A stretch of 64,000 nucleotides of DNA. Origin: Erythrobacter crassostreae. GTDB taxonomy: Bacteria; Pseudomonadota; Alphaproteobacteria; Sphingomonadales; Sphingomonadaceae. The translations under genes and the position numbers were made by a program. Below are positions 1 through 64,000 of the stretch, piece by piece; within the stretch, counting starts at the first letter, position 1; every line of letters starts with the position of its first letter. Below the pieces are notes generated by a model. That model saw only the letters and a program-made list of their open reading frames with translations, was not told the origin of the DNA and ran no database searches. The DNA lies in contig NZ_JAGSPC010000001.1 of assembly GCF_019204045.1 (NCBI RefSeq), positions 1 through 64,000 of the forward strand, written 5' to 3'.

Positions 1-75
1 TGATGACACCCTGACAGCGATCTCTTTCGCGGCAGTCCCATTCCATAGGCGGTACAATTTGTCTGACAGTGCCGA

Positions 76-396
76 TCAGAGAGTTTGCGCGAACAAAGAA
101 CCACACAGCGAAAGCGCGAGTATGGCCGCCAAGGCAATCCATTTTATAGCCTTCGGCGAATTGCGAAGAACAACAAGGTAGGCAGCCGCCCAAGGTACGA
201 GCGCGCTGCCAACCACATATCCTACCTGCCGTCCCACCGCTTCGCCTTCATCGAATGAGCTTCCATTCGGAATGGTCTCTGCGCTTGCAGTCGACACAAA
301 AGCCAGCAGAGCCGCGATCGACCCTGCTAGTGCAATCGCTACCGTGAGCTTCCACCACGGAGTCGGAGCTGGCATCAATCGGTTTGTCTGTTTCAT
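76..396 (-). CDS. small exported/membrane protein, unknown function
   Basis: A 106-residue protein I do not recognise. Residues about 15-40 form a hydrophobic segment ending in STASAE, which could be a cleaved signal peptide or a membrane anchor. A second hydrophobic stretch lies near residues 58-76 and a third runs to the C-terminus, so two or three membrane passes are likely. The ATG is preceded by AAGGGG about 9 bases upstream. It lies downstream of the PKD autotransporter on the same strand, but a hairpin separates them and no CCACA-N2-TGTGG dyad was seen in its own upstream region. Confidence 0.6.
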   Translation of the reverse strand: MKQTNRLMPAPTPWWKLTVAIALAGSIAALLAFVSTASAETIPNGSSFDEGEAVGRQVGYVVGSALVPWAAAYLVVLRNSPKAIKWIALAAILALSLCGSLFAQTL

Positions 397-449
397 AGGA
401 ATTGCCCCTTTGGGTTTTCTGATTGAATTGAATTTGGCAAGATTCGCGC

Positions 450-485
450 AGCGGCCTGAGAGATATTGGGGGCCCCCAGGCCGCT
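450..485. terminator. GC-rich hairpin between the autotransporter and the small membrane protein
   Basis: Arms AGCGGCCTG and CAGGCCGCT are a perfect 9-base inverted repeat, with a self-complementary GGGGGCCCCC inside the loop. It sits just past the stop codon of the minus-strand autotransporter gene. There is no T-run, so intrinsic termination is only suspected. Confidence 0.35.
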
Positions 486-508
486 ACACTTCACGGCCTC
501 AGTCCGGC

Positions 509-3500
509 TCAGAAACCGAACGAGATCGACACGTGCCCGCCGGTGCTTCCAAAGTTGTCCGCCCCGATACCATCATGGAATGCACCGATGCTGGCGCGAA
601 TACCGTTCTTTGACAGCATATCCAGACCGCCTTCGACACGCGCTCTCAAACCATTTTCAAGCACATTGTTGATCGAAGTGCCGAACGTGTAAATGCCCTC
701 GACTTCGGCAAATGGACGCAATGTCCATCCGCTTTCCAATTCGATCCGGTGCTGGACACGCGGGCGGAAGCTGATGTCCCCCTGCCCAACCCTCTGCTCG
801 GGAATGATAACATTCAAACTGTCTGTGTAGGCAATCTGCGTCTCGTCAAGGTAGCGCACCGTCAGTTCAGGGCGCACTTGCGTGCGCTTACTAAGATCAA
901 ACTGTCCAACAAACGAACCGCTATAAAAAGCGCGGTTGGTTTCAAATTCGTCTGTATAGGTGCCAAGCGGCGAGACGCGGTTGTCTGACTTACCCCATGC
1001 GGCGCGCACTTCGGCGAAGAGTGTCGGCGCAAGACGGGTCATGACATAGGGGCCAACCATCCAGCCATTACCCTCGGCCTCGCCCGCTTCCAGATCATCA
1101 CGATCATTGAAATTGTCGAATTCGCCAAGCGCACCGATCAGCAGATTTTCACTGATGCGGTAATCTGCTCCGACATGGAAAATCTGAAAGCTTGCGCGTT
1201 GATTTCCAAGCTGCGCACGAGAGAAGAAGGCCTCGCCCCAGATATCGAAATCCGATTCCGTCCGGTCTGGGCCGCTTGCTATCCCCATAACCTGAGACAG
1301 GCTGGTCGATGCGCTCGCGCGGCCATCCACAATGGAAAGATCGAACGGCAAAGCTCCTGATCCCGGAACCGGCACACCGAATGCCGAGGCCGAACCGCCC
1401 GGTGCGCTCTGCCCGTCGAGCCTGTCCAGCCGTCGTTGAAGATCGGGTTGATGCGACATAATCAATGCATTGCGACCGGTGAGGAAATCAGCAATTGCGG
1501 CCGATGCCGCTTCACGCGAATTCACCGATGTGAATGTGCAGACCAGATCTTCGCTCGGTGAAAGTTCAATCGCCACCGATCGACCAGCGATGTTCGCGAC
1601 GGAATCGCCATCATTGCATGTGATGTCTGTTAAGGCGAAGCCTTGACCGGTCAGGTCATTGACACTGACAGAGTAAGAGCCTGCGGCGACGCTGGTTGCG
1701 CTGATTTGACCGGTGCCGCTGACCGTGTTCACAATCCCGTTCAGTCCCGCAACACTTGAGGTGAATGTAACCGGCGTATCGCCGCCGCCCACAAGTTGTT
1801 GAATAATGGTGACCGTACCAACGGCCTGCACGCTTACTGTGACAGTAACGACAGGTGAATCAAGCTGACCGTCGTTCACCCTCAGCGCAAAAACGAGATC
1901 CTCATTGCCATTCACCGTGGGCGCGACAAATGTCGGCGAAACACTGTTCCCGCCAGTGAGCGTCACGGGTGTTCCGGCAATCTGTGTCCAGATGTAAGTC
2001 AGGCTATCACCCTCAGGATCGGTCGACCCGCTACCATTCAGCGTTACGGTCTCGCCGCTATCAATCGGCCCCTGATCTGTGCCCGCATCGGCAACGGGCG
2101 CAGTATTCGCCAGGATTGTGATCTGGACACTGTCTTGTTGGGGGCTCGATGGCGCTTGTCGGGCGCCGGAGCCTGCGCCGCCAGACGTCGCATTGTCATC
2201 GACCGTCAGATCGAATGTCAGAATTTGGTCGACAGATGTCGCGGTTGGCGCGGTGAAGGTAGGGTTGACGGTATTGGCACCCGTCAGGACTACCAATGGA
2301 CCACCATTCTGAACCCAAGTGTAATTGATTGCATCGCCATCGGGATCGGAAGAGCCGCTGCCATCAAGCGTGATCGTGCTGCCGCCAACCTGCGATTGAT
2401 CGGCACCTGCATCTGCAATCGGAAGATTGTTAGAGAGTACCGTCGTCGTCGTACTTGCCGACGACGATGCATCGAACACATCAGTGACCGTCAAGGCAAA
2501 TTCAAGAATCTGATCGGAGTTGGTTCGCGGCGGTGCAGTAAAGGTGGCCGTCGGCGTATTTGCGCCCGTCAGTACAACTGTAGGACCTGTGACCTGCACC
2601 CAGCTATAAATCAGCGCATCGTTTTCAGGATCGCTTGAGCCAGTTCCGTCAAGGGTGATGACAGTGCCGCCCGCGACATTCTGCGGCGCGCCGGCATTGG
2701 CAGTCGGTGCCTGGTTACCGGCAATGATGATATCGACGAAATCCGATGGACCTGCTCCGCCTGCATCGCTGGCCACCACTTCAAACGTAATAGTCTGATC
2801 ATTGAAGGCGCGCGGAGGCGCTGTGAAAGTCGGCGTCGCTGTGTTGCCGCCGGTCAAGGTGACCGATGGGCCAGCGGTTTGGAGCCATTGATAGGTGATC
2901 GGGTCGCCTTCGGCATCGCTGCCCGTTGCAGCAAGGTTCACAGTGTCACCGCCCGAAACGTTCTGATCGGGTCCAGCATCCACCGTTGGCGGTTCGTTTG
3001 GATTAATCGTCACTCGGATCGTGCCTAAGTCGCTGGTCAATCCATCGGATACCGAAACTTGGAAATCGATGACCTGTGGGCTCGTCACAGTTGGAGAAAC
3101 GAATGAAGGCGTCGCTGTATTGCCATTTATCAGCGTGACTGGTGTGCCAGATGTGAGCTGCGACCAAGAAAATGTGAGTGGGTCACCGTCCGGATCGGTC
3201 GAAGCGGACGCATCAAGATTAACGGTTTGACCTGCGCCAACGGATTGCGCTGGGCCTACAACAGGTACTGGGATTTGATTGGCGGCAATAAGCACATCAA
3301 CCGTGTCCGTATCGATTGAAGTGCCATCATTTGCCTCCATCTCAAACGTCATCGCCTGCACGGCATTCGTTTTGGAGGGCGCTGTGAATTGCAATTCACC
3401 GGTGCCGGTGTTGAAACTAAAACTGCTCGCCGGTGGTGGCCCTGACAATTGCGCCCAGCCATAAGTGATCGGGTCATTCTCTGGGTCAGTAGCAGCAGCT

Positions 3501-4048
3501 GGCAGCGATACCGTTGCTCCGCCCATCACAGTTTGGTCTGGCCCCGCATCCGCAGTCGGCGGTGCGTTGGGAACGAGCCGTGAGCACCCGCTTCCTCCTT
3601 GGGCTAAAAGTGTTTCAGGTATAGACGCTGAACGCAAAACCGGACTGCTGAGTATCACAGTAATCGACGGGGCATTCGAAGTCGCCTCAAGCAGGCGAAG
3701 CTCAAAGCTGTTTGCCGCCAGCGAACTCGATAGAACCACTGGTTGTGTAACGGTTGTGGTGGAGCCTACTGTATTAGCATCAGGCGTACGAGCGGTTACG
3801 AATTGGCCCGTGCTAGTGGTGATCGAGAATTGCGTATAATCGATCGCCGGCGGGGAATCCGTGATCGTTCCAGTTATTGATGCGCTTACTATTAATTGGC
3901 ACTGTCCACTGGACGTTGTGCTCGCGGATACCACGGATAAACTACTGGAAGTCGCTGCGTTCCCAGTGCCTGGGAAGGCAATTGCAGCGAGTATTGCGAC
4001 TGGCATTGCGGAAGAGCGGAATAGTGATTTCTTGTATGATGATGGCAA
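509..4048 (-). CDS. PKD/Ig-like repeat autotransporter adhesin-type protein
   Basis: A 1,179-residue surface protein. A basic n-region (KK near residue 6) and a hydrophobic run ending GTGNAA form the signal peptide. From about residue 160 there are six repeats of roughly 95 residues, each opening with a variant of PPTADAGPDQ and carrying SxDPxGDxLTYxW, the hallmark of PKD/REJ-like domains. Next comes an Ig-like domain containing a conserved CTF. Residues from about 905 to the end form an autotransporter-type beta-barrel ending in Phe (SISFGF). The start is TTG, chosen because GAGGGG lies 8 bases upstream and because it supplies the positive charges of the signal peptide; ATG at 4006 is the alternative. 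The family usually acts in adhesion or surface display. Dyads of the local regulon lie 62 and 94 bases upstream. Confidence 0.85.
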   Translation of the reverse strand: MPSSYKKSLFRSSAMPVAILAAIAFPGTGNAATSSSLSVVSASTTSSGQCQLIVSASITGTITDSPPAIDYTQFSITTSTGQFVTARTPDANTVGSTTTVTQPVVLSSSLAANSFELRLLEATSNAPSITVILSSPVLRSASIPETLLAQGGSGCSRLVPNAPPTADAGPDQTVMGGATVSLPAAATDPENDPITYGWAQLSGPPPASSFSFNTGTGELQFTAPSKTNAVQAMTFEMEANDGTSIDTDTVDVLIAANQIPVPVVGPAQSVGAGQTVNLDASASTDPDGDPLTFSWSQLTSGTPVTLINGNTATPSFVSPTVTSPQVIDFQVSVSDGLTSDLGTIRVTINPNEPPTVDAGPDQNVSGGDTVNLAATGSDAEGDPITYQWLQTAGPSVTLTGGNTATPTFTAPPRAFNDQTITFEVVASDAGGAGPSDFVDIIIAGNQAPTANAGAPQNVAGGTVITLDGTGSSDPENDALIYSWVQVTGPTVVLTGANTPTATFTAPPRTNSDQILEFALTVTDVFDASSSASTTTTVLSNNLPIADAGADQSQVGGSTITLDGSGSSDPDGDAINYTWVQNGGPLVVLTGANTVNPTFTAPTATSVDQILTFDLTVDDNATSGGAGSGARQAPSSPQQDSVQITILANTAPVADAGTDQGPIDSGETVTLNGSGSTDPEGDSLTYIWTQIAGTPVTLTGGNSVSPTFVAPTVNGNEDLVFALRVNDGQLDSPVVTVTVSVQAVGTVTIIQQLVGGGDTPVTFTSSVAGLNGIVNTVSGTGQISATSVAAGSYSVSVNDLTGQGFALTDITCNDGDSVANIAGRSVAIELSPSEDLVCTFTSVNSREAASAAIADFLTGRNALIMSHQPDLQRRLDRLDGQSAPGGSASAFGVPVPGSGALPFDLSIVDGRASASTSLSQVMGIASGPDRTESDFDIWGEAFFSRAQLGNQRASFQIFHVGADYRISENLLIGALGEFDNFNDRDDLEAGEAEGNGWMVGPYVMTRLAPTLFAEVRAAWGKSDNRVSPLGTYTDEFETNRAFYSGSFVGQFDLSKRTQVRPELTVRYLDETQIAYTDSLNVIIPEQRVGQGDISFRPRVQHRIELESGWTLRPFAEVEGIYTFGTSINNVLENGLRARVEGGLDMLSKNGIRASIGAFHDGIGADNFGSTGGHVSISFGF

Positions 4049-4109
4049 TGGACAAACCCCTCAATGAAATTTGAGAGGGATATGCGCAGGCATTGGTACC
4101 TTGCGAAAA

Positions 4110-4153
4110 CCACATTGTTGGGTAGGTGGCGGCGCGGTGCACCATAAGTGTGG
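4110..4153. promoter_or_regulatory. two regulon dyads upstream of the autotransporter gene
   Basis: 4142-4153 reads CCATAAGTGTGG, one mismatch from CCACA-N2-TGTGG, and is framed by the perfect arms GCACCA and TGGTGC. 4110-4121 reads CCACATTGTTGG, two mismatches. They lie 94 and 62 bases before the TTG start. Proposed binding sites for the adjacent NarL-type regulator (inference). Confidence 0.55.
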
Positions 4154-4185
4154 TGCAGGGAGGGAAGCTTTAACCCGTCCAAAAG

Positions 4186-4854
4186 CTAAAGCTTTAGTTG
4201 CCCGGTCTTCAGCGCTTCGTACACGGCCTCGCTGCGGGAATGGACCGCAAGTTTGCCATAGATTGATTTGACATAATTGTTGATGGTCAGAGGGGCGATC
4301 CCCATCGCGCTGGCCGCTTCTTTGTACGTTAGACCACGCGCGAACAGGTTTAGTAATTCAACCTCGCGCTCCTTAAGCTCAACATCCTCTCCAGCCTCAG
4401 CCGCCTCAACCAGGGCATCATCGTTGCGGAGACGTTCAAGCAGATAGACCGCTGCAGTCGCGCTTACAGGAGAGCCTCCGTCCAGCGTCACTTCGATCCC
4501 GTCGGTGATTTCCTGAACGCTGCTGTCTTTCAGTAAGTATCCATCTGCCCCTGCACGGATCGCGCCGACAACAGTCTGCCTGTCTCCGAACGAGGTTACA
4601 ATCAAGACCTTGCCTCCGGCGGCTTCCTTTATCTCGGGAACAAGATCCAGCCCGCTGCCATCAGGCAGGCCGATATCGACCAGAAACAGATCAGGCTTCA
4701 ACCGGAACAGCTTACGAGCGTCAGCCACAGACGACGCGACACCTGCAAGGTCGAGATCAACCATATCGGTGACAATCGCGATAAAATGATCGAGCAGATT
4801 GGGGTCATCTTCAATAATCGCCACGCGGCGGGTTGGGCCCAGATTATCCGTCAT
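4186..4854 (-). CDS. NarL/FixJ-family response regulator
   Basis: 222 residues from the chosen ATG. The N-terminal receiver domain shows the acidic pair IIEDD, the phospho-acceptor Asp in LVDIGLPDGSG and the conserved Lys in LLKDSS. The C-terminal LuxR/GerE helix-turn-helix runs from LKEREVELL through YKEAASAMGIAPLTINNYV. Such proteins dimerise when phosphorylated and bind short dyads. Candidate starts are GTG at 4905 and ATGs at 4863 and 4854. I chose 4854 because GGATG lies just upstream and the receiver domain begins soon after. The gene follows the kinase by about 90 bases on the same strand, and that gap holds one copy of the regulon dyad. It is the natural candidate to bind the CCACA-N2-TGTGG sites across the island. 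Confidence 0.93.
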   Translation of the reverse strand: MTDNLGPTRRVAIIEDDPNLLDHFIAIVTDMVDLDLAGVASSVADARKLFRLKPDLFLVDIGLPDGSGLDLVPEIKEAAGGKVLIVTSFGDRQTVVGAIRAGADGYLLKDSSVQEITDGIEVTLDGGSPVSATAAVYLLERLRNDDALVEAAEAGEDVELKEREVELLNLFARGLTYKEAASAMGIAPLTINNYVKSIYGKLAVHSRSEAVYEALKTGQLKL

Positions 4855-4914
4855 TTCGTTCATCCAACAGCAAGGTTTTGTGCCCTGTGAAACCATTAGA
4901 GGCACGAGCGCCAG

Positions 4915-4926
4915 CCAGAAGTGTGG
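4915..4926. promoter_or_regulatory. regulon dyad in the kinase-regulator gap
   Basis: CCAGAAGTGTGG, one mismatch from CCACA-N2-TGTGG, ending 61 bases before the response-regulator start. It suggests an internal promoter giving extra regulator relative to kinase (inference). Confidence 0.45.
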
Positions 4927-4944
4927 GTGATTAGAGCCGCAAAG

Positions 4945-6846
4945 TCATTCGGCATGTCCGGCCATAGTCAACAAAACACGTGTTCCGTCGTCACTCGATA
5001 CGATGTCAAATTCCGCTTCAATTCCCGTCGCCCTTGCCCGCATGTTCCTTAGGCCGCGGCCTGATCTTCCTGACGCCGCCTGAGCAATACCTCCGCCATT
5101 GTCCGCGATCGTGATTTGCGTCGTATTCGGATTGCCGGGAGCCGCCCCGATCGTCACATCGATTGTGTCGCCGCCGGAATGTTTCAACGCATTCGTCAGC
5201 GCCTCTTGCAGGATACGGAACACCTGCAAAATTTGGCGCGGGTTGTATTGCGGCAAAATTGCGGTTCCATCGTCAGACCAGTTTACCGCAAAACCTGCCT
5301 CCTGAGCGCGCGGAACAATCCGTTTTTTGAATACAGTCAATGCGGCTCTGAGCGATTCCCCTACAGAGTCCATGGAATCGATCATCAATCGCATCTCATC
5401 AATGACCGATTGCAAGCCATCAGCGTAATCGGAATACTCGCCATTCCCGCGCTTTGCCATCATCATCATTGACATCAGGTGGCTGCCCAACCCGTCATGC
5501 ATATCGCGCATGATCCGCTGACGCTCCTCATCGAGGGCTTGTTGGCGAACGAGCCGCTTTTCCCGGTCATGAGCCACGGCGAGCTCACCTGTGCGTTCAT
5601 CCAGTTGCGCCTGAAGCAGATCATTGATCTGCGCAGAGGTTCGGAACAGCGTCACTCGCCGAGCGAAAAAGGCAATCGCGATCCCGATAATCAGGAAGGG
5701 CTGCGTCCGGCTGGCATATCCCATGTTCAAGGCGTCGGTCATTTCTGTAATGACCTGAAGAGCCAGCAGCGACACAAGCAAAAGAGCAATCGCCGCCTCC
5801 AGATAGCGATCTTCTCGCAGGTCACGAAAATTCCAGATCAGACGCGCACCCGTAGCTCCTGAAAATGCGATGCCGGTGTAGAAAAGAACCTCGCCAGCGC
5901 GGTCATATCCCGCTCCTATCGGCAGGTTATAGAGGCAGTAAACAACTGCGAAGAGAGCGCAGACAAATACGAGAAAAGCCAGTGGCATGATCCATCGGAT
6001 TCGGTCCCGCGACCATGCATTGGCCCAGCCGAACCAGGCAAAATTCGCAAACAGTGTGAGGGCGCAAAAGTACGCGAACCGCGCCTGCCCGCCAAAAGGA
6101 GGATCAGTCCAAACGTAGTAATGCGATATTCCTGCCAACGCGACGGCAAGCAAAAACAGCCACAACGCGCCGTAATCTCGGCCCGAAATCAGGAAAAATA
6201 TGAAAGAGAACAGCGCCACCATCGCGATCGCGGCAATAAGGGCATAGCTATACCCTTCTGTCAGAAACTCTGTGTGCGCCATGTTGCTTTGGATGTGCGA
6301 ATATTCCCCCAGAATGGGTGCAAAATAGTCAAAGTAAGGGATGCCATCGCGCACCATGATAAAGGTGACTTGGTTCGCGCCCTTATTCACCGCATCAACG
6401 GGGATGTGGTATGTCTTACGATAAAGACCATCATAGGTATGGTCGGGCAGTTCGAGCCTTCCCGTGCCCGCAATGAAATTGCCATTCACATAGATCGAGA
6501 AATTGTCTGCGCGGACATGCGGCGAGAGCCCTAGCCCTTTTTCCGGCACTTCATCCAATTCAAAACTATAGCGAAAAGCGCGGTAGCCCGTCTCGCAGCA
6601 ATGCCATGCAGGCATATCATCAATGGCCGCGAATTTCGCAGAATCGACGGCGGCAAATGTAGGCTCTTTGAGCCGTGCTTCGGCGTAGTCATAACCGTCA
6701 ATGGTTTCAAAACCCGGGCTCGGTGTGCCGATCACAGCAGGCTTTATCAAAAGCCAGAAAAGCAGCTGGACAAAGATCACAGCTATCGCAAGCCGCAACA
6801 GGTGCGGCATCTTATGCAAAATTGGGATGATTTTTTGCCGGATCAT
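4945..6846 (-). CDS. membrane sensor histidine kinase, HisKA_3 type with 7TM (DISM-like) sensor
   Basis: 633 residues from the chosen ATG. Order: one N-terminal membrane helix; an extracytoplasmic segment of about 150 residues predicted to be a jelly-roll-like ligand domain; seven membrane helices; a short coiled coil; then the HisKA_3 dimerisation domain with phospho-acceptor His near residue 450 in RDMHDGLGSHL; and a HATPase_c domain with the N-box Asn near 552 (EALTNALKH) and DNGGG near 582. The layout matches 7TMR-DISM sensors, whose ligands are often carbohydrates or envelope signals. I chose ATG 6846 over ATG 6888 because GGAGAAAGAG directly precedes it and because 6888 lies only 9 bases from an operator-like dyad. 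It forms an operon with the downstream response regulator. The ligand cannot be read from the sequence. Confidence 0.9.
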   Translation of the reverse strand: MIRQKIIPILHKMPHLLRLAIAVIFVQLLFWLLIKPAVIGTPSPGFETIDGYDYAEARLKEPTFAAVDSAKFAAIDDMPAWHCCETGYRAFRYSFELDEVPEKGLGLSPHVRADNFSIYVNGNFIAGTGRLELPDHTYDGLYRKTYHIPVDAVNKGANQVTFIMVRDGIPYFDYFAPILGEYSHIQSNMAHTEFLTEGYSYALIAAIAMVALFSFIFFLISGRDYGALWLFLLAVALAGISHYYVWTDPPFGGQARFAYFCALTLFANFAWFGWANAWSRDRIRWIMPLAFLVFVCALFAVVYCLYNLPIGAGYDRAGEVLFYTGIAFSGATGARLIWNFRDLREDRYLEAAIALLLVSLLALQVITEMTDALNMGYASRTQPFLIIGIAIAFFARRVTLFRTSAQINDLLQAQLDERTGELAVAHDREKRLVRQQALDEERQRIMRDMHDGLGSHLMSMMMMAKRGNGEYSDYADGLQSVIDEMRLMIDSMDSVGESLRAALTVFKKRIVPRAQEAGFAVNWSDDGTAILPQYNPRQILQVFRILQEALTNALKHSGGDTIDVTIGAAPGNPNTTQITIADNGGGIAQAASGRSGRGLRNMRARATGIEAEFDIVSSDDGTRVLLTMAGHAE

Positions 6847-6896
6847 CTCTTTCTCCACATCTTGCCCTGCGCCGCTCAGAATACGCATCTAAGCGG

Positions 6897-7007
6897 CCAC
6901 ACTTATGGTGCATCATTTCGCCCGTAACACCACATTTGTGGGTCGGTTGAGCGATGCCGCCTCGATTGACAGCAGCATCTCTCACCCTCCGGCCCCCACA
7001 CTTATGG
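6897..7007. promoter_or_regulatory. divergent promoter region with three regulon dyads
   Basis: Between the kinase (minus) and the DUF3617 lipoprotein (plus) lie CCACACTTATGG at 6897-6908, the perfect dyad CCACATTTGTGG at 6930-6941, and CCACACTTATGG again at 6996-7007. The outer two are identical 12-mers. The first lies 51 bases before the kinase start and the last 69 bases before the lipoprotein start, so each gene has a dyad at similar spacing. This is the main evidence that the two-component system controls itself and its neighbours. Confidence 0.65.
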
Positions 7008-7075
7008 GATTAAGGCAGCTGCAGCTGACACTAGTACAGCATGGCGAGAAACGTTTCGCCAAGTATTGAGGGAAT

Positions 7076-7564
7076 ATGAGTGCAATGCAAAAGACAGCAA
7101 TTACCATCGCCGCTTTGATCGGCCTGAGCGCATGCAGCCAAGGTCCAGCAGAAGATGAAATCCTGCCAGGTAACTGGAAAATGTCCGCTGGCATGACAGA
7201 GGTTCAGGTTCCAGGCGCCACCGAAGAACAGGCGGCAATGTTCAAAGAAATGGCGGGCCAGATGTCTTCGCAAGAACAATGCGTTGCAGAGGACGAAACG
7301 AAACTTGATCCCGACGAACTCACACAGGTCTTTGCACAGGCTGGAGAATGCGAAGTAGGAGAGTTTGACTTCTCGGATGGCAAGATCGCGGGTAGCTTGA
7401 CCTGCTCAATCGGCGGTAGCACCTCCGAAATTGCGATAACCGGGACGGTAAGCCCGGAAAGCTTTATGATGAGTGCGGCAACTGAAGTGTTAGAAGATAA
7501 TTTTCCTGAGGGAAAAGCGAATGTCACTATGGTGGTGAAAGGCGAGCGGATCGGCGATTGCTAA
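7076..7564 (+). CDS. DUF3617-type lipoprotein
   Basis: 162 residues. A short signal sequence ends in the lipobox LSAC (Cys near residue 20), so it is probably lipid-anchored in the envelope. The mature part (GNWKMSAGMTEVQVPG, then EQCVA...FDFSDGKIAGSLTC...GTVSPESF) follows the pattern of DUF3617 proteins, small sphingomonad envelope proteins with paired cysteines and no assigned activity. GAGGGAAT precedes the ATG. A regulon dyad lies 69 bases upstream. The stop codon overlaps the TTG start of the next gene, so the two are probably co-transcribed. Confidence 0.82.
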   Translation: MSAMQKTAITIAALIGLSACSQGPAEDEILPGNWKMSAGMTEVQVPGATEEQAAMFKEMAGQMSSQEQCVAEDETKLDPDELTQVFAQAGECEVGEFDFSDGKIAGSLTCSIGGSTSEIAITGTVSPESFMMSAATEVLEDNFPEGKANVTMVVKGERIGDC

Positions 7565-8022
7565 TCGGCAATGAATACAATGATGGGCGATTAAGCCGCT
7601 TCTTTTTCAGCAGTAATTTGCTGGGGAGATGCGGCTTTCTCGCCTGTTCAGTGCTTTCTCTGCAGGCGTGCACCCCGCCTACCCTGAATGTTACCCTTGT
7701 TCAAATTGGCGGTGAAGAAGAATTTGACGCCTGCCCCGGTGTTGGCCGGATGGCCGCTCTTCCCGGCTCAGATGCACCTCTTGAGGTTCGCGCCAGACCG
7801 GAATTTGACGCGCCCGTTACAGGCTATGTCGATCCCGGCGCATTTGTATGGATGTGCGAATTGACAGACGATAGAGCTTGGCACGGAGTCCTTTATTCCC
7901 ATCGCGAGGATGACCGTATCCCATGCGAAGTTTCCAGCCCAATCGCTGAACGACAAGACTACAGCGGCCCATGCCAACAAGGCTGGGTTCCTGACGAGAC
8001 TATCGTCCTGTTCGCAGACTGA
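7558..8022 (+). CDS. lipoprotein with SH3-like domain, unknown function
   Basis: Up to 154 residues. A hydrophobic leader ends in the lipobox LQAC. The following sequence (LEVRARPEFDAPVTGYVDPG, then WMCELTDDRAWHGVLY) resembles a bacterial SH3 fold, usually a cell-wall or protein-binding module. Several cysteines (CPG, MCE, PCE, PCQQGW) could pair in the periplasm. No in-frame ATG exists. TTG at 7558, overlapping the previous stop, is taken as the start; TTG at 7618 would give a more typical short lipoprotein signal. It is probably translationally coupled to the DUF3617 gene and converges on the next minus-strand gene 16 bases away. Confidence 0.68.
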   Translation: MLIGNEYNDGRLSRFFFSSNLLGRCGFLACSVLSLQACTPPTLNVTLVQIGGEEEFDACPGVGRMAALPGSDAPLEVRARPEFDAPVTGYVDPGAFVWMCELTDDRAWHGVLYSHREDDRIPCEVSSPIAERQDYSGPCQQGWVPDETIVLFAD

Positions 8023-8038
8023 GCCGGACCGTTACCGC

Positions 8039-9007
8039 CTACTTCGGGATGTTTTCGCAAGCCATACGTTTCGCAGCGTGGGAAGAGCGCCGGACAGCGG
8101 ATCCCTCTTTGATCATAGTGAAGTCGTAGAGGTAGCACTTGCCCGATGCCGGATCTTCAACAGCAATTGCAGCATCACGGACCTGCCCGATCACAATCCC
8201 ATACGCATTTCGCTTAGGCGCCCAGCCGCTGCGAATATGGATCTTCTTGATTGTGTAAGGAATACCGCTTGTGCCCCAAGCCGTTCGGAAGAGGTTTTCT
8301 GTTGGCTTACTGGCTTGAACCGCGGCAGGCATCCTAACTTTTCGAGCCCGTTCCATGATGACCTCTTCTTTGAGGATATTAGCGCCTTCTCTGGAACCGA
8401 ATTTTTGTAGCACCCCACCAATGAGGGCGCGCGCTTCCGAATATGTCGCATTTTCAGGATAGATCACAACTGCCGCGTCTAAGTTAGTCGCATGAACCAG
8501 CATCAGATTGTACGCCGCATCGGCGACACCGATATTATTCACCATCTGCTCGGCCCAAGCAGCCTCTCGTTCAGCGGTTTCCGCCTGAGTGTCATAGAAT
8601 GCTCTCAATTCACCGTCAGCTTGATTGCGCTGGACTTCGGAAAGAGCACCAAAGCGACCATCTGCAAATCGCTCGGCGCGTTCTTTGTAGGCTGTAACTT
8701 CGCGGTCGATACGATCATTGTCAGCCTTTGACCCCCAACTTGAGTCAATCAGAACCGATAGCATTCCGACTTCGCTGCGGAATTTACGCTCCAGCTCTTT
8801 GCTACCCGAGCTATTGATTTCACTTGGCTGTACGTTCTCGGGCGTCGAACCAATCTTCGGACTGCTGCCAAGTGGGTTCTTTACCTTAACAGGCATTCTG
8901 AGGCTCTGCGCGCTCAATGCTATCGTTGAAGCAAAAGCTGGCTGAAAGAGCCCCACTGACATCGCCGCTCCTGCAATCAAACCGAACCCTGCTACGCGCT
9001 TAATCAT
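8039..9007 (-). CDS. secreted coiled-coil protein with C-terminal GKCY/CEN domain (paralogue 1)
   Basis: 322 residues from ATG 9007, chosen for its SD-like GGAGTGAGG and because a clean signal peptide (ending QPAFAS) then starts at residue 1; an ATG-less upstream extension to 9109 is unlikely. The middle is charged and helical (ELERKFRSEVG...AERFADGRF...AEREAAWAEQ). The last 65 residues share a pattern with the protein at 11005-12060: W-x3-RN-x2-G, a short beta-rich stretch, GKCY, then M-x-CEN near the C-terminus. The two conserved cysteines may form a disulphide. I do not recognise the family. A regulon dyad ends 62 bases upstream. Confidence 0.75.
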   Translation of the reverse strand: MIKRVAGFGLIAGAAMSVGLFQPAFASTIALSAQSLRMPVKVKNPLGSSPKIGSTPENVQPSEINSSGSKELERKFRSEVGMLSVLIDSSWGSKADNDRIDREVTAYKERAERFADGRFGALSEVQRNQADGELRAFYDTQAETAEREAAWAEQMVNNIGVADAAYNLMLVHATNLDAAVVIYPENATYSEARALIGGVLQKFGSREGANILKEEVIMERARKVRMPAAVQASKPTENLFRTAWGTSGIPYTIKKIHIRSGWAPKRNAYGIVIGQVRDAAIAVEDPASGKCYLYDFTMIKEGSAVRRSSHAAKRMACENIPK

Positions 9008-9068
9008 TGCCTCACTCCATTGTGACTTTTCTGGCAACAGGATGGAGACGCAATCAATTGATGCCGAC

Positions 9069-9080
9069 CCACGAATGTGG
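9069..9080. promoter_or_regulatory. regulon dyad between two divergent secreted-protein genes
   Basis: CCACGAATGTGG, one mismatch from CCACA-N2-TGTGG. It lies 62 bases before the minus-strand start at 9007 and 117 bases before the plus-strand start at 9197, so it may serve both. Confidence 0.55.
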
Positions 9081-9196
9081 TTGCTTAGAGATCGAGCAAC
9101 AGAGCTCAAGCCAGCACCCTGTTTATGGTTTTCACCCCCAACGCAAGAGCAGCTATCACTAAGCGAGGTGGAACTCAGCCGAATAAGGGACAGCCA

Positions 9197-10801
9197 ATGA
9201 ATACCGTCAGAAGAGCATCTTTAATGCTGGCGGCTTTGACCGCTGGCTCTGCGATCATGCCCGAACTAGCGTCAGCCAAGGGCCTGCCGGCAGAATCGTG
9301 CAAACAGCTATTCGATCACGCCAAGGCCGGAAGTGAAACGATATTCCCGTCAGAGGCCAGCGGCGACTTCGAATATCTCGATGGCGCCGAGCTCCATACG
9401 CCTGATATGCTGCGCGCGGCCTTAAAACGCATTCGGTCATCGGAACATTCCGGTGCCAAAACACCGGTCGTCCTGATAGCGCGCGGGAACTTTGACGGAT
9501 GGCTGTTTCAGGGAACCAATCCTGACAATTTGCCCGTTTGTTTTAATCAAAGCTCACTTGCCGGATCGAACTGGGAAAACGCTGATTATCCCGGGGTTGG
9601 GTTCCTTCAGTCTGATCTCACAGACGCCAATTTCCGAAGAGCACGCATAGAAAACGCCATCTTCCACGATTCCGCCTTAACGAATGCGATCATGCAGGAC
9701 GCTTTCATCAAAGGCGGCCGGTTCAGCGGAAGCTGGGCCCGCAGCGTGACGAACTGGGACCTTTCAGGCTCCGACTTGACCCAATTCGTATTTGATTGCG
9801 GGATAACGATAGGCGATGGCTGCACGCTGGAGCGGGATGGAATAAAATTCGCATACGCCAATCTGGAAAAAGCTGATATTTCGTCCTTCCCGACTTGGGG
9901 AACTGCGGATTTCGACGGTGCTGTTTTCAAGTCAACCAAGATTGCCCCAAAGCAGATACGCTATCTGGTCGGGATTAATCCAGTGGGCACTATCGTGCTC
10001 CACGGCGGAAATGAACGGTCATATCTTACCAAATCGCATTTCCAGCAATTGCATGCCCTCTCGAAAATCGTCGTCGAAGAGAAGAGCGAGCCATCATTTC
10101 AGTGCTCTGACGCCCGCACAATTGTCGAGAAATTGATCTGCGGCGAGTATGAGACAAGGCTGCGTACACTCGATCGTCGTATGACCTTTCTCTACACAAA
10201 TGGTTGGCCTCACCATTCACCTGGTCTCCAACCTCAGCGCGCGTGGCTAAAAGAGCGAAACAAGTGCGAGGATGCAGACTGTGTTGAGACCGCTTACAAT
10301 GATCGGATTAACGCGGTTTTGGCGGCCAACGGAGAACCGATGTTTCTGGATTTGGGAGAAAGTGCATACTTCATCCCGGACACTATTGGCCTCCCGAAAA
10401 GCATCATCGGATCAGAGCTTTATGAACGTATCGTTCCCGCAGTCGCAGGCGAAGCGATGGCAAGCGTCCGTATAACCCGTGAGCTGGACGGCACCTATTC
10501 CGCGATCGGACAATCAATCGGGGCGAATGCACACATATGCTCGCTCAGCGGCACGAGTCTCTCATTCGACAGCACAAGCGGTTGGTTTTCCAGCACAGAT
10601 GAAGGCAGTAATTCGTGGCCGCTATTTCAAATCATCCGCGACGAACTGACGATTTACAAGAACGGTCGATTCTCAGATTCTCGCCCCGAAAATAGCTCGG
10701 CGTTTGTCAGCTGCGGCGCGCGCGCCTACTTTCCAGACATGCAGCGGATTTTCTACGATACTGAAAAGCTTGCAGCTTTAATCGCATTTCCTGACGACTA
10801 G
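9197..10801 (+). CDS. secreted pentapeptide-repeat protein with LprI-like domain
   Basis: 534 residues from ATG 9197, preceded by AAGGGA; a GTG-type extension back to 9125 would bury the signal peptide (MNTVRRASLML...ELASAK). Residues about 115-250 contain pentapeptide-like A(D/N)LxX units (SSLAGSNWENADY, SDLTDANFRRARIENA). Residues about 299-376 match the lysozyme-inhibitor LprI family: an FxCxxARTxVEKLIC opening, a helical middle, QRAWLKERNKC and CVETAYNDRI, with four conserved cysteines. LprI proteins bind and inhibit vertebrate lysozymes, but the domain is also widespread in environmental bacteria. The last 150 residues are unassigned. Its promoter shares the dyad at 9069-9080. Confidence 0.8.
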   Translation: MNTVRRASLMLAALTAGSAIMPELASAKGLPAESCKQLFDHAKAGSETIFPSEASGDFEYLDGAELHTPDMLRAALKRIRSSEHSGAKTPVVLIARGNFDGWLFQGTNPDNLPVCFNQSSLAGSNWENADYPGVGFLQSDLTDANFRRARIENAIFHDSALTNAIMQDAFIKGGRFSGSWARSVTNWDLSGSDLTQFVFDCGITIGDGCTLERDGIKFAYANLEKADISSFPTWGTADFDGAVFKSTKIAPKQIRYLVGINPVGTIVLHGGNERSYLTKSHFQQLHALSKIVVEEKSEPSFQCSDARTIVEKLICGEYETRLRTLDRRMTFLYTNGWPHHSPGLQPQRAWLKERNKCEDADCVETAYNDRINAVLAANGEPMFLDLGESAYFIPDTIGLPKSIIGSELYERIVPAVAGEAMASVRITRELDGTYSAIGQSIGANAHICSLSGTSLSFDSTSGWFSSTDEGSNSWPLFQIIRDELTIYKNGRFSDSRPENSSAFVSCGARAYFPDMQRIFYDTEKLAALIAFPDD

Positions 10802-11004
10802 TTTTCATCCTGTTCGTGGGAGGAAATTGCTGCGCCTTCCGCGAAGTGCGATTTTCCAGAAGAGAAAGATTTAAACGGCTCGATGCGAACCAAAGTCATC
10901 TGTTTGCGCGACTGCGCCAAATGCTCAAACAAACGGCCAATCGTGCTCGCTTGACTGCTTGAAACCGGTTTACCCAAGGCGCCGCCGAAACAGCGGCATG
11001 GGGT

Positions 11005-12060
11005 TCAAACGTTTTCGCAGAGCATTTCATCCTGAAGAAAAGCTCTGCTGTGGTAGGCTGTACCGTACCGACCACCGCCCTGATGGTTTTGCTCAAAAAA
11101 AGCGTTGATCGCATAGCATTTGCCATCTGCCGCCTTAATGGCGAAATTAGCCAATCGGTTTCTTCTCAGAATTCGCCCGGTTAACTCGTTGCGTTCTAAG
11201 AACCAGTTCGCCGATTCCAGATGCACCTTCAAAACTTGGACACTGGAGAATTCGCGGCGGATCCCACGGCTCGATGAGAGCGCACTCGCCAACTGTTTTT
11301 CTACCGCCTGATTTTTGGCGGCAGCCGGACGCAGCCTGGTTTCTGCGATCTCGGCAACACGCTCTATATTTTGCTGCTGCAGAAGGTCGTCAAAATTCCC
11401 CGAATTGGCGAGCAGCCTAGCAGAAAATGCGTTGGCGGTGCTCACTTCCGCGTTTGCAGGAAAAAGTTGCTCCATCAAGCGCAGCTTCTCATGTGTGCGC
11501 GCGAGATCCAGCTGCGCACTGATCTTGACATCGGCTGCGGTATTCGGGTCGGCCAGCAGACTTTCTATTTCTGATAGTTTCGTCGATTTGTCATTTGTCC
11601 AATATCGAACATCAGTAAGAGTTCGAGCCATGCTACGACTCGTCGTATCTTGTGTGGCTTGAGACAGTTCAGATGTGATCTCCCTCGACATCGATTGTCG
11701 CAGCTCGCTCAATTGCTTCTTAATGACGTCAATATCGGCCGTAGAATTATACCTCCGCACCGAGAGATTTCGGATTTTGCGGAACATTTCCGCAACCAAT
11801 TTGTTCAGGCGGCGATGCTCGTACATCTGTTCTCTTGTGATGCGCGGCAGGCGCTCTCTCGCTTGCAAGGTGGAACTGGAGGCCAGATGTTGCTTCGACA
11901 TGATCAGCAAGGCGGTCGATTGATCACTCAATCTGCATTGCACGGTTGAACAGGCTTGGCTGCCTTGGATGCTTGCTGTGTGCTGATGCCGCGCTGCTAC
12001 CGCCCCAGCGGGCAGGTTTACAGCGATTGCTGTGGTGAGAAATAACATCTGTTTCCGCAT
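11005..12060 (-). CDS. secreted coiled-coil protein with C-terminal GKCY/CEN domain (paralogue 2)
   Basis: 351 residues with an N-terminal signal peptide (ends AGAVAA). The centre is strongly helical (ITREQMYEHRRLNKLVAEMF, then KKQLSELRQSMSREI), consistent with coiled coil. The C-terminal 65 residues parallel the protein at 8039-9007: W-x3-RN-x2-G, AI/AIKxxD, GKCY and a terminal M-x-CEN. The two genes therefore look like diverged paralogues flanking the LprI-domain gene. A perfect regulon dyad ends 70 bases upstream. No known family is recognised; the shared Cys pair is the best handle for structure prediction. Confidence 0.75.
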   Translation of the reverse strand: MRKQMLFLTTAIAVNLPAGAVAARHQHTASIQGSQACSTVQCRLSDQSTALLIMSKQHLASSSTLQARERLPRITREQMYEHRRLNKLVAEMFRKIRNLSVRRYNSTADIDVIKKQLSELRQSMSREITSELSQATQDTTSRSMARTLTDVRYWTNDKSTKLSEIESLLADPNTAADVKISAQLDLARTHEKLRLMEQLFPANAEVSTANAFSARLLANSGNFDDLLQQQNIERVAEIAETRLRPAAAKNQAVEKQLASALSSSRGIRREFSSVQVLKVHLESANWFLERNELTGRILRRNRLANFAIKAADGKCYAINAFFEQNHQGGGRYGTAYHSRAFLQDEMLCENV

Positions 12061-12129
12061 GGTCTGTTGCGTCGCTTTCTTCCGGATGGAGTCACGAAAG
12101 CAATAGTACCGGAGTGGATGACTGCATAA

Positions 12130-12141
12130 CCACAGATGTGG
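12130..12141. promoter_or_regulatory. perfect regulon dyad upstream of paralogue 2
   Basis: CCACAGATGTGG is a perfect CCACA-N2-TGTGG dyad lying 70 bases before the ATG at 12060. It is the most distal site of the island, about 7 kb from the regulator gene. Confidence 0.6.
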
Positions 12142-12544
12142 TCCAAGAGCTATGAGTTCTCTTGATTATCCGTTCAGTCGCCCAACCCAAAAAACACTTC
12201 GCGTCAACAGGGTATCTGATCAATATGTCCGCAAGTGGGCCGGTAGGCGACTGTCCGCTCCTGGGTGACGAGGCGCCAAATGCAGCCCGTCAGCAAACGA
12301 CCCATTTGCAGACATTGTAAAGGTCAAAACGATATCGGTCAGATGAGGAATTTGGGACACCGCGATCCGAATGAACTCGGTAGTCTACTGCTTCACTTAA
12401 CGGGAAAGTCTGGTCGGCGAAGCGGAGCTAGACTTTGCCCACGCACTGGCCATTGCAGGCTAGTAGCCTGTGTTTTTCGCATAGCTGCTTGCTGTCGTTG
12501 TCGTTGGGGCTGCAGAGGCGGTGCTGATCAATGTAGCGATCCGG
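12142..12544. other. 400-base stretch without a confident gene
   Basis: Short open frames exist (for example a Cys/Arg-rich 96-codon frame from 12265), but they have poor initiation context and implausible composition. I see no RNA gene, terminator or repeat. It may be decayed sequence at the edge of the envelope island. Confidence 0.5.
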
Positions 12545-13462
12545 CTAAGACATAATTCCATTAGGCGGGTCTTTCGCAAGCAGCGCGTCCCATATCCTCT
12601 GGACGGTAGGGCGCTTGTTGTGGCGTGAGGAAAAAATCAGGATCTCCAGGTCGGCCACGTACTCGTCGGAGATCGGTCGAAACGAAGCGGTTTCACGGAC
12701 ATGCTCTGCGATGGTTTCCGGCAGCCAAGCGATCCCCAACCCTTCACGCGCTGCCGTGGCTAAACTCTCAGCCAAAGTGGCGCGGTAGACTGTCCGCAAC
12801 CTGCGTTCGAACGCCGCATTGTTGATCATGTTTCGAAGCACGCGCGACATTATCGACGTTGGCCCATATTCCAGCAGCGGTATCGGGGTATCGTTATCTG
12901 CATCCAGAATACCGGCGAACTTTGTCGTATCGCCATATGGAAGAACACGATCAGCCGAGATCACCAGTCGCGGGTAATCATCGACATCGACATCAAACGG
13001 AATAGCGGCATGATTGTAGCAGATGAAGAAGTCGCAAGTGCCGTTTCGCAAGGCGTAAAGATATTCTTCGATCGTTCGCGTTTCAGGAACAATGGCGGCC
13101 TCAAATGGAGGAACCTGTCTGTGAAGGTCCGCCACCAACCTAGGGAGGAAATTGAGCGCAAGTGTGTGAAGGCAGGCGATGGTGACACCACGCTCGCTGA
13201 TCCTGGCATAGTTCGCAGCCGCTGCCTGCGCTTCGCTGGCCTGCTTAATTATTGCACTGCCGCTGCTCATGAATTCAGTCCCTGCAGCGGTTAGACGAAT
13301 GGGATGTTCGGTGCGATCAACCAGTTCAGCGCAGGCCCATTGTTCAAGCGCTTTGATCCGTCTGCTCAGCGCCGATTGAGTTACAAATCGCGCCTCAGCG
13401 GCTCGGGCAAAGTGCCCAAGTCTTGCAACTGCAGCCAAATCCTCAAGCCATTTGAGCTCCAA
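12545..13462 (-). CDS. LysR-family transcriptional regulator
   Basis: 305 residues. The N-terminal winged helix-turn-helix is typical (LEDLAAVARLGHFARAAEAR, then TQSALSRRIKALEQW), followed by a LysR substrate-binding fold (TIACLHTLALNFLPRLVADL...GLGIAWLPE). It is transcribed away from the S9 peptidase gene, and the 127-base gap holds a TTC-N7-GAA dyad of the T-N11-A type used by LysR proteins. The arrangement implies that it controls the peptide/aspartate locus to its right and itself. The inducer is unknown; a peptide or aspartate is plausible from context. Confidence 0.9.
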   Translation of the reverse strand: MELKWLEDLAAVARLGHFARAAEARFVTQSALSRRIKALEQWACAELVDRTEHPIRLTAAGTEFMSSGSAIIKQASEAQAAAANYARISERGVTIACLHTLALNFLPRLVADLHRQVPPFEAAIVPETRTIEEYLYALRNGTCDFFICYNHAAIPFDVDVDDYPRLVISADRVLPYGDTTKFAGILDADNDTPIPLLEYGPTSIMSRVLRNMINNAAFERRLRTVYRATLAESLATAAREGLGIAWLPETIAEHVRETASFRPISDEYVADLEILIFSSRHNKRPTVQRIWDALLAKDPPNGIMS

Positions 13463-13507
13463 AACTCTTACCTTTCAAAGTCTTGCAATTTCCGCATTGA
13501 GGCTAAC

Positions 13508-13526
13508 GACTTCGGAATTTGAAGTC
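13508..13526. promoter_or_regulatory. LysR-type T-N11-A dyad
   Basis: GACTTC-GGAATTT-GAAGTC is a perfect 6+7+6 inverted repeat that contains T-N11-A. It lies 46 bases before the LysR start and 64 bases before the peptidase start, in the divergent promoter gap. Confidence 0.55.
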
Positions 13527-13589
13527 GACCGTGATTTCGTCTCTCGTTTGCCTGGGACAGCGGCCAGACGCGGCACCAAATTGGGGGAA

Positions 13590-15677
13590 ATGACCATCAA
13601 GCGAGGATTTCGTTACGGCAGCATGGTCGCAACAGGTTTGTGGGGGCTATGTGGATGGCCGGGACTGACAATGGCGGAGCAGATGCCTCAGAGTGAGCCG
13701 CTGCGTTCCGCGCCGCTCGGCCCGGTCGAATTCGTCGAACTGCCGCGGCTCTCCAACGTATCAGCCAGTGATGACGGAAGCTATCTGAGCTACATTCTTT
13801 CGGAACCTGATTGGGAAAAGGACGAGCGTAAGGAAACGCTCAAGGTACTTCGTTGCAGCGATGGCCAATGCGGCGAGACGATGCTTGAGCAGCTACCTGG
13901 AAAACCAGAAACCGGGGCCATCTGGCGGCCGGGTTCGCATCAGTTTGTGGTTTTGGCAGAGACCGGCAAGAATGATGATGAACAAGCCTATCTGATCGAT
14001 CCCGCCGCCAATGAAAGCGCCCGAATCACGGATCATGCAGGGGGAATACGGCAGGTCAGCTGGCTGCCGAATGGAACAGGGCTGGTGTTCGAAGGGGACA
14101 CCCCGGCAGAGGACGAATTTTCAAAGAAGTGGCGGATTGAAGCATTCGGCAGCGACGAGAGCGAAACGCTTTATCACCTTGATCTTGCAACCGGCGAGGC
14201 CCGCGCTGTGTTTTCGAGCGCGGGGATAATCGAGGGCTATTCGCTCTCAGAAGACGAAGAGCATCTGATCTTACGCCAGCGCTTCGATCCGCAAATTGAA
14301 GATCGCAATTCAGCGGAACTTTGGCGAGTTAGTCTGGTGAGCGGCGCGGCGCAGCAGCTCACCGACAACCGATATCGCGAGAATTCAGCGCGACTCTCGC
14401 CTGATGGATCCTCATTCGCTTTCATCGCCACTGTTAATGCGTTGGGCGAGCCCTATTTCGAGGACAATCTGTTCGTCCAGTCAGTAGGGGATGCTGAGCC
14501 GCGGCTGCTGTTGCCGGATGAGCCGCTCGAAGTGCTCGATATCGCTTGGGACAAGTCGGGCGAGGCGATCTGGTTCGTTGGCAATAGCGGGCTGCGCTCC
14601 CAGCTTTACCGCGTGCGGGTGAGCGACGGATCATTGACGCAAATCACTGATGGCGATCATGCCCTGCGTGATTGGCTCTACAACCCTTCTACCGGAAGAC
14701 ATCTCGGCCGCTTTGCCAATGGAGCGAAGCCGGGCGAAGTGTATGAAATCAATCCCCGCAGCGGAAAAGCTGAGCCGCTTTCCAACGTCTATTCTGCCGC
14801 CCTAAGCGAAGTGGATTTGCCAAAGCAGCGCAGCTTCTCTTGGCGAGCGGCTGATGAGCAGCGGCTTGAAGGATTGCTTGTTTATCCCCTCGGCTACCAA
14901 GAGGGCGAGCAATATCCCCTGGTTACGATCACTCACGGCGGTCCGCGCTCTTCTGCCCAATTCGGCAGCTGGAATGCCTCCCGCTATATCTCCGTGCTCG
15001 CAGGCCAGGGCTACGCCGTGTTCCTCCCCAACCATCGCGGCGGAACAGGCTATGGCGATGCCTTCATGCGCGACATGGTCGGCAACTATTTCCGCAACGC
15101 TCATACCGATGTGCTGAGCGGCGTCGATGCTTTGGTAGCCGAAGGTATTGCGGATCCGGACCGGCTGATCAAAATGGGCTGGAGCGCGGGCGGCCATATG
15201 ACCAACAAGCTGATTACCGTGACCGACCGATTTGCTGTAGCTTCGTCGGGCGCGGGCGTCGCTGACTGGGTCTCGCTATATGGTGAGAGCGATCGCCGCT
15301 CCGGCAGAACCCCGTGGTTTGGGGGAACGCCCTGGAAAGAGGGCGCACCGCTTTCCTCCTTTCGCTCGCAGTCGCCGATCTTCAACGCGTGGAAAGTCAC
15401 CACGCCCACTCTGTTTTGGAGCGGCAAAAACGACGTTCGCGTTCCTCCCACTCAAGGGATCATGATGTTCAGAGCGGTGCGTGACACCGGCACGCCGACC
15501 GCGCTCCATCTTGGCAAGGGGGAGCCGCACAATTTCAAGCGGCCAAGAAATGTCCTCTTCAAGATCAATCGTGAACTCGCCTGGTTTGCTGAGCACCTCG
15601 GACGGCCAGCCTACAAGCCGGACTTGCCCGCTCTTGAGCCGGACACCGATGAAGCCAAGGATACTGCCAAGCCATGA
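13590..15677 (+). CDS. exported S9 (prolyl oligopeptidase-family) peptidase
   Basis: 695 residues from ATG 13590, chosen because GGGGGA precedes it and a signal peptide (MTIKRGF...LTMAEQ) then begins. The N-terminal 400 residues show repeated beta-propeller strands (LSPDGSSFAF, DIAWDKSGEAIWFV). The C-terminal alpha/beta-hydrolase carries the nucleophile Ser in MGWSAGGH, Asp in SGKNDVRVPP and His in KGEPHNFKRP. The family releases dipeptides or acyl-amino acids from oligopeptides, here probably in the periplasm. The stop overlaps the start of the next gene by four bases (ATGA), so the carrier is translationally coupled. Confidence 0.92.
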   Translation: MTIKRGFRYGSMVATGLWGLCGWPGLTMAEQMPQSEPLRSAPLGPVEFVELPRLSNVSASDDGSYLSYILSEPDWEKDERKETLKVLRCSDGQCGETMLEQLPGKPETGAIWRPGSHQFVVLAETGKNDDEQAYLIDPAANESARITDHAGGIRQVSWLPNGTGLVFEGDTPAEDEFSKKWRIEAFGSDESETLYHLDLATGEARAVFSSAGIIEGYSLSEDEEHLILRQRFDPQIEDRNSAELWRVSLVSGAAQQLTDNRYRENSARLSPDGSSFAFIATVNALGEPYFEDNLFVQSVGDAEPRLLLPDEPLEVLDIAWDKSGEAIWFVGNSGLRSQLYRVRVSDGSLTQITDGDHALRDWLYNPSTGRHLGRFANGAKPGEVYEINPRSGKAEPLSNVYSAALSEVDLPKQRSFSWRAADEQRLEGLLVYPLGYQEGEQYPLVTITHGGPRSSAQFGSWNASRYISVLAGQGYAVFLPNHRGGTGYGDAFMRDMVGNYFRNAHTDVLSGVDALVAEGIADPDRLIKMGWSAGGHMTNKLITVTDRFAVASSGAGVADWVSLYGESDRRSGRTPWFGGTPWKEGAPLSSFRSQSPIFNAWKVTTPTLFWSGKNDVRVPPTQGIMMFRAVRDTGTPTALHLGKGEPHNFKRPRNVLFKINRELAWFAEHLGRPAYKPDLPALEPDTDEAKDTAKP

Positions 15678-16897
15678 TTACCAATGACAGCGTTATTCTC
15701 GGCCTGCTTGCCGCAGTGCTCCTCTTTGTTGGACTGACCCGTCAGCTCGGCGGCGGATGGCAGAAATTCTACACTTTCGTTCCGGTGATCCTGGTTTGTT
15801 ATCTTGTGCCATCTTTGATGCGGACGTTCGGATTGATCGACACCTCGGAATCGAACCTGTGGCCGATTGCAAAGGACTACTTCCTGCCAGCAGCCCTCGT
15901 TCTGCTGACGCTGTCGATCGATATGAAGGCGATTTTGGGACTTGGTCCCAAGGCGCTGATCATGTTCTTCACCGCCACTATTGGTATCGTTATCGGCGGG
16001 CCGATCGCGCTTTGGATCGTGGTGCAGTTTGACCCGAGCATCCTTGGCGAAGGCGAAAATGCTGCCTGGCGAGGTCTTGCGACGCTCGCGGGCAGCTGGA
16101 TTGGGGGCGGTGCTAATCAGACGGCTATGCTCGAAATCTACGGCTACAATCCGGAGCGCTATGCGGCACTGGTAGCGGTCGACATTATCGTTGCAAATAT
16201 CTGGATGATCTTCCTGCTTTATGGTGCAGGCGCCCCCGAAAAAATCGATCGCTGGCTGAAGGCTGATACGTCGGCGATTGAGCGGCTGCGCGATAAGATG
16301 GCCGATTACAGCGCCTCGGTCGAACGCACCACTACAGCCAATGACTGGATGGTTTTGGGAGGCTTCACCCTAGCGGCAGTTGGGCTGTCGCATCTGGGCG
16401 GCGGAGCCATTGCAGCGCTGTTTGAGCAAGCATTCTCAAGCAGCGACGGCGTGCTTGCCAGCAAGTTCTTTTGGGTGGTTGTAATCGCCACGACCATCGG
16501 TTTGGGCGCAAGCTTCACCCGCGCCCGCGATCTCGAAGGAGTAGGCGCCTCAAAACTCGGGACCGTGTTCATATTCCTGCTGGTTACCGTAATTGGCACC
16601 AAGATGGACATTCTTCAGTTGGGCGATGCGCCCTCGTTCTTCGCGATTGGCATTATCTGGATGCTGATCCACACCACGCTTCTCTTGATCGTCGGTAAGA
16701 TCATCCGCGCGCCGTTCTTCTTCATCGCCGTGGGCAGCAAGGCTAACGTCGGAGGCGCGGCATCCGCGCCGGTTGTGGCTGGTGCCTTTCACCCCGCCCT
16801 TGCTCCGGTGGGCGTGTTGCTGGCGGTATTGGGATATGCTCTTGGAACCTATGCCGCGATCTTAACCGCCGAACTCATGAGTATGGTTGGCGGATAG
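15674..16897 (+). CDS. DUF819-family membrane carrier
   Basis: 407 residues, with about ten hydrophobic helices and little soluble sequence. It resembles the YjcL/DUF819 family, which lies close to sodium:glutamate-type symporters and often sits next to peptidase genes. Glycine-rich loops (GSWIGGGANQTAM, GSKANVGGAASAP) occur in both halves, as in inverted-repeat carriers with two re-entrant elements. Context between an exported peptidase and an aspartyl peptidase suggests it moves dipeptides or acidic amino acids across the inner membrane. That substrate is inference; no member I can name has been characterised for it. Confidence 0.85.
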   Translation: MITNDSVILGLLAAVLLFVGLTRQLGGGWQKFYTFVPVILVCYLVPSLMRTFGLIDTSESNLWPIAKDYFLPAALVLLTLSIDMKAILGLGPKALIMFFTATIGIVIGGPIALWIVVQFDPSILGEGENAAWRGLATLAGSWIGGGANQTAMLEIYGYNPERYAALVAVDIIVANIWMIFLLYGAGAPEKIDRWLKADTSAIERLRDKMADYSASVERTTTANDWMVLGGFTLAAVGLSHLGGGAIAALFEQAFSSSDGVLASKFFWVVVIATTIGLGASFTRARDLEGVGASKLGTVFIFLLVTVIGTKMDILQLGDAPSFFAIGIIWMLIHTTLLLIVGKIIRAPFFFIAVGSKANVGGAASAPVVAGAFHPALAPVGVLLAVLGYALGTYAAILTAELMSMVGG

Positions 16898-16908
16898 GCT
16901 GAACCCTG

Positions 16909-17616
16909 ATGGCGAAGAACACCAGACACATCCTGGCGATGAGCAATTCCTCTGCGTTTTTCGCGGAGCCTTCCACGACGCCAGTATTAGCCAAATATCT
17001 GATGGGGCTCACGGGAAAAGACCGCCCGACTATAGTGCATGTTGGCGCGGCAAATGGAGACTCTGCGGAAAAGTCGGGCAAGTTTTTTGCTCTCGCGCAA
17101 ATTGCTGGGTTTGAGCCCAGACATCTGAACCTGTTCGCACTGGAAGATGGCAATCCAGAGACCTTCTTCACAGGCGCCGACGCGATCTATATCGATGGCG
17201 GCTCCACCAGAAATCTTAGGGCGCTGCTGAAAGAGTGGTCAGCCGATAAAGCGTTGAAACGTGCCTACAAAAATGGCGTCGTGTTGTCTGGCGCAAGTGC
17301 CGGGGCAAACATCCTGTTTGAATGGGGAATGACGGACTCGGTCAAGACGCGGATCGAGGCGACACGCGGCCTCGGAATACTCAAGGGCACCATGTCGGTC
17401 CATTCTGATGTTAGGGAAGATCGGGGTGAAGCGCTTGAGAAGCATCTCAACGGAATCGATGCGACATATCCGGCCTATGCGATCAATGATGGCACCGCGT
17501 TGCACTTTGAGAACGAGGTTTTGCATCATGCAATCTCTCTAAACGAGAGCGCAAATATGGGCGTGGACGAAAATGGTGAAGGGCTGATCCCTCACCCCGT
17601 TTCTCAAATTTCCTAG
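16909..17616 (+). CDS. S51-family peptidase (aspartyl dipeptidase / cyanophycinase type)
   Basis: 235 residues without a signal peptide. It has the S51 core: YIDGGSTRNLRALLKEW, corresponding to the GGGNT region, and the nucleophile elbow LSGASAGANI with the catalytic Ser. Other members are PepE, which cleaves Asp-Xaa dipeptides, and cyanophycinase, which cleaves beta-Asp-Arg polymers. At this length it is closer to PepE than to most cyanophycinases (often 250-270 residues or more). It starts 12 bases after the carrier gene. Its product aspartate is the substrate of the lyase encoded 3.4 kb downstream, making a consistent pathway. Confidence 0.85.
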   Translation: MAKNTRHILAMSNSSAFFAEPSTTPVLAKYLMGLTGKDRPTIVHVGAANGDSAEKSGKFFALAQIAGFEPRHLNLFALEDGNPETFFTGADAIYIDGGSTRNLRALLKEWSADKALKRAYKNGVVLSGASAGANILFEWGMTDSVKTRIEATRGLGILKGTMSVHSDVREDRGEALEKHLNGIDATYPAYAINDGTALHFENEVLHHAISLNESANMGVDENGEGLIPHPVSQIS

Positions 17617-17854
17617 AACGCCCGTTTCGACATATTATGACAATTCTATCGCAGTAAACAGCTTTTTGGGAGAGGTTGCTCGCTGAGTTTTGAAAAAATC
17701 TTTCAATTTGAGCATCTTGCGTTTTTGACATCGGTTAGCGCCTATTCGGAATTAGATGCCTCCCGCGATTTTGGTCAGCCTCTCCTTCCGACCTACCAAG
17801 TGGTGGGTCTTGTGCCGGGGCTGGCAAACGAAAATCAGACAGGGAGGTTTTGAA

Positions 17855-20800
17855 ATGAAACGATCGTACAAAACAGCAGCGAGCACATCAGCCCTTGCGC
17901 TGGCGTTGAGCATGAGCGCTCAAGCCGCAGCGCAAGACACCCAAGTTGCTGAAAACGAATCCACCCTGGCAACTGAAACGACGCAGAATACGATCGTTGT
18001 CACGGGCAGTCGGATCGAGCGCACAATTGAGGAGAGCGCTGTACCGATCCAGATTTTGGGCGCGGAAGATATCGAGGAATCTGGTACGACCGACCTTGCT
18101 GAGGCAGTGCTGCAATTGCCCGGCGTTTCTGAATCAATCTCCCCCCAGAGCTCAAACAACCTAATTCAGACGAGCGGGCTCTCAACGATCAGCCTGCGCC
18201 GCCTTGGAGACGACCGCACGCTGGTCCTCATCAACGGCAAGCGCGCGGTTTCCAACTCGGGCAACTCGGACCGTGTCAGCCTCTCGACCCTCCCTGCCGG
18301 TTTTGTTGAGCGCACCGAAGTGCTCACAGGCGGTATGTCGGCGGTCTATGGTTCGGACGCGATTGCTGGCGTTGCCAACTTCATCCTCGAAGATGATTTT
18401 ACCGGGGTTCAACTTGATGGGCGTTTTTCCGCTCCTGAGGCAAGCGGCGGCGGAGAATTTCGCATCAATGCGCTCGCCGGGACCGAGTTTGCCGGCGGGC
18501 GGGGCTACGCCTTGCTTGGGGTTGAGTATCGCAACGAAAACGAAGTCTTTGCGGATTCATCGCGGCCACTGACTATCGCCGCCATCGAGTTCGACGACCC
18601 GATCCCGTCAACCGGTAGCGATGGCTGGACCAACGAAATCGATGCCCCCGGCTGTTTTGGTGTCGATACTGATCGTCATTGCTTGCTGCCGAGCTTCAGC
18701 AGTTCGACCCCCGGCGGTGTTTTTGAAGGAGATGCTTGGTTTGTCGGCGGCCAATGGTTCAACGACCAATCACTCCGCCCTGCAAACCGGCCTGCCGGAT
18801 CTGATTTTTACACGGATTTCGATGGCTGGAATTTCCGGCCGGGACGCTCAAACCTGCCTGAACGCGAAATTCTCAACATCGCGCTCACGACGTCTTTTGA
18901 ATTCTCTGATGCAGCGACCTTCTCTTTCACGGGTGCATACTCGGATGTGGACACCACCTACTTCACCGGCTTCGAAACGCTGAACAGTGGCGACCGGCTT
19001 GGCGATGGCACGACCATTGGGAATATGGCTGCGGATCATCCGTTCATTCCGCCAGAGGTGGAAGAGACGCGCAGCGGCAGCGTGAGCTACAACAGGCGCC
19101 TGATCGAATTGGGCGAACAGGGCCGCGTAAACGACCGCCGAACCTTCCGCCTTATCGCCGATGTTACGGGCGACCTTAGCGATACGCTGCGATATGAAGT
19201 ATTTGGCACATACGGACGGTTCAAGCAGGAGCAAAACAACCCCAATGAATACAACTTCCTAAACGCTCGCTTTGCTCTCGATATTGAGGATGATGGAAAC
19301 GGCGGCTTCCAATGCGTTGACGCAGATGCACGGGCCGATGGCTGCGTCCCGCTCGATATCTTTGGCGAAGGCACGATCAGCCAAGGTGCGGCAGATTACA
19401 TCCGCTACAACGGATATGGCGAGCAGGTCCGCCAGCAGTACACCGCTGGCGGATTTGTCTCAGGTACATTGTTCGACATGCCGGCGGGCGAGCTCAAGTT
19501 CGCAGCTGGCGTGGAATGGCGCCGTGAAAGCCAAAATACCGATGGCGATCCGGACGGTGACTTGTTTGCTGGCGTAAACGGCGTCCGTGACCTCAATGAC
19601 GGCGCGACACGTGACACACCAAACTTTGCGCCAGATAGCGATTTTGACGTCACATCCTTGGCGACCTTCCCCAGCGTCTCCGCAAGCTACGAGGTTGTCG
19701 AAGCATATGCGGAGGTCGACATCCCGGTGTTTGAAGGTTTCAATGTGCAGCTTGCTGGCCGGATTGGTGATTACAATACAGTCGGCACGATCTTCAGCTA
19801 CAATGCCGGCGCCGTTTGGAAGATAAACGATGATATTGGTCTGCGCGCCCAGTACTCGCGCTCACAGCGCGCACCGAACCTGACCGAAATCTTCTCGCCG
19901 CCGCGGCCTGATGCCGATGGCTTGTCTGATCCATGTGAAGGTCTGCTCCCTGATGGCACTGGTCTCACCGGAATCGTGGGCGACGGCGCTGAAAATGCCG
20001 ATCTGGCGATTGTCGCGGCCAATTGTCTTACCGAACCGGGCATCCAGGCGTTCTTTGCTGATCCAGACAATGCGGGCGATCCGTTCACTGATGATCAGAC
20101 CGGCACTCAAGGGCCCAACGCTGGTAATCCCAATGTGCAGGAGGAAACGGCCGACACGATCACAGCAGGGTTTGCGTTCACGCCGACCTTCATTCCGGGC
20201 CTGACGATCGTGGGCGATTATTACCGGATCAAGATCAAGGATGCGATCACGTCGATTTCAACACAAAATACTGTATCGCTCTGCTACTCAGCTGATGATT
20301 TTCCTAATAACAAGTTCTGCGATGTGATCACGCGTGACGGCGTTGGTGCAGTCACCGAGGTTATCAACTTCCAGGAAAATCTCGATACCGAAGTGGTATC
20401 CGGTTTTGATGCGCAGATACTTTACCGCTTCGAGCCCGAGTTCATACCTGGCCGCTTCGACATCGATTTCCGCTACGCGCATTATTTCGAGCAAGAGGTT
20501 TCCTTTGAGGGGATTGGCGGTGAAACAATCACGTCGTCGCCATTGGGGGAAATCGGCGACGCTGAGGATGAGTTCCGTCTGCGCCTTGGATACAGCGACG
20601 GCGGTTTCCGTCTGAGCTACACCGTCACCTATACTGGCGGCGGGGTCGACGATATTGCTCAAAACAGCAATCCGACAGATGATCGCTATTTCAAGGTTGG
20701 AGATCAGGACTTCCACCGGATCTACGTGCGCTACGATTTCGGCAATGGTGATCAATTCCGCATTTACGGCGGCGTGAACAATATCTTTGACGATTACGGC

Positions 20801-20908
20801 GCCTTTGTTCCGACAGGCCTGAACAATGGATCCAGCTACAACCTTTCAAACAGTCTAGCGGACGTTCTGGGCCGCGAGTTCTATGTGGGCGCACGGGTGC
20901 GCTTCTAG
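17855..20908 (+). CDS. TonB-dependent outer-membrane receptor
   Basis: 1,017 residues from ATG 17855, preceded by AGGGAGG; a longer frame to 17756 would hide the signal peptide (ends SAQAAAQD). A TonB box-like TIVVTGSRI follows, then the plug domain (SVPIQI...DLAEAVLQLPGV, LVLINGKR, AVYGSDAIAGVANFI) and a 22-strand-type barrel ending in VGARVRF. The plug sequence is of the large sphingomonad class often linked to peptide or glycan import. It is separated by 238 bases from the S51 gene, so it probably has its own promoter, and it is followed by an intrinsic terminator. Peptide import is inferred from the neighbourhood. Confidence 0.93.
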   Translation: MKRSYKTAASTSALALALSMSAQAAAQDTQVAENESTLATETTQNTIVVTGSRIERTIEESAVPIQILGAEDIEESGTTDLAEAVLQLPGVSESISPQSSNNLIQTSGLSTISLRRLGDDRTLVLINGKRAVSNSGNSDRVSLSTLPAGFVERTEVLTGGMSAVYGSDAIAGVANFILEDDFTGVQLDGRFSAPEASGGGEFRINALAGTEFAGGRGYALLGVEYRNENEVFADSSRPLTIAAIEFDDPIPSTGSDGWTNEIDAPGCFGVDTDRHCLLPSFSSSTPGGVFEGDAWFVGGQWFNDQSLRPANRPAGSDFYTDFDGWNFRPGRSNLPEREILNIALTTSFEFSDAATFSFTGAYSDVDTTYFTGFETLNSGDRLGDGTTIGNMAADHPFIPPEVEETRSGSVSYNRRLIELGEQGRVNDRRTFRLIADVTGDLSDTLRYEVFGTYGRFKQEQNNPNEYNFLNARFALDIEDDGNGGFQCVDADARADGCVPLDIFGEGTISQGAADYIRYNGYGEQVRQQYTAGGFVSGTLFDMPAGELKFAAGVEWRRESQNTDGDPDGDLFAGVNGVRDLNDGATRDTPNFAPDSDFDVTSLATFPSVSASYEVVEAYAEVDIPVFEGFNVQLAGRIGDYNTVGTIFSYNAGAVWKINDDIGLRAQYSRSQRAPNLTEIFSPPRPDADGLSDPCEGLLPDGTGLTGIVGDGAENADLAIVAANCLTEPGIQAFFADPDNAGDPFTDDQTGTQGPNAGNPNVQEETADTITAGFAFTPTFIPGLTIVGDYYRIKIKDAITSISTQNTVSLCYSADDFPNNKFCDVITRDGVGAVTEVINFQENLDTEVVSGFDAQILYRFEPEFIPGRFDIDFRYAHYFEQEVSFEGIGGETITSSPLGEIGDAEDEFRLRLGYSDGGFRLSYTVTYTGGGVDDIAQNSNPTDDRYFKVGDQDFHRIYVRYDFGNGDQFRIYGGVNNIFDDYGAFVPTGLNNGSSYNLSNSLADVLGREFYVGARVRF

Positions 20909-20930
20909 GTTACCGCTGTGCTGAACACGA

Positions 20931-20965
20931 AACACTCCGCTGGTCAGGGACTAGCGGGGTGTTTT
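20931..20965 (+). terminator. intrinsic terminator after the TonB receptor gene
   Basis: AACACTCCGCT pairs with AGCGGGGTGTT around a 9-base loop and runs into TTTT. It separates the receptor gene from the aspartate ammonia-lyase gene. Confidence 0.8.
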
Positions 20966-20996
20966 CATATTCTGACCTCATATTGGAGAAGCGCCG

Positions 20997-22379
20997 ATGG
21001 CTAAGCACACGCACATACGGCTTGAGTGCGATTTTCTTGGCGAAATATCGCTCCCTGCAAGTGCTTATTACGGCGTCGAAACAGCCCGCGCGCTTCAAAA
21101 TTTTCCGATAACCGGGATTGCTATCAAGCAAATGCCCGAACTGATCACAGCCTTGGCCTGGATCAAAAAAGCTGCTGCCCGGACGAATTCGTCTGCGGGC
21201 CTTTTGCAAGATGACGTCGCCGCTGCAATCGCACAGGCTTGTGATGAGATTCTGGGCGGACAAATGCGGGATCCCTTTGCAGTTGATGTGATCCAAGGCG
21301 GCGCTGGCACCTCTACAAACATGAATGCAAACGAAGTGATTGCTAACCGGGCAGGCGAGCTGCTGGGCGATCGGCCAGGCAGCTACAAGAAGGTCCACCC
21401 GAAAGATCATGTGAACATGGCGCAGTCGACCAACGACGTTTATGCATCAGCGATCCGCCTCACCATAGTTCAGCGCAATCAGCACCTCATTGATGCGCTG
21501 CGTGGCTGTGTTGCAATGTTCACCAAGAAGGCAGACGAGTTCGCGCACGTTCACAAGATTGGCCGAACGCAGTTGCAAGACGCAGTGCCTATGACGGTGG
21601 GGCAGGAAATGCGCGGATATGCGACCGCTTTGGGTGAAGATATCGAACGTCTCATTGAGATTGAGAGCCTGTTTCTCGAAATCAATATGGGCGGAACCGC
21701 AATCGGCACCTCAATCGGTGCAAGTGAATATTACCAGACGCATATCGTGCAAGAATTGGCCCGGGTTTCTGGCCTGCCTGTGGTCAGCGCGGCCGACAAG
21801 ATTGAGGCGAGCTGGGATACTGGGGCGTTCGTGCTCTACAGCGGTGTTCTGAAGCGTATCGCGACCAAGCTCAGCAAGATTGCCAACGATCTTCGCTTGC
21901 TGTCCAGCGGCCCTGTTGGCGGCTTCGGTGAACTAAGGCTTCCGCGCCGCCAGCCCGGCTCATCAATCATGCCTGGGAAGGTCAACCCCGTCATTCCCGA
22001 AGTGGTCAATCAGGCCTGTTTCCGGATATTTGGCGCTGATACGACGGTAACCTTCGCGGCAGAGTCAGGGCAGCTTCAACTCAACGCAATGGAACCCGTT
22101 ATCATCTGGTCGATCTATGAGAGCTCGACGGCATTGATCGCGGCGCTTGAGACCTTCGCCAAAAATTGCATCGGCGGGATTGAGGTTGATGAGCAGCGCT
22201 GCTCCGCTTTGTTATCAGCCAGCACTGCGCAGGTGACAGCGCTTTCGCCGATAATCGGTTATGCCAAGGCTGCGCGCGTTGCCGAAGCAATGACCGATCG
22301 CTCGCTGACGATTGAACAGGCCCTGCGTGAGACTGTGCCCGATCAAACAGAAACCGTTTTGGAAGAATTGCTCCGCTAG
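20997..22379 (+). CDS. aspA: aspartate ammonia-lyase
   Basis: 460 residues, the normal length for the aspartase/fumarase superfamily. It converts L-aspartate to fumarate and ammonia in the cytoplasm. Superfamily signatures are present: AQSTNDVYAS, GRTQLQDAVPMTVGQE (this TQLQDAVPM form matches aspartases, whereas fumarases have THLQDA) and the mobile loop GSSIMPGKVNP with its catalytic Ser. GGAGAAG precedes the ATG. It completes the chain of peptidases upstream by feeding aspartate carbon into the TCA cycle. A fumarase identity is the less likely alternative. Confidence 0.92.
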   Translation: MAKHTHIRLECDFLGEISLPASAYYGVETARALQNFPITGIAIKQMPELITALAWIKKAAARTNSSAGLLQDDVAAAIAQACDEILGGQMRDPFAVDVIQGGAGTSTNMNANEVIANRAGELLGDRPGSYKKVHPKDHVNMAQSTNDVYASAIRLTIVQRNQHLIDALRGCVAMFTKKADEFAHVHKIGRTQLQDAVPMTVGQEMRGYATALGEDIERLIEIESLFLEINMGGTAIGTSIGASEYYQTHIVQELARVSGLPVVSAADKIEASWDTGAFVLYSGVLKRIATKLSKIANDLRLLSSGPVGGFGELRLPRRQPGSSIMPGKVNPVIPEVVNQACFRIFGADTTVTFAAESGQLQLNAMEPVIIWSIYESSTALIAALETFAKNCIGGIEVDEQRCSALLSASTAQVTALSPIIGYAKAARVAEAMTDRSLTIEQALRETVPDQTETVLEELLR

Positions 22380-22445
22380 CCCGGAGCTGCACGGTCACCG
22401 AGCCGAGATGTGTGGGATTCTGTCAAACCTTAGAGGATTGAACTG

Positions 22446-23858
22446 ATGAATGGACTGGAAGCGACAAACGAGACCCAGGAGCCGGAGTTCGGCTCTCTGT
22501 CGGATCGCATCGCCGAGAAATGCGGCGAAGTCAGCGTCGGATCTTCGAATGTCGCTGGCTTGCTGCTGGGTGTCATTGAATCTTCTGATCTCCTTGGCGA
22601 GAAACGCGCGAACCTCATCGAAACATTTGAGACGCTGGAGCAAAATCAGCGCAAAGCGGCGGACGCGTCTGACGAAGCACGTGAGCTGTCCCGGCAGGGC
22701 AGTGAGAAACTGTCACAGAGTATCGGTCTGATCGGAACCGCGCTTACCGACATATCCTCCCTGCTCGAATTGGTGGGGACGCTCGAAAAGCATGTCATTG
22801 GTTTTACCGCTGCGCTGGAGCAGGTGCGCCATAGCACTAGCCAGATCGACCAGATCGCTGAGACAACCGGCATTCTTGCGCTCAACGCATCCATTGAAGC
22901 GGCCCGTGCAGGTGAAAAGGGCAATTCCTTTTCTGTCGTCGCCGCGGAAGTGAAGGGCTTGGCTGCGGATACGAGCAGAGCGACAGCTGAAATCAGTGCA
23001 ACAGTGGAGCAGTTTACCGGCGAGGCCCAGGAATTGATCGGGAATATCGAACTTGGTGCACGCACGAGTGAGAAGGCGCGAAATTCGGTCAGCCGGATTG
23101 AGACGACGGTGTCCGATGTGGTTCAGGTGTTTGACGAGGTCGATCGCAATAACGAGCAAATCACCCGCTCTACCGGCGCAATAAGCGGAGAAGTCGCGAC
23201 CGCGCGGCAGGTCATCGAGAGTTTCGAAGTGGCCTCAGCGAAGAACGGCGAAGATCTCGGATCGGCGCGCACGCTGGTGGGTGAGCTTGAGGTTGCAGCG
23301 AGCGAAATGTTCGATTCCGTGGTCAAAGCTGGTCTGTCACCCAAGGACAGCGAGATGGTCGACATGGCGCTGCTGAACCGCAAAAGGGTGGAGGACGTGA
23401 CCATGGCTGCCATCCAGTCTGGCGAACTCAGCGCAGAGGCCATGTTCGATACGCAATACGTCGAAATCGAAGGCTCAAATCCCGTCCGGTACCGAACCCG
23501 CTTCACGCAGTGGGCGGATCAGAACTGGCGTCCCCTCCTTGATGAAATGAAAGCGGCCCATGCTGCTGTATCTGCAACAGTCTGCAGCGACATGAATGGT
23601 TTCCTGCCCACTCACCGGACAGAGAGATCACGCGAGCCGACGGGCGATTCGGTGCATGATGATGCCTATTGCCGCAATGGCCGAATTTCTATTGGCCCGA
23701 TGACCAAAAAGGCGAAAGAGAGCAAGGGCGACTACCAGATGGCCGTTTATCGGCATGTCGGAGACGGCGCGTCCTACAAAATTGTCCGAAACGTCTACGT
23801 ACCGCTCATTATTGATGGGCAGCGCTGGGGCGATGTTGAGCTCGCCTACAGCCTTTAG
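22446..23858 (+). CDS. soluble methyl-accepting chemotaxis-type protein with C-terminal sensor region
   Basis: 470 residues with no membrane segment. Residues about 60-290 form the long antiparallel coiled coil of chemoreceptors; the hairpin tip is NASIEAARAGEKGNSFSVVA. The C-terminal part (about 320-470) is separate and ends in YVPLIIDGQRWGDVELAYSL, a pattern often found at the end of cytosolic receptors as a small sensory fold. No CheA/CheW genes are nearby. AGAGGAT precedes the ATG, 66 bases after the aspA stop, so co-transcription with aspA is likely. It may sense a metabolite of the aspartate pathway; that link is inferred from position only. Confidence 0.85.
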   Translation: MNGLEATNETQEPEFGSLSDRIAEKCGEVSVGSSNVAGLLLGVIESSDLLGEKRANLIETFETLEQNQRKAADASDEARELSRQGSEKLSQSIGLIGTALTDISSLLELVGTLEKHVIGFTAALEQVRHSTSQIDQIAETTGILALNASIEAARAGEKGNSFSVVAAEVKGLAADTSRATAEISATVEQFTGEAQELIGNIELGARTSEKARNSVSRIETTVSDVVQVFDEVDRNNEQITRSTGAISGEVATARQVIESFEVASAKNGEDLGSARTLVGELEVAASEMFDSVVKAGLSPKDSEMVDMALLNRKRVEDVTMAAIQSGELSAEAMFDTQYVEIEGSNPVRYRTRFTQWADQNWRPLLDEMKAAHAAVSATVCSDMNGFLPTHRTERSREPTGDSVHDDAYCRNGRISIGPMTKKAKESKGDYQMAVYRHVGDGASYKIVRNVYVPLIIDGQRWGDVELAYSL

Positions 23859-23896
23859 TCGAGCATCTAGCAACTGTACCTATACGTGTGATTGAG

Positions 23897-23928
23897 AAAG
23901 AAACGACGGCTCAAGCCTGTTTCTTTTT
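23897..23928 (+). terminator. intrinsic terminator after the chemoreceptor gene
   Basis: AAAGAAAC...GTTTCTTT arms enclose GGCT-CA-AGCC and run into T residues. It marks the right end of the aspartate locus before the mobile block. Confidence 0.75.
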
Positions 23929-24093
23929 CAGAGAGTTCTGGTCCCGAATTCGGGGCCCCATATCGCGCCTCCCAATCATATACTAGAACCATATTCATTC
24001 TCATGTTTGGCCGAAATGGCCTTGGAGAATGTCCGCTATTGTGCGCTAAAATATTGGATCGCTATGTCTGGGACTGGGGCGCATTCCCGACAT

Positions 24094-24651
24094 TCATTCC
24101 TTCACCGTCCACCACTCCGGCCAATTTACCTTGTGCGGCGTCCGGGTGGCCGCCCAGACCTCGCGCTGCTCTTCTTCGGTGAGCCGCTCTTCGCCAAGCC
24201 GCTCGAGCGCGGCCTCAACGATCCAAGGATTGAGCTCCCACCTCACTCGGGTTTCATCCTGCGGATATTTGAGTTTGGCAATGCCAAGGGTTTCGAGGAT
24301 TGCATCAACGCCGCTGGCGACTGATTTAAGTATGATCTTTGTTATCGGAGAGCCGCTGCGATCGCCCCTGGCCGCTCGAGCTCCTTCGATAGCCTCAAGC
24401 GATGCGCGCGCCGCGGCGCTGTCTCCCGCGAGCCCTTTCTGGGTCAGTTGTAGAAGGAATGCCTCGGCAGCCGTGACCCGGCGTTCGCGGCCCTCCTCGC
24501 GGATTGTGACCATCTGGCCAAGCACGCTGTCATAGGGAACTTCGCGGTGACGGTTTTTCGGCCGGCCGCGCGGATTGCCGGACTGCCCCTTACGGAACCG
24601 ATTTGCCTGTGGCGGTTGCCCGTATCCCGAAGGTTCTGGTGCGCTCATCAA
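24094..24651 (-). CDS. DUF5681 protein (copy 1)
   Basis: 185 residues. The N-terminal motif RFRKGQSGNPRGRPKNR is the DUF5681 signature, a basic stretch likely to contact nucleic acid. The remainder is helical and ends in an acidic, Trp-rich tail (WPEWWTVKE). Function is unknown; the family occurs in prophage-like regions beside ParB-type methyltransferases. The start codon overlaps the stop of the upstream DUF5681 gene by four bases. It is related to that neighbour over the KGQSGNP motif and the following 70 residues, so a tandem duplication is likely. Confidence 0.8.
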   Translation of the reverse strand: MMSAPEPSGYGQPPQANRFRKGQSGNPRGRPKNRHREVPYDSVLGQMVTIREEGRERRVTAAEAFLLQLTQKGLAGDSAAARASLEAIEGARAARGDRSGSPITKIILKSVASGVDAILETLGIAKLKYPQDETRVRWELNPWIVEAALERLGEERLTEEEQREVWAATRTPHKVNWPEWWTVKE

Positions 24652-25169
24652 CTATGACCTCGCGGCCAGCGGATCGTGTCAGCATCGAAGGTGAAGAACT
24701 TCATGTCGCCCACATCTTTTGCTGTAAATCTCTTGCTCTTCGCGCGGGTGAGAGCGGCCTGCGCAGCCCAAGCCATCAGTTTCCACCTGCTCGGCATAGC
24801 AGCTTCAGGTTCGGAAATGCCAAGGATGCGCATGGCTTCATTGGCATTTTGCGCGCCATGATGACCCTCCAATGCGATTGGAGTTGGCGGCGAGCCGTTT
24901 TTCTTAGCCAGCGCTGCCTCACGCTTTTCGATCATCTTCAGCACTTTACGGATCGCCATGCGCTTACCTGCAAACGCATCTTTGAGCGTTTGCTGCTGCA
25001 GCGCCTCCTCGACTGTCGCCTCGCGCTGCTTGCCATAGCGCGCCGTTATCAGCGTCTTATCGAGAATGATCTCGAACGCCGAGATGTTTGGGCGGCGCGG
25101 TTTTGGGGGCCTGCCTTTGGGATTGCCGGACTGGCCTTTGGTGAACCGAGTGCTTGCGCCCTTGCTCAT
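24648..25169 (-). CDS. DUF5681 protein (copy 2)
   Basis: 173 residues. It begins with RFTKGQSGNPKGRPPKPRRP, the DUF5681 signature, followed by a helical region (AFEIILDKTLITARYGKQRE...LKMIEKREAALAKK). It shares the layout of the 185-residue protein encoded just downstream. Its start overlaps the methyltransferase stop (ATGA), so all three minus-strand genes form one translationally coupled unit. A role in DNA recognition or packaging of the element can only be guessed from the basic motif and context. Confidence 0.8.
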   Translation of the reverse strand: MSKGASTRFTKGQSGNPKGRPPKPRRPNISAFEIILDKTLITARYGKQREATVEEALQQQTLKDAFAGKRMAIRKVLKMIEKREAALAKKNGSPPTPIALEGHHGAQNANEAMRILGISEPEAAMPSRWKLMAWAAQAALTRAKSKRFTAKDVGDMKFFTFDADTIRWPRGHS

Positions 25170-26488
25170 TCAGCAGCCTCCAGTTTGTCTCCGCCGTCAT
25201 TATCAGCGCGGTGGACCAGCTGCGGCTCCTTGCCAGTGATCTGCGTCCAGCGTGTCATCGCCACATCGACATAGGCTGGATCAATATCCAGACCGCGGAA
25301 GGCGCGGCCGACCCGCTCAGCAGCGATCAGGCTGGTGCCTGAGCCAAGGAAGATATCAAGCACCAGCTCGCCCTGCTTAGTCACATCGCAGATTGCATCG
25401 GCAACCATTGCAACAGGCTTGACCGTGGGGTGCAGCGCCAAGTCCTCACGCCGCGATCCGCGCATCGAGTTGACGCTAGGATAGTCCCAGACATTGGTAC
25501 GGTAACGGCCGTGCTTTCCAAGCTCGACTGTATTGGTGTGCGGCTCATCTCCAACCTTATAAACAAACACCATCTCGTGCTTGGAGCGGTAGAGCGACCC
25601 CATTCCGGCATTGCTTTTGTTCCAAACGCAGATGTTGAGGAGCTTGCCGTAAACTTCGCTGACCGACGCGGTGACATCATCCATGTGCCGCCAGTCCATG
25701 CAGACGAAGTGAACTGCGCCGTCACGCGATACTTGGGAGCAAGCGCCCAGCGTATCGGAGAGGAACGTGCGGAACTCGTTCTCGCTCATCTCGCCCGACG
25801 CCATCGCAAACTCGCGGTGGCGGCCAACCGCGTTGACGTGGCCATTGATCTTCACATTGTAGGGCGGATCGAGAAACGCGCAGTCAATCTGCGCATCTTC
25901 ACCGATAATCTGCTGAAGAAAGGCGGCATCGCGGCCATCGCCGCAGCCAATCCGGTGTTCGCCCAGCTGCCAGATATCGCCAAGGCGGGCGCGCGGCTCG
26001 GTAGGCACCTCAGGAATTACTTCATCATCAGGATCCGGGCTATCTGCAAGCACGACGTCAATCTCGCCTGAGCTAAATCCGGTCAGGCCCAGATCAATGT
26101 CGATCTCAGGCATGGACAGATCAGCCAGCTCTAGCTTCAGGATTTCCATATCCCAGCCTGCATTGAGCGCGATCTTGTTGTCCGCGAGCCGGAGGGCTTT
26201 TTTCTGAGCCTCGCTTAGATCATTAAGCTCAATGACGGGAACTTCAGCGAGCCCCATCTCTTTCGCGGCCCGCAATCGGCCATGGCCGGCAATCAGATTA
26301 CCCTTCGGATCGGCAAGGATCGGATTGGTAAAGCCGAACGCCTTTATCGACGCTGCAATTTGCTCAACCTGCTTCTTGGAATGCGTACGCGCATTGCGGG
26401 GATCAGGGATAAGGCTCGCGGCCGTCTTGTAGATGACTTTGAGCGGGCGATCGGCAGTGGGGGCTGCCTCTGTCGGGTTTGTGTTCAT
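25166..26488 (-). CDS. ParB N-terminal domain / DNA methyltransferase fusion
   Basis: 440 residues. Residues about 15-105 form a ParB/sulfiredoxin-like domain with the GHGRLRAAKEMG motif. Residues about 170-430 form an amino-methyltransferase: catalytic motif IV DPPYNV near 208-213 precedes the SAM-binding motif FLGSGT near 395, the beta-class order. DPPY is typical of N6-adenine or N4-cytosine methylation. Such fusions occur in prophages and integrated elements, often without a cognate restriction enzyme; none is seen here. It probably protects or marks element DNA. The target sequence cannot be read from the protein. Confidence 0.9.
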   Translation of the reverse strand: MNTNPTEAAPTADRPLKVIYKTAASLIPDPRNARTHSKKQVEQIAASIKAFGFTNPILADPKGNLIAGHGRLRAAKEMGLAEVPVIELNDLSEAQKKALRLADNKIALNAGWDMEILKLELADLSMPEIDIDLGLTGFSSGEIDVVLADSPDPDDEVIPEVPTEPRARLGDIWQLGEHRIGCGDGRDAAFLQQIIGEDAQIDCAFLDPPYNVKINGHVNAVGRHREFAMASGEMSENEFRTFLSDTLGACSQVSRDGAVHFVCMDWRHMDDVTASVSEVYGKLLNICVWNKSNAGMGSLYRSKHEMVFVYKVGDEPHTNTVELGKHGRYRTNVWDYPSVNSMRGSRREDLALHPTVKPVAMVADAICDVTKQGELVLDIFLGSGTSLIAAERVGRAFRGLDIDPAYVDVAMTRWTQITGKEPQLVHRADNDGGDKLEAAE

Positions 26489-26619
26489 GCAAGAAATCTA
26501 CAGGAACAAAACGGGTATCCAAAGAGGGTAAATATCAGATTCGATGCGAATTTCGGGCATAAACCGTTGATAACCTGAAGCTGCTGGACTTCGGCGCCGC
26601 TTCGAGCATTGCTGCGTGT

Positions 26620-26635
26620 GCCCGGCGAACCGGGC
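26620..26635. other. short perfect hairpin in the divergent gap of the element
   Basis: GCCCGG-CGAA-CCGGGC, a 6-base stem with a stable tetraloop, about 50 bases before the DUF3489 start. No T-run follows. It may be a leader structure or an operator. Confidence 0.4.
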
Positions 26636-26686
26636 TTTCACCGGTAGGGCCGCCAATCTGGCGCCCGCATCAACCGGAGAACACCC

Positions 26687-26911
26687 ATGACAACCAAGTC
26701 AAAAACCAAAACGCCCACGAAGCTCGATGCGCTCGAGAAGCTGCTTTTGCGCGCCAATGGCGCGGCTATTACCGACATGACGAAAGCGACTGGCTGGCAG
26801 CAGCATTCTGTACGCGGCGCAATGGCAGGTGCCCTCAAGAAACGCGGGCTGATCATTACATCGCAGAAAATCGGCGATGTGCGGCGTTACTCTGCTGAGA
26901 AAGCAGCATGA
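26687..26911 (+). CDS. DUF3489 protein
   Basis: 74 residues with a basic start (TTKSKTKTPTKLDALEKLL) and a small winged-helix-like body (GAAITDMTKATGWQQHSVRG, then LKKRGLIITSQK), the pattern of DUF3489. It is probably a small DNA-binding protein. It is the first gene of a unit whose next members are DUF2924 and a serine recombinase, a trio that recurs in alphaproteobacterial genomes. Its stop overlaps the DUF2924 start by four bases. Confidence 0.85.
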   Translation: MTTKSKTKTPTKLDALEKLLLRANGAAITDMTKATGWQQHSVRGAMAGALKKRGLIITSQKIGDVRRYSAEKAA

Positions 26912-27330
26912 GGGGTGATCAAAACGTCAGCAATACAGAGCAGCTTGTGCGCGAGATCGAAGGCATGGATCTTGAAACTTTGCGCGGGTTCTGGAGGCGG
27001 CGCTACGGCGCCCCTCCTACCCTGCGCTCCGTACCCATCATGCGCATGCTGCTTGGATGGCGGGTGCAAACCGAGACTTACGGCGGGCTCAATGCTGATA
27101 CCCGCAAGGCGCTGGCCCGCACCGGCTCGCCGCAACCTGAGGGGCGCCGGCTTGGCGTTGGCGCGGTTCTCACCCGAAGCTGGAAGGGTAATGAGGTAAA
27201 AGTTGTAGTCGAGGAAAAGGGGTTCTGCTGGGAAAGTGAGCTGTATCCCAGTCTCTCAGCTGCAGCGACCGCAATTGCCGGAAGCAGATGGAACGGGCCG
27301 CGCTTCTTTGGACTGCGAGATGCAGCATGA
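26908..27330 (+). CDS. DUF2924 protein
   Basis: 140 residues matching the DUF2924 pattern: REIEGMDLETLRGFWRRRYG near the start, then MRMLLGWRVQTETYGGL, and GAVLTRSWKGNEVKVVVEEK followed by SLSAAATAIAGSRWNGPRFF at the end. The second half resembles a small beta module seen in phage and recombinase-associated proteins. Function is unknown; it is likely an accessory to the recombinase. It overlaps both neighbours by four bases, which argues for fixed stoichiometry with DUF3489 and the recombinase. Confidence 0.85.
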   Translation: MRGDQNVSNTEQLVREIEGMDLETLRGFWRRRYGAPPTLRSVPIMRMLLGWRVQTETYGGLNADTRKALARTGSPQPEGRRLGVGAVLTRSWKGNEVKVVVEEKGFCWESELYPSLSAAATAIAGSRWNGPRFFGLRDAA

Positions 27331-28916
27331 GTAAACCAGACAAGTCGGTCCGATGTGCAATCTACACTCGTAAAAGCTCCGATGAAGGCCTCGACCAGTC
27401 GTTCAACAGCCTTGATGCCCAGCGCGCCGCAGGCAAAGCCTATGTCACCAGTCAGGCCAGTGAAGGCTGGAGGGTAATTTCGACCCTGTATGACGATGGC
27501 GGCTTTTCTGGCGGCACGATGGAGCGTCCCGGTCTGCAGGCGCTGCTCAGCGATATTGAAGCGGGACGTATCGACGTGGTTGTGGTCTACAAGATCGACC
27601 GGCTGACCCGCTCGCTCACCGATTTCTCGCGCATCATCGAGACCTTTGATGCTGCTGGAACCAGCTTTGTATCGGTGACCCAATCGTTCAACACGAAGGA
27701 CTCAATGGGGCGCTTGATGCTCAACGTCCTGCTGTCCTTTGCCCAGTTCGAGCGCGAGGTTACCGGCGAGCGCATCCGCGACAAGATCGCAGCATCCAAA
27801 GCCAAGGGTATGTGGATGGGCGGGATCCCGCCGCTGGGATACGATCCGCCGACCGATGGATCACGCACGTTGAAGGTCAATACAGAGGAGGCCGAGCGCG
27901 TCCGCCATCTGTTTGCTCGCTATCTTGAGCTTGGCTCAGTTCATGCCCTCCAGCGCGATCTTGAGGCAGGCGGTATCCTTTCAAAGCTGCACGTTACTGC
28001 AAAAGGGCGAACGATGGGCGGCCAGACGTTTAGCCGCGGCGCGCTCTTTCACCTGCTGCGCAACCGCATCTATCTCGGCCAGATCGTGCACAAGGATAAG
28101 GTGTTCGAAGGCGAGCATCACGGGATCGTAGATCCAGACCTGTTCGAGCGCGTACAGGTTAAGCTCAATAGCCAAGCCCAGCGCCACAAAGCTGGCGCTG
28201 GAACCCGCGCCGCCAAGGCGACGCTCACCGGCAAGCTGTTTGATGCAAATGGCGAGGTAATGACCCCGACATTCTCGCGCGGGCGTTCAGGCGGGGTCTA
28301 TCGATACTACGTGTCGGCATCGCTGCAGCAGGGCGCGGGGAAGAACAGCAACGATGAAGTTCGCAGGCTTCCTGCGGACGCAATCGAATCCATCATCACC
28401 GAAACAGCAGCACGGTGGCTGCCGCGCGAAGATCGCCCTCTCGAATCTGTAACGGCTGTGAGGATCGTCGATTGCGGTTTGGTATTTGAATGCCCGGCGA
28501 AGTTTGCTGATGACATTGCCCGGCAGCTGCGAAGCGGCGAGCAGATTATCCATACATCCGCCAAGATTTGCCGGATCAAAATACCGGTCTCTTTGCCACT
28601 GCGAGGAGGTCAGCGTCTGGTCATTGCCGAGGGCCAGTCTGACGTTCATCCCGACCCGACATTGATTGCAGCGCTCCGCCGCGCTCATTCTTTATTGGGC
28701 CGCGACCGCAAGGGCATGCCGGTGATCGAGGTTTCTCCGCCCATTGCCCATAACCGCAACATTCTCCGGCTTGCGTTTCTGGCTCCGGATATTCAGCGCG
28801 GCATTATGGAAGGCCGCCAGCCGCAATCCCTCAACCTGCAGCAGCTTATCAAAATGCACATCCCGCTAAGCTGGAAAGAGCAGCGCGAAGTGCTCAATTG
28901 GCCGCATTCCAAATAG
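27327..28916 (+). CDS. large serine recombinase
   Basis: 529 residues from ATG 27327, which overlaps the preceding stop. The N-terminal resolvase domain has the catalytic Ser in IYTRKSSDEG and the active-site helix region YKIDRLTRSLTDF with LLSFAQFEREVTGERIRDK. A Recombinase domain follows (GYDPPTDG...FARYLELGS...LLRNRIYLGQ). The C-terminal part lacks an obvious four-Cys zinc ribbon. Large serine recombinases join short attachment sites without needing homology. Its 3' flank is full of CCTGTT/AACAGG repeats, which could be its sites or those of another element protein. An intrinsic terminator follows. Confidence 0.92.
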   Translation: MSKPDKSVRCAIYTRKSSDEGLDQSFNSLDAQRAAGKAYVTSQASEGWRVISTLYDDGGFSGGTMERPGLQALLSDIEAGRIDVVVVYKIDRLTRSLTDFSRIIETFDAAGTSFVSVTQSFNTKDSMGRLMLNVLLSFAQFEREVTGERIRDKIAASKAKGMWMGGIPPLGYDPPTDGSRTLKVNTEEAERVRHLFARYLELGSVHALQRDLEAGGILSKLHVTAKGRTMGGQTFSRGALFHLLRNRIYLGQIVHKDKVFEGEHHGIVDPDLFERVQVKLNSQAQRHKAGAGTRAAKATLTGKLFDANGEVMTPTFSRGRSGGVYRYYVSASLQQGAGKNSNDEVRRLPADAIESIITETAARWLPREDRPLESVTAVRIVDCGLVFECPAKFADDIARQLRSGEQIIHTSAKICRIKIPVSLPLRGGQRLVIAEGQSDVHPDPTLIAALRRAHSLLGRDRKGMPVIEVSPPIAHNRNILRLAFLAPDIQRGIMEGRQPQSLNLQQLIKMHIPLSWKEQREVLNWPHSK

Positions 28917-29140
28917 CCTGTTCCAGCAAAGAGCAGGGCCTGTTCCTGCTATAAAAGCCCCTGTTACACCCCAATAAATACCCTGTTCCGGCGATTAACA
29001 GGGAAACCCCATTTTACAGAGACTAACCCTCTGTAATCTGGGTTTTTTATCCAGAGGCATGCGGGCGAATTGTCCCAAAAAAGCTCTGTTTTCGGCCTCA
29101 AATGAGCAATTTTCCCTGTTATTGCCTGTTAAACAGGGAA
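28917..29140. repeat. cluster of CCTGTT/AACAGG repeats 3' of the recombinase
   Basis: CCTGTT occurs at 28917, 28939, 28960, 28982, 29115 and 29125, and its complement AACAGG at 28997 and 29132. Two sets form hairpins: CCCTGTT...AACAGGG at 28981-29003 and TTCCCTGTT...AACAGGGAA at 29112-29140. Spacing in the first four copies is close to 21-22 bases, about two helical turns. The 390-base gap between the recombinase and the tRNA contains no gene. Confidence 0.7.
29005..29047 (+). terminator. intrinsic terminator after the serine recombinase gene
   Basis: TTACAGAG pairs with CTCTGTAA, extended by ACCC/GGGT, and runs into TTTTTT. It lies inside the CCTGTT repeat cluster. Confidence 0.8.
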
Positions 29141-29307
29141 ACTCATCTGATTGCGATTGGCCAAGAGACTGGCCGCGCAAATTTGGCCTGATCTGCGCAG
29201 AGACTGATGCTGAAGATCCAGCGAACGGCGGTTTGGCCTGTTCAAACCCGCGCACACCGCCGCTTTGCGCAGGCGCCCAGCAATCAGAGATTGGTGCTGG
29301 GGGTAGT

Positions 29308-29397
29308 TGGCGGAGACGGTGGGATTCGAACCCACGAAAGAGTTGCCCCTTTACACACTTTCCAGGCGTGCGCCTTCGACCACTCGGCCACGTCTCC
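29308..29397 (-). tRNA. tRNA-Ser(GGA)
   Basis: Reading the minus strand: acceptor GGAGACG pairs with CGTCTCC, the D arm is GCCGAGTGG..., and the anticodon loop CTGGAAA gives anticodon GGA. A long class II variable arm (AAAGGGG...CTCTTTC) and a T arm with GGTTCGAATCC follow. CCA is encoded. The long variable arm and G73 confirm serine identity. The 3' end faces the repeat cluster and recombinase. Confidence 0.96.
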
Positions 29398-29474
29398 GCA
29401 TGCCATTACGGCAGATGCGGGCCTCTAGCTTTCCTGCCATTGCAGCGCAAGCCGCATGATGGCACGAAGTGCAA

Positions 29475-30548
29475 ATGAGAACATCATTTCTTGGCATCGC
29501 CGCGCTCGCCCTGACCTCCACACTTTCGGCTCAAGAAGCTCCAACCGGAGCGCCCTCACCCAATGCCATCGTCGAGACTGCGGCGAAGGAAGAGTGGGTG
29601 CAGATCGATACCGATGATCTGATCGTGATGACGCTAGCGCCGGATGCGAAGGGCGAGCCGCGTGAAGTTGTGATCCAGTTGATGCCTGCGCCGTTCTCGC
29701 AAGGCTGGGTCAGCAACATCCGTACCCTCGCCCGCGCCAAATGGTATGACGGGATCAGCGTAAACCGGGTACAGGACAATTACGTCGTCCAATGGGGTGA
29801 TCCCGGATACGACAATCCGGAAAGCGGTGAGATGGAGCAGAAGCCTTTGCCCGAGGGGCTTAAGGTGATGGGGGAAGAGGAATATTTTCTCCAGTCTGGT
29901 TTTCGTCTTGACGAAATCAAAGTTGTCGCAGGGAAACCAATCGCGAATGACAGTTATTCTGAGGAGACCTATTTCGCACGCGGATTTCCGCTAGCATCAT
30001 CTCTCGACCCAGAGAAAAACAATGGCATGCAGCACCGGCGAAGTTGGCCCGTCCACTGCTACGGCATGGTCGGCGTGGGCCGGAACTACTCGCCGGACAC
30101 CGGCTCGGGCGCTGAACTCTACACTGTGATCGGTCATGCGCCGCGTCACCTTGATCGCAATATCGCTCTGGTGGGGCGGATTATCAGCGGAATGGAGCAT
30201 CTGTCCTCGCTCCCGCGCGGAACGGGCGAACTTGGCTTCTACACCGAGGAAGAGGCAGAGCTACGCACGCCGATCCTGTCAGTGCGGGTTGTTAGCGATC
30301 TCGCCGCAAACGGCACCTATCAAGAGCGCAGCGCGGTCGAACGCAAATATGCCTATGAATATCTCTCCACCGAAAGCGAAACTTTCGCCAAATATGCCGA
30401 AGCACGCGCCAACCGTCGCGATCCGTTCTTTATCAAACCCGCGGGCGGCGCGGATATCTGCAACATTCCGGTGCCCGTGCGCACATTTGATTACGTCCGC
30501 TACGAACCGCTAGACGGGCCTGCGCCAGAGGAAGCCGAGACCAAGTGA
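29475..30548 (+). CDS. periplasmic cyclophilin-type peptidyl-prolyl isomerase
   Basis: About 357 residues with a signal peptide (MRTSFLGIAALAL...LSAQ). The cyclophilin core is recognisable in VVIQLMPAPFSQGWVSNIRTL, WYDGISVNRVQDNYVVQWGD and the later GMVGVGRNYSPDTGSGAELYTVIG and RHLDRNIALVGRI. It probably helps fold outer-membrane or periplasmic proteins. It is longer than the classical 165-190 residues because of an insertion between the halves and a C-terminal tail. ATG 29475 is preferred to the GTG two codons earlier. The stop overlaps the GTG start of the next gene. Confidence 0.85.
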   Translation: MRTSFLGIAALALTSTLSAQEAPTGAPSPNAIVETAAKEEWVQIDTDDLIVMTLAPDAKGEPREVVIQLMPAPFSQGWVSNIRTLARAKWYDGISVNRVQDNYVVQWGDPGYDNPESGEMEQKPLPEGLKVMGEEEYFLQSGFRLDEIKVVAGKPIANDSYSEETYFARGFPLASSLDPEKNNGMQHRRSWPVHCYGMVGVGRNYSPDTGSGAELYTVIGHAPRHLDRNIALVGRIISGMEHLSSLPRGTGELGFYTEEEAELRTPILSVRVVSDLAANGTYQERSAVERKYAYEYLSTESETFAKYAEARANRRDPFFIKPAGGADICNIPVPVRTFDYVRYEPLDGPAPEEAETK

Positions 30549-30880
30549 GCGAGAACGTAACCGCCACGCTACCGCTGAAACGTTGGCAGGGGGATCGCGG
30601 CACTTATCACCTTGTCACAGTTACAGGCGATGCGGCGGAGGCAATCGCCATGCACGCGCGCCTGCACAGGCTCGAATTCGGCAAACAGCGCGGCTTTGGC
30701 TCCGTCAAAGTGATCGCGCGGATTGGCGCGACGGAATGGAAAACGTCAGTATTCCCGATGAACATCGAGGAAATGTCCAAGCAAACCAAAAACTGGACGT
30801 TGTTGGTGAGCAAGAAAGTCATGCGCGCAGAGGATTTGGCCGAGTGTGATCCGGTCGCTCTCGAACTTGATCTGCTTTAG
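30545..30880 (+). CDS. DUF1905 protein
   Basis: 111 residues beginning at GTG, overlapping the cyclophilin stop. FGSVKVIARIGATEWKTSVF followed by KKVMRAEDLAECDPVALEL is the DUF1905 pattern, a small beta-barrel-like fold of unknown function, sometimes fused to YdeI/OmdA-type proteins. No signal peptide. The gene end overlaps the convergent rsh stop by four bases. Confidence 0.8.
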   Translation: MSENVTATLPLKRWQGDRGTYHLVTVTGDAAEAIAMHARLHRLEFGKQRGFGSVKVIARIGATEWKTSVFPMNIEEMSKQTKNWTLLVSKKVMRAEDLAECDPVALELDLL

Positions 30881-32967
30881 ATACGTTCGGCCTGAGCCAC
30901 CGCGTCACTGGCGCGAAGGGCGCTGAGAATACGCGCAAGGTGCGACAAATCCTGCACCTCGGCATCAATTGTGTACGTCACAAAAGGATGATCCAGCTGA
31001 GACTGCGCCAGACTGGTGACGTTGCTTTTGTTCTGCGCAAACAGACCCGCCATTTCCGCCAGAGTTCCGGGCCGGTCATAGATCGTCACCGAAAGCCTGC
31101 CGACCGCGCCGTGGGACCGTTTGCCCCACGAAACATCCAGCCAGTCAGAGTCGATGCCATTGGCTAGCTCCAGACAGTTGATTGCATGGACCAGCACGGT
31201 TTCACCCTTGCGCCGCAATCCGACAATCCGGTCACCTGGCACTGGGTGGCAACATTCAGCCAATTCAAACCCTACGCCTGGCGTCATCCCCTTGATCGAG
31301 ATCGCACGGTCACGCGGGGACCAATCGTCCGCTTCATCGAAATCGGCGGTGCAACCGGGCACGAGCGCCTCCATCACCTCGCGGTCGGTCAGCTTGGCTG
31401 CACCCACGGCGAACATCAGGTCTTCCGGTCCATCCAAGTCCAGCCGTTCGATCGCTGCGCGGATCGCCTTCTTCCCAATGCGGGCGGGAACTTTCGCGGC
31501 GATCTCGTCGAACAATTTAGACCCAAGGTCCGCAACCTCAGCGCGTTCCTTTTGCCGGACATTCCGGCGAATGGCCGCGCGCGCTTTGCCGGTCACAACA
31601 AAGCTTAGCCATGAAAGCTGCGGCTCTGCCGATGACCCTTTGATAACCTCGACCACATCGCCGTTTTGCAGCGGCGTGCGCAGCGGCATGTGCCGGCCAT
31701 TGATCTTCGCACCAAGACACGCGAGCCCCAGATCGGTGTGGACGGCAAAGGCGAAATCAACCGCGCTTGCGCCCTTAGGCAACTGGAACAAAGCCCCCTT
31801 GGGCGTAAAGGAAAAAATGCGATCCTGGTAAATCGCCATCCGCGTATGTTCGAGCAATTCCTCGGCATCATGGCTCGCATCCACAATTTCGATCAGATCG
31901 CGCAGCCAGCCAACTTGCCCGTCGGCGCTGTCTGATTGCTTGTAAGCCCAATGCGCCGCCAGCCCGAATTCATTTCGGCGATGCATTTCGCGCGTGCGGA
32001 TTTGCACTTCGACCCGCATCGAATTTTCATACATCAGCGAGGTATGCAGGCTGCGATAGCCGTTATTTTTCGGCGTCGAGATATAATCTTTGAACTTGCC
32101 CGGCAGGAACTGCCACGTCGTGTGCAGGATACCCATTGCCCGGTAACAATCGGCTTCGTTTTCCGTGATGACACGGAACGCCATGATGTCGGTCACCTGT
32201 TCAAAGCTGACGTGACGTTCCGACATTTTGTTCCAGATCGAGAACGGGTGTTTTTCGCGGCCCGAGACTTCGACATTCAAGCCCGCCTCGGCCAGCGCCT
32301 GTTTCACTTTGAGCGCGATGGCATCGACCTGACCGCCATCCTGACCGCGCAGCTCTTCCAACCGTTTTGTGATCGTGGTGAAAGCTTCGGGTTCAAGCTG
32401 TTCGAATGCCAGCAACTGCATCTCGCGCATATATTCATACATGCCGACACGCTCTGCCAGCGGCGCGTAGATATCCATTGTCTCGCGCGCGATCCGCTGG
32501 CGTTTCTCCGGCTTCTTAATGAAGTGCAGCGTGCGCATATTGTGCAGCCGGTCTGCCAGCTTCACCAGCAGCACGCGGATATCTTCGGACATCGCGAGAA
32601 GGAATTTGCGCAAATTCTCTGCCGCGCGCTCGTCCTCCGGCATGGCCTCGATCTTGGACAGCTTGGTCACGCCATCGACCAGCCGGGCGACCTCGGGCCC
32701 GAAATTGGCCTCGATATCTTCAATCGTCGCGAGCGTATCTTCGACAGTGTCGTGCAGCAGCGCGGTGATGATCGTTTCCTGATCAAGCTGCAGATCTGTC
32801 ATCAGACCTGCAACCTCTACCGGATGCGAGAAATACGGATCCCCGCTCGCACGCTTTTGCGTGCCATGCTTCTGCACGGTGTAGACATAGGCGCGGTTAA
32901 GCAGCGCTTCGTCAGCGTCAGGGTCGTAGTCTAGGACCTTTTCAACGAGTTCGTATTGGCGCAGCAT
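30877..32967 (-). CDS. rsh: bifunctional (p)ppGpp synthetase/hydrolase
   Basis: 696 residues from ATG 32967, preferred over ATG 33003 because family members begin at MLRQYELVEKV. Order: HD hydrolase with HDTVEDT near residue 80; a synthetase domain with FKDYISTPKNNGYRSLHTSL; TGS domain (IFSFTPKGALFQLPKGASAV); and a C-terminal ACT domain (SVTIYDRPGTLAEMAGLFAQ). The KFKD form of the synthetase loop and the intact HD site fit a bifunctional Rel/Spo enzyme, as expected for the single RSH of alphaproteobacteria. It makes and destroys the stringent-response alarmone in the cytoplasm. Confidence 0.96.
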   Translation of the reverse strand: MLRQYELVEKVLDYDPDADEALLNRAYVYTVQKHGTQKRASGDPYFSHPVEVAGLMTDLQLDQETIITALLHDTVEDTLATIEDIEANFGPEVARLVDGVTKLSKIEAMPEDERAAENLRKFLLAMSEDIRVLLVKLADRLHNMRTLHFIKKPEKRQRIARETMDIYAPLAERVGMYEYMREMQLLAFEQLEPEAFTTITKRLEELRGQDGGQVDAIALKVKQALAEAGLNVEVSGREKHPFSIWNKMSERHVSFEQVTDIMAFRVITENEADCYRAMGILHTTWQFLPGKFKDYISTPKNNGYRSLHTSLMYENSMRVEVQIRTREMHRRNEFGLAAHWAYKQSDSADGQVGWLRDLIEIVDASHDAEELLEHTRMAIYQDRIFSFTPKGALFQLPKGASAVDFAFAVHTDLGLACLGAKINGRHMPLRTPLQNGDVVEVIKGSSAEPQLSWLSFVVTGKARAAIRRNVRQKERAEVADLGSKLFDEIAAKVPARIGKKAIRAAIERLDLDGPEDLMFAVGAAKLTDREVMEALVPGCTADFDEADDWSPRDRAISIKGMTPGVGFELAECCHPVPGDRIVGLRRKGETVLVHAINCLELANGIDSDWLDVSWGKRSHGAVGRLSVTIYDRPGTLAEMAGLFAQNKSNVTSLAQSQLDHPFVTYTIDAEVQDLSHLARILSALRASDAVAQAERI

Positions 32968-33108
32968 CGCGTTCAATATGTGCTGCCACCGGAATTGGAG
33001 CAAGCGCGAATTACATAGGGTGACTCATAAGAGAGCATATTGGCTGAGGCCACGACAGGTTGAGGCAACGACGCGACTAGAATTGCGCCTCAATTAATGG
33101 AAATCAAA

Positions 33109-33621
33109 CTAACGGACACGCCGAGCCGAAACCACGCGATAGACCTTCCAATCGTAAAGGCCTTGGGGGCAGGCCAAAAAGACTTGCTCGCCCTTGCGCC
33201 GATACCACGCTGCTGACGAAATCTGAACCTCATCGCTAGCACGCGCAGCGTATGTTGCTCGAGCAGATGACACCTCTGCAATAGCATCAACAATCACATT
33301 GAAATGTGTGTCGGGAGGTATTTTTTGCGTGTCCGGATAGTCGTCAAAAGCATCTAGTTCGACTTTGGTGCTTTCCTTATCAGGAAGGACATCCAAACAG
33401 CTTGCGCCATCGCCACCTGAGAGCGTAGCGACATAGGCTCCTGGGGTTGCAGTCCATATGTATGCGACTTCAAATTCAACTGGATCAATCGACAGAAATT
33501 GCAAATCCGTTCCGCGATGCGCTTCGCCTAATGTCGCGACACAACCCAAAAGGGCTATCGTAGACAGGGCCGCCCCAACGACCCGCAGCGCATAGTGCTT
33601 GGTTTTGCGCCTCAGCTCCAC
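33109..33621 (-). CDS. putative lipoprotein, unknown function
   Basis: 170 residues. The hydrophobic segment AALSTIALLGC ends in a lipobox-like LLGC, so lipidation in the envelope is likely. The mature sequence is beta-rich (FEVAYIWTATPGAYVATLSG) with cysteines at CLDVLP and LACPQGLYDW that may pair. I do not recognise a family. The ATG overlaps the end of hemF by ten bases, so it may be translated from the hemF message. Confidence 0.6.
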   Translation of the reverse strand: MELRRKTKHYALRVVGAALSTIALLGCVATLGEAHRGTDLQFLSIDPVEFEVAYIWTATPGAYVATLSGGDGASCLDVLPDKESTKVELDAFDDYPDTQKIPPDTHFNVIVDAIAEVSSARATYAARASDEVQISSAAWYRRKGEQVFLACPQGLYDWKVYRVVSARRVR

Positions 33622-34469
33622 GTCGCCCTCGGCGGTAGGCTCATCAGGATCGCGTCGATGTTGCCGCCGGTTTTTAGGCCGAAGATAGTGCCCCGGTCAT
33701 ACACCAGATTGAATTCGGCATAGAGACCGCGATATTCGAGCTGCTGCGCCACGTCTTCTTCGGTGAAATCGCTCGCCATCCGTTTGCGGACCAGCTTTGG
33801 ATAGATGTCGAGGAATGCCTTGCCGACATCTTGCGTAAAGGCGAAATTGCGGTCCCATGACGGATCATCATCGCATTCGAGATGATCGTAGAAAATGCCT
33901 CCAACCCCGCGGTGTACTTCGCGGTGAGGCAGGTAGAAATATTCATCCGCCCATTTCTTGTATTTCTCATAATAGGTCGGGTTGTGAGCCATGCAGGCCG
34001 CGCGCATGCTGGCGTGGAACTCGTCCGTATCCTCTTCATAGGGAAGCGGCGGGTTTAGGTCAGCGCCGCCGCCAAACCATGCCTTGCCCGTAGTCAGGAA
34101 ACGGCAGTTCATATGGACAGCTGGCACATGCGGGTTGTGCATATGCGCAACCAGACTGATGCCGGTTGCGGTAAAGCCGGGATTTTCGGGATCGGCGCCG
34201 TTGATATTACCAGCGAACTCTTTCGGGAAATTGCCGCGCACGGTCGACACATTGACGCCGACCTTCTCAAAGATCTTACCCTTCATAAGGCCCTGCGTGC
34301 CGCCGCCGGGGTCATCGTTGCCCTCTTCTTCGCGCTGCCAAGGGGTGTATTCAAACGAAGCATCTGAGCCATTATCGCGTTCGATCGATTCAAACGCAGC
34401 GCAGATTTGATCGCGCAGACTTTCGAACCATTCTTTCGCTTTTGCCGTCTTCGGCGCCCAATCGCTCAT
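33612..34469 (-). CDS. hemF: aerobic coproporphyrinogen III oxidase
   Basis: 285 residues, the usual HemF size. It oxidatively decarboxylates coproporphyrinogen III to protoporphyrinogen IX with oxygen, in the cytoplasm. Family motifs are clear: GGGTQGLMKGKIFEKVGVN, HNPHVPAVHMNCRF, WFGGGADLNPPLPYEEDT and LVYDRGTIFGLKTGGNIDAI. It is divergent from pdeM. The oxygen-dependent enzyme fits an aerobic organism; several Erythrobacteraceae also make bacteriochlorophyll, but nothing else here points to that. Confidence 0.97.
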   Translation of the reverse strand: MSDWAPKTAKAKEWFESLRDQICAAFESIERDNGSDASFEYTPWQREEEGNDDPGGGTQGLMKGKIFEKVGVNVSTVRGNFPKEFAGNINGADPENPGFTATGISLVAHMHNPHVPAVHMNCRFLTTGKAWFGGGADLNPPLPYEEDTDEFHASMRAACMAHNPTYYEKYKKWADEYFYLPHREVHRGVGGIFYDHLECDDDPSWDRNFAFTQDVGKAFLDIYPKLVRKRMASDFTEEDVAQQLEYRGLYAEFNLVYDRGTIFGLKTGGNIDAILMSLPPRATWS

Positions 34470-34610
34470 TCAGTATTCCCCGTCGTTTAAACTGCCTCGC
34501 AACGCGCGATGACAGTTCGGCTGTCCATCCGCTTTGACACAGATCAAGTCAACCGCATGTTTGCTGAAACGGCGCTTGCCAAAGGCATCGCGCAGCGTCA
34601 AAAGCATCGC

Positions 34611-35333
34611 ATGGTTCCCGTTTCGTTCCCGGTCAATTTTGGCGCGCCGCTCGATTTCGCTGGTGAAGAGCTTGTTCTGATGAAGAGCAACGCGCTTTAT
34701 TGGCCCCGCGAACGTGCCTTGCTGGTGGCCGATCTGCATCTGGAAAAGGGCAGCTGGTATGCCAAGCAAGGGCAAATGCTGCCCCCCTATGACAGCCGCG
34801 AAACGTTGGAACGGGTGGCTGACAGCGTAAAGGCAACAGGCGCAAGGCGCGTCATCACGCTGGGTGACAATTTTCACGATAGCGAAGGCACAAGCCGGCT
34901 CGATCCCTATGCCGCCGGAATGCTGGAATCGCTGACCCGCGCGCTTGATTGGGTCTGGATCACTGGCAACCACGACGAAGAAATGCACCGTTCGTTCGGC
35001 GCGACCTTGGTTGACGAGATGGAAATTGGCGGGATCACGCTGCGGCATGAGGCCAAGCGCGGCGAAACGCGCGCCGAACTATCCGGCCATTATCATCCCA
35101 AAATGCGCGTAAAAGTAAGAGACAGGCACATTGCGCGGCCATGCGGCGTTGTAAGCCGGTCTCCCCAAAGCGAAGACCGGATGATCCTACCTGCATTTGG
35201 AGCCTATACCGGCGGAATGGACGCAGGCTCTCCCGAAATTCTGAAAGCGTTGGGGCCTGCAAGCCAGATCGACGCGGTCCTGCCCGCAAAGGGTAAATTG
35301 GTCACATTCCCGCTTTATCGCGCTGCTGCCTAA
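34611..35333 (+). CDS. pdeM: ligase-associated DNA damage response endonuclease PdeM
   Basis: 240 residues from ATG 34611; upstream ATGs at 34509 and 34557 are possible but exceed the usual length. It is a calcineurin-like metallophosphoesterase: LLVADLHLEKG (DxH), LGDNFHDSEG (GDxxHD), WITGNHDEE (GNHD) and SGHYHPK (GHxH) supply the two-metal site. PdeM proteins normally cluster with an ATP-dependent DNA ligase, an exonuclease and an Lhr-type helicase for DNA repair. None of these lie in the window, so the gene stands alone here or the assignment rests on sequence only. Confidence 0.85.
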   Translation: MVPVSFPVNFGAPLDFAGEELVLMKSNALYWPRERALLVADLHLEKGSWYAKQGQMLPPYDSRETLERVADSVKATGARRVITLGDNFHDSEGTSRLDPYAAGMLESLTRALDWVWITGNHDEEMHRSFGATLVDEMEIGGITLRHEAKRGETRAELSGHYHPKMRVKVRDRHIARPCGVVSRSPQSEDRMILPAFGAYTGGMDAGSPEILKALGPASQIDAVLPAKGKLVTFPLYRAAA

Positions 35334-35395
35334 GACTCATCTGGCGTTTCGACCATGTAGGCATTACATAGCGCGCAATACACACCGGCTATAAC

Positions 35396-35411
35396 AGGAG
35401 ATTCTCACATA
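35396..35411 (+). promoter_or_regulatory. Shine-Dalgarno and probable ATA start of infC
   Basis: AGGAG at 35396-35400 is followed after 8 bases by ATA at 35409, in frame with infC. The first in-frame ATG (35433) has no SD at proper spacing. Rare start codons on infC are known from enterobacteria and serve autoregulation by IF-3. Confidence 0.65.
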
Positions 35412-35951
35412 GCTCGTCCACCCCGGCGCTCGATGGCCCCGCCAACTAAGAGCGGCCCTCGTTTCGATAGTTTTATTCAAGTCCCCAAGGTCCGCGTCAT
35501 TGATGACGAAGGCGAAAACCTTGGCGTGATGTTCACCAAAGAAGCGACAGAACAGGCCAATGAAAAAGGCCTGAACCTTGTCGAAGTGTCCCCCAATGCG
35601 GACCCGCCGGTGTGCAAATTCCTCGATGTTGGCAAATACCGTTTCGAAGCCCAGAAAAAAGCCAATCTGGCGCGCAAGTCGCAAAAGACGCAGGACATCA
35701 AAGAAGTCAAAATGCGTCCGAATATCGACACGCATGATTATGATGTGAAGATGCGCAACGTGACAAAGTTCATCGGCAATGGTGACAAAGTTAAAGTCAC
35801 GCTGCGGTTCCGCGGTCGTGAGATGGCGCACCAGCATCTTGGTATGGACCTGCTGAAACGTGTGCAGGATGATGCTGCAGAAATCGCCAAGGTAGAGGCA
35901 TTCCCTCGGTTGGAGGGCCGCCAGATGCTGATGGTGCTTTCGCCAAAATAA
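35409..35951 (+). CDS. infC: translation initiation factor IF-3
   Basis: 180 residues if started at the non-standard ATA (172 from ATG 35433). IF-3 binds the 30S subunit and checks the start codon and initiator tRNA. The N-domain shows [17 protein letters not shown] and [19 protein letters not shown]; the C-domain shows [16 protein letters not shown] and [18 protein letters not shown]. The residues added from ATA (ARPPRRS) match the usual basic start of alphaproteobacterial IF-3. The usual partners rpmI and rplT do not follow; a GNAT gene on the opposite strand does. Confidence 0.95.
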
Positions 35952-36019
35952 GTGTCTTTCCGTTGCGCATGTTAATTTAAGAGCGCGCGCAGGAAACCGG
36001 CTTCATCGCCGATCGGATA

Positions 36020-36610
36020 TCAGGCTGCCGGGTGGATCATGGTCCAGAATTTTGGACCGCCACCCGGCACCTCCCATTCAGAATCGATTTGAAACCCGAG
36101 CCGCGAGTATATCGCGACGTTGCTCGGTGTTGCTGTTTCGAGCAGCACGCCTTGGCCGACTTCGGCTGCGCTTGCGATCACTGCTCTTACCAAGGCGCCA
36201 CCCCAACCCTTCCCCTGAGCCTGCGGCGCAACACCCACATATCTCAAATAGAGATAGGGCTGCGGATGCGGATGGCGGGCATGCATAGCCTCTGCGACCT
36301 TCAATCCGCGCGGCAGAGCGGTTTTAAACATGCTGAGCAGGCGGATTGTGTCCCACAATCGATCATCTTTCACCTCTCCCGCGGGATAGATGAGCGCAGC
36401 GGCATGCCGCTGCCCAGACGCCAGCACCGTGCCATGCCTCAGTGATTGTTCCGCCATAAGTTTGAAGAAACGCGGTAACATCGGGCGCCTAGCGTCAGGG
36501 TCAGTAACGATCCAGGAGAATGCCGGATCGCCTTGAAACGCCTGAGCCAACGTTGAAGCTATCCGGGAAGACTGCCTTGTTACGGTCTCTATCACATGTT
36601 TGGTTTCCAT
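36020..36610 (-). CDS. GNAT-family acetyltransferase
   Basis: 196 residues. The acetyl-CoA binding motif A is YVGVAPQAQGKGWGGALV, with the Q-x2-GxG-type loop, followed by LLETATPSNVAIYSRLGF, typical of GNAT motif B. The substrate is unknown; the N-terminal region (AQAFQGDPAFSWIV) resembles broad-specificity drug/amine or peptide acetyltransferases of this family. It is a single-gene unit, convergent with infC and divergent from the DUF547 group. Confidence 0.9.
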   Translation of the reverse strand: METKHVIETVTRQSSRIASTLAQAFQGDPAFSWIVTDPDARRPMLPRFFKLMAEQSLRHGTVLASGQRHAAALIYPAGEVKDDRLWDTIRLLSMFKTALPRGLKVAEAMHARHPHPQPYLYLRYVGVAPQAQGKGWGGALVRAVIASAAEVGQGVLLETATPSNVAIYSRLGFQIDSEWEVPGGGPKFWTMIHPAA

Positions 36611-36912
36611 AGCGGCGCATCATGCCATCTCGCCCGCATCCCGCATAGGCTGTCCCTCCGCCGACCAACGACAAGTGTGTTCGATGAATAACACACCTCA
36701 TCCGACAACTTGCAACACATGCAATTCGCTTTGCGCTATAAAATAAGCACGAGGCCGGGATCGGTTTTACCCTCTGCGGGTTTCCCCAAAGCCGATCCCG
36801 CCTCGGCAACGATAATAAGCTACGTGGCGCACATCCCCCGCTCCTCCCCGGAGTACCCGTATCAAGCCCCGGAAGAGGGCGGTAACAACCCTTTTCAGGA
36901 AGGACCGAACAA
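36611..36912. promoter_or_regulatory. 300-base intergenic leader with a long hairpin upstream of DUF547 genes
   Basis: At 36751-36804 the arms GAGGCCGGGATCGG and CCGATCCCGCCTC pair over 13 bases with one bulged C. The 27-base loop contains a further ACCC-TCTGC-GGGT hairpin. No T-run follows. It probably lies in the 5' leader of the plus-strand DUF547 gene, whose SD is AGGAAGGA. I cannot assign it to a known RNA family. The rest of the gap shows nothing else. Confidence 0.45.
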
Positions 36913-38043
36913 ATGCCCCGCCTTCAGGCTCTTACCCTTACAGCTGCCAGCGCTCTCGCGCTGATCGCTGTTCCAGCAACCGCTCAAGATGCTCGATCCA
37001 GCGATCCGCAGTTCGCGACCTTCGTGCCGGCTGCGAACGCCACAAACGACAAGATCGACTATTCGATCTGGGACGAAGCCATGAAAAGCGTCGTCGTTTC
37101 GATGGGCCCGTCGCTGCGCGAAACCGCAGGGCGCCCTGACCCGAGCTACGGTTCGCGCCGTCAATACGGCCATGTTTCTCGCTACCGCCTTGAAGGCACG
37201 CGGATCATGTTCAGCTTCCTCGATTCCGATGTGAAAGCCAGCTTTGGCGAATATCGCCGCGATCTCGAAGCGACCGCAGACATTGTCGACATTCAGTCGC
37301 TGTCACGCAACGAACAGCTCGCCTATTGGATCAATCTCCACAATGTCGCGATGATCGAAAAGATCGCGAGTGAATGGCCCGTGCGTCAACCGCGCGAAAT
37401 CGAAGTCGGCGGCGTGCCATTGGACGATGCAAAATTTCTCACGGTCGAAGGCATTGCTCTGAGCCCGCGCGACATTCGTGAGAAAATTGTCTTTCAGAAC
37501 TGGAAAGACCCGATGGTCATTTACGGTTTCTGGCGCGGCGAGATCGGCGGTCCGTCGATCCAGCGCGAAGCCTACAACGCCGACAATGTGGCCCGCTTGC
37601 TCGACAAGACTGCTCGCGATTTTGTGAACTCGCTACGCGGATCGCAGAAATCAGGCGATACGCTGCAAGTGTCCGAACTCTATGCCGAAGCGGCTCCGTA
37701 CTTCTTCGACAATTTCGGAGCCGATGTTCGCGCACATGTCGCGGAATATGCCAACGCCGATACCAACAAAATCCTATCAGCAACCACCGACGTGGAAGCC
37801 GTGATCAAGGAATGGGACATCGCCGATCTGGCTGGCGGCATTCGTGAGCCCACCTATCAGAACATCGAATCCGATGGCCGCACGCCAAGCTTCCGCATCC
37901 CGCAAAGCATGGCCCGCCTGCTTGCCCAGCGTGAGACCAAGTTCCGCAAGATCCTGCGCGAAGGCCGCACCGGTACTGTGACGTTCAGCAACATCACACT
38001 ACCCGGCGATCCAGAAGATAAGGGCAATGGCGAGGTTGAATAA
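36913..38043 (+). CDS. secreted DUF547 protein, tandem copy 1
   Basis: 376 residues with a signal peptide (MPRLQALTLT...ATAQD). The DUF547 core is seen in SRNEQLAYWINLHNVAMIEK, VPLDDAKFLTVEGIALSPRD and VIYGFWRGEIGGPSIQREAY. The family has a papain-like look in some analyses but no proven activity. An AGGAAGGA SD precedes the ATG. It ends in GDPEDKGNGEVE, an acidic tail echoed in the next two paralogues. A strong intrinsic terminator follows, so copies 2 and 3 use other promoters. Confidence 0.88.
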   Translation: MPRLQALTLTAASALALIAVPATAQDARSSDPQFATFVPAANATNDKIDYSIWDEAMKSVVVSMGPSLRETAGRPDPSYGSRRQYGHVSRYRLEGTRIMFSFLDSDVKASFGEYRRDLEATADIVDIQSLSRNEQLAYWINLHNVAMIEKIASEWPVRQPREIEVGGVPLDDAKFLTVEGIALSPRDIREKIVFQNWKDPMVIYGFWRGEIGGPSIQREAYNADNVARLLDKTARDFVNSLRGSQKSGDTLQVSELYAEAAPYFFDNFGADVRAHVAEYANADTNKILSATTDVEAVIKEWDIADLAGGIREPTYQNIESDGRTPSFRIPQSMARLLAQRETKFRKILREGRTGTVTFSNITLPGDPEDKGNGEVE

Positions 38044-38093
38044 AGCTTTCCGCCAACTCTAATTCGGCCTCGTTCTGAGAGATCAGATTAAGC

Positions 38094-38128
38094 AAAGACC
38101 GTCAGGAGCGATCCTGACGGTCTTTTTT
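38094..38128 (+). terminator. intrinsic terminator after DUF547 copy 1
   Basis: A perfect 14-base stem, AAAGACCGTCAGGA with TCCTGACGGTCTTT, a GCGA tetraloop and a T-run. Confidence 0.92.
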
Positions 38129-38206
38129 GTTTGCGCAATTCATGATGGGTTATGAAACCGCGTTTCAATGTATAAACAGCGTTGTACGGGGAAGTGGTGG
38201 GGGTCG

Positions 38207-39331
38207 ATGACGAACAGAAGCAAAAGAGTTTTTCGCTGGGCAATCGCCTGTGCAGCGCTTGGTCAGTCAGCGATGCCGGCATACGCTCAGTCTGACCCGA
38301 CCGTAGCGCAAGAAACGCCGAAACCGATCGCGACATTTGTGCCCAATGATGACAGGATTGAGCACCGGATCGACTATTCGATCTGGACATCGGCTCTGAA
38401 CAGTTTCGTCATTTCGATGGGGCCACCCCTTCGCAAGAAACCGTTCGAGTTGGCAGGTACGCTCGGCACACGCCAACGCGCCGGTCACAATTCCCTTTAC
38501 CGGCTCGACGGCGCGATGATGGGTTTTTCGTTCATGCCGCCCAACATCATCGCGAGCTTCACAGAATATCGCGAGGATCTGGAGCGGGTCGCAGACGGTC
38601 TCGACATCCAATCAATCCCTCGCAACGAACAGCTCGCTTTCTGGCTGAACCTGCACAATGTCGCGATGGTTGAGCAAGTTGCGAAAGCATGGCCCGTTCG
38701 CCAACCGCGCACAATCGAGTTAGACGGTGTGCCGCTCGATGACGCAAAGTTCATCACGGTTGAAGGCGTCGCGTTGTCGCCAAAAGATATCCGCACCCGC
38801 ATCGTCTATCCCAATTGGTCGAATGCCAAGGTGATCTATGGTTTCTGGCACGGCGAGATCGGCGGGCCGGCCATTCAGCGCCGGGCATATGAAGCAAACA
38901 AGCTGTCGGACCAGCTTGACAGGGCGGCGAAGGAATTCGCCAATTCGCGCCGCGGTGTGGAAAAGCGCGGAAAGACTTTGCATGTCTCAAGGCTCTATCT
39001 CGAAGCTGCGCCCTTTTACTTCACCGACTTTGAAACGGATTTGCGCGATCACCTCTTGTCCCATGTCGAAGGCGAGGTGCTTGAACGGGTCAACGCCACA
39101 AATGCCTTGAAAGCCACCTTACGAGAGCATGACATTGCCGATCTTTCCGGCGGTGCGAGGTTCAATTCTTTCTTCTCCAACGGGAAGTTGAACCAGGGGA
39201 TTATCAACCTGCTTAATCAGCGAGCGCAGAAACTGGATTATATCCAGCGTAAAGGTCTGCGCACCGGAACCGTCACATTCAGCAATATCATTCTCCCGGG
39301 AGACGATCCCAATAAGGGTGAGGTCGAATAG
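38207..39331 (+). CDS. secreted DUF547 protein, tandem copy 2
   Basis: 374 residues from ATG 38207, chosen for GGGGG just upstream and a proper signal peptide (MTNRSKRVFRWAIACAAL...AYAQS); ATG 38168 is the alternative. Core motifs match copy 1: PRNEQLAFWLNLHNVAMVEQ, VPLDDAKFITVEGVALSPKD and VIYGFWHGEIGGPAIQRRAY, with the tail FSNIILPGDDPNKGEVE. A conserved block before the core (HRIDYSIW...FVISMGPPLR) is shared by all three copies. The product is predicted periplasmic. The function is unknown. Confidence 0.87.
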   Translation: MTNRSKRVFRWAIACAALGQSAMPAYAQSDPTVAQETPKPIATFVPNDDRIEHRIDYSIWTSALNSFVISMGPPLRKKPFELAGTLGTRQRAGHNSLYRLDGAMMGFSFMPPNIIASFTEYREDLERVADGLDIQSIPRNEQLAFWLNLHNVAMVEQVAKAWPVRQPRTIELDGVPLDDAKFITVEGVALSPKDIRTRIVYPNWSNAKVIYGFWHGEIGGPAIQRRAYEANKLSDQLDRAAKEFANSRRGVEKRGKTLHVSRLYLEAAPFYFTDFETDLRDHLLSHVEGEVLERVNATNALKATLREHDIADLSGGARFNSFFSNGKLNQGIINLLNQRAQKLDYIQRKGLRTGTVTFSNIILPGDDPNKGEVE

Positions 39332-39445
39332 CAAATCGGCAATGGTGACGGTTTTTTGTTCTAATCCATCCCTGTGTTACCTTCGCTCAAATCTATAGTC
39401 CGCGCTCGTTGGGGCGGCCTGATCTGTCATAGTGGGAGAAATGCA

Positions 39446-40636
39446 ATGCAACTTCGTTCGGTAGCCGCTGCCCTCGCCTGTTCATCGCTCGCTGCGCCCG
39501 CTACCGCGGAAAGCACCTCCGACAGCTTTCAGACCCGCAGCACCGCTGCAACTTCGGGCGGTGTCGAGCAGTTCGCCCCTGCAGCGAGCAGCACCGAGCA
39601 CCGGATCGACTACGCCCATTGGGACGAAGCGCTCGGCTGGTTTGTCATCCCAATGGGACCGTCCCTGCGCGAAGGGGCGCCGAGGGTTGAACCGTTCACC
39701 GGCAGCCGCCGTGTCTATGGCCACGATTCCCGCTATCGCCTTGAAGGAAACAGGGTCGCATTCAGTTTCTTTGATGATGACGTGCGCGCTTCGCTCACCG
39801 ACTACAGGATGGATCTTGAACGGATCGGCACAGAGCTGGACATCACGGGCCTGCCTCGCAACGAACAGCTGGCCTATTGGCTCAATCTGCACAACGTCGC
39901 GATGATTGAAGCGCTCGCGGGTGCCTATCCGCTTAGCGAACCGCGCTCCAGACGGTTTGGATCAAACAGCGCATCGCTCGATGATGCCAAGCTCGTTTCG
40001 GTCAACGGCGTGGCGCTCAGCCCACGCGACATCCGCGAAGGAATCGTCTTTCCCAACTGGCGCGATCCAAAGGTCATTTACGGCTTTTGGCGTGGTGAAA
40101 TTGGCGGACCGTCGATCCAACGGCTGGCCTATAGCGGCCAGAACGTCGATGCTTTGCTTGCGCTGTCAGCCGAGGAGTTCGTGAACTCCCTGCGCGGCGT
40201 TGAGAAGTTTTCAGGCGCACTGCAAGTTTCAAAAATCTACGAGGAAGCCGCGCCGTACTACTTCGCCGATTTCAACCAGTTGCGCGGCCATCTTAGCCAG
40301 TTTGCCGGTGACGAAGTGCGCAGTTTGATCGAACGCACAAATGAAACACGCTACAACACATACGAAACCGATCTGGCCGATCTAACCCGCGGAGAGAAGG
40401 CACCGGGCTTTTTCAATTTCGGCACAGCGACCGATCCAACGGGCGGCGACCGGCTGTTCCGCTCCTACACACCGCGCAGCGCGCTTAATCCCAATTCACC
40501 CATCAGCATGTCGATCCAGCGGCTGATCACAGAACGCCAGAACAAGCTGACCAAGGCTACCAAACGCGGCATCCGCACAGGCATGGTCATCTATGGCGAT
40601 GGCGAGTTTGCAGGCGAGCAAAAAGAAGTCGAATAG
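39446..40636 (+). CDS. secreted DUF547 protein, tandem copy 3
   Basis: 396 residues from ATG 39446, preceded by GGGAGAA; the longer frame from 39374 lacks a signal peptide at its start. It keeps the DUF547 core (PRNEQLAYWLNLHNVAMIEA, LDDAKLVSVNGVALSPRD, VIYGFWRGEIGGPSIQRLAY). It diverges more at the C-terminus, where a longer insert precedes RGIRTGMVIYGDGEFAGEQ and the EVE end. The three genes appear to be a local triplication with separate transcription. Confidence 0.87.
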   Translation: MQLRSVAAALACSSLAAPATAESTSDSFQTRSTAATSGGVEQFAPAASSTEHRIDYAHWDEALGWFVIPMGPSLREGAPRVEPFTGSRRVYGHDSRYRLEGNRVAFSFFDDDVRASLTDYRMDLERIGTELDITGLPRNEQLAYWLNLHNVAMIEALAGAYPLSEPRSRRFGSNSASLDDAKLVSVNGVALSPRDIREGIVFPNWRDPKVIYGFWRGEIGGPSIQRLAYSGQNVDALLALSAEEFVNSLRGVEKFSGALQVSKIYEEAAPYYFADFNQLRGHLSQFAGDEVRSLIERTNETRYNTYETDLADLTRGEKAPGFFNFGTATDPTGGDRLFRSYTPRSALNPNSPISMSIQRLITERQNKLTKATKRGIRTGMVIYGDGEFAGEQKEVE

Positions 40637-40730
40637 TGTGAAATAGTCTGGGCTCGGCCGCGCCCGCTCTGGACACTGCGCCAGACTGCCGCAAGAACAG
40701 CGCCTAGATCATTGGGGGCGCAAAACTGAA

Positions 40731-42164
40731 ATGACTGCACAGCGGATCGGCCGGTTTCTTGGCCCTCTTATTTTCGCAATCACCGTTTTCACCGCGCCGC
40801 CTGCAGGAATGCCCGCCGGCGCATGGCTGGTTGCGGGTTTGGTAGTCTGGATGGCTACATGGTGGATGACAGAGGCGGTGCCCCTGACGGCAACCGCCCT
40901 GCTGCCATTTGTGATTTTGCCATTCAGCGGTGTTTCGAGCGCTCGTGATGTCGCCAGCACCTATTATTCGCCGATCCTGTTTCTGCTCTTGGGCGGCGCG
41001 TTTCTAGCGCTCGCGATTGAACGGACGGGGCTGCACAAACGGCTCAGCCTCGCGATCCTGCGTTTCGTGGGAAGCGGCGGCGGCCAGACGCAATTGCTGC
41101 TGGCATTTATGATTTCCGCCGCGCTGCTTTCGATGTTGATCTCCAACACCTCCACCGCGCTCATCATGATGCCGATGGCCTTGGCCGTGCTCGCTGGCGG
41201 AGAGGGCCTGTCTGAAAGCACCGCGCCGACAGAAGTTTTGAGCAAAGAAGGCCTGTCAGGCGCGCTCCCGATGGGGATCGCCTTCGCCGCATCGATCGGC
41301 GGGCTTGGCACGATTGTCGGTTCCCCCACCAATGCGATCGCTGTCGGCTTGCTCGACACGATGATCGGGATGGAAATCACCTTTGCGCAATGGACGCTTT
41401 ACGGTCTGCCCATAGTGATCATCGGCGTGCCGCTCGCTGCGTTTATCATCGCCAAGTTTCAGCGGGTCGCGGATCACCCGTTCGATGTGGCTGCGGCACG
41501 CGCGGCGATCGACACACATGCGGCATGGAGCAGCGCGGAAAAGCGGCTGATCCCCGTTGTCGCGCTCACGTTCGTTGCGTGGATGACAGTGCAATGGGTG
41601 CGCCCTTACCTGCCCGATGGATCATGGACCAACGGCACGATTGCAATCATCGCCAGCTTGGCCTTGTTCCTGCTGCCCGATGGCACGGGCCGCCCACTGC
41701 TCAATTGGAAAGAGGCGAACCGCGCGCCATGGGGCGTAATCATGATGTTCGGCGGCGGGTTGGCACTGGCCGCAGGGATGCAGGCATCGGGCCTTGCCAA
41801 TTGGCTGGGTGAGGCGCTCCTGCCGCTCGAAAGCCTGCCTTTGTTCGTCGTCGCGCTGTGTGTGGTCGCGATGATTATCGTCATCACTGAATTCGCCAGC
41901 AATGTCGCGACAGCCACCGGCATCATTCCGGTCATCGCCGCGCTCATCGTTGCGCTAGGCGCAGACCCTGTCCTGCTCGCGATACCAGCCGCGCTTGCCG
42001 CGAGCTGGGGCTTTATGCTGCCCGCCGGAACCGGTCCGAACGCCATTGCATGGAGCACGGAGCGTATTCGGATTGAGCGTATGGTCGGCGCAGGATTGGT
42101 GCTCGATATTGTAGGCGTATTCCTGATCGTCGGAATGGTATGGGTGATCGCTGCCATTGTCTGA
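40731..42164 (+). CDS. DASS/SLC13-family anion:sodium symporter
   Basis: 477 residues with about eleven membrane helices. Signature elements of the divalent anion:Na+ symporters are present: WWMTEAVPLTATALLP near the start, the first SNT motif in LISNTSTALIMMPMA, a GGLGTIVGSPTNAIAV loop, and the second half TEFASNVATATGIIPV with LPAGTGPNAIAW. Family members import succinate, malate, citrate or sulfate with sodium. The following gene belongs to sulfur amino acid metabolism, which would favour sulfate, but the SPTN/TGPN motifs are compatible with C4-dicarboxylates as well. Confidence 0.88.
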   Translation: MTAQRIGRFLGPLIFAITVFTAPPAGMPAGAWLVAGLVVWMATWWMTEAVPLTATALLPFVILPFSGVSSARDVASTYYSPILFLLLGGAFLALAIERTGLHKRLSLAILRFVGSGGGQTQLLLAFMISAALLSMLISNTSTALIMMPMALAVLAGGEGLSESTAPTEVLSKEGLSGALPMGIAFAASIGGLGTIVGSPTNAIAVGLLDTMIGMEITFAQWTLYGLPIVIIGVPLAAFIIAKFQRVADHPFDVAAARAAIDTHAAWSSAEKRLIPVVALTFVAWMTVQWVRPYLPDGSWTNGTIAIIASLALFLLPDGTGRPLLNWKEANRAPWGVIMMFGGGLALAAGMQASGLANWLGEALLPLESLPLFVVALCVVAMIIVITEFASNVATATGIIPVIAALIVALGADPVLLAIPAALAASWGFMLPAGTGPNAIAWSTERIRIERMVGAGLVLDIVGVFLIVGMVWVIAAIV

Positions 42165-42179
42165 TCAGATTGCGGAAAG

Positions 42180-42339
42180 TCGCGCTTCAACCGGTTGCAA
42201 ACGAAACTAGTCGGCGGTAGTCCTCGGCCATTGCACGGCTCGGGGGAGTTGCGTTTCTGCGGAGGTTAGAAGCGGGTGCCCGCGAGCCAAACAATTGGCT
42301 CCTGCCTTCCTGGGAGCGTTCAACAGGAAGGATTTCGGC
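42180..42339 (+). promoter_or_regulatory. structured leader with SD-masking hairpin upstream of the Cys/Met PLP enzyme gene
   Basis: CCTTCCTG at 42305-42312 is perfectly complementary to CAGGAAGG at 42324-42331, which is the Shine-Dalgarno of the next gene. Upstream, GGCTCG at about 42239 can pair with CGAGCC at about 42283, while GAGCC can instead pair with GGCTC at about 42296, giving two exclusive folds. This is the design of a translational riboswitch. Given the gene and lineage, a SAM-type RNA is the natural guess, but I could not match SAM-II or another known aptamer. Confidence 0.5.
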
Positions 42340-43656
42340 ATGACCGATTCCGTAGACCCGATCGCCGCCCCAACCCCACGCCGCAAACCCAAGCCGGAAA
42401 AAACCAGCATCGGCGGACGCGAGTTAAAACCGTCGACTCTGATGATGGGCCACGGATACGATCCAGCCCTTTCGGAAGGGTCGCTGAAAGCGCCTATCTT
42501 CCTCACCTCTACCTTCGCATTCGAAAACGCCGCGGCGGGCAAACGCCATTTCGAAGGCATCACCGGTAAGCGTCCGGGCGGCGCAGAGGGCCTCGTCTAT
42601 TCGCGGTTCAACGGGCCGAACCAAGAAATCCTCGAAGATCGCCTCGCAGTATGGGACGGCGCAGAAGACGCGCTGACATTCTCATCCGGTATGACCGCGA
42701 TCTGCATTCTGATGATGGCCTATGTCAGCCAAGGCGATGTGATCGTCCATTCCGGCCCGCTTTATGCAGCGTCGGAAGGCTTCGTTGCAAAATTCCTGTC
42801 CAAATTCGGCGTGACCTATGTCGATTTCCCCGCTGGTGCGACACGTGAGGAACTCGATGACGTGCTCAAGCGAGCGAAGAAACAAGCTGGCGAAAACGGC
42901 GGCAAGGTCGCTATGATCTACCTCGAAAGCCCGGCCAACCCGACCAACGCTCTGGTCGATATCGAAGCTGTCAAAGAAGCACGCGATGCAAACCTGAAAT
43001 GGGATTGCCCTATCGCGATCGACAACACCTTCCTCGGCCCTCTTTGGCAACGACCACTCGACAACGGTGCCGACGTGGTTTGCTACTCGCTGACCAAATA
43101 TGTCGGCGGCCACTCCGATCTCGTTGCAGGTTCGATTGCGGGCGCGAAGAAATGGATGGATCCGGTTCGCGCACTGCGCAACACAATGGGCGGTATTGTC
43201 GATCCGAACACGGCATGGATGCTGCTGCGCTCGCTTGAAACCGTTGAGCTGCGTATGCAGCGCGCGGGTGAGAACGCTGCGAAGGTTTGCGCCTTCCTGA
43301 AAAGCCACCCCAAGGTCGAAGGCCTCGGCTATCTCGGACTGATCGAGGATGCTCGTCAGCAGGATATCTATGACCGCCACTGCAAAGGCGCAGGCAGCAC
43401 GTTCAGCGTGTTTATCAAAGGCGGCGAGGCGGAAAGCTTCCGCTTCCTCGACCACCTCACCATCGCGAAACTCGCGGTCAGCCTGGGCGGGACAGAGACG
43501 CTCGCCAGCCACCCGGCAGCGATGACGCATCTGTCCGTGCCGCAAGAGCGCAAGGATGCTCTTGGTATTACCGATAATCTCGTCCGGATCAGCGTCGGTA
43601 TCGAAGATGCAGATGATCTGATCGCGGACTTTGCGCAGGCTCTGGAGCATGTATAA
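42340..43656 (+). CDS. cystathionine gamma-synthase-family PLP enzyme (Cys/Met metabolism)
   Basis: 438 residues from ATG 42340, preceded by AGGAAGGA. It is a fold-type I trans-sulfuration enzyme: YSRFNGPNQEILEDRLA, FSSGMTAICI, IYLESPANPTNALVDI, IDNTFLGPLWQRPL and the PLP-Lys in CYSLTKYVGGHSDLVAG. A C-terminal SLGGTETLASHPA fits the superfamily. It could be a cystathionine gamma-synthase, O-acyl-homoserine sulfhydrylase or methionine gamma-lyase; sequence alone does not separate these, and the roughly 40-residue N-terminal extension is unusual. The masked SD in its leader suggests control by a sulfur metabolite. Confidence 0.88.
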   Translation: MTDSVDPIAAPTPRRKPKPEKTSIGGRELKPSTLMMGHGYDPALSEGSLKAPIFLTSTFAFENAAAGKRHFEGITGKRPGGAEGLVYSRFNGPNQEILEDRLAVWDGAEDALTFSSGMTAICILMMAYVSQGDVIVHSGPLYAASEGFVAKFLSKFGVTYVDFPAGATREELDDVLKRAKKQAGENGGKVAMIYLESPANPTNALVDIEAVKEARDANLKWDCPIAIDNTFLGPLWQRPLDNGADVVCYSLTKYVGGHSDLVAGSIAGAKKWMDPVRALRNTMGGIVDPNTAWMLLRSLETVELRMQRAGENAAKVCAFLKSHPKVEGLGYLGLIEDARQQDIYDRHCKGAGSTFSVFIKGGEAESFRFLDHLTIAKLAVSLGGTETLASHPAAMTHLSVPQERKDALGITDNLVRISVGIEDADDLIADFAQALEHV

Positions 43657-43664
43657 CTGCGCGG

Positions 43665-44747
43665 ATGAATTGGATTAAACTACTCCGAGGCGCAGCGCTG
43701 TTCATCAGCCTGTGCCTCGCAGCGCCTGCGGCAGCGCAATTCGAGCAGACTTACCCTGATGATCCGCCCAAAGAGGGTGAGACTTTGCTCGAATGGTCGC
43801 GTCCACCGATCCTTGACCACACAATTCCGCTCGACAAGCGCGGCGATGTGTCGAGCTGCGACGCGCGGCATGATCTTGATCTTGATGAGACTGCAGTCAC
43901 GTGCTGGCCTGTTCTTCGCGCCACGCAGTTATTTACTCTTGCCAGCTTTGCGCAGGGCGAGCCGACCGGAGATATGGCTGCGAACCAGCGGCAGGGCATC
44001 GCATACGCGGATCAAGGGCTGGACTTTATCGGCGCGCCTCGTTGGCCGCTGCAGGAGCATCTTCGCTCAAAACTGCTTGAAGTGAAGCTCTCTGCGCTAA
44101 TCAAACTCGAAGATTGGGAAGCCGCCCTGCCCGTGGCCCGCGATCTTGTCGAGAATGTCAGCGGCGATCTGATGAAGTATGACGATTTTCGCCGCGGTTT
44201 TGCCCACCGGCGCTATGGCGATGTCTTGCTAAAACTGGGTCGGGTCAAAGAGGCTCGCGATGATTTTAGGACGGCATGGTCTCTGTTTAGCGGGCCGGCA
44301 GGTGACAGGGTGGGCCTGCCGCTTAGCAAGTACAGCCGCAATCTGATCGTGGACGCCATTCGCACTGGCGATCTGAATTATGCCGAAAACGCGACGGAGA
44401 GATATCTGTATTTCGTACGCGAAGAGCCGTTTGGGTTGCGGTTTGGATACCGGGGCCACCTCGATTTCAAGATGTACCTGCTTGCCAAAGACGGACGGAA
44501 AGCGGCGCTGCTCGAAACGCTCGAAGAGCGAATTGGTCTGGAGCGCAATTACTCGAGCCTTTGCTCGATATTCGATCCTTTGTTTCCCGGTGTCCTGGCC
44601 CCGTTTCGCAAGGACGAGGATGTTCTGAAAATGCTGCGCGATGCAGATTGTCCGGTACGGGTCATTTCGAAAATGGACGATGTCGCCAAAAACGGCCTCC
44701 GCGAGTATAAGGGGCCACTGCTGCTTCCCTATCATGGGGCCGACTAG
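43665..44747 (+). CDS. secreted TPR-like protein, unknown function
   Basis: 360 residues. A signal peptide (ends APAAAQ) is followed by a helical solenoid with TPR-like spacing (LIKLEDWEAALPVARDLV, RYGDVLLKLGRVKEARDDF). Paired cysteines (SSCDARHD, VTCWPVL, SSLCSIFD, DADCPVRV) fit a periplasmic location. It begins 8 bases after the PLP enzyme stop, so it may share that message, though no functional link is evident. I do not recognise a specific family. Confidence 0.7.
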   Translation: MNWIKLLRGAALFISLCLAAPAAAQFEQTYPDDPPKEGETLLEWSRPPILDHTIPLDKRGDVSSCDARHDLDLDETAVTCWPVLRATQLFTLASFAQGEPTGDMAANQRQGIAYADQGLDFIGAPRWPLQEHLRSKLLEVKLSALIKLEDWEAALPVARDLVENVSGDLMKYDDFRRGFAHRRYGDVLLKLGRVKEARDDFRTAWSLFSGPAGDRVGLPLSKYSRNLIVDAIRTGDLNYAENATERYLYFVREEPFGLRFGYRGHLDFKMYLLAKDGRKAALLETLEERIGLERNYSSLCSIFDPLFPGVLAPFRKDEDVLKMLRDADCPVRVISKMDDVAKNGLREYKGPLLLPYHGAD

Positions 44748-44777
44748 CACTTGCCGTTGCCCGAAAAAGGACACGTA

Positions 44778-45581
44778 ATGACCACTCGCAAACCCGTTTT
44801 TCTAGTCATCGGCGCGGGCGCTGGAATTGGCGGCCATGCCGCTGCGCGTTTCGCCGCAGGCGGGTATCACGCGGTGCTTGCACGGCGCTCTGATGAAGAA
44901 GGTCTGGCGAAACTGGTCAGCGAGATCGAGGAAGCAGGCGGCAGCGCCTCGGGCACTTTGCTCAACGCATCGGAAGACGGCACCATCGAGGAACTGATCG
45001 AGCGCACAGAGCGCGATATCGGCCCGATTGATTGCGCGCTCTACAATTTGGGCGCGCAGATCGGAAATCGAGCGCTGCATGATACGCCGCACAGCACATT
45101 TGAGCTTGGCTGGCGGCTTGGCACATTTGGCCTCTTCCGCCTCTCCCATGCCATGCTGCCCGCCATGGTGGAGCGCGGGAAAGGCAGTTTGCTCGTCACG
45201 TCCGCCACCGCTGCCGTTCGGGGAAACGCGGGCCAGCACAGCCACGCCGCCGCGATGGCGGGCCGCCGGATGCTGTGCCAGACGCTGAACGCAGAGTTCG
45301 CGCCTCAGGGCATCCATGTTGCGCATGTCGTGGTGGACGGTTCGGTCGATGCGCCGGACACGCTGGGCAAGCTGTTAGGCGACAAATTCGAAGCGTATAA
45401 GGCGTCAAAGGGCGAAGACGGTGTGATCGATCCAGCGGCCCTCGCCGAAACCTATTGGCACCTCGCGCAGCAACCGCGCAATTGCTGGACGCATGAAATC
45501 GACGCGCGCCCATTCACAGATGTGGCATGGTGGAACGACACCCCGATTTCCGCAATCAATCGCGGTAAGCCGGGGGCTTAG
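44778..45581 (+). CDS. SDR-family protein lacking the catalytic Tyr-Lys
   Basis: 267 residues from ATG 44778, which has AGGACA upstream. The Rossmann NAD(P)-binding motif is IGAGAGIGGHAAARFAAGG. The Ser-Tyr-Lys site is degenerate: after the TSATAAVRG strand the expected YxxxK position reads HSHAAAMAGRRM, with no Tyr or Lys. It may therefore bind a nucleotide without the usual dehydrogenase chemistry, or use a different proton donor. The C-terminal region (YWHLAQQPRNCWTHEIDARP) is conserved in a small SDR subgroup. Start and end agree with a typical 250-270-residue SDR. Confidence 0.85.
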   Translation: MTTRKPVFLVIGAGAGIGGHAAARFAAGGYHAVLARRSDEEGLAKLVSEIEEAGGSASGTLLNASEDGTIEELIERTERDIGPIDCALYNLGAQIGNRALHDTPHSTFELGWRLGTFGLFRLSHAMLPAMVERGKGSLLVTSATAAVRGNAGQHSHAAAMAGRRMLCQTLNAEFAPQGIHVAHVVVDGSVDAPDTLGKLLGDKFEAYKASKGEDGVIDPAALAETYWHLAQQPRNCWTHEIDARPFTDVAWWNDTPISAINRGKPGA

Positions 45582-45602
45582 CTTCGGATTAGAGCGAACC
45601 GG

Positions 45603-46130
45603 TCAATCCGGCTGCACTGCGGCGCAAGGCGCCTCGCCATCGGGCTCGCCTTTCTGAATGTAATATTCGCGAACCAATGGGCAAGGGATGTTCGGCCCGG
45701 GAAGCAAATCTACAGTGTAGCTGCCATCCGCGTTCAACCTGTAAATTTCAGAGGAGACCGGCGAGAAATCCGACCCGGGGCGCTCGACCAGTATCATCGC
45801 ATAGGCGCCGGATTCGCTGATGGAGCGAACTTTGCGGTCCTCCAGCACTCCGCCCCAGCGTTCCTTAGTCCCTTCAAGACCATAGGTGGCGACTTCACGA
45901 TCAATCTGCCGCTTCATATAGTCCGGCTGTGCGGTCAGCTTCGCCGCCGCCTCAAATTCGCCCGCTGCCATCAATCGGATCAATTCACGCGCGGCCTGTT
46001 CCGCTTTGTGGTCGGCGTGGATATCGGACGTCTGTGTTGGCGCGCTTTCAGGCTGCGCAGCCTCAGAACCGGAGCATCCGATCGCTGTCACACAGACCAT
46101 GCCGACAATCGCGAGATAAATGGTCTTCAT
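45603..46130 (-). CDS. putative lipoprotein, unknown function
   Basis: 175 residues with a lipobox-like AIGC after a hydrophobic leader, so probably membrane-anchored in the envelope. The first helical part (EQAARELIRLMAAGEFEAAAKL) followed by beta strands (VRSISESGAYAMILVERPG, YRLNADGSYTVDLLPG) resembles a DUF3887/NTF2-like layout, but I cannot assign it firmly. Its start overlaps the stop of the FMN reductase gene upstream by four bases. Confidence 0.6.
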   Translation of the reverse strand: MKTIYLAIVGMVCVTAIGCSGSEAAQPESAPTQTSDIHADHKAEQAARELIRLMAAGEFEAAAKLTAQPDYMKRQIDREVATYGLEGTKERWGGVLEDRKVRSISESGAYAMILVERPGSDFSPVSSEIYRLNADGSYTVDLLPGPNIPCPLVREYYIQKGEPDGEAPCAAVQPD

Positions 46131-46669
46131 TGTTCAGTCACCGAATTTGCCAGCATTGCGATCAGTCCGCGCAGCTGTGTGTTGAGCGTATCGTCGATCA
46201 GTTTGTGAGCGCCGGTATCAAAATTCTCGCCAAAGCTCGGGACGGACAAATACCCCACCAGATTGCCTCCAAAACGCGGCATATGTCCGGTCGCAAATTC
46301 AAGCACGCCTTTGCCCCCGCGTCCGCCGGGAGAGGTCGATAGCAGCACCATCGGTTTGTCCCGCCAGACATCACGGCCCACGCGGCTGCACCAGTCGAAC
46401 AGGTTTTTGAATGCTGCGGTGTAGATGCCGTTATGCTCGGCGAAGGAGATGATCAGCGCATCTGCTGATCCGACTTTGGCGAGGAAGTCGTGTGCCTGCT
46501 GCGGGATGCCGCTCTCTTCCTCGCGGTCGTGGCGATAGATCGGCATTTCGTAGTCATGGATTTCCAGCATCTCGATCTCTGCGCCTTCGGCGAGACTGGC
46601 TGCATAGGCGGCAAGCTGCTGATTGATCGAGACGGATGAATTGCTGGCCGCGAAGGCTAGGATACGCAT
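46127..46669 (-). CDS. NADPH-dependent FMN reductase (flavodoxin-like fold)
   Basis: 180 residues from ATG 46669; the longer frame to 46699 adds only 10 residues. Family features: AFAASNSSVSINQQLAAY at the phosphate loop, ISFAEHNGIYTAAFKNLFDW at the flavin site, and MVLLSTSPGGRGGKGVL. Such enzymes reduce FMN or quinones/azo compounds with NADPH in the cytoplasm. Expressed with the lipoprotein gene downstream (four-base overlap). The physiological substrate is unknown. Confidence 0.9.
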   Translation of the reverse strand: MRILAFAASNSSVSINQQLAAYAASLAEGAEIEMLEIHDYEMPIYRHDREEESGIPQQAHDFLAKVGSADALIISFAEHNGIYTAAFKNLFDWCSRVGRDVWRDKPMVLLSTSPGGRGGKGVLEFATGHMPRFGGNLVGYLSVPSFGENFDTGAHKLIDDTLNTQLRGLIAMLANSVTEQ

Positions 46670-46699
46670 GACGTTCTCCGAACTGTAATTGGAGCGCAA

Positions 46700-47233
46700 C
46701 TAGCCTTTCCAGCTGCGCCGTTCTTCGGCGGCGCGGAGGACTTCGTAGCTGACCTGAATGGCCTGAAACTGTTTGGCCGCCTCTTCATCGCCCGGCTTTA
46801 CATCGGGATGCACTTCTTTGGCTTTGGCGCGGTAGGCTTTCTTGATCGCGGGGTAATCAGCGTCCGCCTCAAGTTCCAGCACCTCAAGCGCCATCATCTC
46901 ATCGGCGCTGCGGCTGCCATCGCCCGATCCGGTCCAGCCATAATGCGATGCCTCAGCATAGCCGGCGCTTTCCTGCCGCTCGGATTTGGCGCGCTGCGCC
47001 TTCTCCTCTTTGTCGAGGCCCTCGAAATAGTCCCAGCCCTTGTTGTATTCCGCCGCGTGCTTTTGGCAGAAATACCATTTGTCGGGATTGTTTGGCGATT
47101 TCGGCGCTGGGCACAGGCCCGGATCGCCGCAGCCATGCCGGTCACACTCCCGTTGAGCCACAGTCTCGCGAGACGATTCATACGAACGCCAGCGGGGAAA
47201 GCCCCAATCATCGGACCGGCGCGCCTTAGGCAT
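46700..47233 (-). CDS. J-domain (DnaJ-like) protein
   Basis: 177 residues. The C-terminal 60 residues form a J domain: ALEVLELEADADYPAIKKAY, the HPD motif in KEVHPDVKPGDEEA, and FQAIQVSYEVLRA. It would stimulate a DnaK-type chaperone. The N-terminal half has C-x4-C and C-x6-C-like cysteines (ECDRHGCGDPGLCP, YFCQKHAAEYNKG) that could bind zinc, a layout seen in a conserved alphaproteobacterial J protein. No other chaperone genes are near. Confidence 0.9.
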   Translation of the reverse strand: MPKARRSDDWGFPRWRSYESSRETVAQRECDRHGCGDPGLCPAPKSPNNPDKWYFCQKHAAEYNKGWDYFEGLDKEEKAQRAKSERQESAGYAEASHYGWTGSGDGSRSADEMMALEVLELEADADYPAIKKAYRAKAKEVHPDVKPGDEEAAKQFQAIQVSYEVLRAAEERRSWKG

Positions 47234-47409
47234 TGAAAGCTGAGTTGTTTGTCGATTGCATCACGCGCTTTACCTAGGCGAGGTGGCGCGGAAAGCCAAT
47301 GCTATGAAAAGACAGGAACCAGTTTCGATGTGAAATGTTGCATTGCAATAGAACGTTTACCTGTCGGCGCCATCGAGCTCTTTCGATCAACGCCCAATTA
47401 GAGACCCTG

Positions 47410-47571
47410 ATGAGCCATCAACTTGCCCTCTCCAGCCTATTTTCCGTGCTTGCTCTGACGGTGCTGAGCCTTGCATCGGTGCACGGCATGATCGGATCAG
47501 GCGCTGGATCATCGGCTCCGTCGCAGCCCTTCACTATTCAGGCCGAGCTTGCGCCCGGCCTGAATAAATAG
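47410..47571 (+). CDS. small hydrophobic peptide, uncertain
   Basis: 53 residues with a hydrophobic helix (LFSVLALTVLSLASVHG) and a short polar tail. The frame could extend to 47335, but that part is arginine/cysteine-rich and unlikely. It lies between the J-domain gene and the convergent pal gene. I cannot assign a family, and it could be spurious. Confidence 0.35.
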   Translation: MSHQLALSSLFSVLALTVLSLASVHGMIGSGAGSSAPSQPFTIQAELAPGLNK

Positions 47572-47587
47572 TCAGACGGATTTCCGA

Positions 47588-48106
47588 TCAGTTTATGATG
47601 ATGCTCGCGGCGCGGCGGTTTTGCGCCCACGCAGCCTGATTGGATGCAAGCGCGACCGGGCGCTCCTTACCATAGCTGACGGTGCGAATGCGGTTTGCGC
47701 CAACACCCAGACTGACCAGATAGTTCTTTGCGGCGTTTGCACGGCGTTCACCCAGCGCAAGGTTGTATTCGCGCGTGCCGCGTTCATCGGCGTGGCCTTC
47801 AACGGTGAAGGTTAGCTGCGGATATTGCGCAAAATACTGCGCCTGCGCCTGAAGCGCGGCAGCATCGCTGCTGTCGATGTTGAATCTGTCTGTATCAAAG
47901 TAAATCACAGTCGAGCTGCCAACGGCTCCGGCAAAGTGATCCTGCGATCCGACAATCGGGCCGGATTGACGCGGCGTGTTATCAATTGGCGCAGGCGTCG
48001 GCGAGGTAATCGGTGCGGGCGGCAGTTCTTCCGGCGGTTTTTTCGCGCAAGCAGCGAGCGCGGTGGCCGAAGCGACCAGCAGCATTGTGGCTTTCATCGA
48101 ATTCAT
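47588..48106 (-). CDS. pal: peptidoglycan-associated lipoprotein
   Basis: 172 residues from ATG 48106, preceded by AAGGATGAG; the frame upstream to 48241 lies inside tolB and is not used. A lipobox LAAC gives outer-membrane anchoring. The OmpA-like domain has YFDTDRFNI, TVEGHADERGTREYNLALGE and the end motif RRAASIIIN, which bind diaminopimelate in peptidoglycan. Pal is the outer-membrane partner of TolB in envelope constriction during division. It is the last gene of the tol cluster here. Confidence 0.96.
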   Translation of the reverse strand: MNSMKATMLLVASATALAACAKKPPEELPPAPITSPTPAPIDNTPRQSGPIVGSQDHFAGAVGSSTVIYFDTDRFNIDSSDAAALQAQAQYFAQYPQLTFTVEGHADERGTREYNLALGERRANAAKNYLVSLGVGANRIRTVSYGKERPVALASNQAAWAQNRRAASIIIN

Positions 48107-48176
48107 AATCTCATCCTTTCGAGAATGGCCTTTGGTGTTCGGGTGCGACCCCAGATTGGTTTCAATTCGTATGGCG

Positions 48177-49589
48177 TTAATCGCGGATCGGGCCCCATGC
48201 AGGGTCGGATGCATCGACGGGAGTTGGCAGGCGGCGTTCATTGTCGCCCGTCAGATCGACCTGCCACAGACCAGAGCGACCGGAATTGCGGGTTGTGCGG
48301 AAAAACTGGATGATGCGGCCATTGGGCGCCCAAGTCGGTGCCTCATCCTGCCATCCGCGTGTCAGCACGCGCATGCCGCGCCCGTTGGGGGACATAACCG
48401 CGACGTTGAAATCGCCGGCGATGCGCGTAAACGCGATCTGATCGCCGCGCGGGCTCCATTCCGGCGTTGCGCAGCGGCCACCGGAAAAGCTGATGCGTTT
48501 CTGGTTCGATCCATCCGCATCCATCACATAGCATTGCTGCGATCCGGAACGGTCGCTTTCAAACACGATCTTTGATCCGTCGGGCGAGTATGATCCGCCA
48601 ATGTCGATGCCCGGCGTGTTGGTCAGCCGGATGCTGCGCCCGCCGGTGACAGGCACGCGGTAAATGTCCGTGTTGCCCGCGACAGCCATCGAATACAGCA
48701 CGGACCGTCCATCGGGCGACCAGCGCGGCGCGAGGGTCGGATTGCTGTTCTCCGTCACCAACGTCTGTTTTCCGCTGCCGATGTCATAGACATAGATGCG
48801 CGGGTTGCCGTCGACATAGCTGAGATACATGAGTTTCTTGTAGTCAGGCGAGTAACGCGGGGTGAGCGCGGTGGCGCTGCCCAGTGTCAGGAAACGGTGG
48901 TTCGCGCCGTCGCTATCCATCACAGCGAGACGTTTTACGCGCTTATCCTTCGGGCCGGTTTCCGCGATGTAAGCGATCCGGCTATCGAAAAACGGGCTTT
49001 CACCGGTCAGACGCGAATATACGAGGTCAGAACATTTGTGCGCCGCGCGCCGCCAGTCCGCCGGACGAACCTCGTATCCTTCGCGGATCAGCTCATCCTG
49101 AAGCGCCACATCATAGAGATAACAACCGACGACCAGCGTCCCGTCATCCTGCGCGACGACATAACCGTGGACGAGCATTTCCGCTCCGCGTCCGCCCCAT
49201 GTGCCAAACGCTGGCGCCTTGATCTGCTGAAAATTTGGCTGTGGCAGACTGTCTGGCCCGACAGGTTTGAACAGGCCATTGTTGCGGAGGTTCGCGGTGA
49301 TAACGCGGGCAATCTCACTGCCCAACGCCTCGGTCCCGTCGACATTTGCGGCGGTTGTGCGGTTGCGATTGGTCGCGAAAGCCGGAATGGCGATGCCGAT
49401 ATCGGACCAGTCGCTTTCGTCGGTTACGGTGCCGCGCAGCGGGCCATCATCGTCAAGCTCGCCGCCGTCGATCGCCACGTCTGCGACCTCGCCGCCTTCG
49501 GCGAGAGGCTCACCAAGATCCTGATTTTGCGCCATCACTGGAGCGGCCATCAGGCCAGCCAATGCAGCGAGAAAAATCGTGAATTTCAT
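48177..49589 (-). CDS. tolB: Tol-Pal system beta-propeller protein TolB
   Basis: 470 residues from ATG 49589. A signal peptide (MKFTIFLAALAGLMAAPVMA) leads to the TolB N-terminal domain (IGIAIPAFATN...LFKPVG) and a six-bladed propeller with repeated YSPDG/WSPDG units (TPRYSPDYKKLMYLSY, APRWSPDGRSVLYS, GGSYSPDGSKIVFES, TPEWSPRGDQIAF, APTWAPNGRIIQF). It is periplasmic and links TolA to Pal. The gene is overlapped by the 3' end of tolA at its start only in non-used frames; in use they are separated by a few bases. Confidence 0.96.
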   Translation of the reverse strand: MKFTIFLAALAGLMAAPVMAQNQDLGEPLAEGGEVADVAIDGGELDDDGPLRGTVTDESDWSDIGIAIPAFATNRNRTTAANVDGTEALGSEIARVITANLRNNGLFKPVGPDSLPQPNFQQIKAPAFGTWGGRGAEMLVHGYVVAQDDGTLVVGCYLYDVALQDELIREGYEVRPADWRRAAHKCSDLVYSRLTGESPFFDSRIAYIAETGPKDKRVKRLAVMDSDGANHRFLTLGSATALTPRYSPDYKKLMYLSYVDGNPRIYVYDIGSGKQTLVTENSNPTLAPRWSPDGRSVLYSMAVAGNTDIYRVPVTGGRSIRLTNTPGIDIGGSYSPDGSKIVFESDRSGSQQCYVMDADGSNQKRISFSGGRCATPEWSPRGDQIAFTRIAGDFNVAVMSPNGRGMRVLTRGWQDEAPTWAPNGRIIQFFRTTRNSGRSGLWQVDLTGDNERRLPTPVDASDPAWGPIRD

Positions 49590-49591
49590 TA

Positions 49592-50437
49592 TCAAAGCCT
49601 TCTGTCGAATGTCCATTCGAGATCGTCCCAGCGACTATAGAACTGCTCGGGTAGTTTGAAAGGTGCGGCACGCCGAACCGCGCGGATTGCGCGGTCACAA
49701 TGCAGGCCAGCCTGCGGTTTGTTTGACGCGGTTATGCTCCCCGGATCAGTGCGGCAAGTCGGGGACCCGCGCAGTGAGCCATTCTGATTAAGCTTCCAGG
49801 AAACGGTCGAAACGAGTTTGTCCGCATCGACGCCGTTGGGCGCAGTCCAGTGACGGCGCAATTGGCGCGTAATGGCGGAGGCGAGCGAAGCGCGTTCCCG
49901 GCGGCCAAAAGTCGCCGCCGGCGCGCGTGTTTCGGTCGTTGTTGTCGAGCTGCCCTGCCCCGGTAGGAAATCATCGCCGATCCGGCTGCCTCCGCCGCGC
50001 TCTGCGGCGCGGGCGGGAGAAGGCGAAGGCTTGGGGCGTGTCCGATCAGGACGCGAACGATCGCGCGCGGGCGGTGTCGGTGTTGTCGTGTTGCTGCGCG
50101 TGACATTCACCGGTGGCGGAGTTGGCGTCGTATCCGGCGCAGCCTCTGTCGGCGCTTCGGTGTTGTCAGGCGCCAGCTCTTCACCCAATACAGGCGCAAT
50201 CGCGGCACTGCTTTCCGAGGCAGGATCGGGCGCAGTCGCCTCCAGACCCACCTCGGTCGCAAGGCTCACACTCATGCGCTGCGGGATTTGGACCACTTCA
50301 TCACGCACCGGTTGCAGCACAAGCAATGCCGCCACGCCAAGATGCAGCACGACTGCAACGGGCAGCGCGATGCTGTCCTCTTTGCGAAAAATGCCGGCCT
50401 CCTGAATGCCGGTGCCTTGGATGGTTACTTCTCCCAT
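49592..50437 (-). CDS. tolA: TolA-like inner-membrane energy transducer
   Basis: 281 residues. One membrane helix (ALPVAVVLHLGVAALLVLQP) sits after a short cytoplasmic start. A Pro/Thr/Arg-rich periplasmic linker (about 95-170) replaces the usual Ala/Lys helix. The C-terminal domain (ASAITRQLRRHWTAPNGVDA, SWKLNQNGSLRGSPTC, CDRAIRAVRRAAPFKLPE) is the TolA/TonB type. It transmits TolQR proton-motive force to TolB-Pal. Position between tolR and tolB supports tolA. Confidence 0.9.
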   Translation of the reverse strand: MGEVTIQGTGIQEAGIFRKEDSIALPVAVVLHLGVAALLVLQPVRDEVVQIPQRMSVSLATEVGLEATAPDPASESSAAIAPVLGEELAPDNTEAPTEAAPDTTPTPPPVNVTRSNTTTPTPPARDRSRPDRTRPKPSPSPARAAERGGGSRIGDDFLPGQGSSTTTTETRAPAATFGRRERASLASAITRQLRRHWTAPNGVDADKLVSTVSWKLNQNGSLRGSPTCRTDPGSITASNKPQAGLHCDRAIRAVRRAAPFKLPEQFYSRWDDLEWTFDRRL

Positions 50438-50448
50438 TGTAGCAAAAG

Positions 50449-50892
50449 CTATGGCGGCGAGACTGAACCGCTGGTGACCAGCGATATGTTGGTAAAGCCA
50501 GCGCGGTTCAATTCACCGAGTACAGCCATCGTACGGCCGTACTCAACGGCGCGGTCGCCCCGGAACACGATAACCGGCAATTGTCCGTCTGCTTGACGAT
50601 CAATCGCGGCCAGAGCCGCTGGAAAACCGCCAGTTTCAACGGCTTCATTGTCGATGAAGATCACGCCCTCGCCATCAACAGAAATGGTGATCTGCTCCGG
50701 CGTCTGATCAACCGGATTGGCGCGGCTATCAGGCAGCTCAATCGGAACACCTACGGCGAGCAACGGTGCGGTGACCATAAAGATGATGAGCAGCACCAGC
50801 ATCACATCCACAAACGGGGTGACGTTGATTTCCGCCATAGGCGCGCGGCGAGACCTGCGTCCGGAGCGTGAAGAGGCTAAGCTCATAGCCAT
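50449..50892 (-). CDS. tolR: Tol-Pal system proton-channel subunit TolR
   Basis: 147 residues of the ExbD/TolR family: MAEINVTPFVDVMLVLLIIFM holds the membrane helix with the essential Asp, followed by PIELPDSRANPVDQTPEQIT and a periplasmic domain. It forms a proton channel with TolQ. The usual direct contact with tolQ is broken by 172 bases holding a GC-rich repeat, unusual for this operon. Confidence 0.95.
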   Translation of the reverse strand: MAMSLASSRSGRRSRRAPMAEINVTPFVDVMLVLLIIFMVTAPLLAVGVPIELPDSRANPVDQTPEQITISVDGEGVIFIDNEAVETGGFPAALAAIDRQADGQLPVIVFRGDRAVEYGRTMAVLGELNRAGFTNISLVTSGSVSPP

Positions 50893-50993
50893 GAGGCACT
50901 CTCACACGGCTGCAGCTGGCGATGCTCGGTTGCAAAGCAACCGCAAGGGCGGAAGCGAAGTCGAAGACGGAGCTGGCCAAAGGCCACCTGCAG

Positions 50994-51047
50994 GCCCGCC
51001 CGCAGGCCCGTAAGGGCCGAGGAAATCGCGCGCCCGGATGGGCGTGC
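50994..51047 (-). repeat. GC-rich intergenic repeat, copy A (between tolQ and tolR)
   Basis: On the minus strand this copy begins GCACGCCCATCCGGGCGCGC and continues through CTCGGCCCTTACGGGCCTGC. It differs from copy C by one base over 54 positions. GGCCCTTACGGGCC-type dyads give it hairpin potential. It lies inside the 172-base tolQ-tolR gap, which contains no other feature. Confidence 0.8.
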
Positions 51048-51064
51048 ATGAAACAAAAACGACA

Positions 51065-51765
<701 letters not shown>

Positions 51766-51769
<4 letters not shown>

Positions 51770-52224
51770 GAGGCCTCTTGGTCCATGAAAGATTGGAATG
51801 CGGCGCGCCACGGCGCCGGTTGGCGTTTTGGGCGCCCTTCGAGTGAAATGTATCCGACGCGCAAGGTAGCCTCGCACAGCTTTTCGTCGCCCCGCCACGC
51901 AATCTGGTGCATCCGGCAACTTGCCGCGCCCAGTTCTGTACAGGTCGTTTCGATCACAACGTCATCATCTAGTTTTGCCGGGCGCAGATATTTCAGATTG
52001 ATCTCTGACACGGCATAGGCGCCGCCTTCGGCGCCCGCCTCAATCTCGGCGCGCTGGTCAATCTGAAGCATGCGAAGCAGATCAGAGCGCGCGCGTTCGA
52101 ACCAACGCAGGTAATTCGCGTGATAGGTGATGCCCGAAAGGTCGGTGTCTTCATAATAGACGCGCACCGCATAAAGATGCCGTGAGCCGTCAAACACGCC
52201 GCCGGGAGGAGTTGGGTTAACCAT
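51766..52224 (-). CDS. ybgC: Tol-Pal-associated acyl-CoA thioesterase YbgC
   Basis: 152 residues with the 4HBT hot-dog signature: VYYEDTDLSGITYHANYLRW contains the conserved Asp and the catalytic-region Tyr-His, followed by FERARSDLL. YbgC hydrolyses acyl-CoA thioesters and is the usual first gene of tol clusters. Its stop overlaps tolQ by four bases. The promoter of the cluster probably lies in the repeat-containing gap to 52278. Confidence 0.95.
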
Positions 52225-52278
52225 TACGAGAGCGTTTAGCCTAGCCGCGATTCAGTGCAAAGGCCGTATTTGTTTTAC

Positions 52279-52360
52279 GCACGCCATCCGGCGCGCGATA
52301 TCCTCGGCCCGTCGGGCCTGCGGGCGGGCGGTCGCCCTTGCGGGCCTGCGGCCCGAGGAC
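52279..52360 (+). repeat. GC-rich intergenic repeat, copy B (between ybgC and the HIT gene)
   Basis: It begins GCACGCCATCCGGCGCGCGA and continues through CTCGGCCCGTCGGGCCTGCG and GGTCGCCCTTGCGGGCCTGC. It shares order and most bases with copies A and C but has two small deletions near the start and an extra GC-rich tail. Confidence 0.75.
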
Positions 52361-52436
52361 CAACCTTGAAAATCGCGCGGGTTCGGAACCGATAGGTTCC
52401 GCAAGCGCGACTGCGCGCCCGAGCTTATGCGAGGAT

Positions 52437-52460
52437 AGGTCAGTCCGGATGGACTGGCCT
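52437..52460 (-). terminator. hairpin at the end of the his-HIT unit
   Basis: AGGTCAGTCC pairs with GGACTGGCCT (one G-U) around GGAT, directly at the HIT gene stop codon. No T-run; probable end of the his message on the minus strand. A second perfect hairpin, CGGAACC-GATA-GGTTCCG, lies at 52384-52401. Confidence 0.5.
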
Positions 52461-52836
52461 AATTACATATCATTCTTCCCAGTGGTTGACCGCCAAAGAT
52501 GTGGACGTGCAGATGCGGAACTTCCTGTCCGCCATGCGCGCCGATATTGGCCATCATCCGATAACCTGGCTCAACGAGGCCCTTCATGCGGGCCACCTCG
52601 CCGACTGCGCGAACAAAGCCGCCGATCTCTTCGTTGGACGCCTTGGCCGAGAAATCATCCCAGCTGACATAGCGCCCTTTCGGGATCACCAACGTGTGTA
52701 TTTCAGCCTGCGGATTGATGTCTTCAAAAGCGAACGCCCATTCGTCTTCGTAGACTTTACTGGACGGGATTTCGCCGCGCAGGATCTTCGCGAAGATGTT
52801 GTTATCATCATAGGGCAGCGTCGGATCAATCGGCAT
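52459..52836 (-). CDS. HIT-family nucleotide-binding hydrolase
   Basis: 125 residues, typical HIT/HINT length. NIFAKILRGEIPSSKVYEDE, then HTLVIPKGRY, and the histidine triad HLHVHIF near the C-terminus, which hydrolyses nucleotide phosphoramidates. It follows hisE by a few bases and is probably the last gene of the his unit; a HIT gene in this position is common in alphaproteobacteria. Confidence 0.95.
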   Translation of the reverse strand: MPIDPTLPYDDNNIFAKILRGEIPSSKVYEDEWAFAFEDINPQAEIHTLVIPKGRYVSWDDFSAKASNEEIGGFVRAVGEVARMKGLVEPGYRMMANIGAHGGQEVPHLHVHIFGGQPLGRMICN

Positions 52837-52839
52837 GTG

Positions 52840-53154
52840 TCACTCCGTACGTGAGGCTTTTTCATCAAGGCCCGAAAGCCCCTCGCGCCGGTCCAATTCG
52901 GCCAGCACGTGGTCAAACGACACACCCTTCGCATTCAGCAGAACCATCAGGTGAAACAGCAAATCGGCGCTCTCACCGACCAATTCTTCATTGCTGCCGG
53001 AAACAGCCGCGATCACGGTTTCGGTGGCTTCCTCACCGACCTTTTGCGCGATTTTGGGCACACCCTTAGCGTTGAGTTTCGCGACATAGCTGCTGTCTGG
53101 CGAGGCGGCGCGGCGCGCGGCGATTGTCTGTTCAAGGCGTTCCAAAGTGCTCAT
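52840..53154 (-). CDS. hisE: phosphoribosyl-ATP pyrophosphohydrolase
   Basis: 104 residues. Second step of histidine synthesis: PR-ATP to PR-AMP. The MazG-like all-helical fold shows [20 protein letters not shown] and the Mg-binding [14 protein letters not shown]. No fused HisI domain; hisI is not in the window. It lies 15 bases after hisF on the same strand. Confidence 0.96.
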
Positions 53155-53169
53155 AGCCCAGCTTTTCCC

Positions 53170-53952
53170 TTAAACACCGCGCGCGGGCAAGCCTGCGTCT
53201 CGCAAGGCCTTGTGCGCTTCGGAAACAGAATGCTCGCCGAAATGGAAAATCGACGCCGCCAAAACGGCGCTCGCATGCCCTTTGGTCACGCCCTCAACCA
53301 GATGATCCAGCGTACCGACACCGCCGCTGGCGATCACCGGAACGCTCACTGCATCAGCAATGGTTCGGGTGAGTTCGAGATCATAGCCCGCCTTTGTCCC
53401 GTCGCCGTCCATGCTGGTGACAAGCAATTCGCCTGCGCCCAGATCAGCGACTTTCTTTGCGTAATCGACCGCGTTGATGCCGGTTTTCTTGCGCCCGCCA
53501 TGGGTGAAGATTTCCCAATAAGGCAGCGCTTCACCCACGGGCAGGATCACGCGGCGCGCATCGACGCTGGCGACAACGCACTGGCTGCCGAATTGTGCGG
53601 CAATCTCGCTGACCAGTTCAGGCCGCGCGACAGCAGCGGAATTGATCGCAACCTTGTCTGCGCCAGCAAGCAACAGCGCGCGCGCATCCTCAACACTGCG
53701 CACACCGCCGCCAACGGTAAGCGGCATAAAGCACACCTCTGCCGTGCGCTTCACGATATCGAGCAATGTGCCGCGCCCTTCGTGGCTGGCGGAGATATCG
53801 AGGAAGCACAGCTCATCCGCGCCCGCCGCATCATAGGCACGGGCCTGCTCAACCGGATCGCCAGCGTCCTTCAGATCAACGAAGTTCACGCCCTTCACGA
53901 CGCGCCCATCGGCTACGTCGAGGCAGGGAATAACGCGGATACGGACTGTCAT
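53170..53952 (-). CDS. hisF: imidazole glycerol phosphate synthase cyclase subunit
   Basis: 260 residues from ATG 53952 ([20 protein letters not shown]). It forms IGP and AICAR from PRFAR, using ammonia from HisH. The TIM barrel shows catalytic Asp in CLDVADGR and a second Asp in [16 protein letters not shown], with phosphate-binding GGGVRS and ASGGVG. Upstream lies repeat copy C, then two small membrane-protein genes that separate it from hisA. Confidence 0.97.
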
Positions 53953-53963
53953 TTTCTGTCTCC

Positions 53964-54048
53964 GCACGCCCATCCGGGCGCGCGATTTCCTCGGCCCTTG
54001 CGGGCCTGCGGGCGGGCAGTCGCCCTTGCGGTCGCTCGCGCGCCCGAT
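53964..54048 (+). repeat. GC-rich intergenic repeat, copy C (upstream of hisF)
   Basis: GCACGCCCATCCGGGCGCGC followed by CTCGGCCCTTGCGGGCCTGC and AGTCGCCCTTGCGGTCGCTC. Nearly identical to copy A on the other strand and clearly related to copy B. It starts 12 bases before the hisF start codon. Confidence 0.8.
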
Positions 54049-54073
54049 TGTAATTGCGAAAGGCTAGAAATTG

Positions 54074-54373
54074 TCATTGGTTCACCGGCTCCAGAGTAGC
54101 GGTGATACTTCCGCCTTCAGCAAGGCATGCGTCGCCCGAACAGCCATCGCTCGCAAAGATCATGGCGTAGGGCCATAGAAAGCTCACGAAAAACGCGCCC
54201 GCCATGCCGTAAACCAGCCCTTCCTGACCAAAGCGCGGCTCAAGAAACTTGGCGACGCCCAGCGCAAGCACAAGGAATACGACAGCATTGATTAGCGCAA
54301 TTTCAAGCGTCGCGACCGTGATGCCTGCTAGTAACGTGAGGCCGAGAAAGAGGGAGCCGATCAGGCGGATCAT
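54074..54373 (-). CDS. small multi-pass membrane protein, unknown function
   Basis: 99 residues from ATG 54373, which overlaps the upstream gene stop by four bases. Three hydrophobic helices (LFLGLTLLAGITVATLEIAL, VVFLVLALGVAKFL, GMAGAFFVSFLWPYAMIF) and a short tail with two cysteines (DGCSGDACLAEGG). Not a known histidine enzyme. It forms a coupled pair with the gene before it. Confidence 0.7.
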   Translation of the reverse strand: MIRLIGSLFLGLTLLAGITVATLEIALINAVVFLVLALGVAKFLEPRFGQEGLVYGMAGAFFVSFLWPYAMIFASDGCSGDACLAEGGSITATLEPVNQ

Positions 54374-54633
54374 ATCTCGACCACTTCCAGAACAACCGTT
54401 TGCGACCCCGCCTCTTGATCGCTCGCCGGCTCTCGTTGGGCAGCCTGCCCTGCGAGCCAAAATAGGCCGAACGCCATGTTGAAGTAGATCACAAGTGCCA
54501 TCCAATATTTCTCAGGGTCGCCTTTTTTCGTTAGCTGCAATTTGCCTATTGCGGTTTTTCCGCGACGCCAGTCGATCACCGTCACGATGATAATAGCGAG
54601 AAATGCAATCAGGGCGACGTCCTCAAGCAGCAT
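54370..54633 (-). CDS. small membrane protein, unknown function
   Basis: 87 residues with two hydrophobic helices (EDVALIAFLAIIIVTVIDW and YWMALVIYFNMAFGLFWLAG) separated by a basic loop. I do not recognise a family. It begins 5 bases after hisA and overlaps the next small membrane gene, so both are inserted into the his unit and probably co-transcribed with it. Confidence 0.72.
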   Translation of the reverse strand: MLLEDVALIAFLAIIIVTVIDWRRGKTAIGKLQLTKKGDPEKYWMALVIYFNMAFGLFWLAGQAAQREPASDQEAGSQTVVLEVVEI

Positions 54634-54638
54634 AGTCT

Positions 54639-55367
54639 CTAAGCCCGCACGCCCATCGCGATCGCAGCAGCCAGATCGAGCTTGCCTTCATACAAAGCGC
54701 GACCAGTAATCACGCCTTCGATGCCTTCATGTGCGTTCAGCGAAAGCACGTGAATGTCATCGATGCCCTTCACACCGCCGCTCGCGATCACGGGGATATC
54801 GACGCGCCGGGCCAGATCAACTGTCGCGTCAATGTTCACGCCTTTCAGCAATCCGTCGCGGCCAATGTCGGTGAACAGCAGAGCGGCTACGCCTGCATCC
54901 TCAAACCGGCGGGCGAGATCGACCACTGGCACATCAGACACTTCGGCCCAGCCCTCGGTCGCGACCATGCCGTCCTTGGCGTCCACCGCTACAACAATGC
55001 CGTCTTCCCATTCCTTCGCCATGTCTTTCACGAATTCGGGGTCTTTGAGCGCTGCCGAGCCCATCACGACGCGCGACACACCAAGTTTGAACCAGCCTTC
55101 GACGCCCGCTCTATCTCGGATACCGCCGCCCAGTTGCACATGGCCGGGAAACGCCTTCACGATGGCCTCGACAGCCTCGCGGTTCTGCGTCGCACCTGCA
55201 AAGCTGCCGTCCAGATCGACCACGTGCAGATGCTCTGATCCCGCTTCGGCAAACATCATCGCCTGCGCAGCGGGATTGTCGCCATAGACAGTAGCGCGGT
55301 CCATATCGCCTTCGGATAGACGCACGACCTGGCCAGCTTTCAGGTCGATGGCCGGAAACACAATCAT
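54639..55367 (-). CDS. hisA: phosphoribosylformimino-AICAR ribotide isomerase
   Basis: 242 residues from ATG 55367, overlapping the hisH stop (ATGA). It isomerises ProFAR to PRFAR. The TIM barrel half-repeats resemble HisF: IVFPAIDLKAGQVVRLSEGD holds one catalytic Asp, and LLFTDIGRDGLLKGVN the other; phosphate sites are GGGIRD and ASGGVK. Confidence 0.97.
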   Translation of the reverse strand: MIVFPAIDLKAGQVVRLSEGDMDRATVYGDNPAAQAMMFAEAGSEHLHVVDLDGSFAGATQNREAVEAIVKAFPGHVQLGGGIRDRAGVEGWFKLGVSRVVMGSAALKDPEFVKDMAKEWEDGIVVAVDAKDGMVATEGWAEVSDVPVVDLARRFEDAGVAALLFTDIGRDGLLKGVNIDATVDLARRVDIPVIASGGVKGIDDIHVLSLNAHEGIEGVITGRALYEGKLDLAAAIAMGVRA

Positions 55368-56002
55368 ACTTTCCACTCCAGAAAGCGGGTTAGGGTCGCA
55401 AGGCCATACGCCTGGCTTTTTTCAGGGTGGAATTGCACACCGAGGATATTGTCACGCGCGACTGCCGCGACAAGGCCTTCGCCGTGATCGGTCATTGCCG
55501 CCACATCCTTCGGATTACTGGCTGAGAAGTGATAGGAATGGAGAAAATAGGCCTCGCCGTCCTCAACCACCGCGTGATCTTTCGCATGCGGCATCAATGC
55601 GACATCGTTCCAGCCCATATGCGGAACTTTGATCGCGGGGTCAGATGGCTCGATCAGGCGAATTTCGCCCGAAATCCAGTCGAGCCCTGCGGTTGAGCCA
55701 TGCTCCAACCCGCGTGTGGCAAGCAATTGCATACCAACGCAGATGCCAAGGAACGGCGCGCCGCCCACGTGAACACGCTCTGTCATCGCCTCAACCATGC
55801 CGTCAATCGCGAGCAGGCCTTCGGCGCAGGCTTTGAACGATCCCACGCCCGGCAGCACGATCCGGTCCGCTGCGCGCACGACCTGAGGGTCGGCAGTAAC
55901 AGAGACATTCGCCCCCACCGCTTCGCCCACGACCTTTAGGGCATTGTGAACCGAATGAAGATTGCCCGCGCCATAATCGATCAAGGCGATGACTTCAGCC
56001 AT
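55364..56002 (-). CDS. hisH: imidazole glycerol phosphate synthase glutaminase subunit
   Basis: 212 residues. Class I glutamine amidotransferase that supplies ammonia to HisF. Motifs: IDYGAGNLHSVHNAL at the start, nucleophile Cys in FLGICVGMQLLA, and catalytic His-Glu in VQFHPEKSQ. It lies between the YciI-like gene and hisA with short overlaps on both sides. Confidence 0.97.
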   Translation of the reverse strand: MAEVIALIDYGAGNLHSVHNALKVVGEAVGANVSVTADPQVVRAADRIVLPGVGSFKACAEGLLAIDGMVEAMTERVHVGGAPFLGICVGMQLLATRGLEHGSTAGLDWISGEIRLIEPSDPAIKVPHMGWNDVALMPHAKDHAVVEDGEAYFLHSYHFSASNPKDVAAMTDHGEGLVAAVARDNILGVQFHPEKSQAYGLATLTRFLEWKV

Positions 56003-56291
56003 TGAATGCCTCTAACCCGGGACCGACAAAACGCGGTGTCCATTCGATCATCTGGCTGTTTGCCACGCCTTTCGTAATGAAAGGATCGCTTGCGGCGAGG
56101 CGCTCGGCCTCTTCGCGGCTTTCTGCGCGAATAAAAATCAGGCCGCCATCGCGCGGTTCTTTCGGCCCCCACGCCATAAAGTGGCCGGAGGCGTGCCCTG
56201 CCTTCAACCAATCCAGATGCGCGCCCAGCAAAGTGTCGATTTGCTCGATCGGCACCGTGTAAGTCAGCGACGCGATAAAGATGCTAGCCAC
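55995..56291 (-). CDS. YciI-family protein
   Basis: 98 residues from GTG 56291, inside the last codons of hisB. The ferredoxin-like YciI fold shows [20 protein letters not shown], the conserved [16 protein letters not shown] and the [16 protein letters not shown] segment with its conserved Asp-Pro. Family function is unclear. It links hisB and hisH, overlapping both, so its production is tied to histidine synthesis. A YciI gene in the his operon recurs in related bacteria, as I recall. Confidence 0.85.
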
Positions 56292-56898
56292 CAAGCTGCC
56301 CCTTCGTACTCGGAATAGCGCCGCCTTTGCGCGGATCGCGTTCAACCGCGGTGCGCATGGCGCGGGCAAAGCCTTTATACAGGCTCTCGCAAATGTGGTG
56401 GTTGTTGGTGCCGTAAAGCAGCTCGCAATGCAGCGTCAGTCCGGCGCTTTGCGAGACAGAGTGGAACCAGTGCTCGATCAGTTCGGTGTCCCATTCGCCC
56501 AGCCGTTCCTGAGTGAACTTTGCCTTCCAGATGAAAAACGGGCGGCCTGAGATGTCGAGCGCAACGCGGCTCAGTGTTTCGTCCATCGGCGAATAGGCAT
56601 TGCCATAGCGGCCGATACCGGCCTTATCGCCGAGCGCGTCTAAAATCGCCTGACCCAGCGCAATCGCAGAATCCTCGGTCGTGTGGTGCTGGTCCACATG
56701 CAGATCACCCTCAACCTTCATCGTCACATCGATGAGCGAGTGTTTGGAAAATTGTTCGACCATGTGATCGAGAAAACCGATGCCGGTGGAGACATCATAG
56801 GTGCCGCTGCCGTCGAGGTTTACATGTATCGCAATCGATGTTTCGGCGGTCTTACGCTCGACTGAGCCTTTGCGGGGTAAAAGAGGGGTATCAGACAT
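56284..56898 (-). CDS. hisB: imidazoleglycerol-phosphate dehydratase
   Basis: 204 residues from ATG 56898 ([20 protein letters not shown]); monofunctional, without a phosphatase domain. It dehydrates IGP to imidazole acetol phosphate. The two Mn-binding signatures are [16 protein letters not shown] and [19 protein letters not shown]. It is the first gene of the his unit on the minus strand; its promoter lies in the gap to sspB. Confidence 0.97.
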
Positions 56899-57036
56899 GC
56901 GATGCGCTATAAGCGGGTGAGCCGCGAGTGCAAGATGCCCGAATGCCGCGAATTGCACGCTGCGCGCCTGATTTTACGCATCAATATCGGTAATTGCTTG
57001 ACCCGCGCGGCGCGTCTCGCCACGACTCTGTTCACT

Positions 57037-57537
57037 ATGAATGATGAGACACCCGATAGCCTGATCCCATATGACGAGATCGTTCAGGAGGCATTGCGCG
57101 CCGTGGTAGGCCGCGTGATTGGCGAAATTGTGGAGGGTGGCAGCGAGCTGCCCGGCAATCATCATTTCTACATCACATTCAAAACCGAAGCGCCCGGCGT
57201 TTCGATCCCGCCGCATCTGAAAGAGCGTTTTCCGGACGAGATGACGATTGTGCTTCAGAACAAGTTCTGGGATCTTGAAGTACGCGAAGATGGGTTTGGC
57301 GTGGGCCTTTCCTTCAACCAGATCCCTGCCAAGCTATCGATCCCGTTCGCGGCGATAACAGCCTTTGTGGATCCGGCAGTTGATTTCGGCCTCCAGTTTC
57401 AAGCATCGGGCAGCGACGCCGCACCCGAGACACATGAAATCGCCGAGAATGACGGGTCTGAAGGCGGCGAGCCAGCTGCGCCTCCGGCCGATGACGGATC
57501 AAACGTCGTCACGGTCGATTTCGGTAAAAAGAAATAG
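57037..57537 (+). CDS. sspB: ClpXP adaptor SspB (alphaproteobacterial type)
   Basis: 166 residues from ATG 57037; upstream in-frame codons overlap the hisB promoter region. SspB tethers ssrA-tagged and other substrates to ClpX. The core is SELPGNHHFYITFKTEAPGV, FPDEMTIVLQNKFWDLEV, and LSFNQIPAKLSIPFAAITAF, followed by a flexible acidic linker. The C-terminal VVTVDFGKKK corresponds to the ClpX-binding tail. Divergent from hisB. Confidence 0.93.
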   Translation: MNDETPDSLIPYDEIVQEALRAVVGRVIGEIVEGGSELPGNHHFYITFKTEAPGVSIPPHLKERFPDEMTIVLQNKFWDLEVREDGFGVGLSFNQIPAKLSIPFAAITAFVDPAVDFGLQFQASGSDAAPETHEIAENDGSEGGEPAAPPADDGSNVVTVDFGKKK

Positions 57538-57602
57538 GCGCATCGCCCTTTTTGACGGCGCGGTTCGGATCATATCGCGGCCACAAGTGTTGATCTGATA
57601 CC

Positions 57603-57983
57603 ATGAGCAAATCCGAAGTCACTAGAACCACAGCCGAGCCTGCCACTGACACAAGGCGGACGTCATCGCTGAACATCCCGAGCACCAATCCGGCAACCAA
57701 CCTTTTGATCGCCGATATCGTAGTGCGCGGCGTCTCGTCCCTGTTCCGTAAGGGAGTCGAGAAACGGGTGGTCGAGAAATCCTCGGAAACAGCCGAGCAA
57801 GCGCGCCAAGTTCTGGATGGGCGCGGAATTCTGACGACGCTGGGATTGTACGGAGCAAGCAAACTGGCGACGCGCTCTCCGATGGGGCTGGGCATTGTTG
57901 CCGGAGGCCTGGTGCTCAAAACGCTGTATGATCGCGGAAAGACGCGTCAGAAGCGGCTCCGCGAAAACGGATCGCGCGACTAG
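57603..57983 (+). CDS. small protein, unknown function
   Basis: 126 residues. Charged N-terminus, a central helical part (LIADIVVRGVSSLFRKGVEK, then VVEKSSETAEQARQVL) and a small-residue-rich segment (LYGASKLATRSPMGLGIVAG) that may sit in or on the membrane, ending in basic residues. I do not recognise a family. Conserved-looking codon use and its place between sspB and gmk support a real gene. CCACAAGTGTTG at 57581 is a chance near match to the regulon dyad. Confidence 0.7.
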   Translation: MSKSEVTRTTAEPATDTRRTSSLNIPSTNPATNLLIADIVVRGVSSLFRKGVEKRVVEKSSETAEQARQVLDGRGILTTLGLYGASKLATRSPMGLGIVAGGLVLKTLYDRGKTRQKRLRENGSRD

Positions 57984-58039
57984 CCTGTCAGATCGCACGC
58001 GCCCTTGATTTTTGGGCGCAGTTCGCGGCAGAGGGGCCC

Positions 58040-58684
58040 ATGGGCGACTTCCAATCCACTGACAAACTCGCGCGGCGCGGCCTGCTGTTCATTCTTTCCT
58101 CTCCATCGGGGGCCGGAAAGACCACGCTTTCCCAAATGCTGCTGAAAGCCGATGAAGAGATCAAGTTGTCGGTATCCGCGACAACGCGCCCTCCCCGCCC
58201 GGGTGAGCAAGACGGCGTGCATTACCACTTTGTGTCTGACGCGCAGTTTGACCGGATGGTGGAGGAAGACGATTTCTACGAATGGGCGCACGTCTTCAAT
58301 CACCGCTATGGCACGCCCAAAGGCGCCATCCGCGAGGCTTTGAAAGACGGGCAGGATTTCCTGTTCGATATCGATTGGCAGGGAACGCAGCAGCTTAAAC
58401 AGAAGGACGATCAGGACGTCGTTACCGTTTTCGTCCTGCCGCCCAGCCTGGACGAGCTGCGCCGCAGGCTCGAAAGCCGCGCGCAGGACAGCAGCGATGT
58501 GATCGATGACCGGATGGAGCGCGCCCGCGCGGAAATCAGCCACTGGGCCGAATATGACTACGTCGTGGTCAATGACAGCGTCGATGAATGTTTCGACCGG
58601 GTGCGCGAGGTGCTGGATGCAGAACGCATGAAACGCACGCGGCAGACAGGTCTAATCCCGTTTGTGCGGGAATTGATGGGATAA
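58040..58684 (+). CDS. gmk: guanylate kinase
   Basis: 214 residues, normal size. It phosphorylates GMP to GDP. The P-loop is SSPSGAGKTTLSQML; GMP-binding motifs include SATTRPPRPGEQDGVHYHFV and FLFDIDWQGTQQL; the lid carries RLESRAQDSSDVIDDRM. The usual rpoZ does not follow; instead a carrier gene does. Confidence 0.97.
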   Translation: MGDFQSTDKLARRGLLFILSSPSGAGKTTLSQMLLKADEEIKLSVSATTRPPRPGEQDGVHYHFVSDAQFDRMVEEDDFYEWAHVFNHRYGTPKGAIREALKDGQDFLFDIDWQGTQQLKQKDDQDVVTVFVLPPSLDELRRRLESRAQDSSDVIDDRMERARAEISHWAEYDYVVVNDSVDECFDRVREVLDAERMKRTRQTGLIPFVRELMG

Positions 58685-58736
58685 CCATTCGGCGCGCAAG
58701 GCGCGGCGAATGCAAACAGAAGAGCTGGGGGAAAGC

Positions 58737-59993
58737 ATGGAAAGTCAGGCACCGTCGAAGTGGAAGACGACGCTCGCGCTGTTCCTCCCCGGTATTTTCC
58801 TGCTCGGATTCAACATCGGCACGGGCAGCGTCACGACCATGGCCACTGCCGGTGCCAATTACGGCATGACCTTGCTTTGGACCGTGCTGATTTCCTGTGC
58901 GGCGACATATCTGATGATCGCCACCTATGGCCGGTATACTCTGGTGACAGGCGAAACCGCGCTTGAGGCGTTCCGCAAACATATCCATCCGGCGGTCGGC
59001 ATGTTCTTTATCGCCGCGCTAGGCATTGGTGTGTGCGCCAGTGTTATGGGCGTGATGGGCATCGTCGCCGAGATCAGTTTTGAATGGTCAAAGACGTTTA
59101 TCGAAGGCGGCATTGATCCGCTGCTCTGGGCGGCGTTTTTCTGCCTTGTCGCCTATTTCATTTTCTGGAGCGGTCGCACCCAAATTTTCGAGCGCACACT
59201 TGCCGTGATCGTGGCGATCATGGCTGCATGTTTCGTGCTCAATTTCTTCATTTTAATGCCGCCAGTGGCAGATATGGCTGCCGGTCTTGTGCCCTCTGTG
59301 CCGGATGTACCATCGAGCGAAACCGGCCCGCTGCTGCTGATCGCTTCGATGGTCGGCACGACCATATTTTCCGGCCTGTTCATCATTCGAACGACATTGG
59401 TGAAAGAGGCTGGCTGGACGATCAAACACGATAAGCAGCAACGCCGCGACGCCGCTTTTGCCGCGATCATGATGTTCGTAATCAGCGCATCAATCATGGC
59501 TGCGGCGGCGGGCAGTTTGTATGTTCAAGGCGTGGGCCTCGACGGTGCATCACAAATGATCGGCCTGTTGGAACCGCTGGCGGGCCCGCTTGCCGTGTCG
59601 ATCTTTGCGATCGGGATCATTGCTGCGGGCGTATCTTCGCAGTTCCCAAACCTGTTGATGATCCCGTGGTTGCTATGCGATTTTCGCGGCACTCCGCGCG
59701 ATATGACGCTGTGGAAGTACCGCCTGTTTGTCGGCGCGATCTCGCTGCTCGGTCTGGTTGTACCGCTTTTTGATGCGCGGCCAGTCTTTGTTCTGATCCT
59801 GTCTCAGGCTTTCAACGTCGTGCTGTTGCCGGTGACCGTCGGTTGCATCATCTACCTTGGCAATCGAGCCGATCTGATGGGTAAGTATCGCAATTCCGTG
59901 CTCACCAATATCGGATTGGCCGGGCTGTTCCTGTTTTCATTGCTAACCGGCTATATGGGTTTCCAAGGCCTGATGGGCATGCTGTCCGCTTAA
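58737..59993 (+). CDS. Nramp-related membrane carrier lacking metal-ligand motifs
   Basis: 418 residues from ATG 58737, preceded by GGGGGAA. About eleven membrane helices aligned with the Nramp/MntH fold. The metal-binding motifs of true Nramps are changed: the DPGN of helix 1 reads GTGS (in GFNIGTGSVTTMATAGANYG), and the MPH of helix 6 reads FSG (in GTTIFSGLFII). A charged pair otherwise conserved in loops remains. Hence metal transport is doubtful. Together with uxuA 16 bases downstream, uptake of a hexuronate or related acid is conceivable. Confidence 0.75.
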   Translation: MESQAPSKWKTTLALFLPGIFLLGFNIGTGSVTTMATAGANYGMTLLWTVLISCAATYLMIATYGRYTLVTGETALEAFRKHIHPAVGMFFIAALGIGVCASVMGVMGIVAEISFEWSKTFIEGGIDPLLWAAFFCLVAYFIFWSGRTQIFERTLAVIVAIMAACFVLNFFILMPPVADMAAGLVPSVPDVPSSETGPLLLIASMVGTTIFSGLFIIRTTLVKEAGWTIKHDKQQRRDAAFAAIMMFVISASIMAAAAGSLYVQGVGLDGASQMIGLLEPLAGPLAVSIFAIGIIAAGVSSQFPNLLMIPWLLCDFRGTPRDMTLWKYRLFVGAISLLGLVVPLFDARPVFVLILSQAFNVVLLPVTVGCIIYLGNRADLMGKYRNSVLTNIGLAGLFLFSLLTGYMGFQGLMGMLSA

Positions 59994-60009
59994 GGAAAGG
60001 CACGAGCGA

Positions 60010-61191
60010 ATGCGCGAATCCTGGCGATGGTTTGGTCCTGACGACCCGGTTTCCCTTGCGGAAATTCGTCAAACCGGCGCGACTGATATCGTCAGCGCCT
60101 TGCACCATATCCCGATTGGCGAAGTTTGGCCGCGTGATCAAATTGCCGCGCACCGTGCATTGATAGAAAGCGGCAACGTCGCGGGCTCTCAGCTGCGCTG
60201 GACCGTGGTGGAAAGCATCCCTGTGCATGACGACATCAAACTCGCCGTTGGCGGGCATGAGGCTTACGTTGACGCGTGGATCGAAAGCATGGCGAACCTC
60301 GCTGCAGAGGGCGTGAAAACTATCTGCTACAATTTCATGCCGGTGATCGATTGGACGCGTACCGACCTAAAGTACCAATTGCCCAGCGGTGCATTCGCTT
60401 TGCGGTTCGATCAGGACCGCTTTGCCGCGTTCGACCTATTTGTCCTAGCGCGCGATGGAGCCGAAGCGGATTACAGCGACGCGGAGTTTGCCCGCGCAAA
60501 ATCAGCCTATGATGCCTTGCCATCAGGCGAGATTGCGGCTCTCACAAAGACAATTATCGCCGGATTGCCGGGCAAGATGACGGAAGCCTACTCACTGGAG
60601 GATTTTCGCGGCGCTCTGGCGCGATATGCCGGTATCGATCACGATCACTTGCGCGCCAATCTGATCGGGTTTCTGGAGCGGGTGCTGCCCGCCGCGGAGA
60701 AGCTGGATGTGATGCTGGCGATCCATCCGGACGATCCGCCTTGGGATATGTTCGGCCTGCCCCGCGTGATCTGTACGCCCGATGATCTCGATAAGCTTTT
60801 CACCGCCGCGCCCAGCCCTTGCAACGGCATGACGCTGTGCGTGGGCACCTATGGCAGCCGCCCGGACAATGACTTGCCGCAAATGGCGCGCGATTACCGT
60901 GAACGCATTCACTTCGCCCACCTGCGCGGCGTAACCCGTGATCCCAGCGAGCAGCGGTCTTTCATCGAAGCCAGCCATCTGGACAGCGACATCGACATGG
61001 TTCGCGTGATCCGCAACTTGCTCGAAAACGAAGGCGTTACGCAGCGCGAAATCTTCATCCGGCCCGATCACGGCCATTTGATGATGGGCGATGTCAGCCG
61101 CACGTCCAACCCAGGCTATTCGGCAATCGGCCGCATGAAAGGCCTCGCCGAGATTCGCGGTGTCATACGGGCGGTTTCCGAGGTTGGGTAA
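60010..61191 (+). CDS. uxuA: mannonate dehydratase
   Basis: 393 residues, family size. It dehydrates D-mannonate to 2-keto-3-deoxygluconate in glucuronate breakdown; the enzyme uses a divalent metal. Motifs: SWRWFGPDDPVSLAEIRQTG, a metal region with ICYNFMPVIDWTRTDL, DVMLAIHPDDPPWDMFGLPR, CVGTYGSRPDND, FAHLRGVTRD and IRPDHGHLMMGD. It follows the Nramp-related carrier closely, so they form one unit. No other uronate genes lie nearby. Confidence 0.95.
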   Translation: MRESWRWFGPDDPVSLAEIRQTGATDIVSALHHIPIGEVWPRDQIAAHRALIESGNVAGSQLRWTVVESIPVHDDIKLAVGGHEAYVDAWIESMANLAAEGVKTICYNFMPVIDWTRTDLKYQLPSGAFALRFDQDRFAAFDLFVLARDGAEADYSDAEFARAKSAYDALPSGEIAALTKTIIAGLPGKMTEAYSLEDFRGALARYAGIDHDHLRANLIGFLERVLPAAEKLDVMLAIHPDDPPWDMFGLPRVICTPDDLDKLFTAAPSPCNGMTLCVGTYGSRPDNDLPQMARDYRERIHFAHLRGVTRDPSEQRSFIEASHLDSDIDMVRVIRNLLENEGVTQREIFIRPDHGHLMMGDVSRTSNPGYSAIGRMKGLAEIRGVIRAVSEVG

Positions 61192-61291
61192 GACGGTTGA
61201 GCGAAACCCATCCATGTTCTTGCCCTGAATTCACACGAAAGAAATGTGAAGAGGCCTAGGTCTTGGCAACAACCGATCAAGGAACCCTACA

Positions 61292-61708
61292 ATGCACTTT
61301 CAGCAATTTTTGGTCAGAGCCGCTCTTCCGATCGTTTTGGCCAGCACAGGCGTATCGGCGGCAGCGTGCCAGGGTATTCAGTTTGAAACGATCACCACTA
61401 TCGCGTCACCTTCTCCTCAAACCGATATCGGCGAAGGCAAAGTGCAACTGAAAATTCGGGTGAGCGAGCAGCAATTCAAGAAAAACGTCGAGAACCGCGC
61501 TTATATCGAAGCCGATATTGTTTCGGGCGGTTCCTCTAAACAGGTGCAGATCAAGCTGCCCATGGTGACCAGTTGTGGCAGCGTCAGCCAGCCCGGTGTC
61601 GGTGTCCACTATGTGGTTGGACAATACACCAAAGAGAAAATTGGGGACGCCAAAAAGCTCGTCTTCCTGCCGAAGTACCAGACCCGCAAGCGGCAATTCC
61701 TGCGGTAA
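61292..61708 (+). CDS. secreted protein, unknown function
   Basis: 138 residues. Signal peptide about 1-25 (ALPIVLASTGVSAAACQ; Cys near the cleavage site might allow lipidation). The mature part is beta-rich (KVQLKIRVSEQQFKKNVENR) with one more Cys in VTSCGSV. AAGGAA precedes the ATG. I do not recognise a family. A strong terminator follows about 220 bases later with nothing recognisable between. Confidence 0.65.
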   Translation: MHFQQFLVRAALPIVLASTGVSAAACQGIQFETITTIASPSPQTDIGEGKVQLKIRVSEQQFKKNVENRAYIEADIVSGGSSKQVQIKLPMVTSCGSVSQPGVGVHYVVGQYTKEKIGDAKKLVFLPKYQTRKRQFLR

Positions 61709-61926
61709 ACGGCGGCTATTTTCCTACAATTGATGAAAAAGCTAATGCGTGGGTGCTCTTTCTCATCGTCGGCTCGCATGCGCCATTACACCAAGAGGCG
61801 CGGAAAGTTGGACATGTGTCATGTGTGTCCTACTTTGTGCTTTTCTCGAAAAATCAGCACTCTAACCCTGTAGGCATCGCATGACATGTTGGAGAATGTG
61901 TCACCCGTTCCCTACAGTAGGTACGC

Positions 61927-61963
61927 ACAAAAAAGCCCGCCGGATTGCTCCAGCGGGCTTTTT
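61927..61963. terminator. bidirectional intrinsic terminator
   Basis: AAAAGCCCGC and GCGGGCTTTT arms around a 12-base loop, with A-runs before and T-runs after. It can end both the plus-strand secreted-protein gene and the minus-strand SDR gene. Confidence 0.92.
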
Positions 61964-61989
61964 AGAACCAGAGTTTCAATGCGGCTTGG

Positions 61990-62796
61990 TTAGCCAGCCG
62001 GATCGTTGAACATGGCTGGCAGGGCCGCGTTCACAACGCCGCCATCGACGGTCACTGTGTCGCCCACCACATAATCGCCTGCGCGGCTGCACAGGTAAAT
62101 TGCGGCGGCGGCCATGTCTTCTTTGGTGCCGACCCGTTTGGACGGGATCATCGCAGCCGATGCGTCCGGCGCGTTTTTCGCGGCCTTGTTCATCTCGCTC
62201 GGGAATGCGCCCGGCGCGATGGACGTGACGATGATATTGTCCTGAATCAGACGCGCAGCCATGCGCCGGGTCAGCTGAATCACGGCGGCTTTCGATGCCT
62301 GATACGGATAGGTCTCCCACGGGTTGATCCGCTGCCCGTCAATGGACGAAACATGGATCACCTTCGCCGGATGGCCCGATTGGCCGCCTGCAACCAGCAG
62401 ATCGTGCAGCTTTTGCGTCAGGAAAAACGGCGTTTTGACGTTCAGATCCATCGTGCGGTGCCAGCCCGCTTCGCTGAATTCGAGGTAAGGCTGACCCCAT
62501 GCTGCGCCCGCATTGTTGATCAGAATGTCGAGCTTTTCTTCGCGCTTCGCCATTTCATCGGCGAGCGCCTGCATACCGTCCATCTGGCTGAGATCGGCAG
62601 GAATACCGATGACTTTATCCTCACCGAATTCAGCAATGGTTTCCTGCATCTGCTCGACCTTACGAGCCGAAATATAGACCCGTGCGCAGCCTGCGGCGAG
62701 CAAGCCTTCGACGAACATCTTGCCGATCCCGCGCGATCCGCCGGTGACAAGTGCAACGCGGCCATCAAGACCGAATAGTGATTGAATATCCATCAT
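61990..62796 (-). CDS. short-chain dehydrogenase/reductase
   Basis: 268 residues. Rossmann motif TGGSRGIGK, NNAGAAWG, and an intact catalytic set: Ser in HVSSIDG, then YPYQASK. It ends with GDTVTVDGGVVNAALPAMF. The GGAGAAA SD serves the double ATG. Close to classical SDRs acting on hydroxyacyl or ketone substrates; the adjoining acyl-CoA dehydrogenase hints at fatty-acid or lipid metabolism. Confidence 0.93.
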   Translation of the reverse strand: MMDIQSLFGLDGRVALVTGGSRGIGKMFVEGLLAAGCARVYISARKVEQMQETIAEFGEDKVIGIPADLSQMDGMQALADEMAKREEKLDILINNAGAAWGQPYLEFSEAGWHRTMDLNVKTPFFLTQKLHDLLVAGGQSGHPAKVIHVSSIDGQRINPWETYPYQASKAAVIQLTRRMAARLIQDNIIVTSIAPGAFPSEMNKAAKNAPDASAAMIPSKRVGTKEDMAAAAIYLCSRAGDYVVGDTVTVDGGVVNAALPAMFNDPAG

Positions 62797-62816
62797 TTTG
62801 AATTTCTCCGTTCACC

Positions 62817-62867
62817 CTGAGCCTGTCGAAGGGTGTTGGCGCTTGGTTCGTACTTCGACAGGCTCAG
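62817..62867. repeat. inverted repeat of the CTGAGCCTGTCGAAG type
   Basis: CTGAGCCTGTCGAAG at 62817-62831 and its exact complement at 62853-62867 flank 21 bases. It lies between the acyl-CoA dehydrogenase stop and the SDR start. Such TTCGACAGGCTCAG units recur between genes in many proteobacteria, as I recall. Confidence 0.75.
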
Positions 62868-62883
62868 CACGAACGAAAATGGC

Positions 62884-64000
62884 TTAATAACCGCTCATTT
62901 CTGCAACGCGATTGGCGTGGAAATACGCATCGCCGAGGAATTCCTGCAAAGCGCGGTCGCGCTTCATATAGAGGCCAATGTCGTATTCATCGGTCATGCC
63001 GACGCCGCCGTGCATCTGGACGCCTTCTTTCACGGCTAGGCCTGCGGTCTTCGCGACCTTGGCTTTCGCAACCGAGCTCATCAGCTCGGCTTTCTCGCTG
63101 CCGCCGTCGAGCAATTGCTGGGCCTTAATGACAGCAGCGCGGGCGATTTCGACCTCGGAATAGAGGTGCGAGGCGCGGTGCTGGAGGGCCTGAAACTCGC
63201 CAATCAGCTTGCCGAATTGCTTGCGCTGTTTGAGGTAGTCGACAGTGATATCCATCGCTCCGCTCGCAACGCCAACGCCTTCGGCAGCTGCACCGATACG
63301 GCCTGCGGTGAGCATGGCGTTGAGCACTTCGCGCCCGCCATCGACTTCGCCGATGACCGCGTCACCATCCAGTTCGACACCGTCAAACTTGGTGTGGGTC
63401 GCCACCGAGCTGTCAACGAGGCGCACCGAATCGTGGCTCATATTCGCTGCATCTTTCGGCACGGCGAAAAGGGTGATGCCGTCTTCGTCTTCGTCCGATC
63501 CGCTGGTGCGCGCCGCGACGACAAGCATATCCGCGCTCGCGCCTTGGATGACAAAGCTTTTGGAGCCGCTGAGTTTGAACCCGTTGCCGGATTTTTCCGC
63601 TTTTGTGGTGATGCGGCTTGGGCGGTGCTTCGGCGTCTCATCGATGGCGACGGCAAACACGCTATCCCCTTCGATCAAGCCCGGCAGATAACGGCCTTTG
63701 AGATCGTTCGAACCATGTTTCAGAGCCGTAGCGGCCAAGACGGAAGATGTCAGAAACGGCGACGGCGTGAGATTGCGGCCAATCTCTTCAAGCACAATGC
63801 CCGCTTCGACATGGCCCATGCCAAGCCCGCCATCGTCTTCACCGACAAGCATGCCGGTAAAGCCCATTTCGGCCATCTGCTTCCACAGTCCATGGCCAAA
63901 CCCGTCGGGGCAATCGCGGTCACGCCAATGGCGCAATTGGTCTTTGATGTTGCCTTGGTCGGCCATAAAACTGGTCGCGGTATCGGCCAGCATCGCCTGA
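62884..64000 (-). CDS. acyl-CoA dehydrogenase (5' end beyond the window)
   Basis: At least 371 residues. The reading frame remains open past the ATG at 63993 into codons for Gln-Ala at the window edge, and family members usually have about ten residues before MLADTATSF, so the true start lies outside. FAD-linked oxidation of an acyl-CoA is expected: AVPKDAAN, GRIGAAAEGVGVASGAMDIT, QRKQFGKLIGEFQALQH and GGVGMTDEYDIGLYMKRDR are characteristic. The substrate may be a steroid or medium-chain acyl-CoA; this cannot be decided here. Confidence 0.93.
   Translation of the reverse strand, partial: QAMLADTATSFMADQGNIKDQLRHWRDRDCPDGFGHGLWKQMAEMGFTGMLVGEDDGGLGMGHVEAGIVLEEIGRNLTPSPFLTSSVLAATALKHGSNDLKGRYLPGLIEGDSVFAVAIDETPKHRPSRITTKAEKSGNGFKLSGSKSFVIQGASADMLVVAARTSGSDEDEDGITLFAVPKDAANMSHDSVRLVDSSVATHTKFDGVELDGDAVIGEVDGGREVLNAMLTAGRIGAAAEGVGVASGAMDITVDYLKQRKQFGKLIGEFQALQHRASHLYSEVEIARAAVIKAQQLLDGGSEKAELMSSVAKAKVAKTAGLAVKEGVQMHGGVGMTDEYDIGLYMKRDRALQEFLGDAYFHANRVAEMSGY

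Follow-up and report, generated by a model that had tools for sequence, protein, structure and literature searches.

A candidate LysR-controlled peptide-utilisation locus with S9 and S51 peptidases and a DUF819 carrier in Erythrobacter crassostreae

What are the closest described systems?

Sphingomonad TonB receptors are usually assigned iron chelators or sugars as cargo, and if our reading of the present locus is true, peptides would join that list. In lasso-peptide isopeptidase clusters an S9 enzyme lies next to a TonB receptor, with a GntR regulator; our locus, like the AtxE2 clusters, sets an S9 enzyme beside such a receptor, but it has a LysR where those have a GntR, and its S9 peptidase falls below the isopeptidase cut-off (NF033523, 110 bits against 400), as it does below that for Dpp5 (NF053518, 181.5 against 900). 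Cyanophycin utilisation loci, as described in excerpts of PMC10206079, combine an S51 enzyme with a transporter gene, as here, whereas the present locus has no clustered isoaspartyl dipeptidase and no cyanophycinase by cut-off, and instead holds a TonB receptor, an S9 peptidase and a LysR of its own.

At the level of single proteins, dipeptidase E (PepE, MEROPS S51) shares its fold (Z 21-22) and its active-site Ser and His with the S51 peptidase of our locus, but the E. coli enzyme is only 17% identical to it and has Glu as third catalytic residue, where ours probably has Asp. MccG and Streptomyces Orf2 share the S51 family and probably the type of triad with it, judging from their description in excerpts of PMC9239234 and PMC11078827, and their gene setting differs from ours. 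For the carrier, the aspartate:alanine exchanger AspT and CitS, both of the CPA/AT clan, resemble the predicted DUF819 fold over about 350 residues, but they share just 10-14% identity with it and belong to another Pfam family, and AspT has about 545 residues against 407.

What does the locus contain?

An earlier note on the window (the whole stretch of 64,000 nucleotides that was analysed) had named seven genes as a complete aspartyl-peptide utilisation locus, and all seven are indeed at the places claimed, each above the Pfam cut-off of its family; the predicted two-part operators are an addition to that reading.

12545..13462, minus strand: LysR-type regulator, transcribed away from the S9 operon (Pfam HTH_1 and LysR_substrate)
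13483..13522, plus strand: predicted bipartite operator 1, between LysR and S9, TTGCaaTTTccgCAT-N13-TTcgGAATTtGA
13590..15677, plus strand: S9 peptidase (Pfam Peptidase_S9, 146 bits)
15674..16897, plus strand: DUF819 inner-membrane carrier (Pfam, 306.6 bits)
16909..17616, plus strand: S51 peptidase (Pfam, 96.3 bits)
17717..17756, plus strand: predicted bipartite operator 2, in the gap that separates S51 from the TonB receptor gene, TTGCgtTTTtgaCAT-N13-TTcgGAATTaGA
17855..20908, plus strand: TonB-dependent receptor (Pfam Plug and barrel)
20997..22379, plus strand: aspartate ammonia-lyase AspA, accessory (Pfam Lyase_1; NF008909, 633 bits against a cut-off of 510)
22446..23858, plus strand: methyl-accepting chemotaxis protein, probably soluble, accessory (Pfam MCPsignal)
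23893..23930, plus strand: terminator-like hairpin, U-rich in its 3' arm (folding energy -17.4 kcal/mol, z -3.2)

The architecture is thus a LysR gene with two transcription units, S9-DUF819-S51 and receptor-AspA-chemoreceptor, the first of them tightly packed, with a 4-nt overlap of S9 and DUF819 and 11 nt between DUF819 and S51. Two starts were moved by eye, that of S9 to the ATG at 13590, since a TTG at 13452 would overlap LysR, and that of the receptor to near 17855 (MKRSYK...). The terminator proposed to close the locus holds up as a hairpin at 23893-23930 whose energy is equalled by 1 of 200 shuffles; it does not appear in the output of a simple scan. The S9 peptidase carries its putative catalytic residues at S532, D615 and H647 (695-residue numbering) and is probably exported, to judge by eye from a signal-like N-terminus. 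A hydropathy scan flagged no signal peptide in either S9 or the receptor, and it is for this reason uninformative on export of S51.

Do the genes travel together?

Joint conservation, on which the earlier note had staked its reading, is what we found. A profile search for S51 across 396 genomes of the order returned 10 loci in 9 genomes, and nine of these loci have a LysR of the same kind and a TonB receptor (window-type in eight), six an S9 peptidase, and six an intact DUF819 gene, with a remnant in one more. Among 12 loci compared by tblastn, all have a LysR relative, and beyond the window locus itself receptor relatives (57-88%) occur in nine of the other 11 and S9 relatives (46-53%) in six. 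LysR, receptor, S9, DUF819 and S51 recur in several arrangements, the 4-nt overlap of S9 and DUF819 is kept in five loci (WIN, the window's own, and L043, L117, L131 and L159), and LysR, receptor and S51 persist where DUF819 is missing (L158, L160) or reduced to a remnant (L157).

The word complete was too strong, as AspA and the chemoreceptor, present in two and one of the 10 S51 loci respectively, are accessory in relatives and lie outside the conserved core. Distant S51 genes behave differently: one in genome G028 stands without the rest of the locus, and those of a class-wide search (L162-L170, nine genomes besides the window's) show no locus-type LysR, receptor, S9 or DUF819 gene by tblastn, some of these loci being only 4-13 kb long. 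There is a weak chemoreceptor match 8 kb from the distant S51 gene of L162. Open reading frames of L036 and L125 were miscalled and so read by tblastn, and L044 and L132 were left out of the neighbour lists.

How might the locus be controlled?

A two-part, LysR-type operator stands before both transcription units, which suggests a candidate shared control. In the window the T-N11-A core of operator 1 lies at 13484-13496, and its arms pair at three of five places, an imperfect copy of a dyad that on the LysR side pairs at four or five of five places in seven of the 12 loci. Allowing up to 3 mismatches, operators 1 and 2 are the sole bipartite matches in the host assembly (2.59 Mb), and the reversed control gives none. 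With up to 1 mismatch, a search of the 396 genomes of the order finds the pattern 11 times, in 8 genomes, and its reversed control nowhere; nine of these sites are in six genomes that have an S51 locus. Of the two sites outside such genomes, that of G452 is 107 bases away from the end of its contig, and that of G131, which was not used for the pattern, falls between a LysR gene and the gene of a TonB receptor, behind which comes another S9 peptidase gene, in a locus without S51.

In 10 of the 12 loci the box lies 34-38 nt upstream of LysR, and one further locus has a spacer 1 nt longer. A matrix built solely from the LysR-side boxes of other loci detects operator 2 (0 of 500 shuffles as good), and a LysR-side matrix finds the box before the other unit in all eight loci in which a start of the second unit was set, by judgement (0, 1, 0, 0, 2, 6, 2 and 0 of 500 shuffles reach the score). 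The position before locus genes is kept despite changes in gene order or receptor, and in L033 and L034 the box precedes a different TonB receptor. No box was found before AspA (189 of 500 shuffles as good) or the chemoreceptor (119) in the window, before the chemoreceptor of L033 (327), in the 197-nt receptor-S51 gap of L158 (264) or in the S9-S51 gap of L160 (193).

The fit is uneven, since in L117 and L131 the best score for the second half on the LysR side comes at a different offset, as it also does before S9 in L131, and the L036 operator fits in one reading direction only. A single box was rejected as a search pattern, with 94 assembly matches against 64 in the reversed control at up to 3 mismatches; its best site elsewhere, before lptB-like and rpoN-like genes (named by eye), has no second half, and so the bipartite pattern was adopted. 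Pattern and consensus strings were drawn up after the sites had been inspected, so that half-site counts are descriptive, and a hypergeometric value was discarded as circular. Gene content, recurrence and the conserved operator can be read directly from the DNA, and from them we infer that LysR binds the operators. Taken with its specificity, which extends to the LysR, receptor and S9 genes of G131, and with the recurrence, the operator makes co-regulated peptide uptake and digestion well supported at the level of sequence, and it may allow the pathway to be recognised from DNA alone, as at G131.

What might the S51 enzyme cleave?

Membership of the S51 family is secure (PF03575, 96.3 bits against a cut-off of 23.9). 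S130 and H165, the catalytic Ser and His, line up with those of E. coli PepE and do not vary among the seven locus sequences, and D194 (Asp in six of seven, Glu in L117) fits the third catalytic acid by position, the PepE tail being unreliably aligned; this residue is the probable third member of the triad, and a Ser-His-Asp precedent exists in an Asp-X dipeptidase (excerpts of PMC11078827). The protein nevertheless falls below the cut-offs for PepE (PRK05282, 25.2 bits against 156; four relatives 20.9-24.5) and cyanophycinase (TIGR02069, 30.6 against 126.6; relatives 21.6-27.5). Its predicted model (pLDDT 85.9) matches known S51 structures at Z 18-24, and fold was dropped as a discriminator between PepE and cyanophycinase, both being in the range Z 21-24.

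Scavenging of cyanophycin, in which derived dipeptides would be imported and S51 would be a cyanophycinase or a beta-Asp-Arg enzyme, is suggested by the top structure match, pseudo-CphB 7uqv (Z 23.9, with CphB and Xenopus dipeptidase E within 2 Z), by the best PDB profile match, a cyanophycinase, and by the existence of such utilisation loci elsewhere (excerpts of PMC10206079). We consider it highly improbable, and the cyanophycin-derived substrate that the earlier note had floated finds no support: besides the missed cut-off, the D-Q that precedes His in the 7uqv alignment is S-V here, S51 has by eye no signal-like N-terminus and would not meet an external polymer, and no isoaspartyl dipeptidase gene lies in the locus. 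Across the host assembly (84% complete) IadA stays below its cut-off (19.9 bits against 331), and a gene of the Asparaginase_2 family is some 190 kb distant from the locus (C1:217237-218229).

Detoxification deserves mention as well. The S51 family includes MccG, whose triad is Ser-His-Asp, and of seven stand-alone homologues that were tested five give protection (excerpts of PMC9239234); Asp194 is suitably placed to be the third member. That the locus enzyme should, in the manner of MccG, hydrolyse peptidyl-nucleotide antibiotics entering through the receptor seems a very remote prospect, however, since its gene keeps company with those of a receptor, an S9 peptidase and a carrier, joined in two loci by that of an aspartase, which fits a nutrient.

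What might DUF819 carry?

DUF819 is a widespread membrane family (PF05684, here 306.6 bits against a cut-off of 27) for which excerpts of the literature gave us no assigned substrate, and its position here, flanked by two peptidase genes in a unit under regulation, makes the question approachable. It has no solved structure related by sequence. The AlphaFold model (pLDDT 84.9) matches AspT entries at Z 20.9-26.5 and CitS entries at Z 15.6-20.8; two of the four AspT entries outscore CitS, at 10-11% identity. Foldseek places CitS first and AspT 36th (E 0.18), so that it and VIA-align differ on the nearest fold, and a Pfam scan at E 0.001 returns DUF819 only, not the AspT family (Asp_Al_Ex).

Elsewhere the family keeps varied company. 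Window-type S51 occurs in only five of 80 DUF819 loci (tblastn, several contigs short), and Pfam neighbours include GlcNAc epimerase, DAHP_synth_1, P450 and an outer membrane efflux protein; the substrate is accordingly unpredictable from DUF819 alone. In favour of the peptide reading, the S51-linked DUF819 proteins are scattered in the tree, with at least 5 changes forced, and other DUF819 genes adjoin POT peptide transporters in six loci (two confirmed). The idea that the locus would give DUF819 a substrate thus survives in part, favoured by its placement between the peptidase genes and weakened by its absence from two of 12 loci and its remnant in another, and presence alone fixes none. Aspartate or a small aspartyl peptide is our tentative suggestion, and an unlikely one taken singly.

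The carrier might also work outwards, exchanging or exporting an amino acid that S51 releases, aspartate or a different one, with peptides coming in by some other route; the highest structural Z is to an exchanger, AspT, and receptor and S51 are kept where DUF819 is lost. We think this rather improbable, because the position between S9 and S51, with the 4-nt overlap, suits import of a peptidase product, and CitS, a sodium symporter by entry title, is about equally close.

How might the parts work together?

The reading we favour, and regard as fairly probable, is a peptide-utilisation locus under its own LysR. An oligopeptide would enter the periplasm through the TonB receptor and be trimmed by the exported S9 serine peptidase; DUF819, as an elevator carrier, would move what results, be it aspartate or a small aspartyl peptide, across the inner membrane, and a cytosolic S51 hydrolase would free aspartate, which AspA in this strain would turn into fumarate and ammonia; a soluble chemoreceptor would be co-transcribed with receptor and AspA, and LysR would bind the same bipartite operator before both units. 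The cell locations of the enzymes and the direction of flow are what we infer from these parts. A peptide as substrate is quite likely, and aspartate specificity falls a little short of an even call. The import and degradation of Asp-rich peptides proposed earlier draws strength from the S51 family, from aspartase in two of the 10 S51 loci and from the AspT-like fold, and loses some to the missed PepE and cyanophycinase cut-offs and to the existence of S51 proteins that lack peptidase activity (clade II, excerpts of PMC9239234). More speculative, and on the whole unlikely, is the joint proposal that these S51 enzymes form a new subfamily with a Ser-His-Asp triad, evolved to serve this route of uptake, and that DUF819 is an AspT-like elevator carrier of aspartate or aspartyl dipeptides, wired by a dedicated LysR and the bipartite operator into a pipeline from outer membrane to fumarate.

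The same architecture and regulation could instead serve general oligopeptide scavenging, with S51 cutting non-Asp N-terminal residues or many dipeptides and AspA a local addition. This would agree with an S51 outside both named NCBIfam families, with the rarity of AspA, with DUF819 genes near POT transporters and other amino-acid enzymes, and with the G131 variant, but we doubt it: the active S51 enzymes PepE, CphB, MccG and Orf2 act on aspartyl bonds (excerpts of PMC9239234 and PMC11078827), DUF819 is related in fold to AspT, and AspA lies within the locus in both WIN and L131, at different places in each and in no other of the 12 loci.

AspA itself passes NF008909, 'aspartate ammonia-lyase', and misses the stricter equivalog TIGR00839 (558 bits against 681); PDB aspartases are among its top matches, and its next relative in the host genome is 41% identical and unclassified. 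No segment of the chemoreceptor reaches a Kyte-Doolittle hydropathy of 1.6, so the protein is probably soluble, and a 71% relative lies behind the receptor in L033 only.

The locus and its reading

All seven gene families that an earlier note had assigned to an aspartyl-peptide utilisation locus are present, each above its Pfam cut-off, and the terminator that it placed at the close appears as a hairpin, its 3' arm rich in U, downstream of MCP.

Features of the locus in the window
12545-13462, minus strand, LysR regulator
13483-13522, LysR-type bipartite site (box plus second half-site)
13590-15677, plus strand, S9 peptidase
15674-16897, plus strand, DUF819 carrier
16909-17616, plus strand, S51 peptidase
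17717-17756, second bipartite site
17855-20908, plus strand, TonB receptor
20997-22379, plus strand, AspA
22446-23858, plus strand, MCP

In the window, S9 shares 4 nt with DUF819, and S51 follows DUF819 after 11 nt, with gaps of 238 nt between S51 and receptor, 88 between receptor and AspA and 66 between AspA and MCP. The host assembly (2.59 Mb, 84% complete) has a single DUF819 and a single S51 gene; the closest relative of AspA elsewhere in it is 41% identical. Among the best 80 of 156 in the DUF819 scan, uncultured Erythrobacter come nearest to the host of all named relatives. We think that the locus would best be accounted for as a peptide route from outer membrane to cytosol under LysR control, with S9 predicted to be exported and the cell location of S51 likewise predicted from N-termini read by eye.

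How widely does the locus recur?

Loci were gathered by two routes, namely a DUF819 scan of named genomes (best 80 of 156) and an S51 profile search of family, order and class genome sets, with matches in 5/199, 9/396 (10 loci) and 10/385 genomes, the last being the window's own and nine distant ones. Pooled and with duplicates removed, these gave 12 loci with LysR and S51 (the window locus WIN, L032, L033, L034, L036, L047, L117, L131, L157, L158, L159 and L160), and the synteny check in Sphingomonadales that had been suggested came out in favour of the locus. A TonB receptor accompanies both genes in all 12. Of the proposed seven-gene set, LysR, receptor, S9, DUF819 and S51 recur together, whereas AspA (WIN, L131) and MCP (WIN, L033) each occur in just two of the 12. 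The receptor is of the window's type in ten and of another type in L033 and L034; S9 is found in seven. DUF819 is intact in nine and a remnant in L157, a count that is biased for L032, L033 and L047 because these were found only through the DUF819 scan; among the ten loci found by S51, six have it intact and one as a remnant. In the family set, 28/199 genomes have DUF819 (27 above cut-off), and it directly adjoins S51 in four of the five S51 genomes, a co-occurrence with a chance value of ~0.0015 assuming independent genomes, which relatives are not. The S51 gene of L036/L125 (genome G004) is broken by a frameshift and a stop, and a thirteenth S51 locus (L161, genome G028) has none of the other locus genes by tblastn. 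Genome G463 holds two copies, of which L159 has S9 and DUF819 and L158 lacks both.

A shared putative operator

Alignment of five loci reveals ~100 conserved bases in the LysR-side intergenic DNA, despite a differing next gene, which is S9 in the window and an intact or remnant DUF819 elsewhere. The box lies 34-38 nt before LysR in 10/12 loci and, with a spacer 1 nt longer, in one more; L036 has none at this position. Read as a T-N11-A dyad, the box has arms that pair at no fewer than 4 of their 5 positions in seven of the 12, the window not among them. A matrix built from LysR-side boxes, own locus excluded, was run on the eight loci where another unit was judged to start, and in 8/8 it detects a further box ahead of that unit.

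Second boxes: score; shuffles reaching it
WIN: 20.3; 0/500
L032: 19.7; 1/500
L033: 24.3; 0/500
L034: 27.9; 0/500
L157: 16.6; 2/500
L117, before S9: 16.2; 6/500
L131, before S9: 18.3; 2/500
L036, before receptor: 19.8; 0/500

The same matrix finds no box in the window gaps before AspA and MCP, before MCP in L033, in the receptor-S51 gap of L158 or in the S9-S51 gap of L160. A second half-site stands 11 bases on in 8/11 LysR-side and 7/8 second sites (in L036 in one reading direction only), and is missing from five other genome matches of the single box. When the two window sites are combined into a two-part pattern, they are its sole matches in the host assembly at ≤3 mismatches; a looser version at ≤1 mismatch finds 11 sites in 8/396 genomes (reversed control, 0). 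Nine of these belong to six genomes with an S51 locus, which had themselves contributed to the pattern. The S51 genomes G463, G004 and G028 have no match at this setting. One site, in genome G452, is at a contig end, and another, in G131, lies between a LysR (49% identical) and a divergent receptor (47%). Downstream of this receptor comes an S9 peptidase of a different kind, and the 18 kb covered contain neither S51 nor DUF819. This variant (L208:7313-13444) adjoins a gene that by eye looks like a transposase. That receptor, S9, DUF819 and S51 are co-regulated is very probable indeed, and the firmest part of our reading.

What might the locus take up?

A peptide substrate is likely, and aspartate specificity a tentative suggestion. 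In S51, Ser130 and His165 align with E. coli PepE, and Asp194 is the probable third catalytic residue. The structure model (pLDDT 85.9, 5 sequences) matches pseudo-CphB (Z 23.9), CphB (22.8), Xenopus dipeptidase E (22.1) and Salmonella PepE (21.1). The protein and four relatives fall below both the PepE and cyanophycinase NCBIfam cut-offs, and are therefore best called a separate S51 subfamily. In the portions of the papers available, Ser-His-Asp triads are described for an Asp-X dipeptidase (PMC11078827) and for MccG, and clade II S51 members are said to have no peptidase activity (both PMC9239234). A cyanophycin source, as once proposed, is unlikely because the S51 family score is wrong and no isoaspartyl dipeptidase is clustered with the locus, taking the definition of a cyanophycin utilisation locus from the accessible part of PMC10206079.

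The DUF819 model (pLDDT 84.9, 40 sequences) matches four AspT entries over ~350 residues (Z 26.5, 26.1, 21.4 and 20.9), compared with 15.6 to 20.8 for CitS and 12.7 for Na+/H+ antiporters, whereas Foldseek ranks CitS 1st and AspT 36th. These matches agree with the CPA/AT placing of DUF819 in the available part of PMC8396727. That it carries aspartate or a small aspartyl peptide is more doubtful than the aspartate specificity; the partly accessible literature on DUF819 yielded no substrate.

Related DUF819 genes adjoin POT peptide transporter genes in six loci, two confirmed by Pfam; this POT-type cluster is one or two genes directly upstream on the same strand (L067, L068, L074, L081, L093, L108). 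At L039:8900-9973 (Qipengyuania) the neighbour is a cysteine-desulfhydrase-like gene (553 of 600 bits), and at L043:11311-12477 (Parasphingorhabdus) a gene with distant similarity to 3-hydroxy-D-aspartate aldolase (121 of 690), both amino-acid enzymes and both below the family cut-off. In meningococci, the accessible text of PMC12671195 puts DUF819 beside an M15 peptidase gene.

Gene order and history

Arrangements (slash separates LysR from the adjoining unit)
Window: LysR / S9-DUF819-S51, receptor-AspA-MCP
L032-L034: LysR / DUF819-S51, receptor
L047, L159: LysR / receptor-S9-DUF819-S51
L036: genes as in L047 and L159, every one on one strand
L117, L131: LysR / receptor, with S9-DUF819-S51 as a unit of its own; AspA also in L131
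L158: LysR / receptor-S51
L160: LysR / receptor-S9-S51

Among 48 DUF819 proteins placed in a tree, those linked to S51 are not one clade, and no fewer than 5 changes in linkage are required by its starred branches, the label still being more clustered than in most shuffles (4/500 as low); the association has formed or been lost several times. Literature matches listed for TonB receptor, peptidase, LysR, sphingomonads and cyanophycin, from a coverage that excludes most subscription journals and in the portions available, do not describe this locus.

An entire core locus (L047:3650-12043), with a PF00144 beta-lactamase-family gene 3' of S51, is on a contig that binning assigned to Opitutales. 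In the tree the DUF819 of this contig falls among those of sphingomonads, and the contig is therefore misbinned or transferred. Just 3' of the window locus (24094-28916) are a serine recombinase gene, a gene for a ParB_N-DNA methylase and two genes of DUF5681 type. L160 likewise has DUF5681-type genes, a methylase of this type and a serine recombinase, at ~3.4 to 7.6 kb beyond S51, so that in two genomes the locus has a mobile element of one kind nearby.
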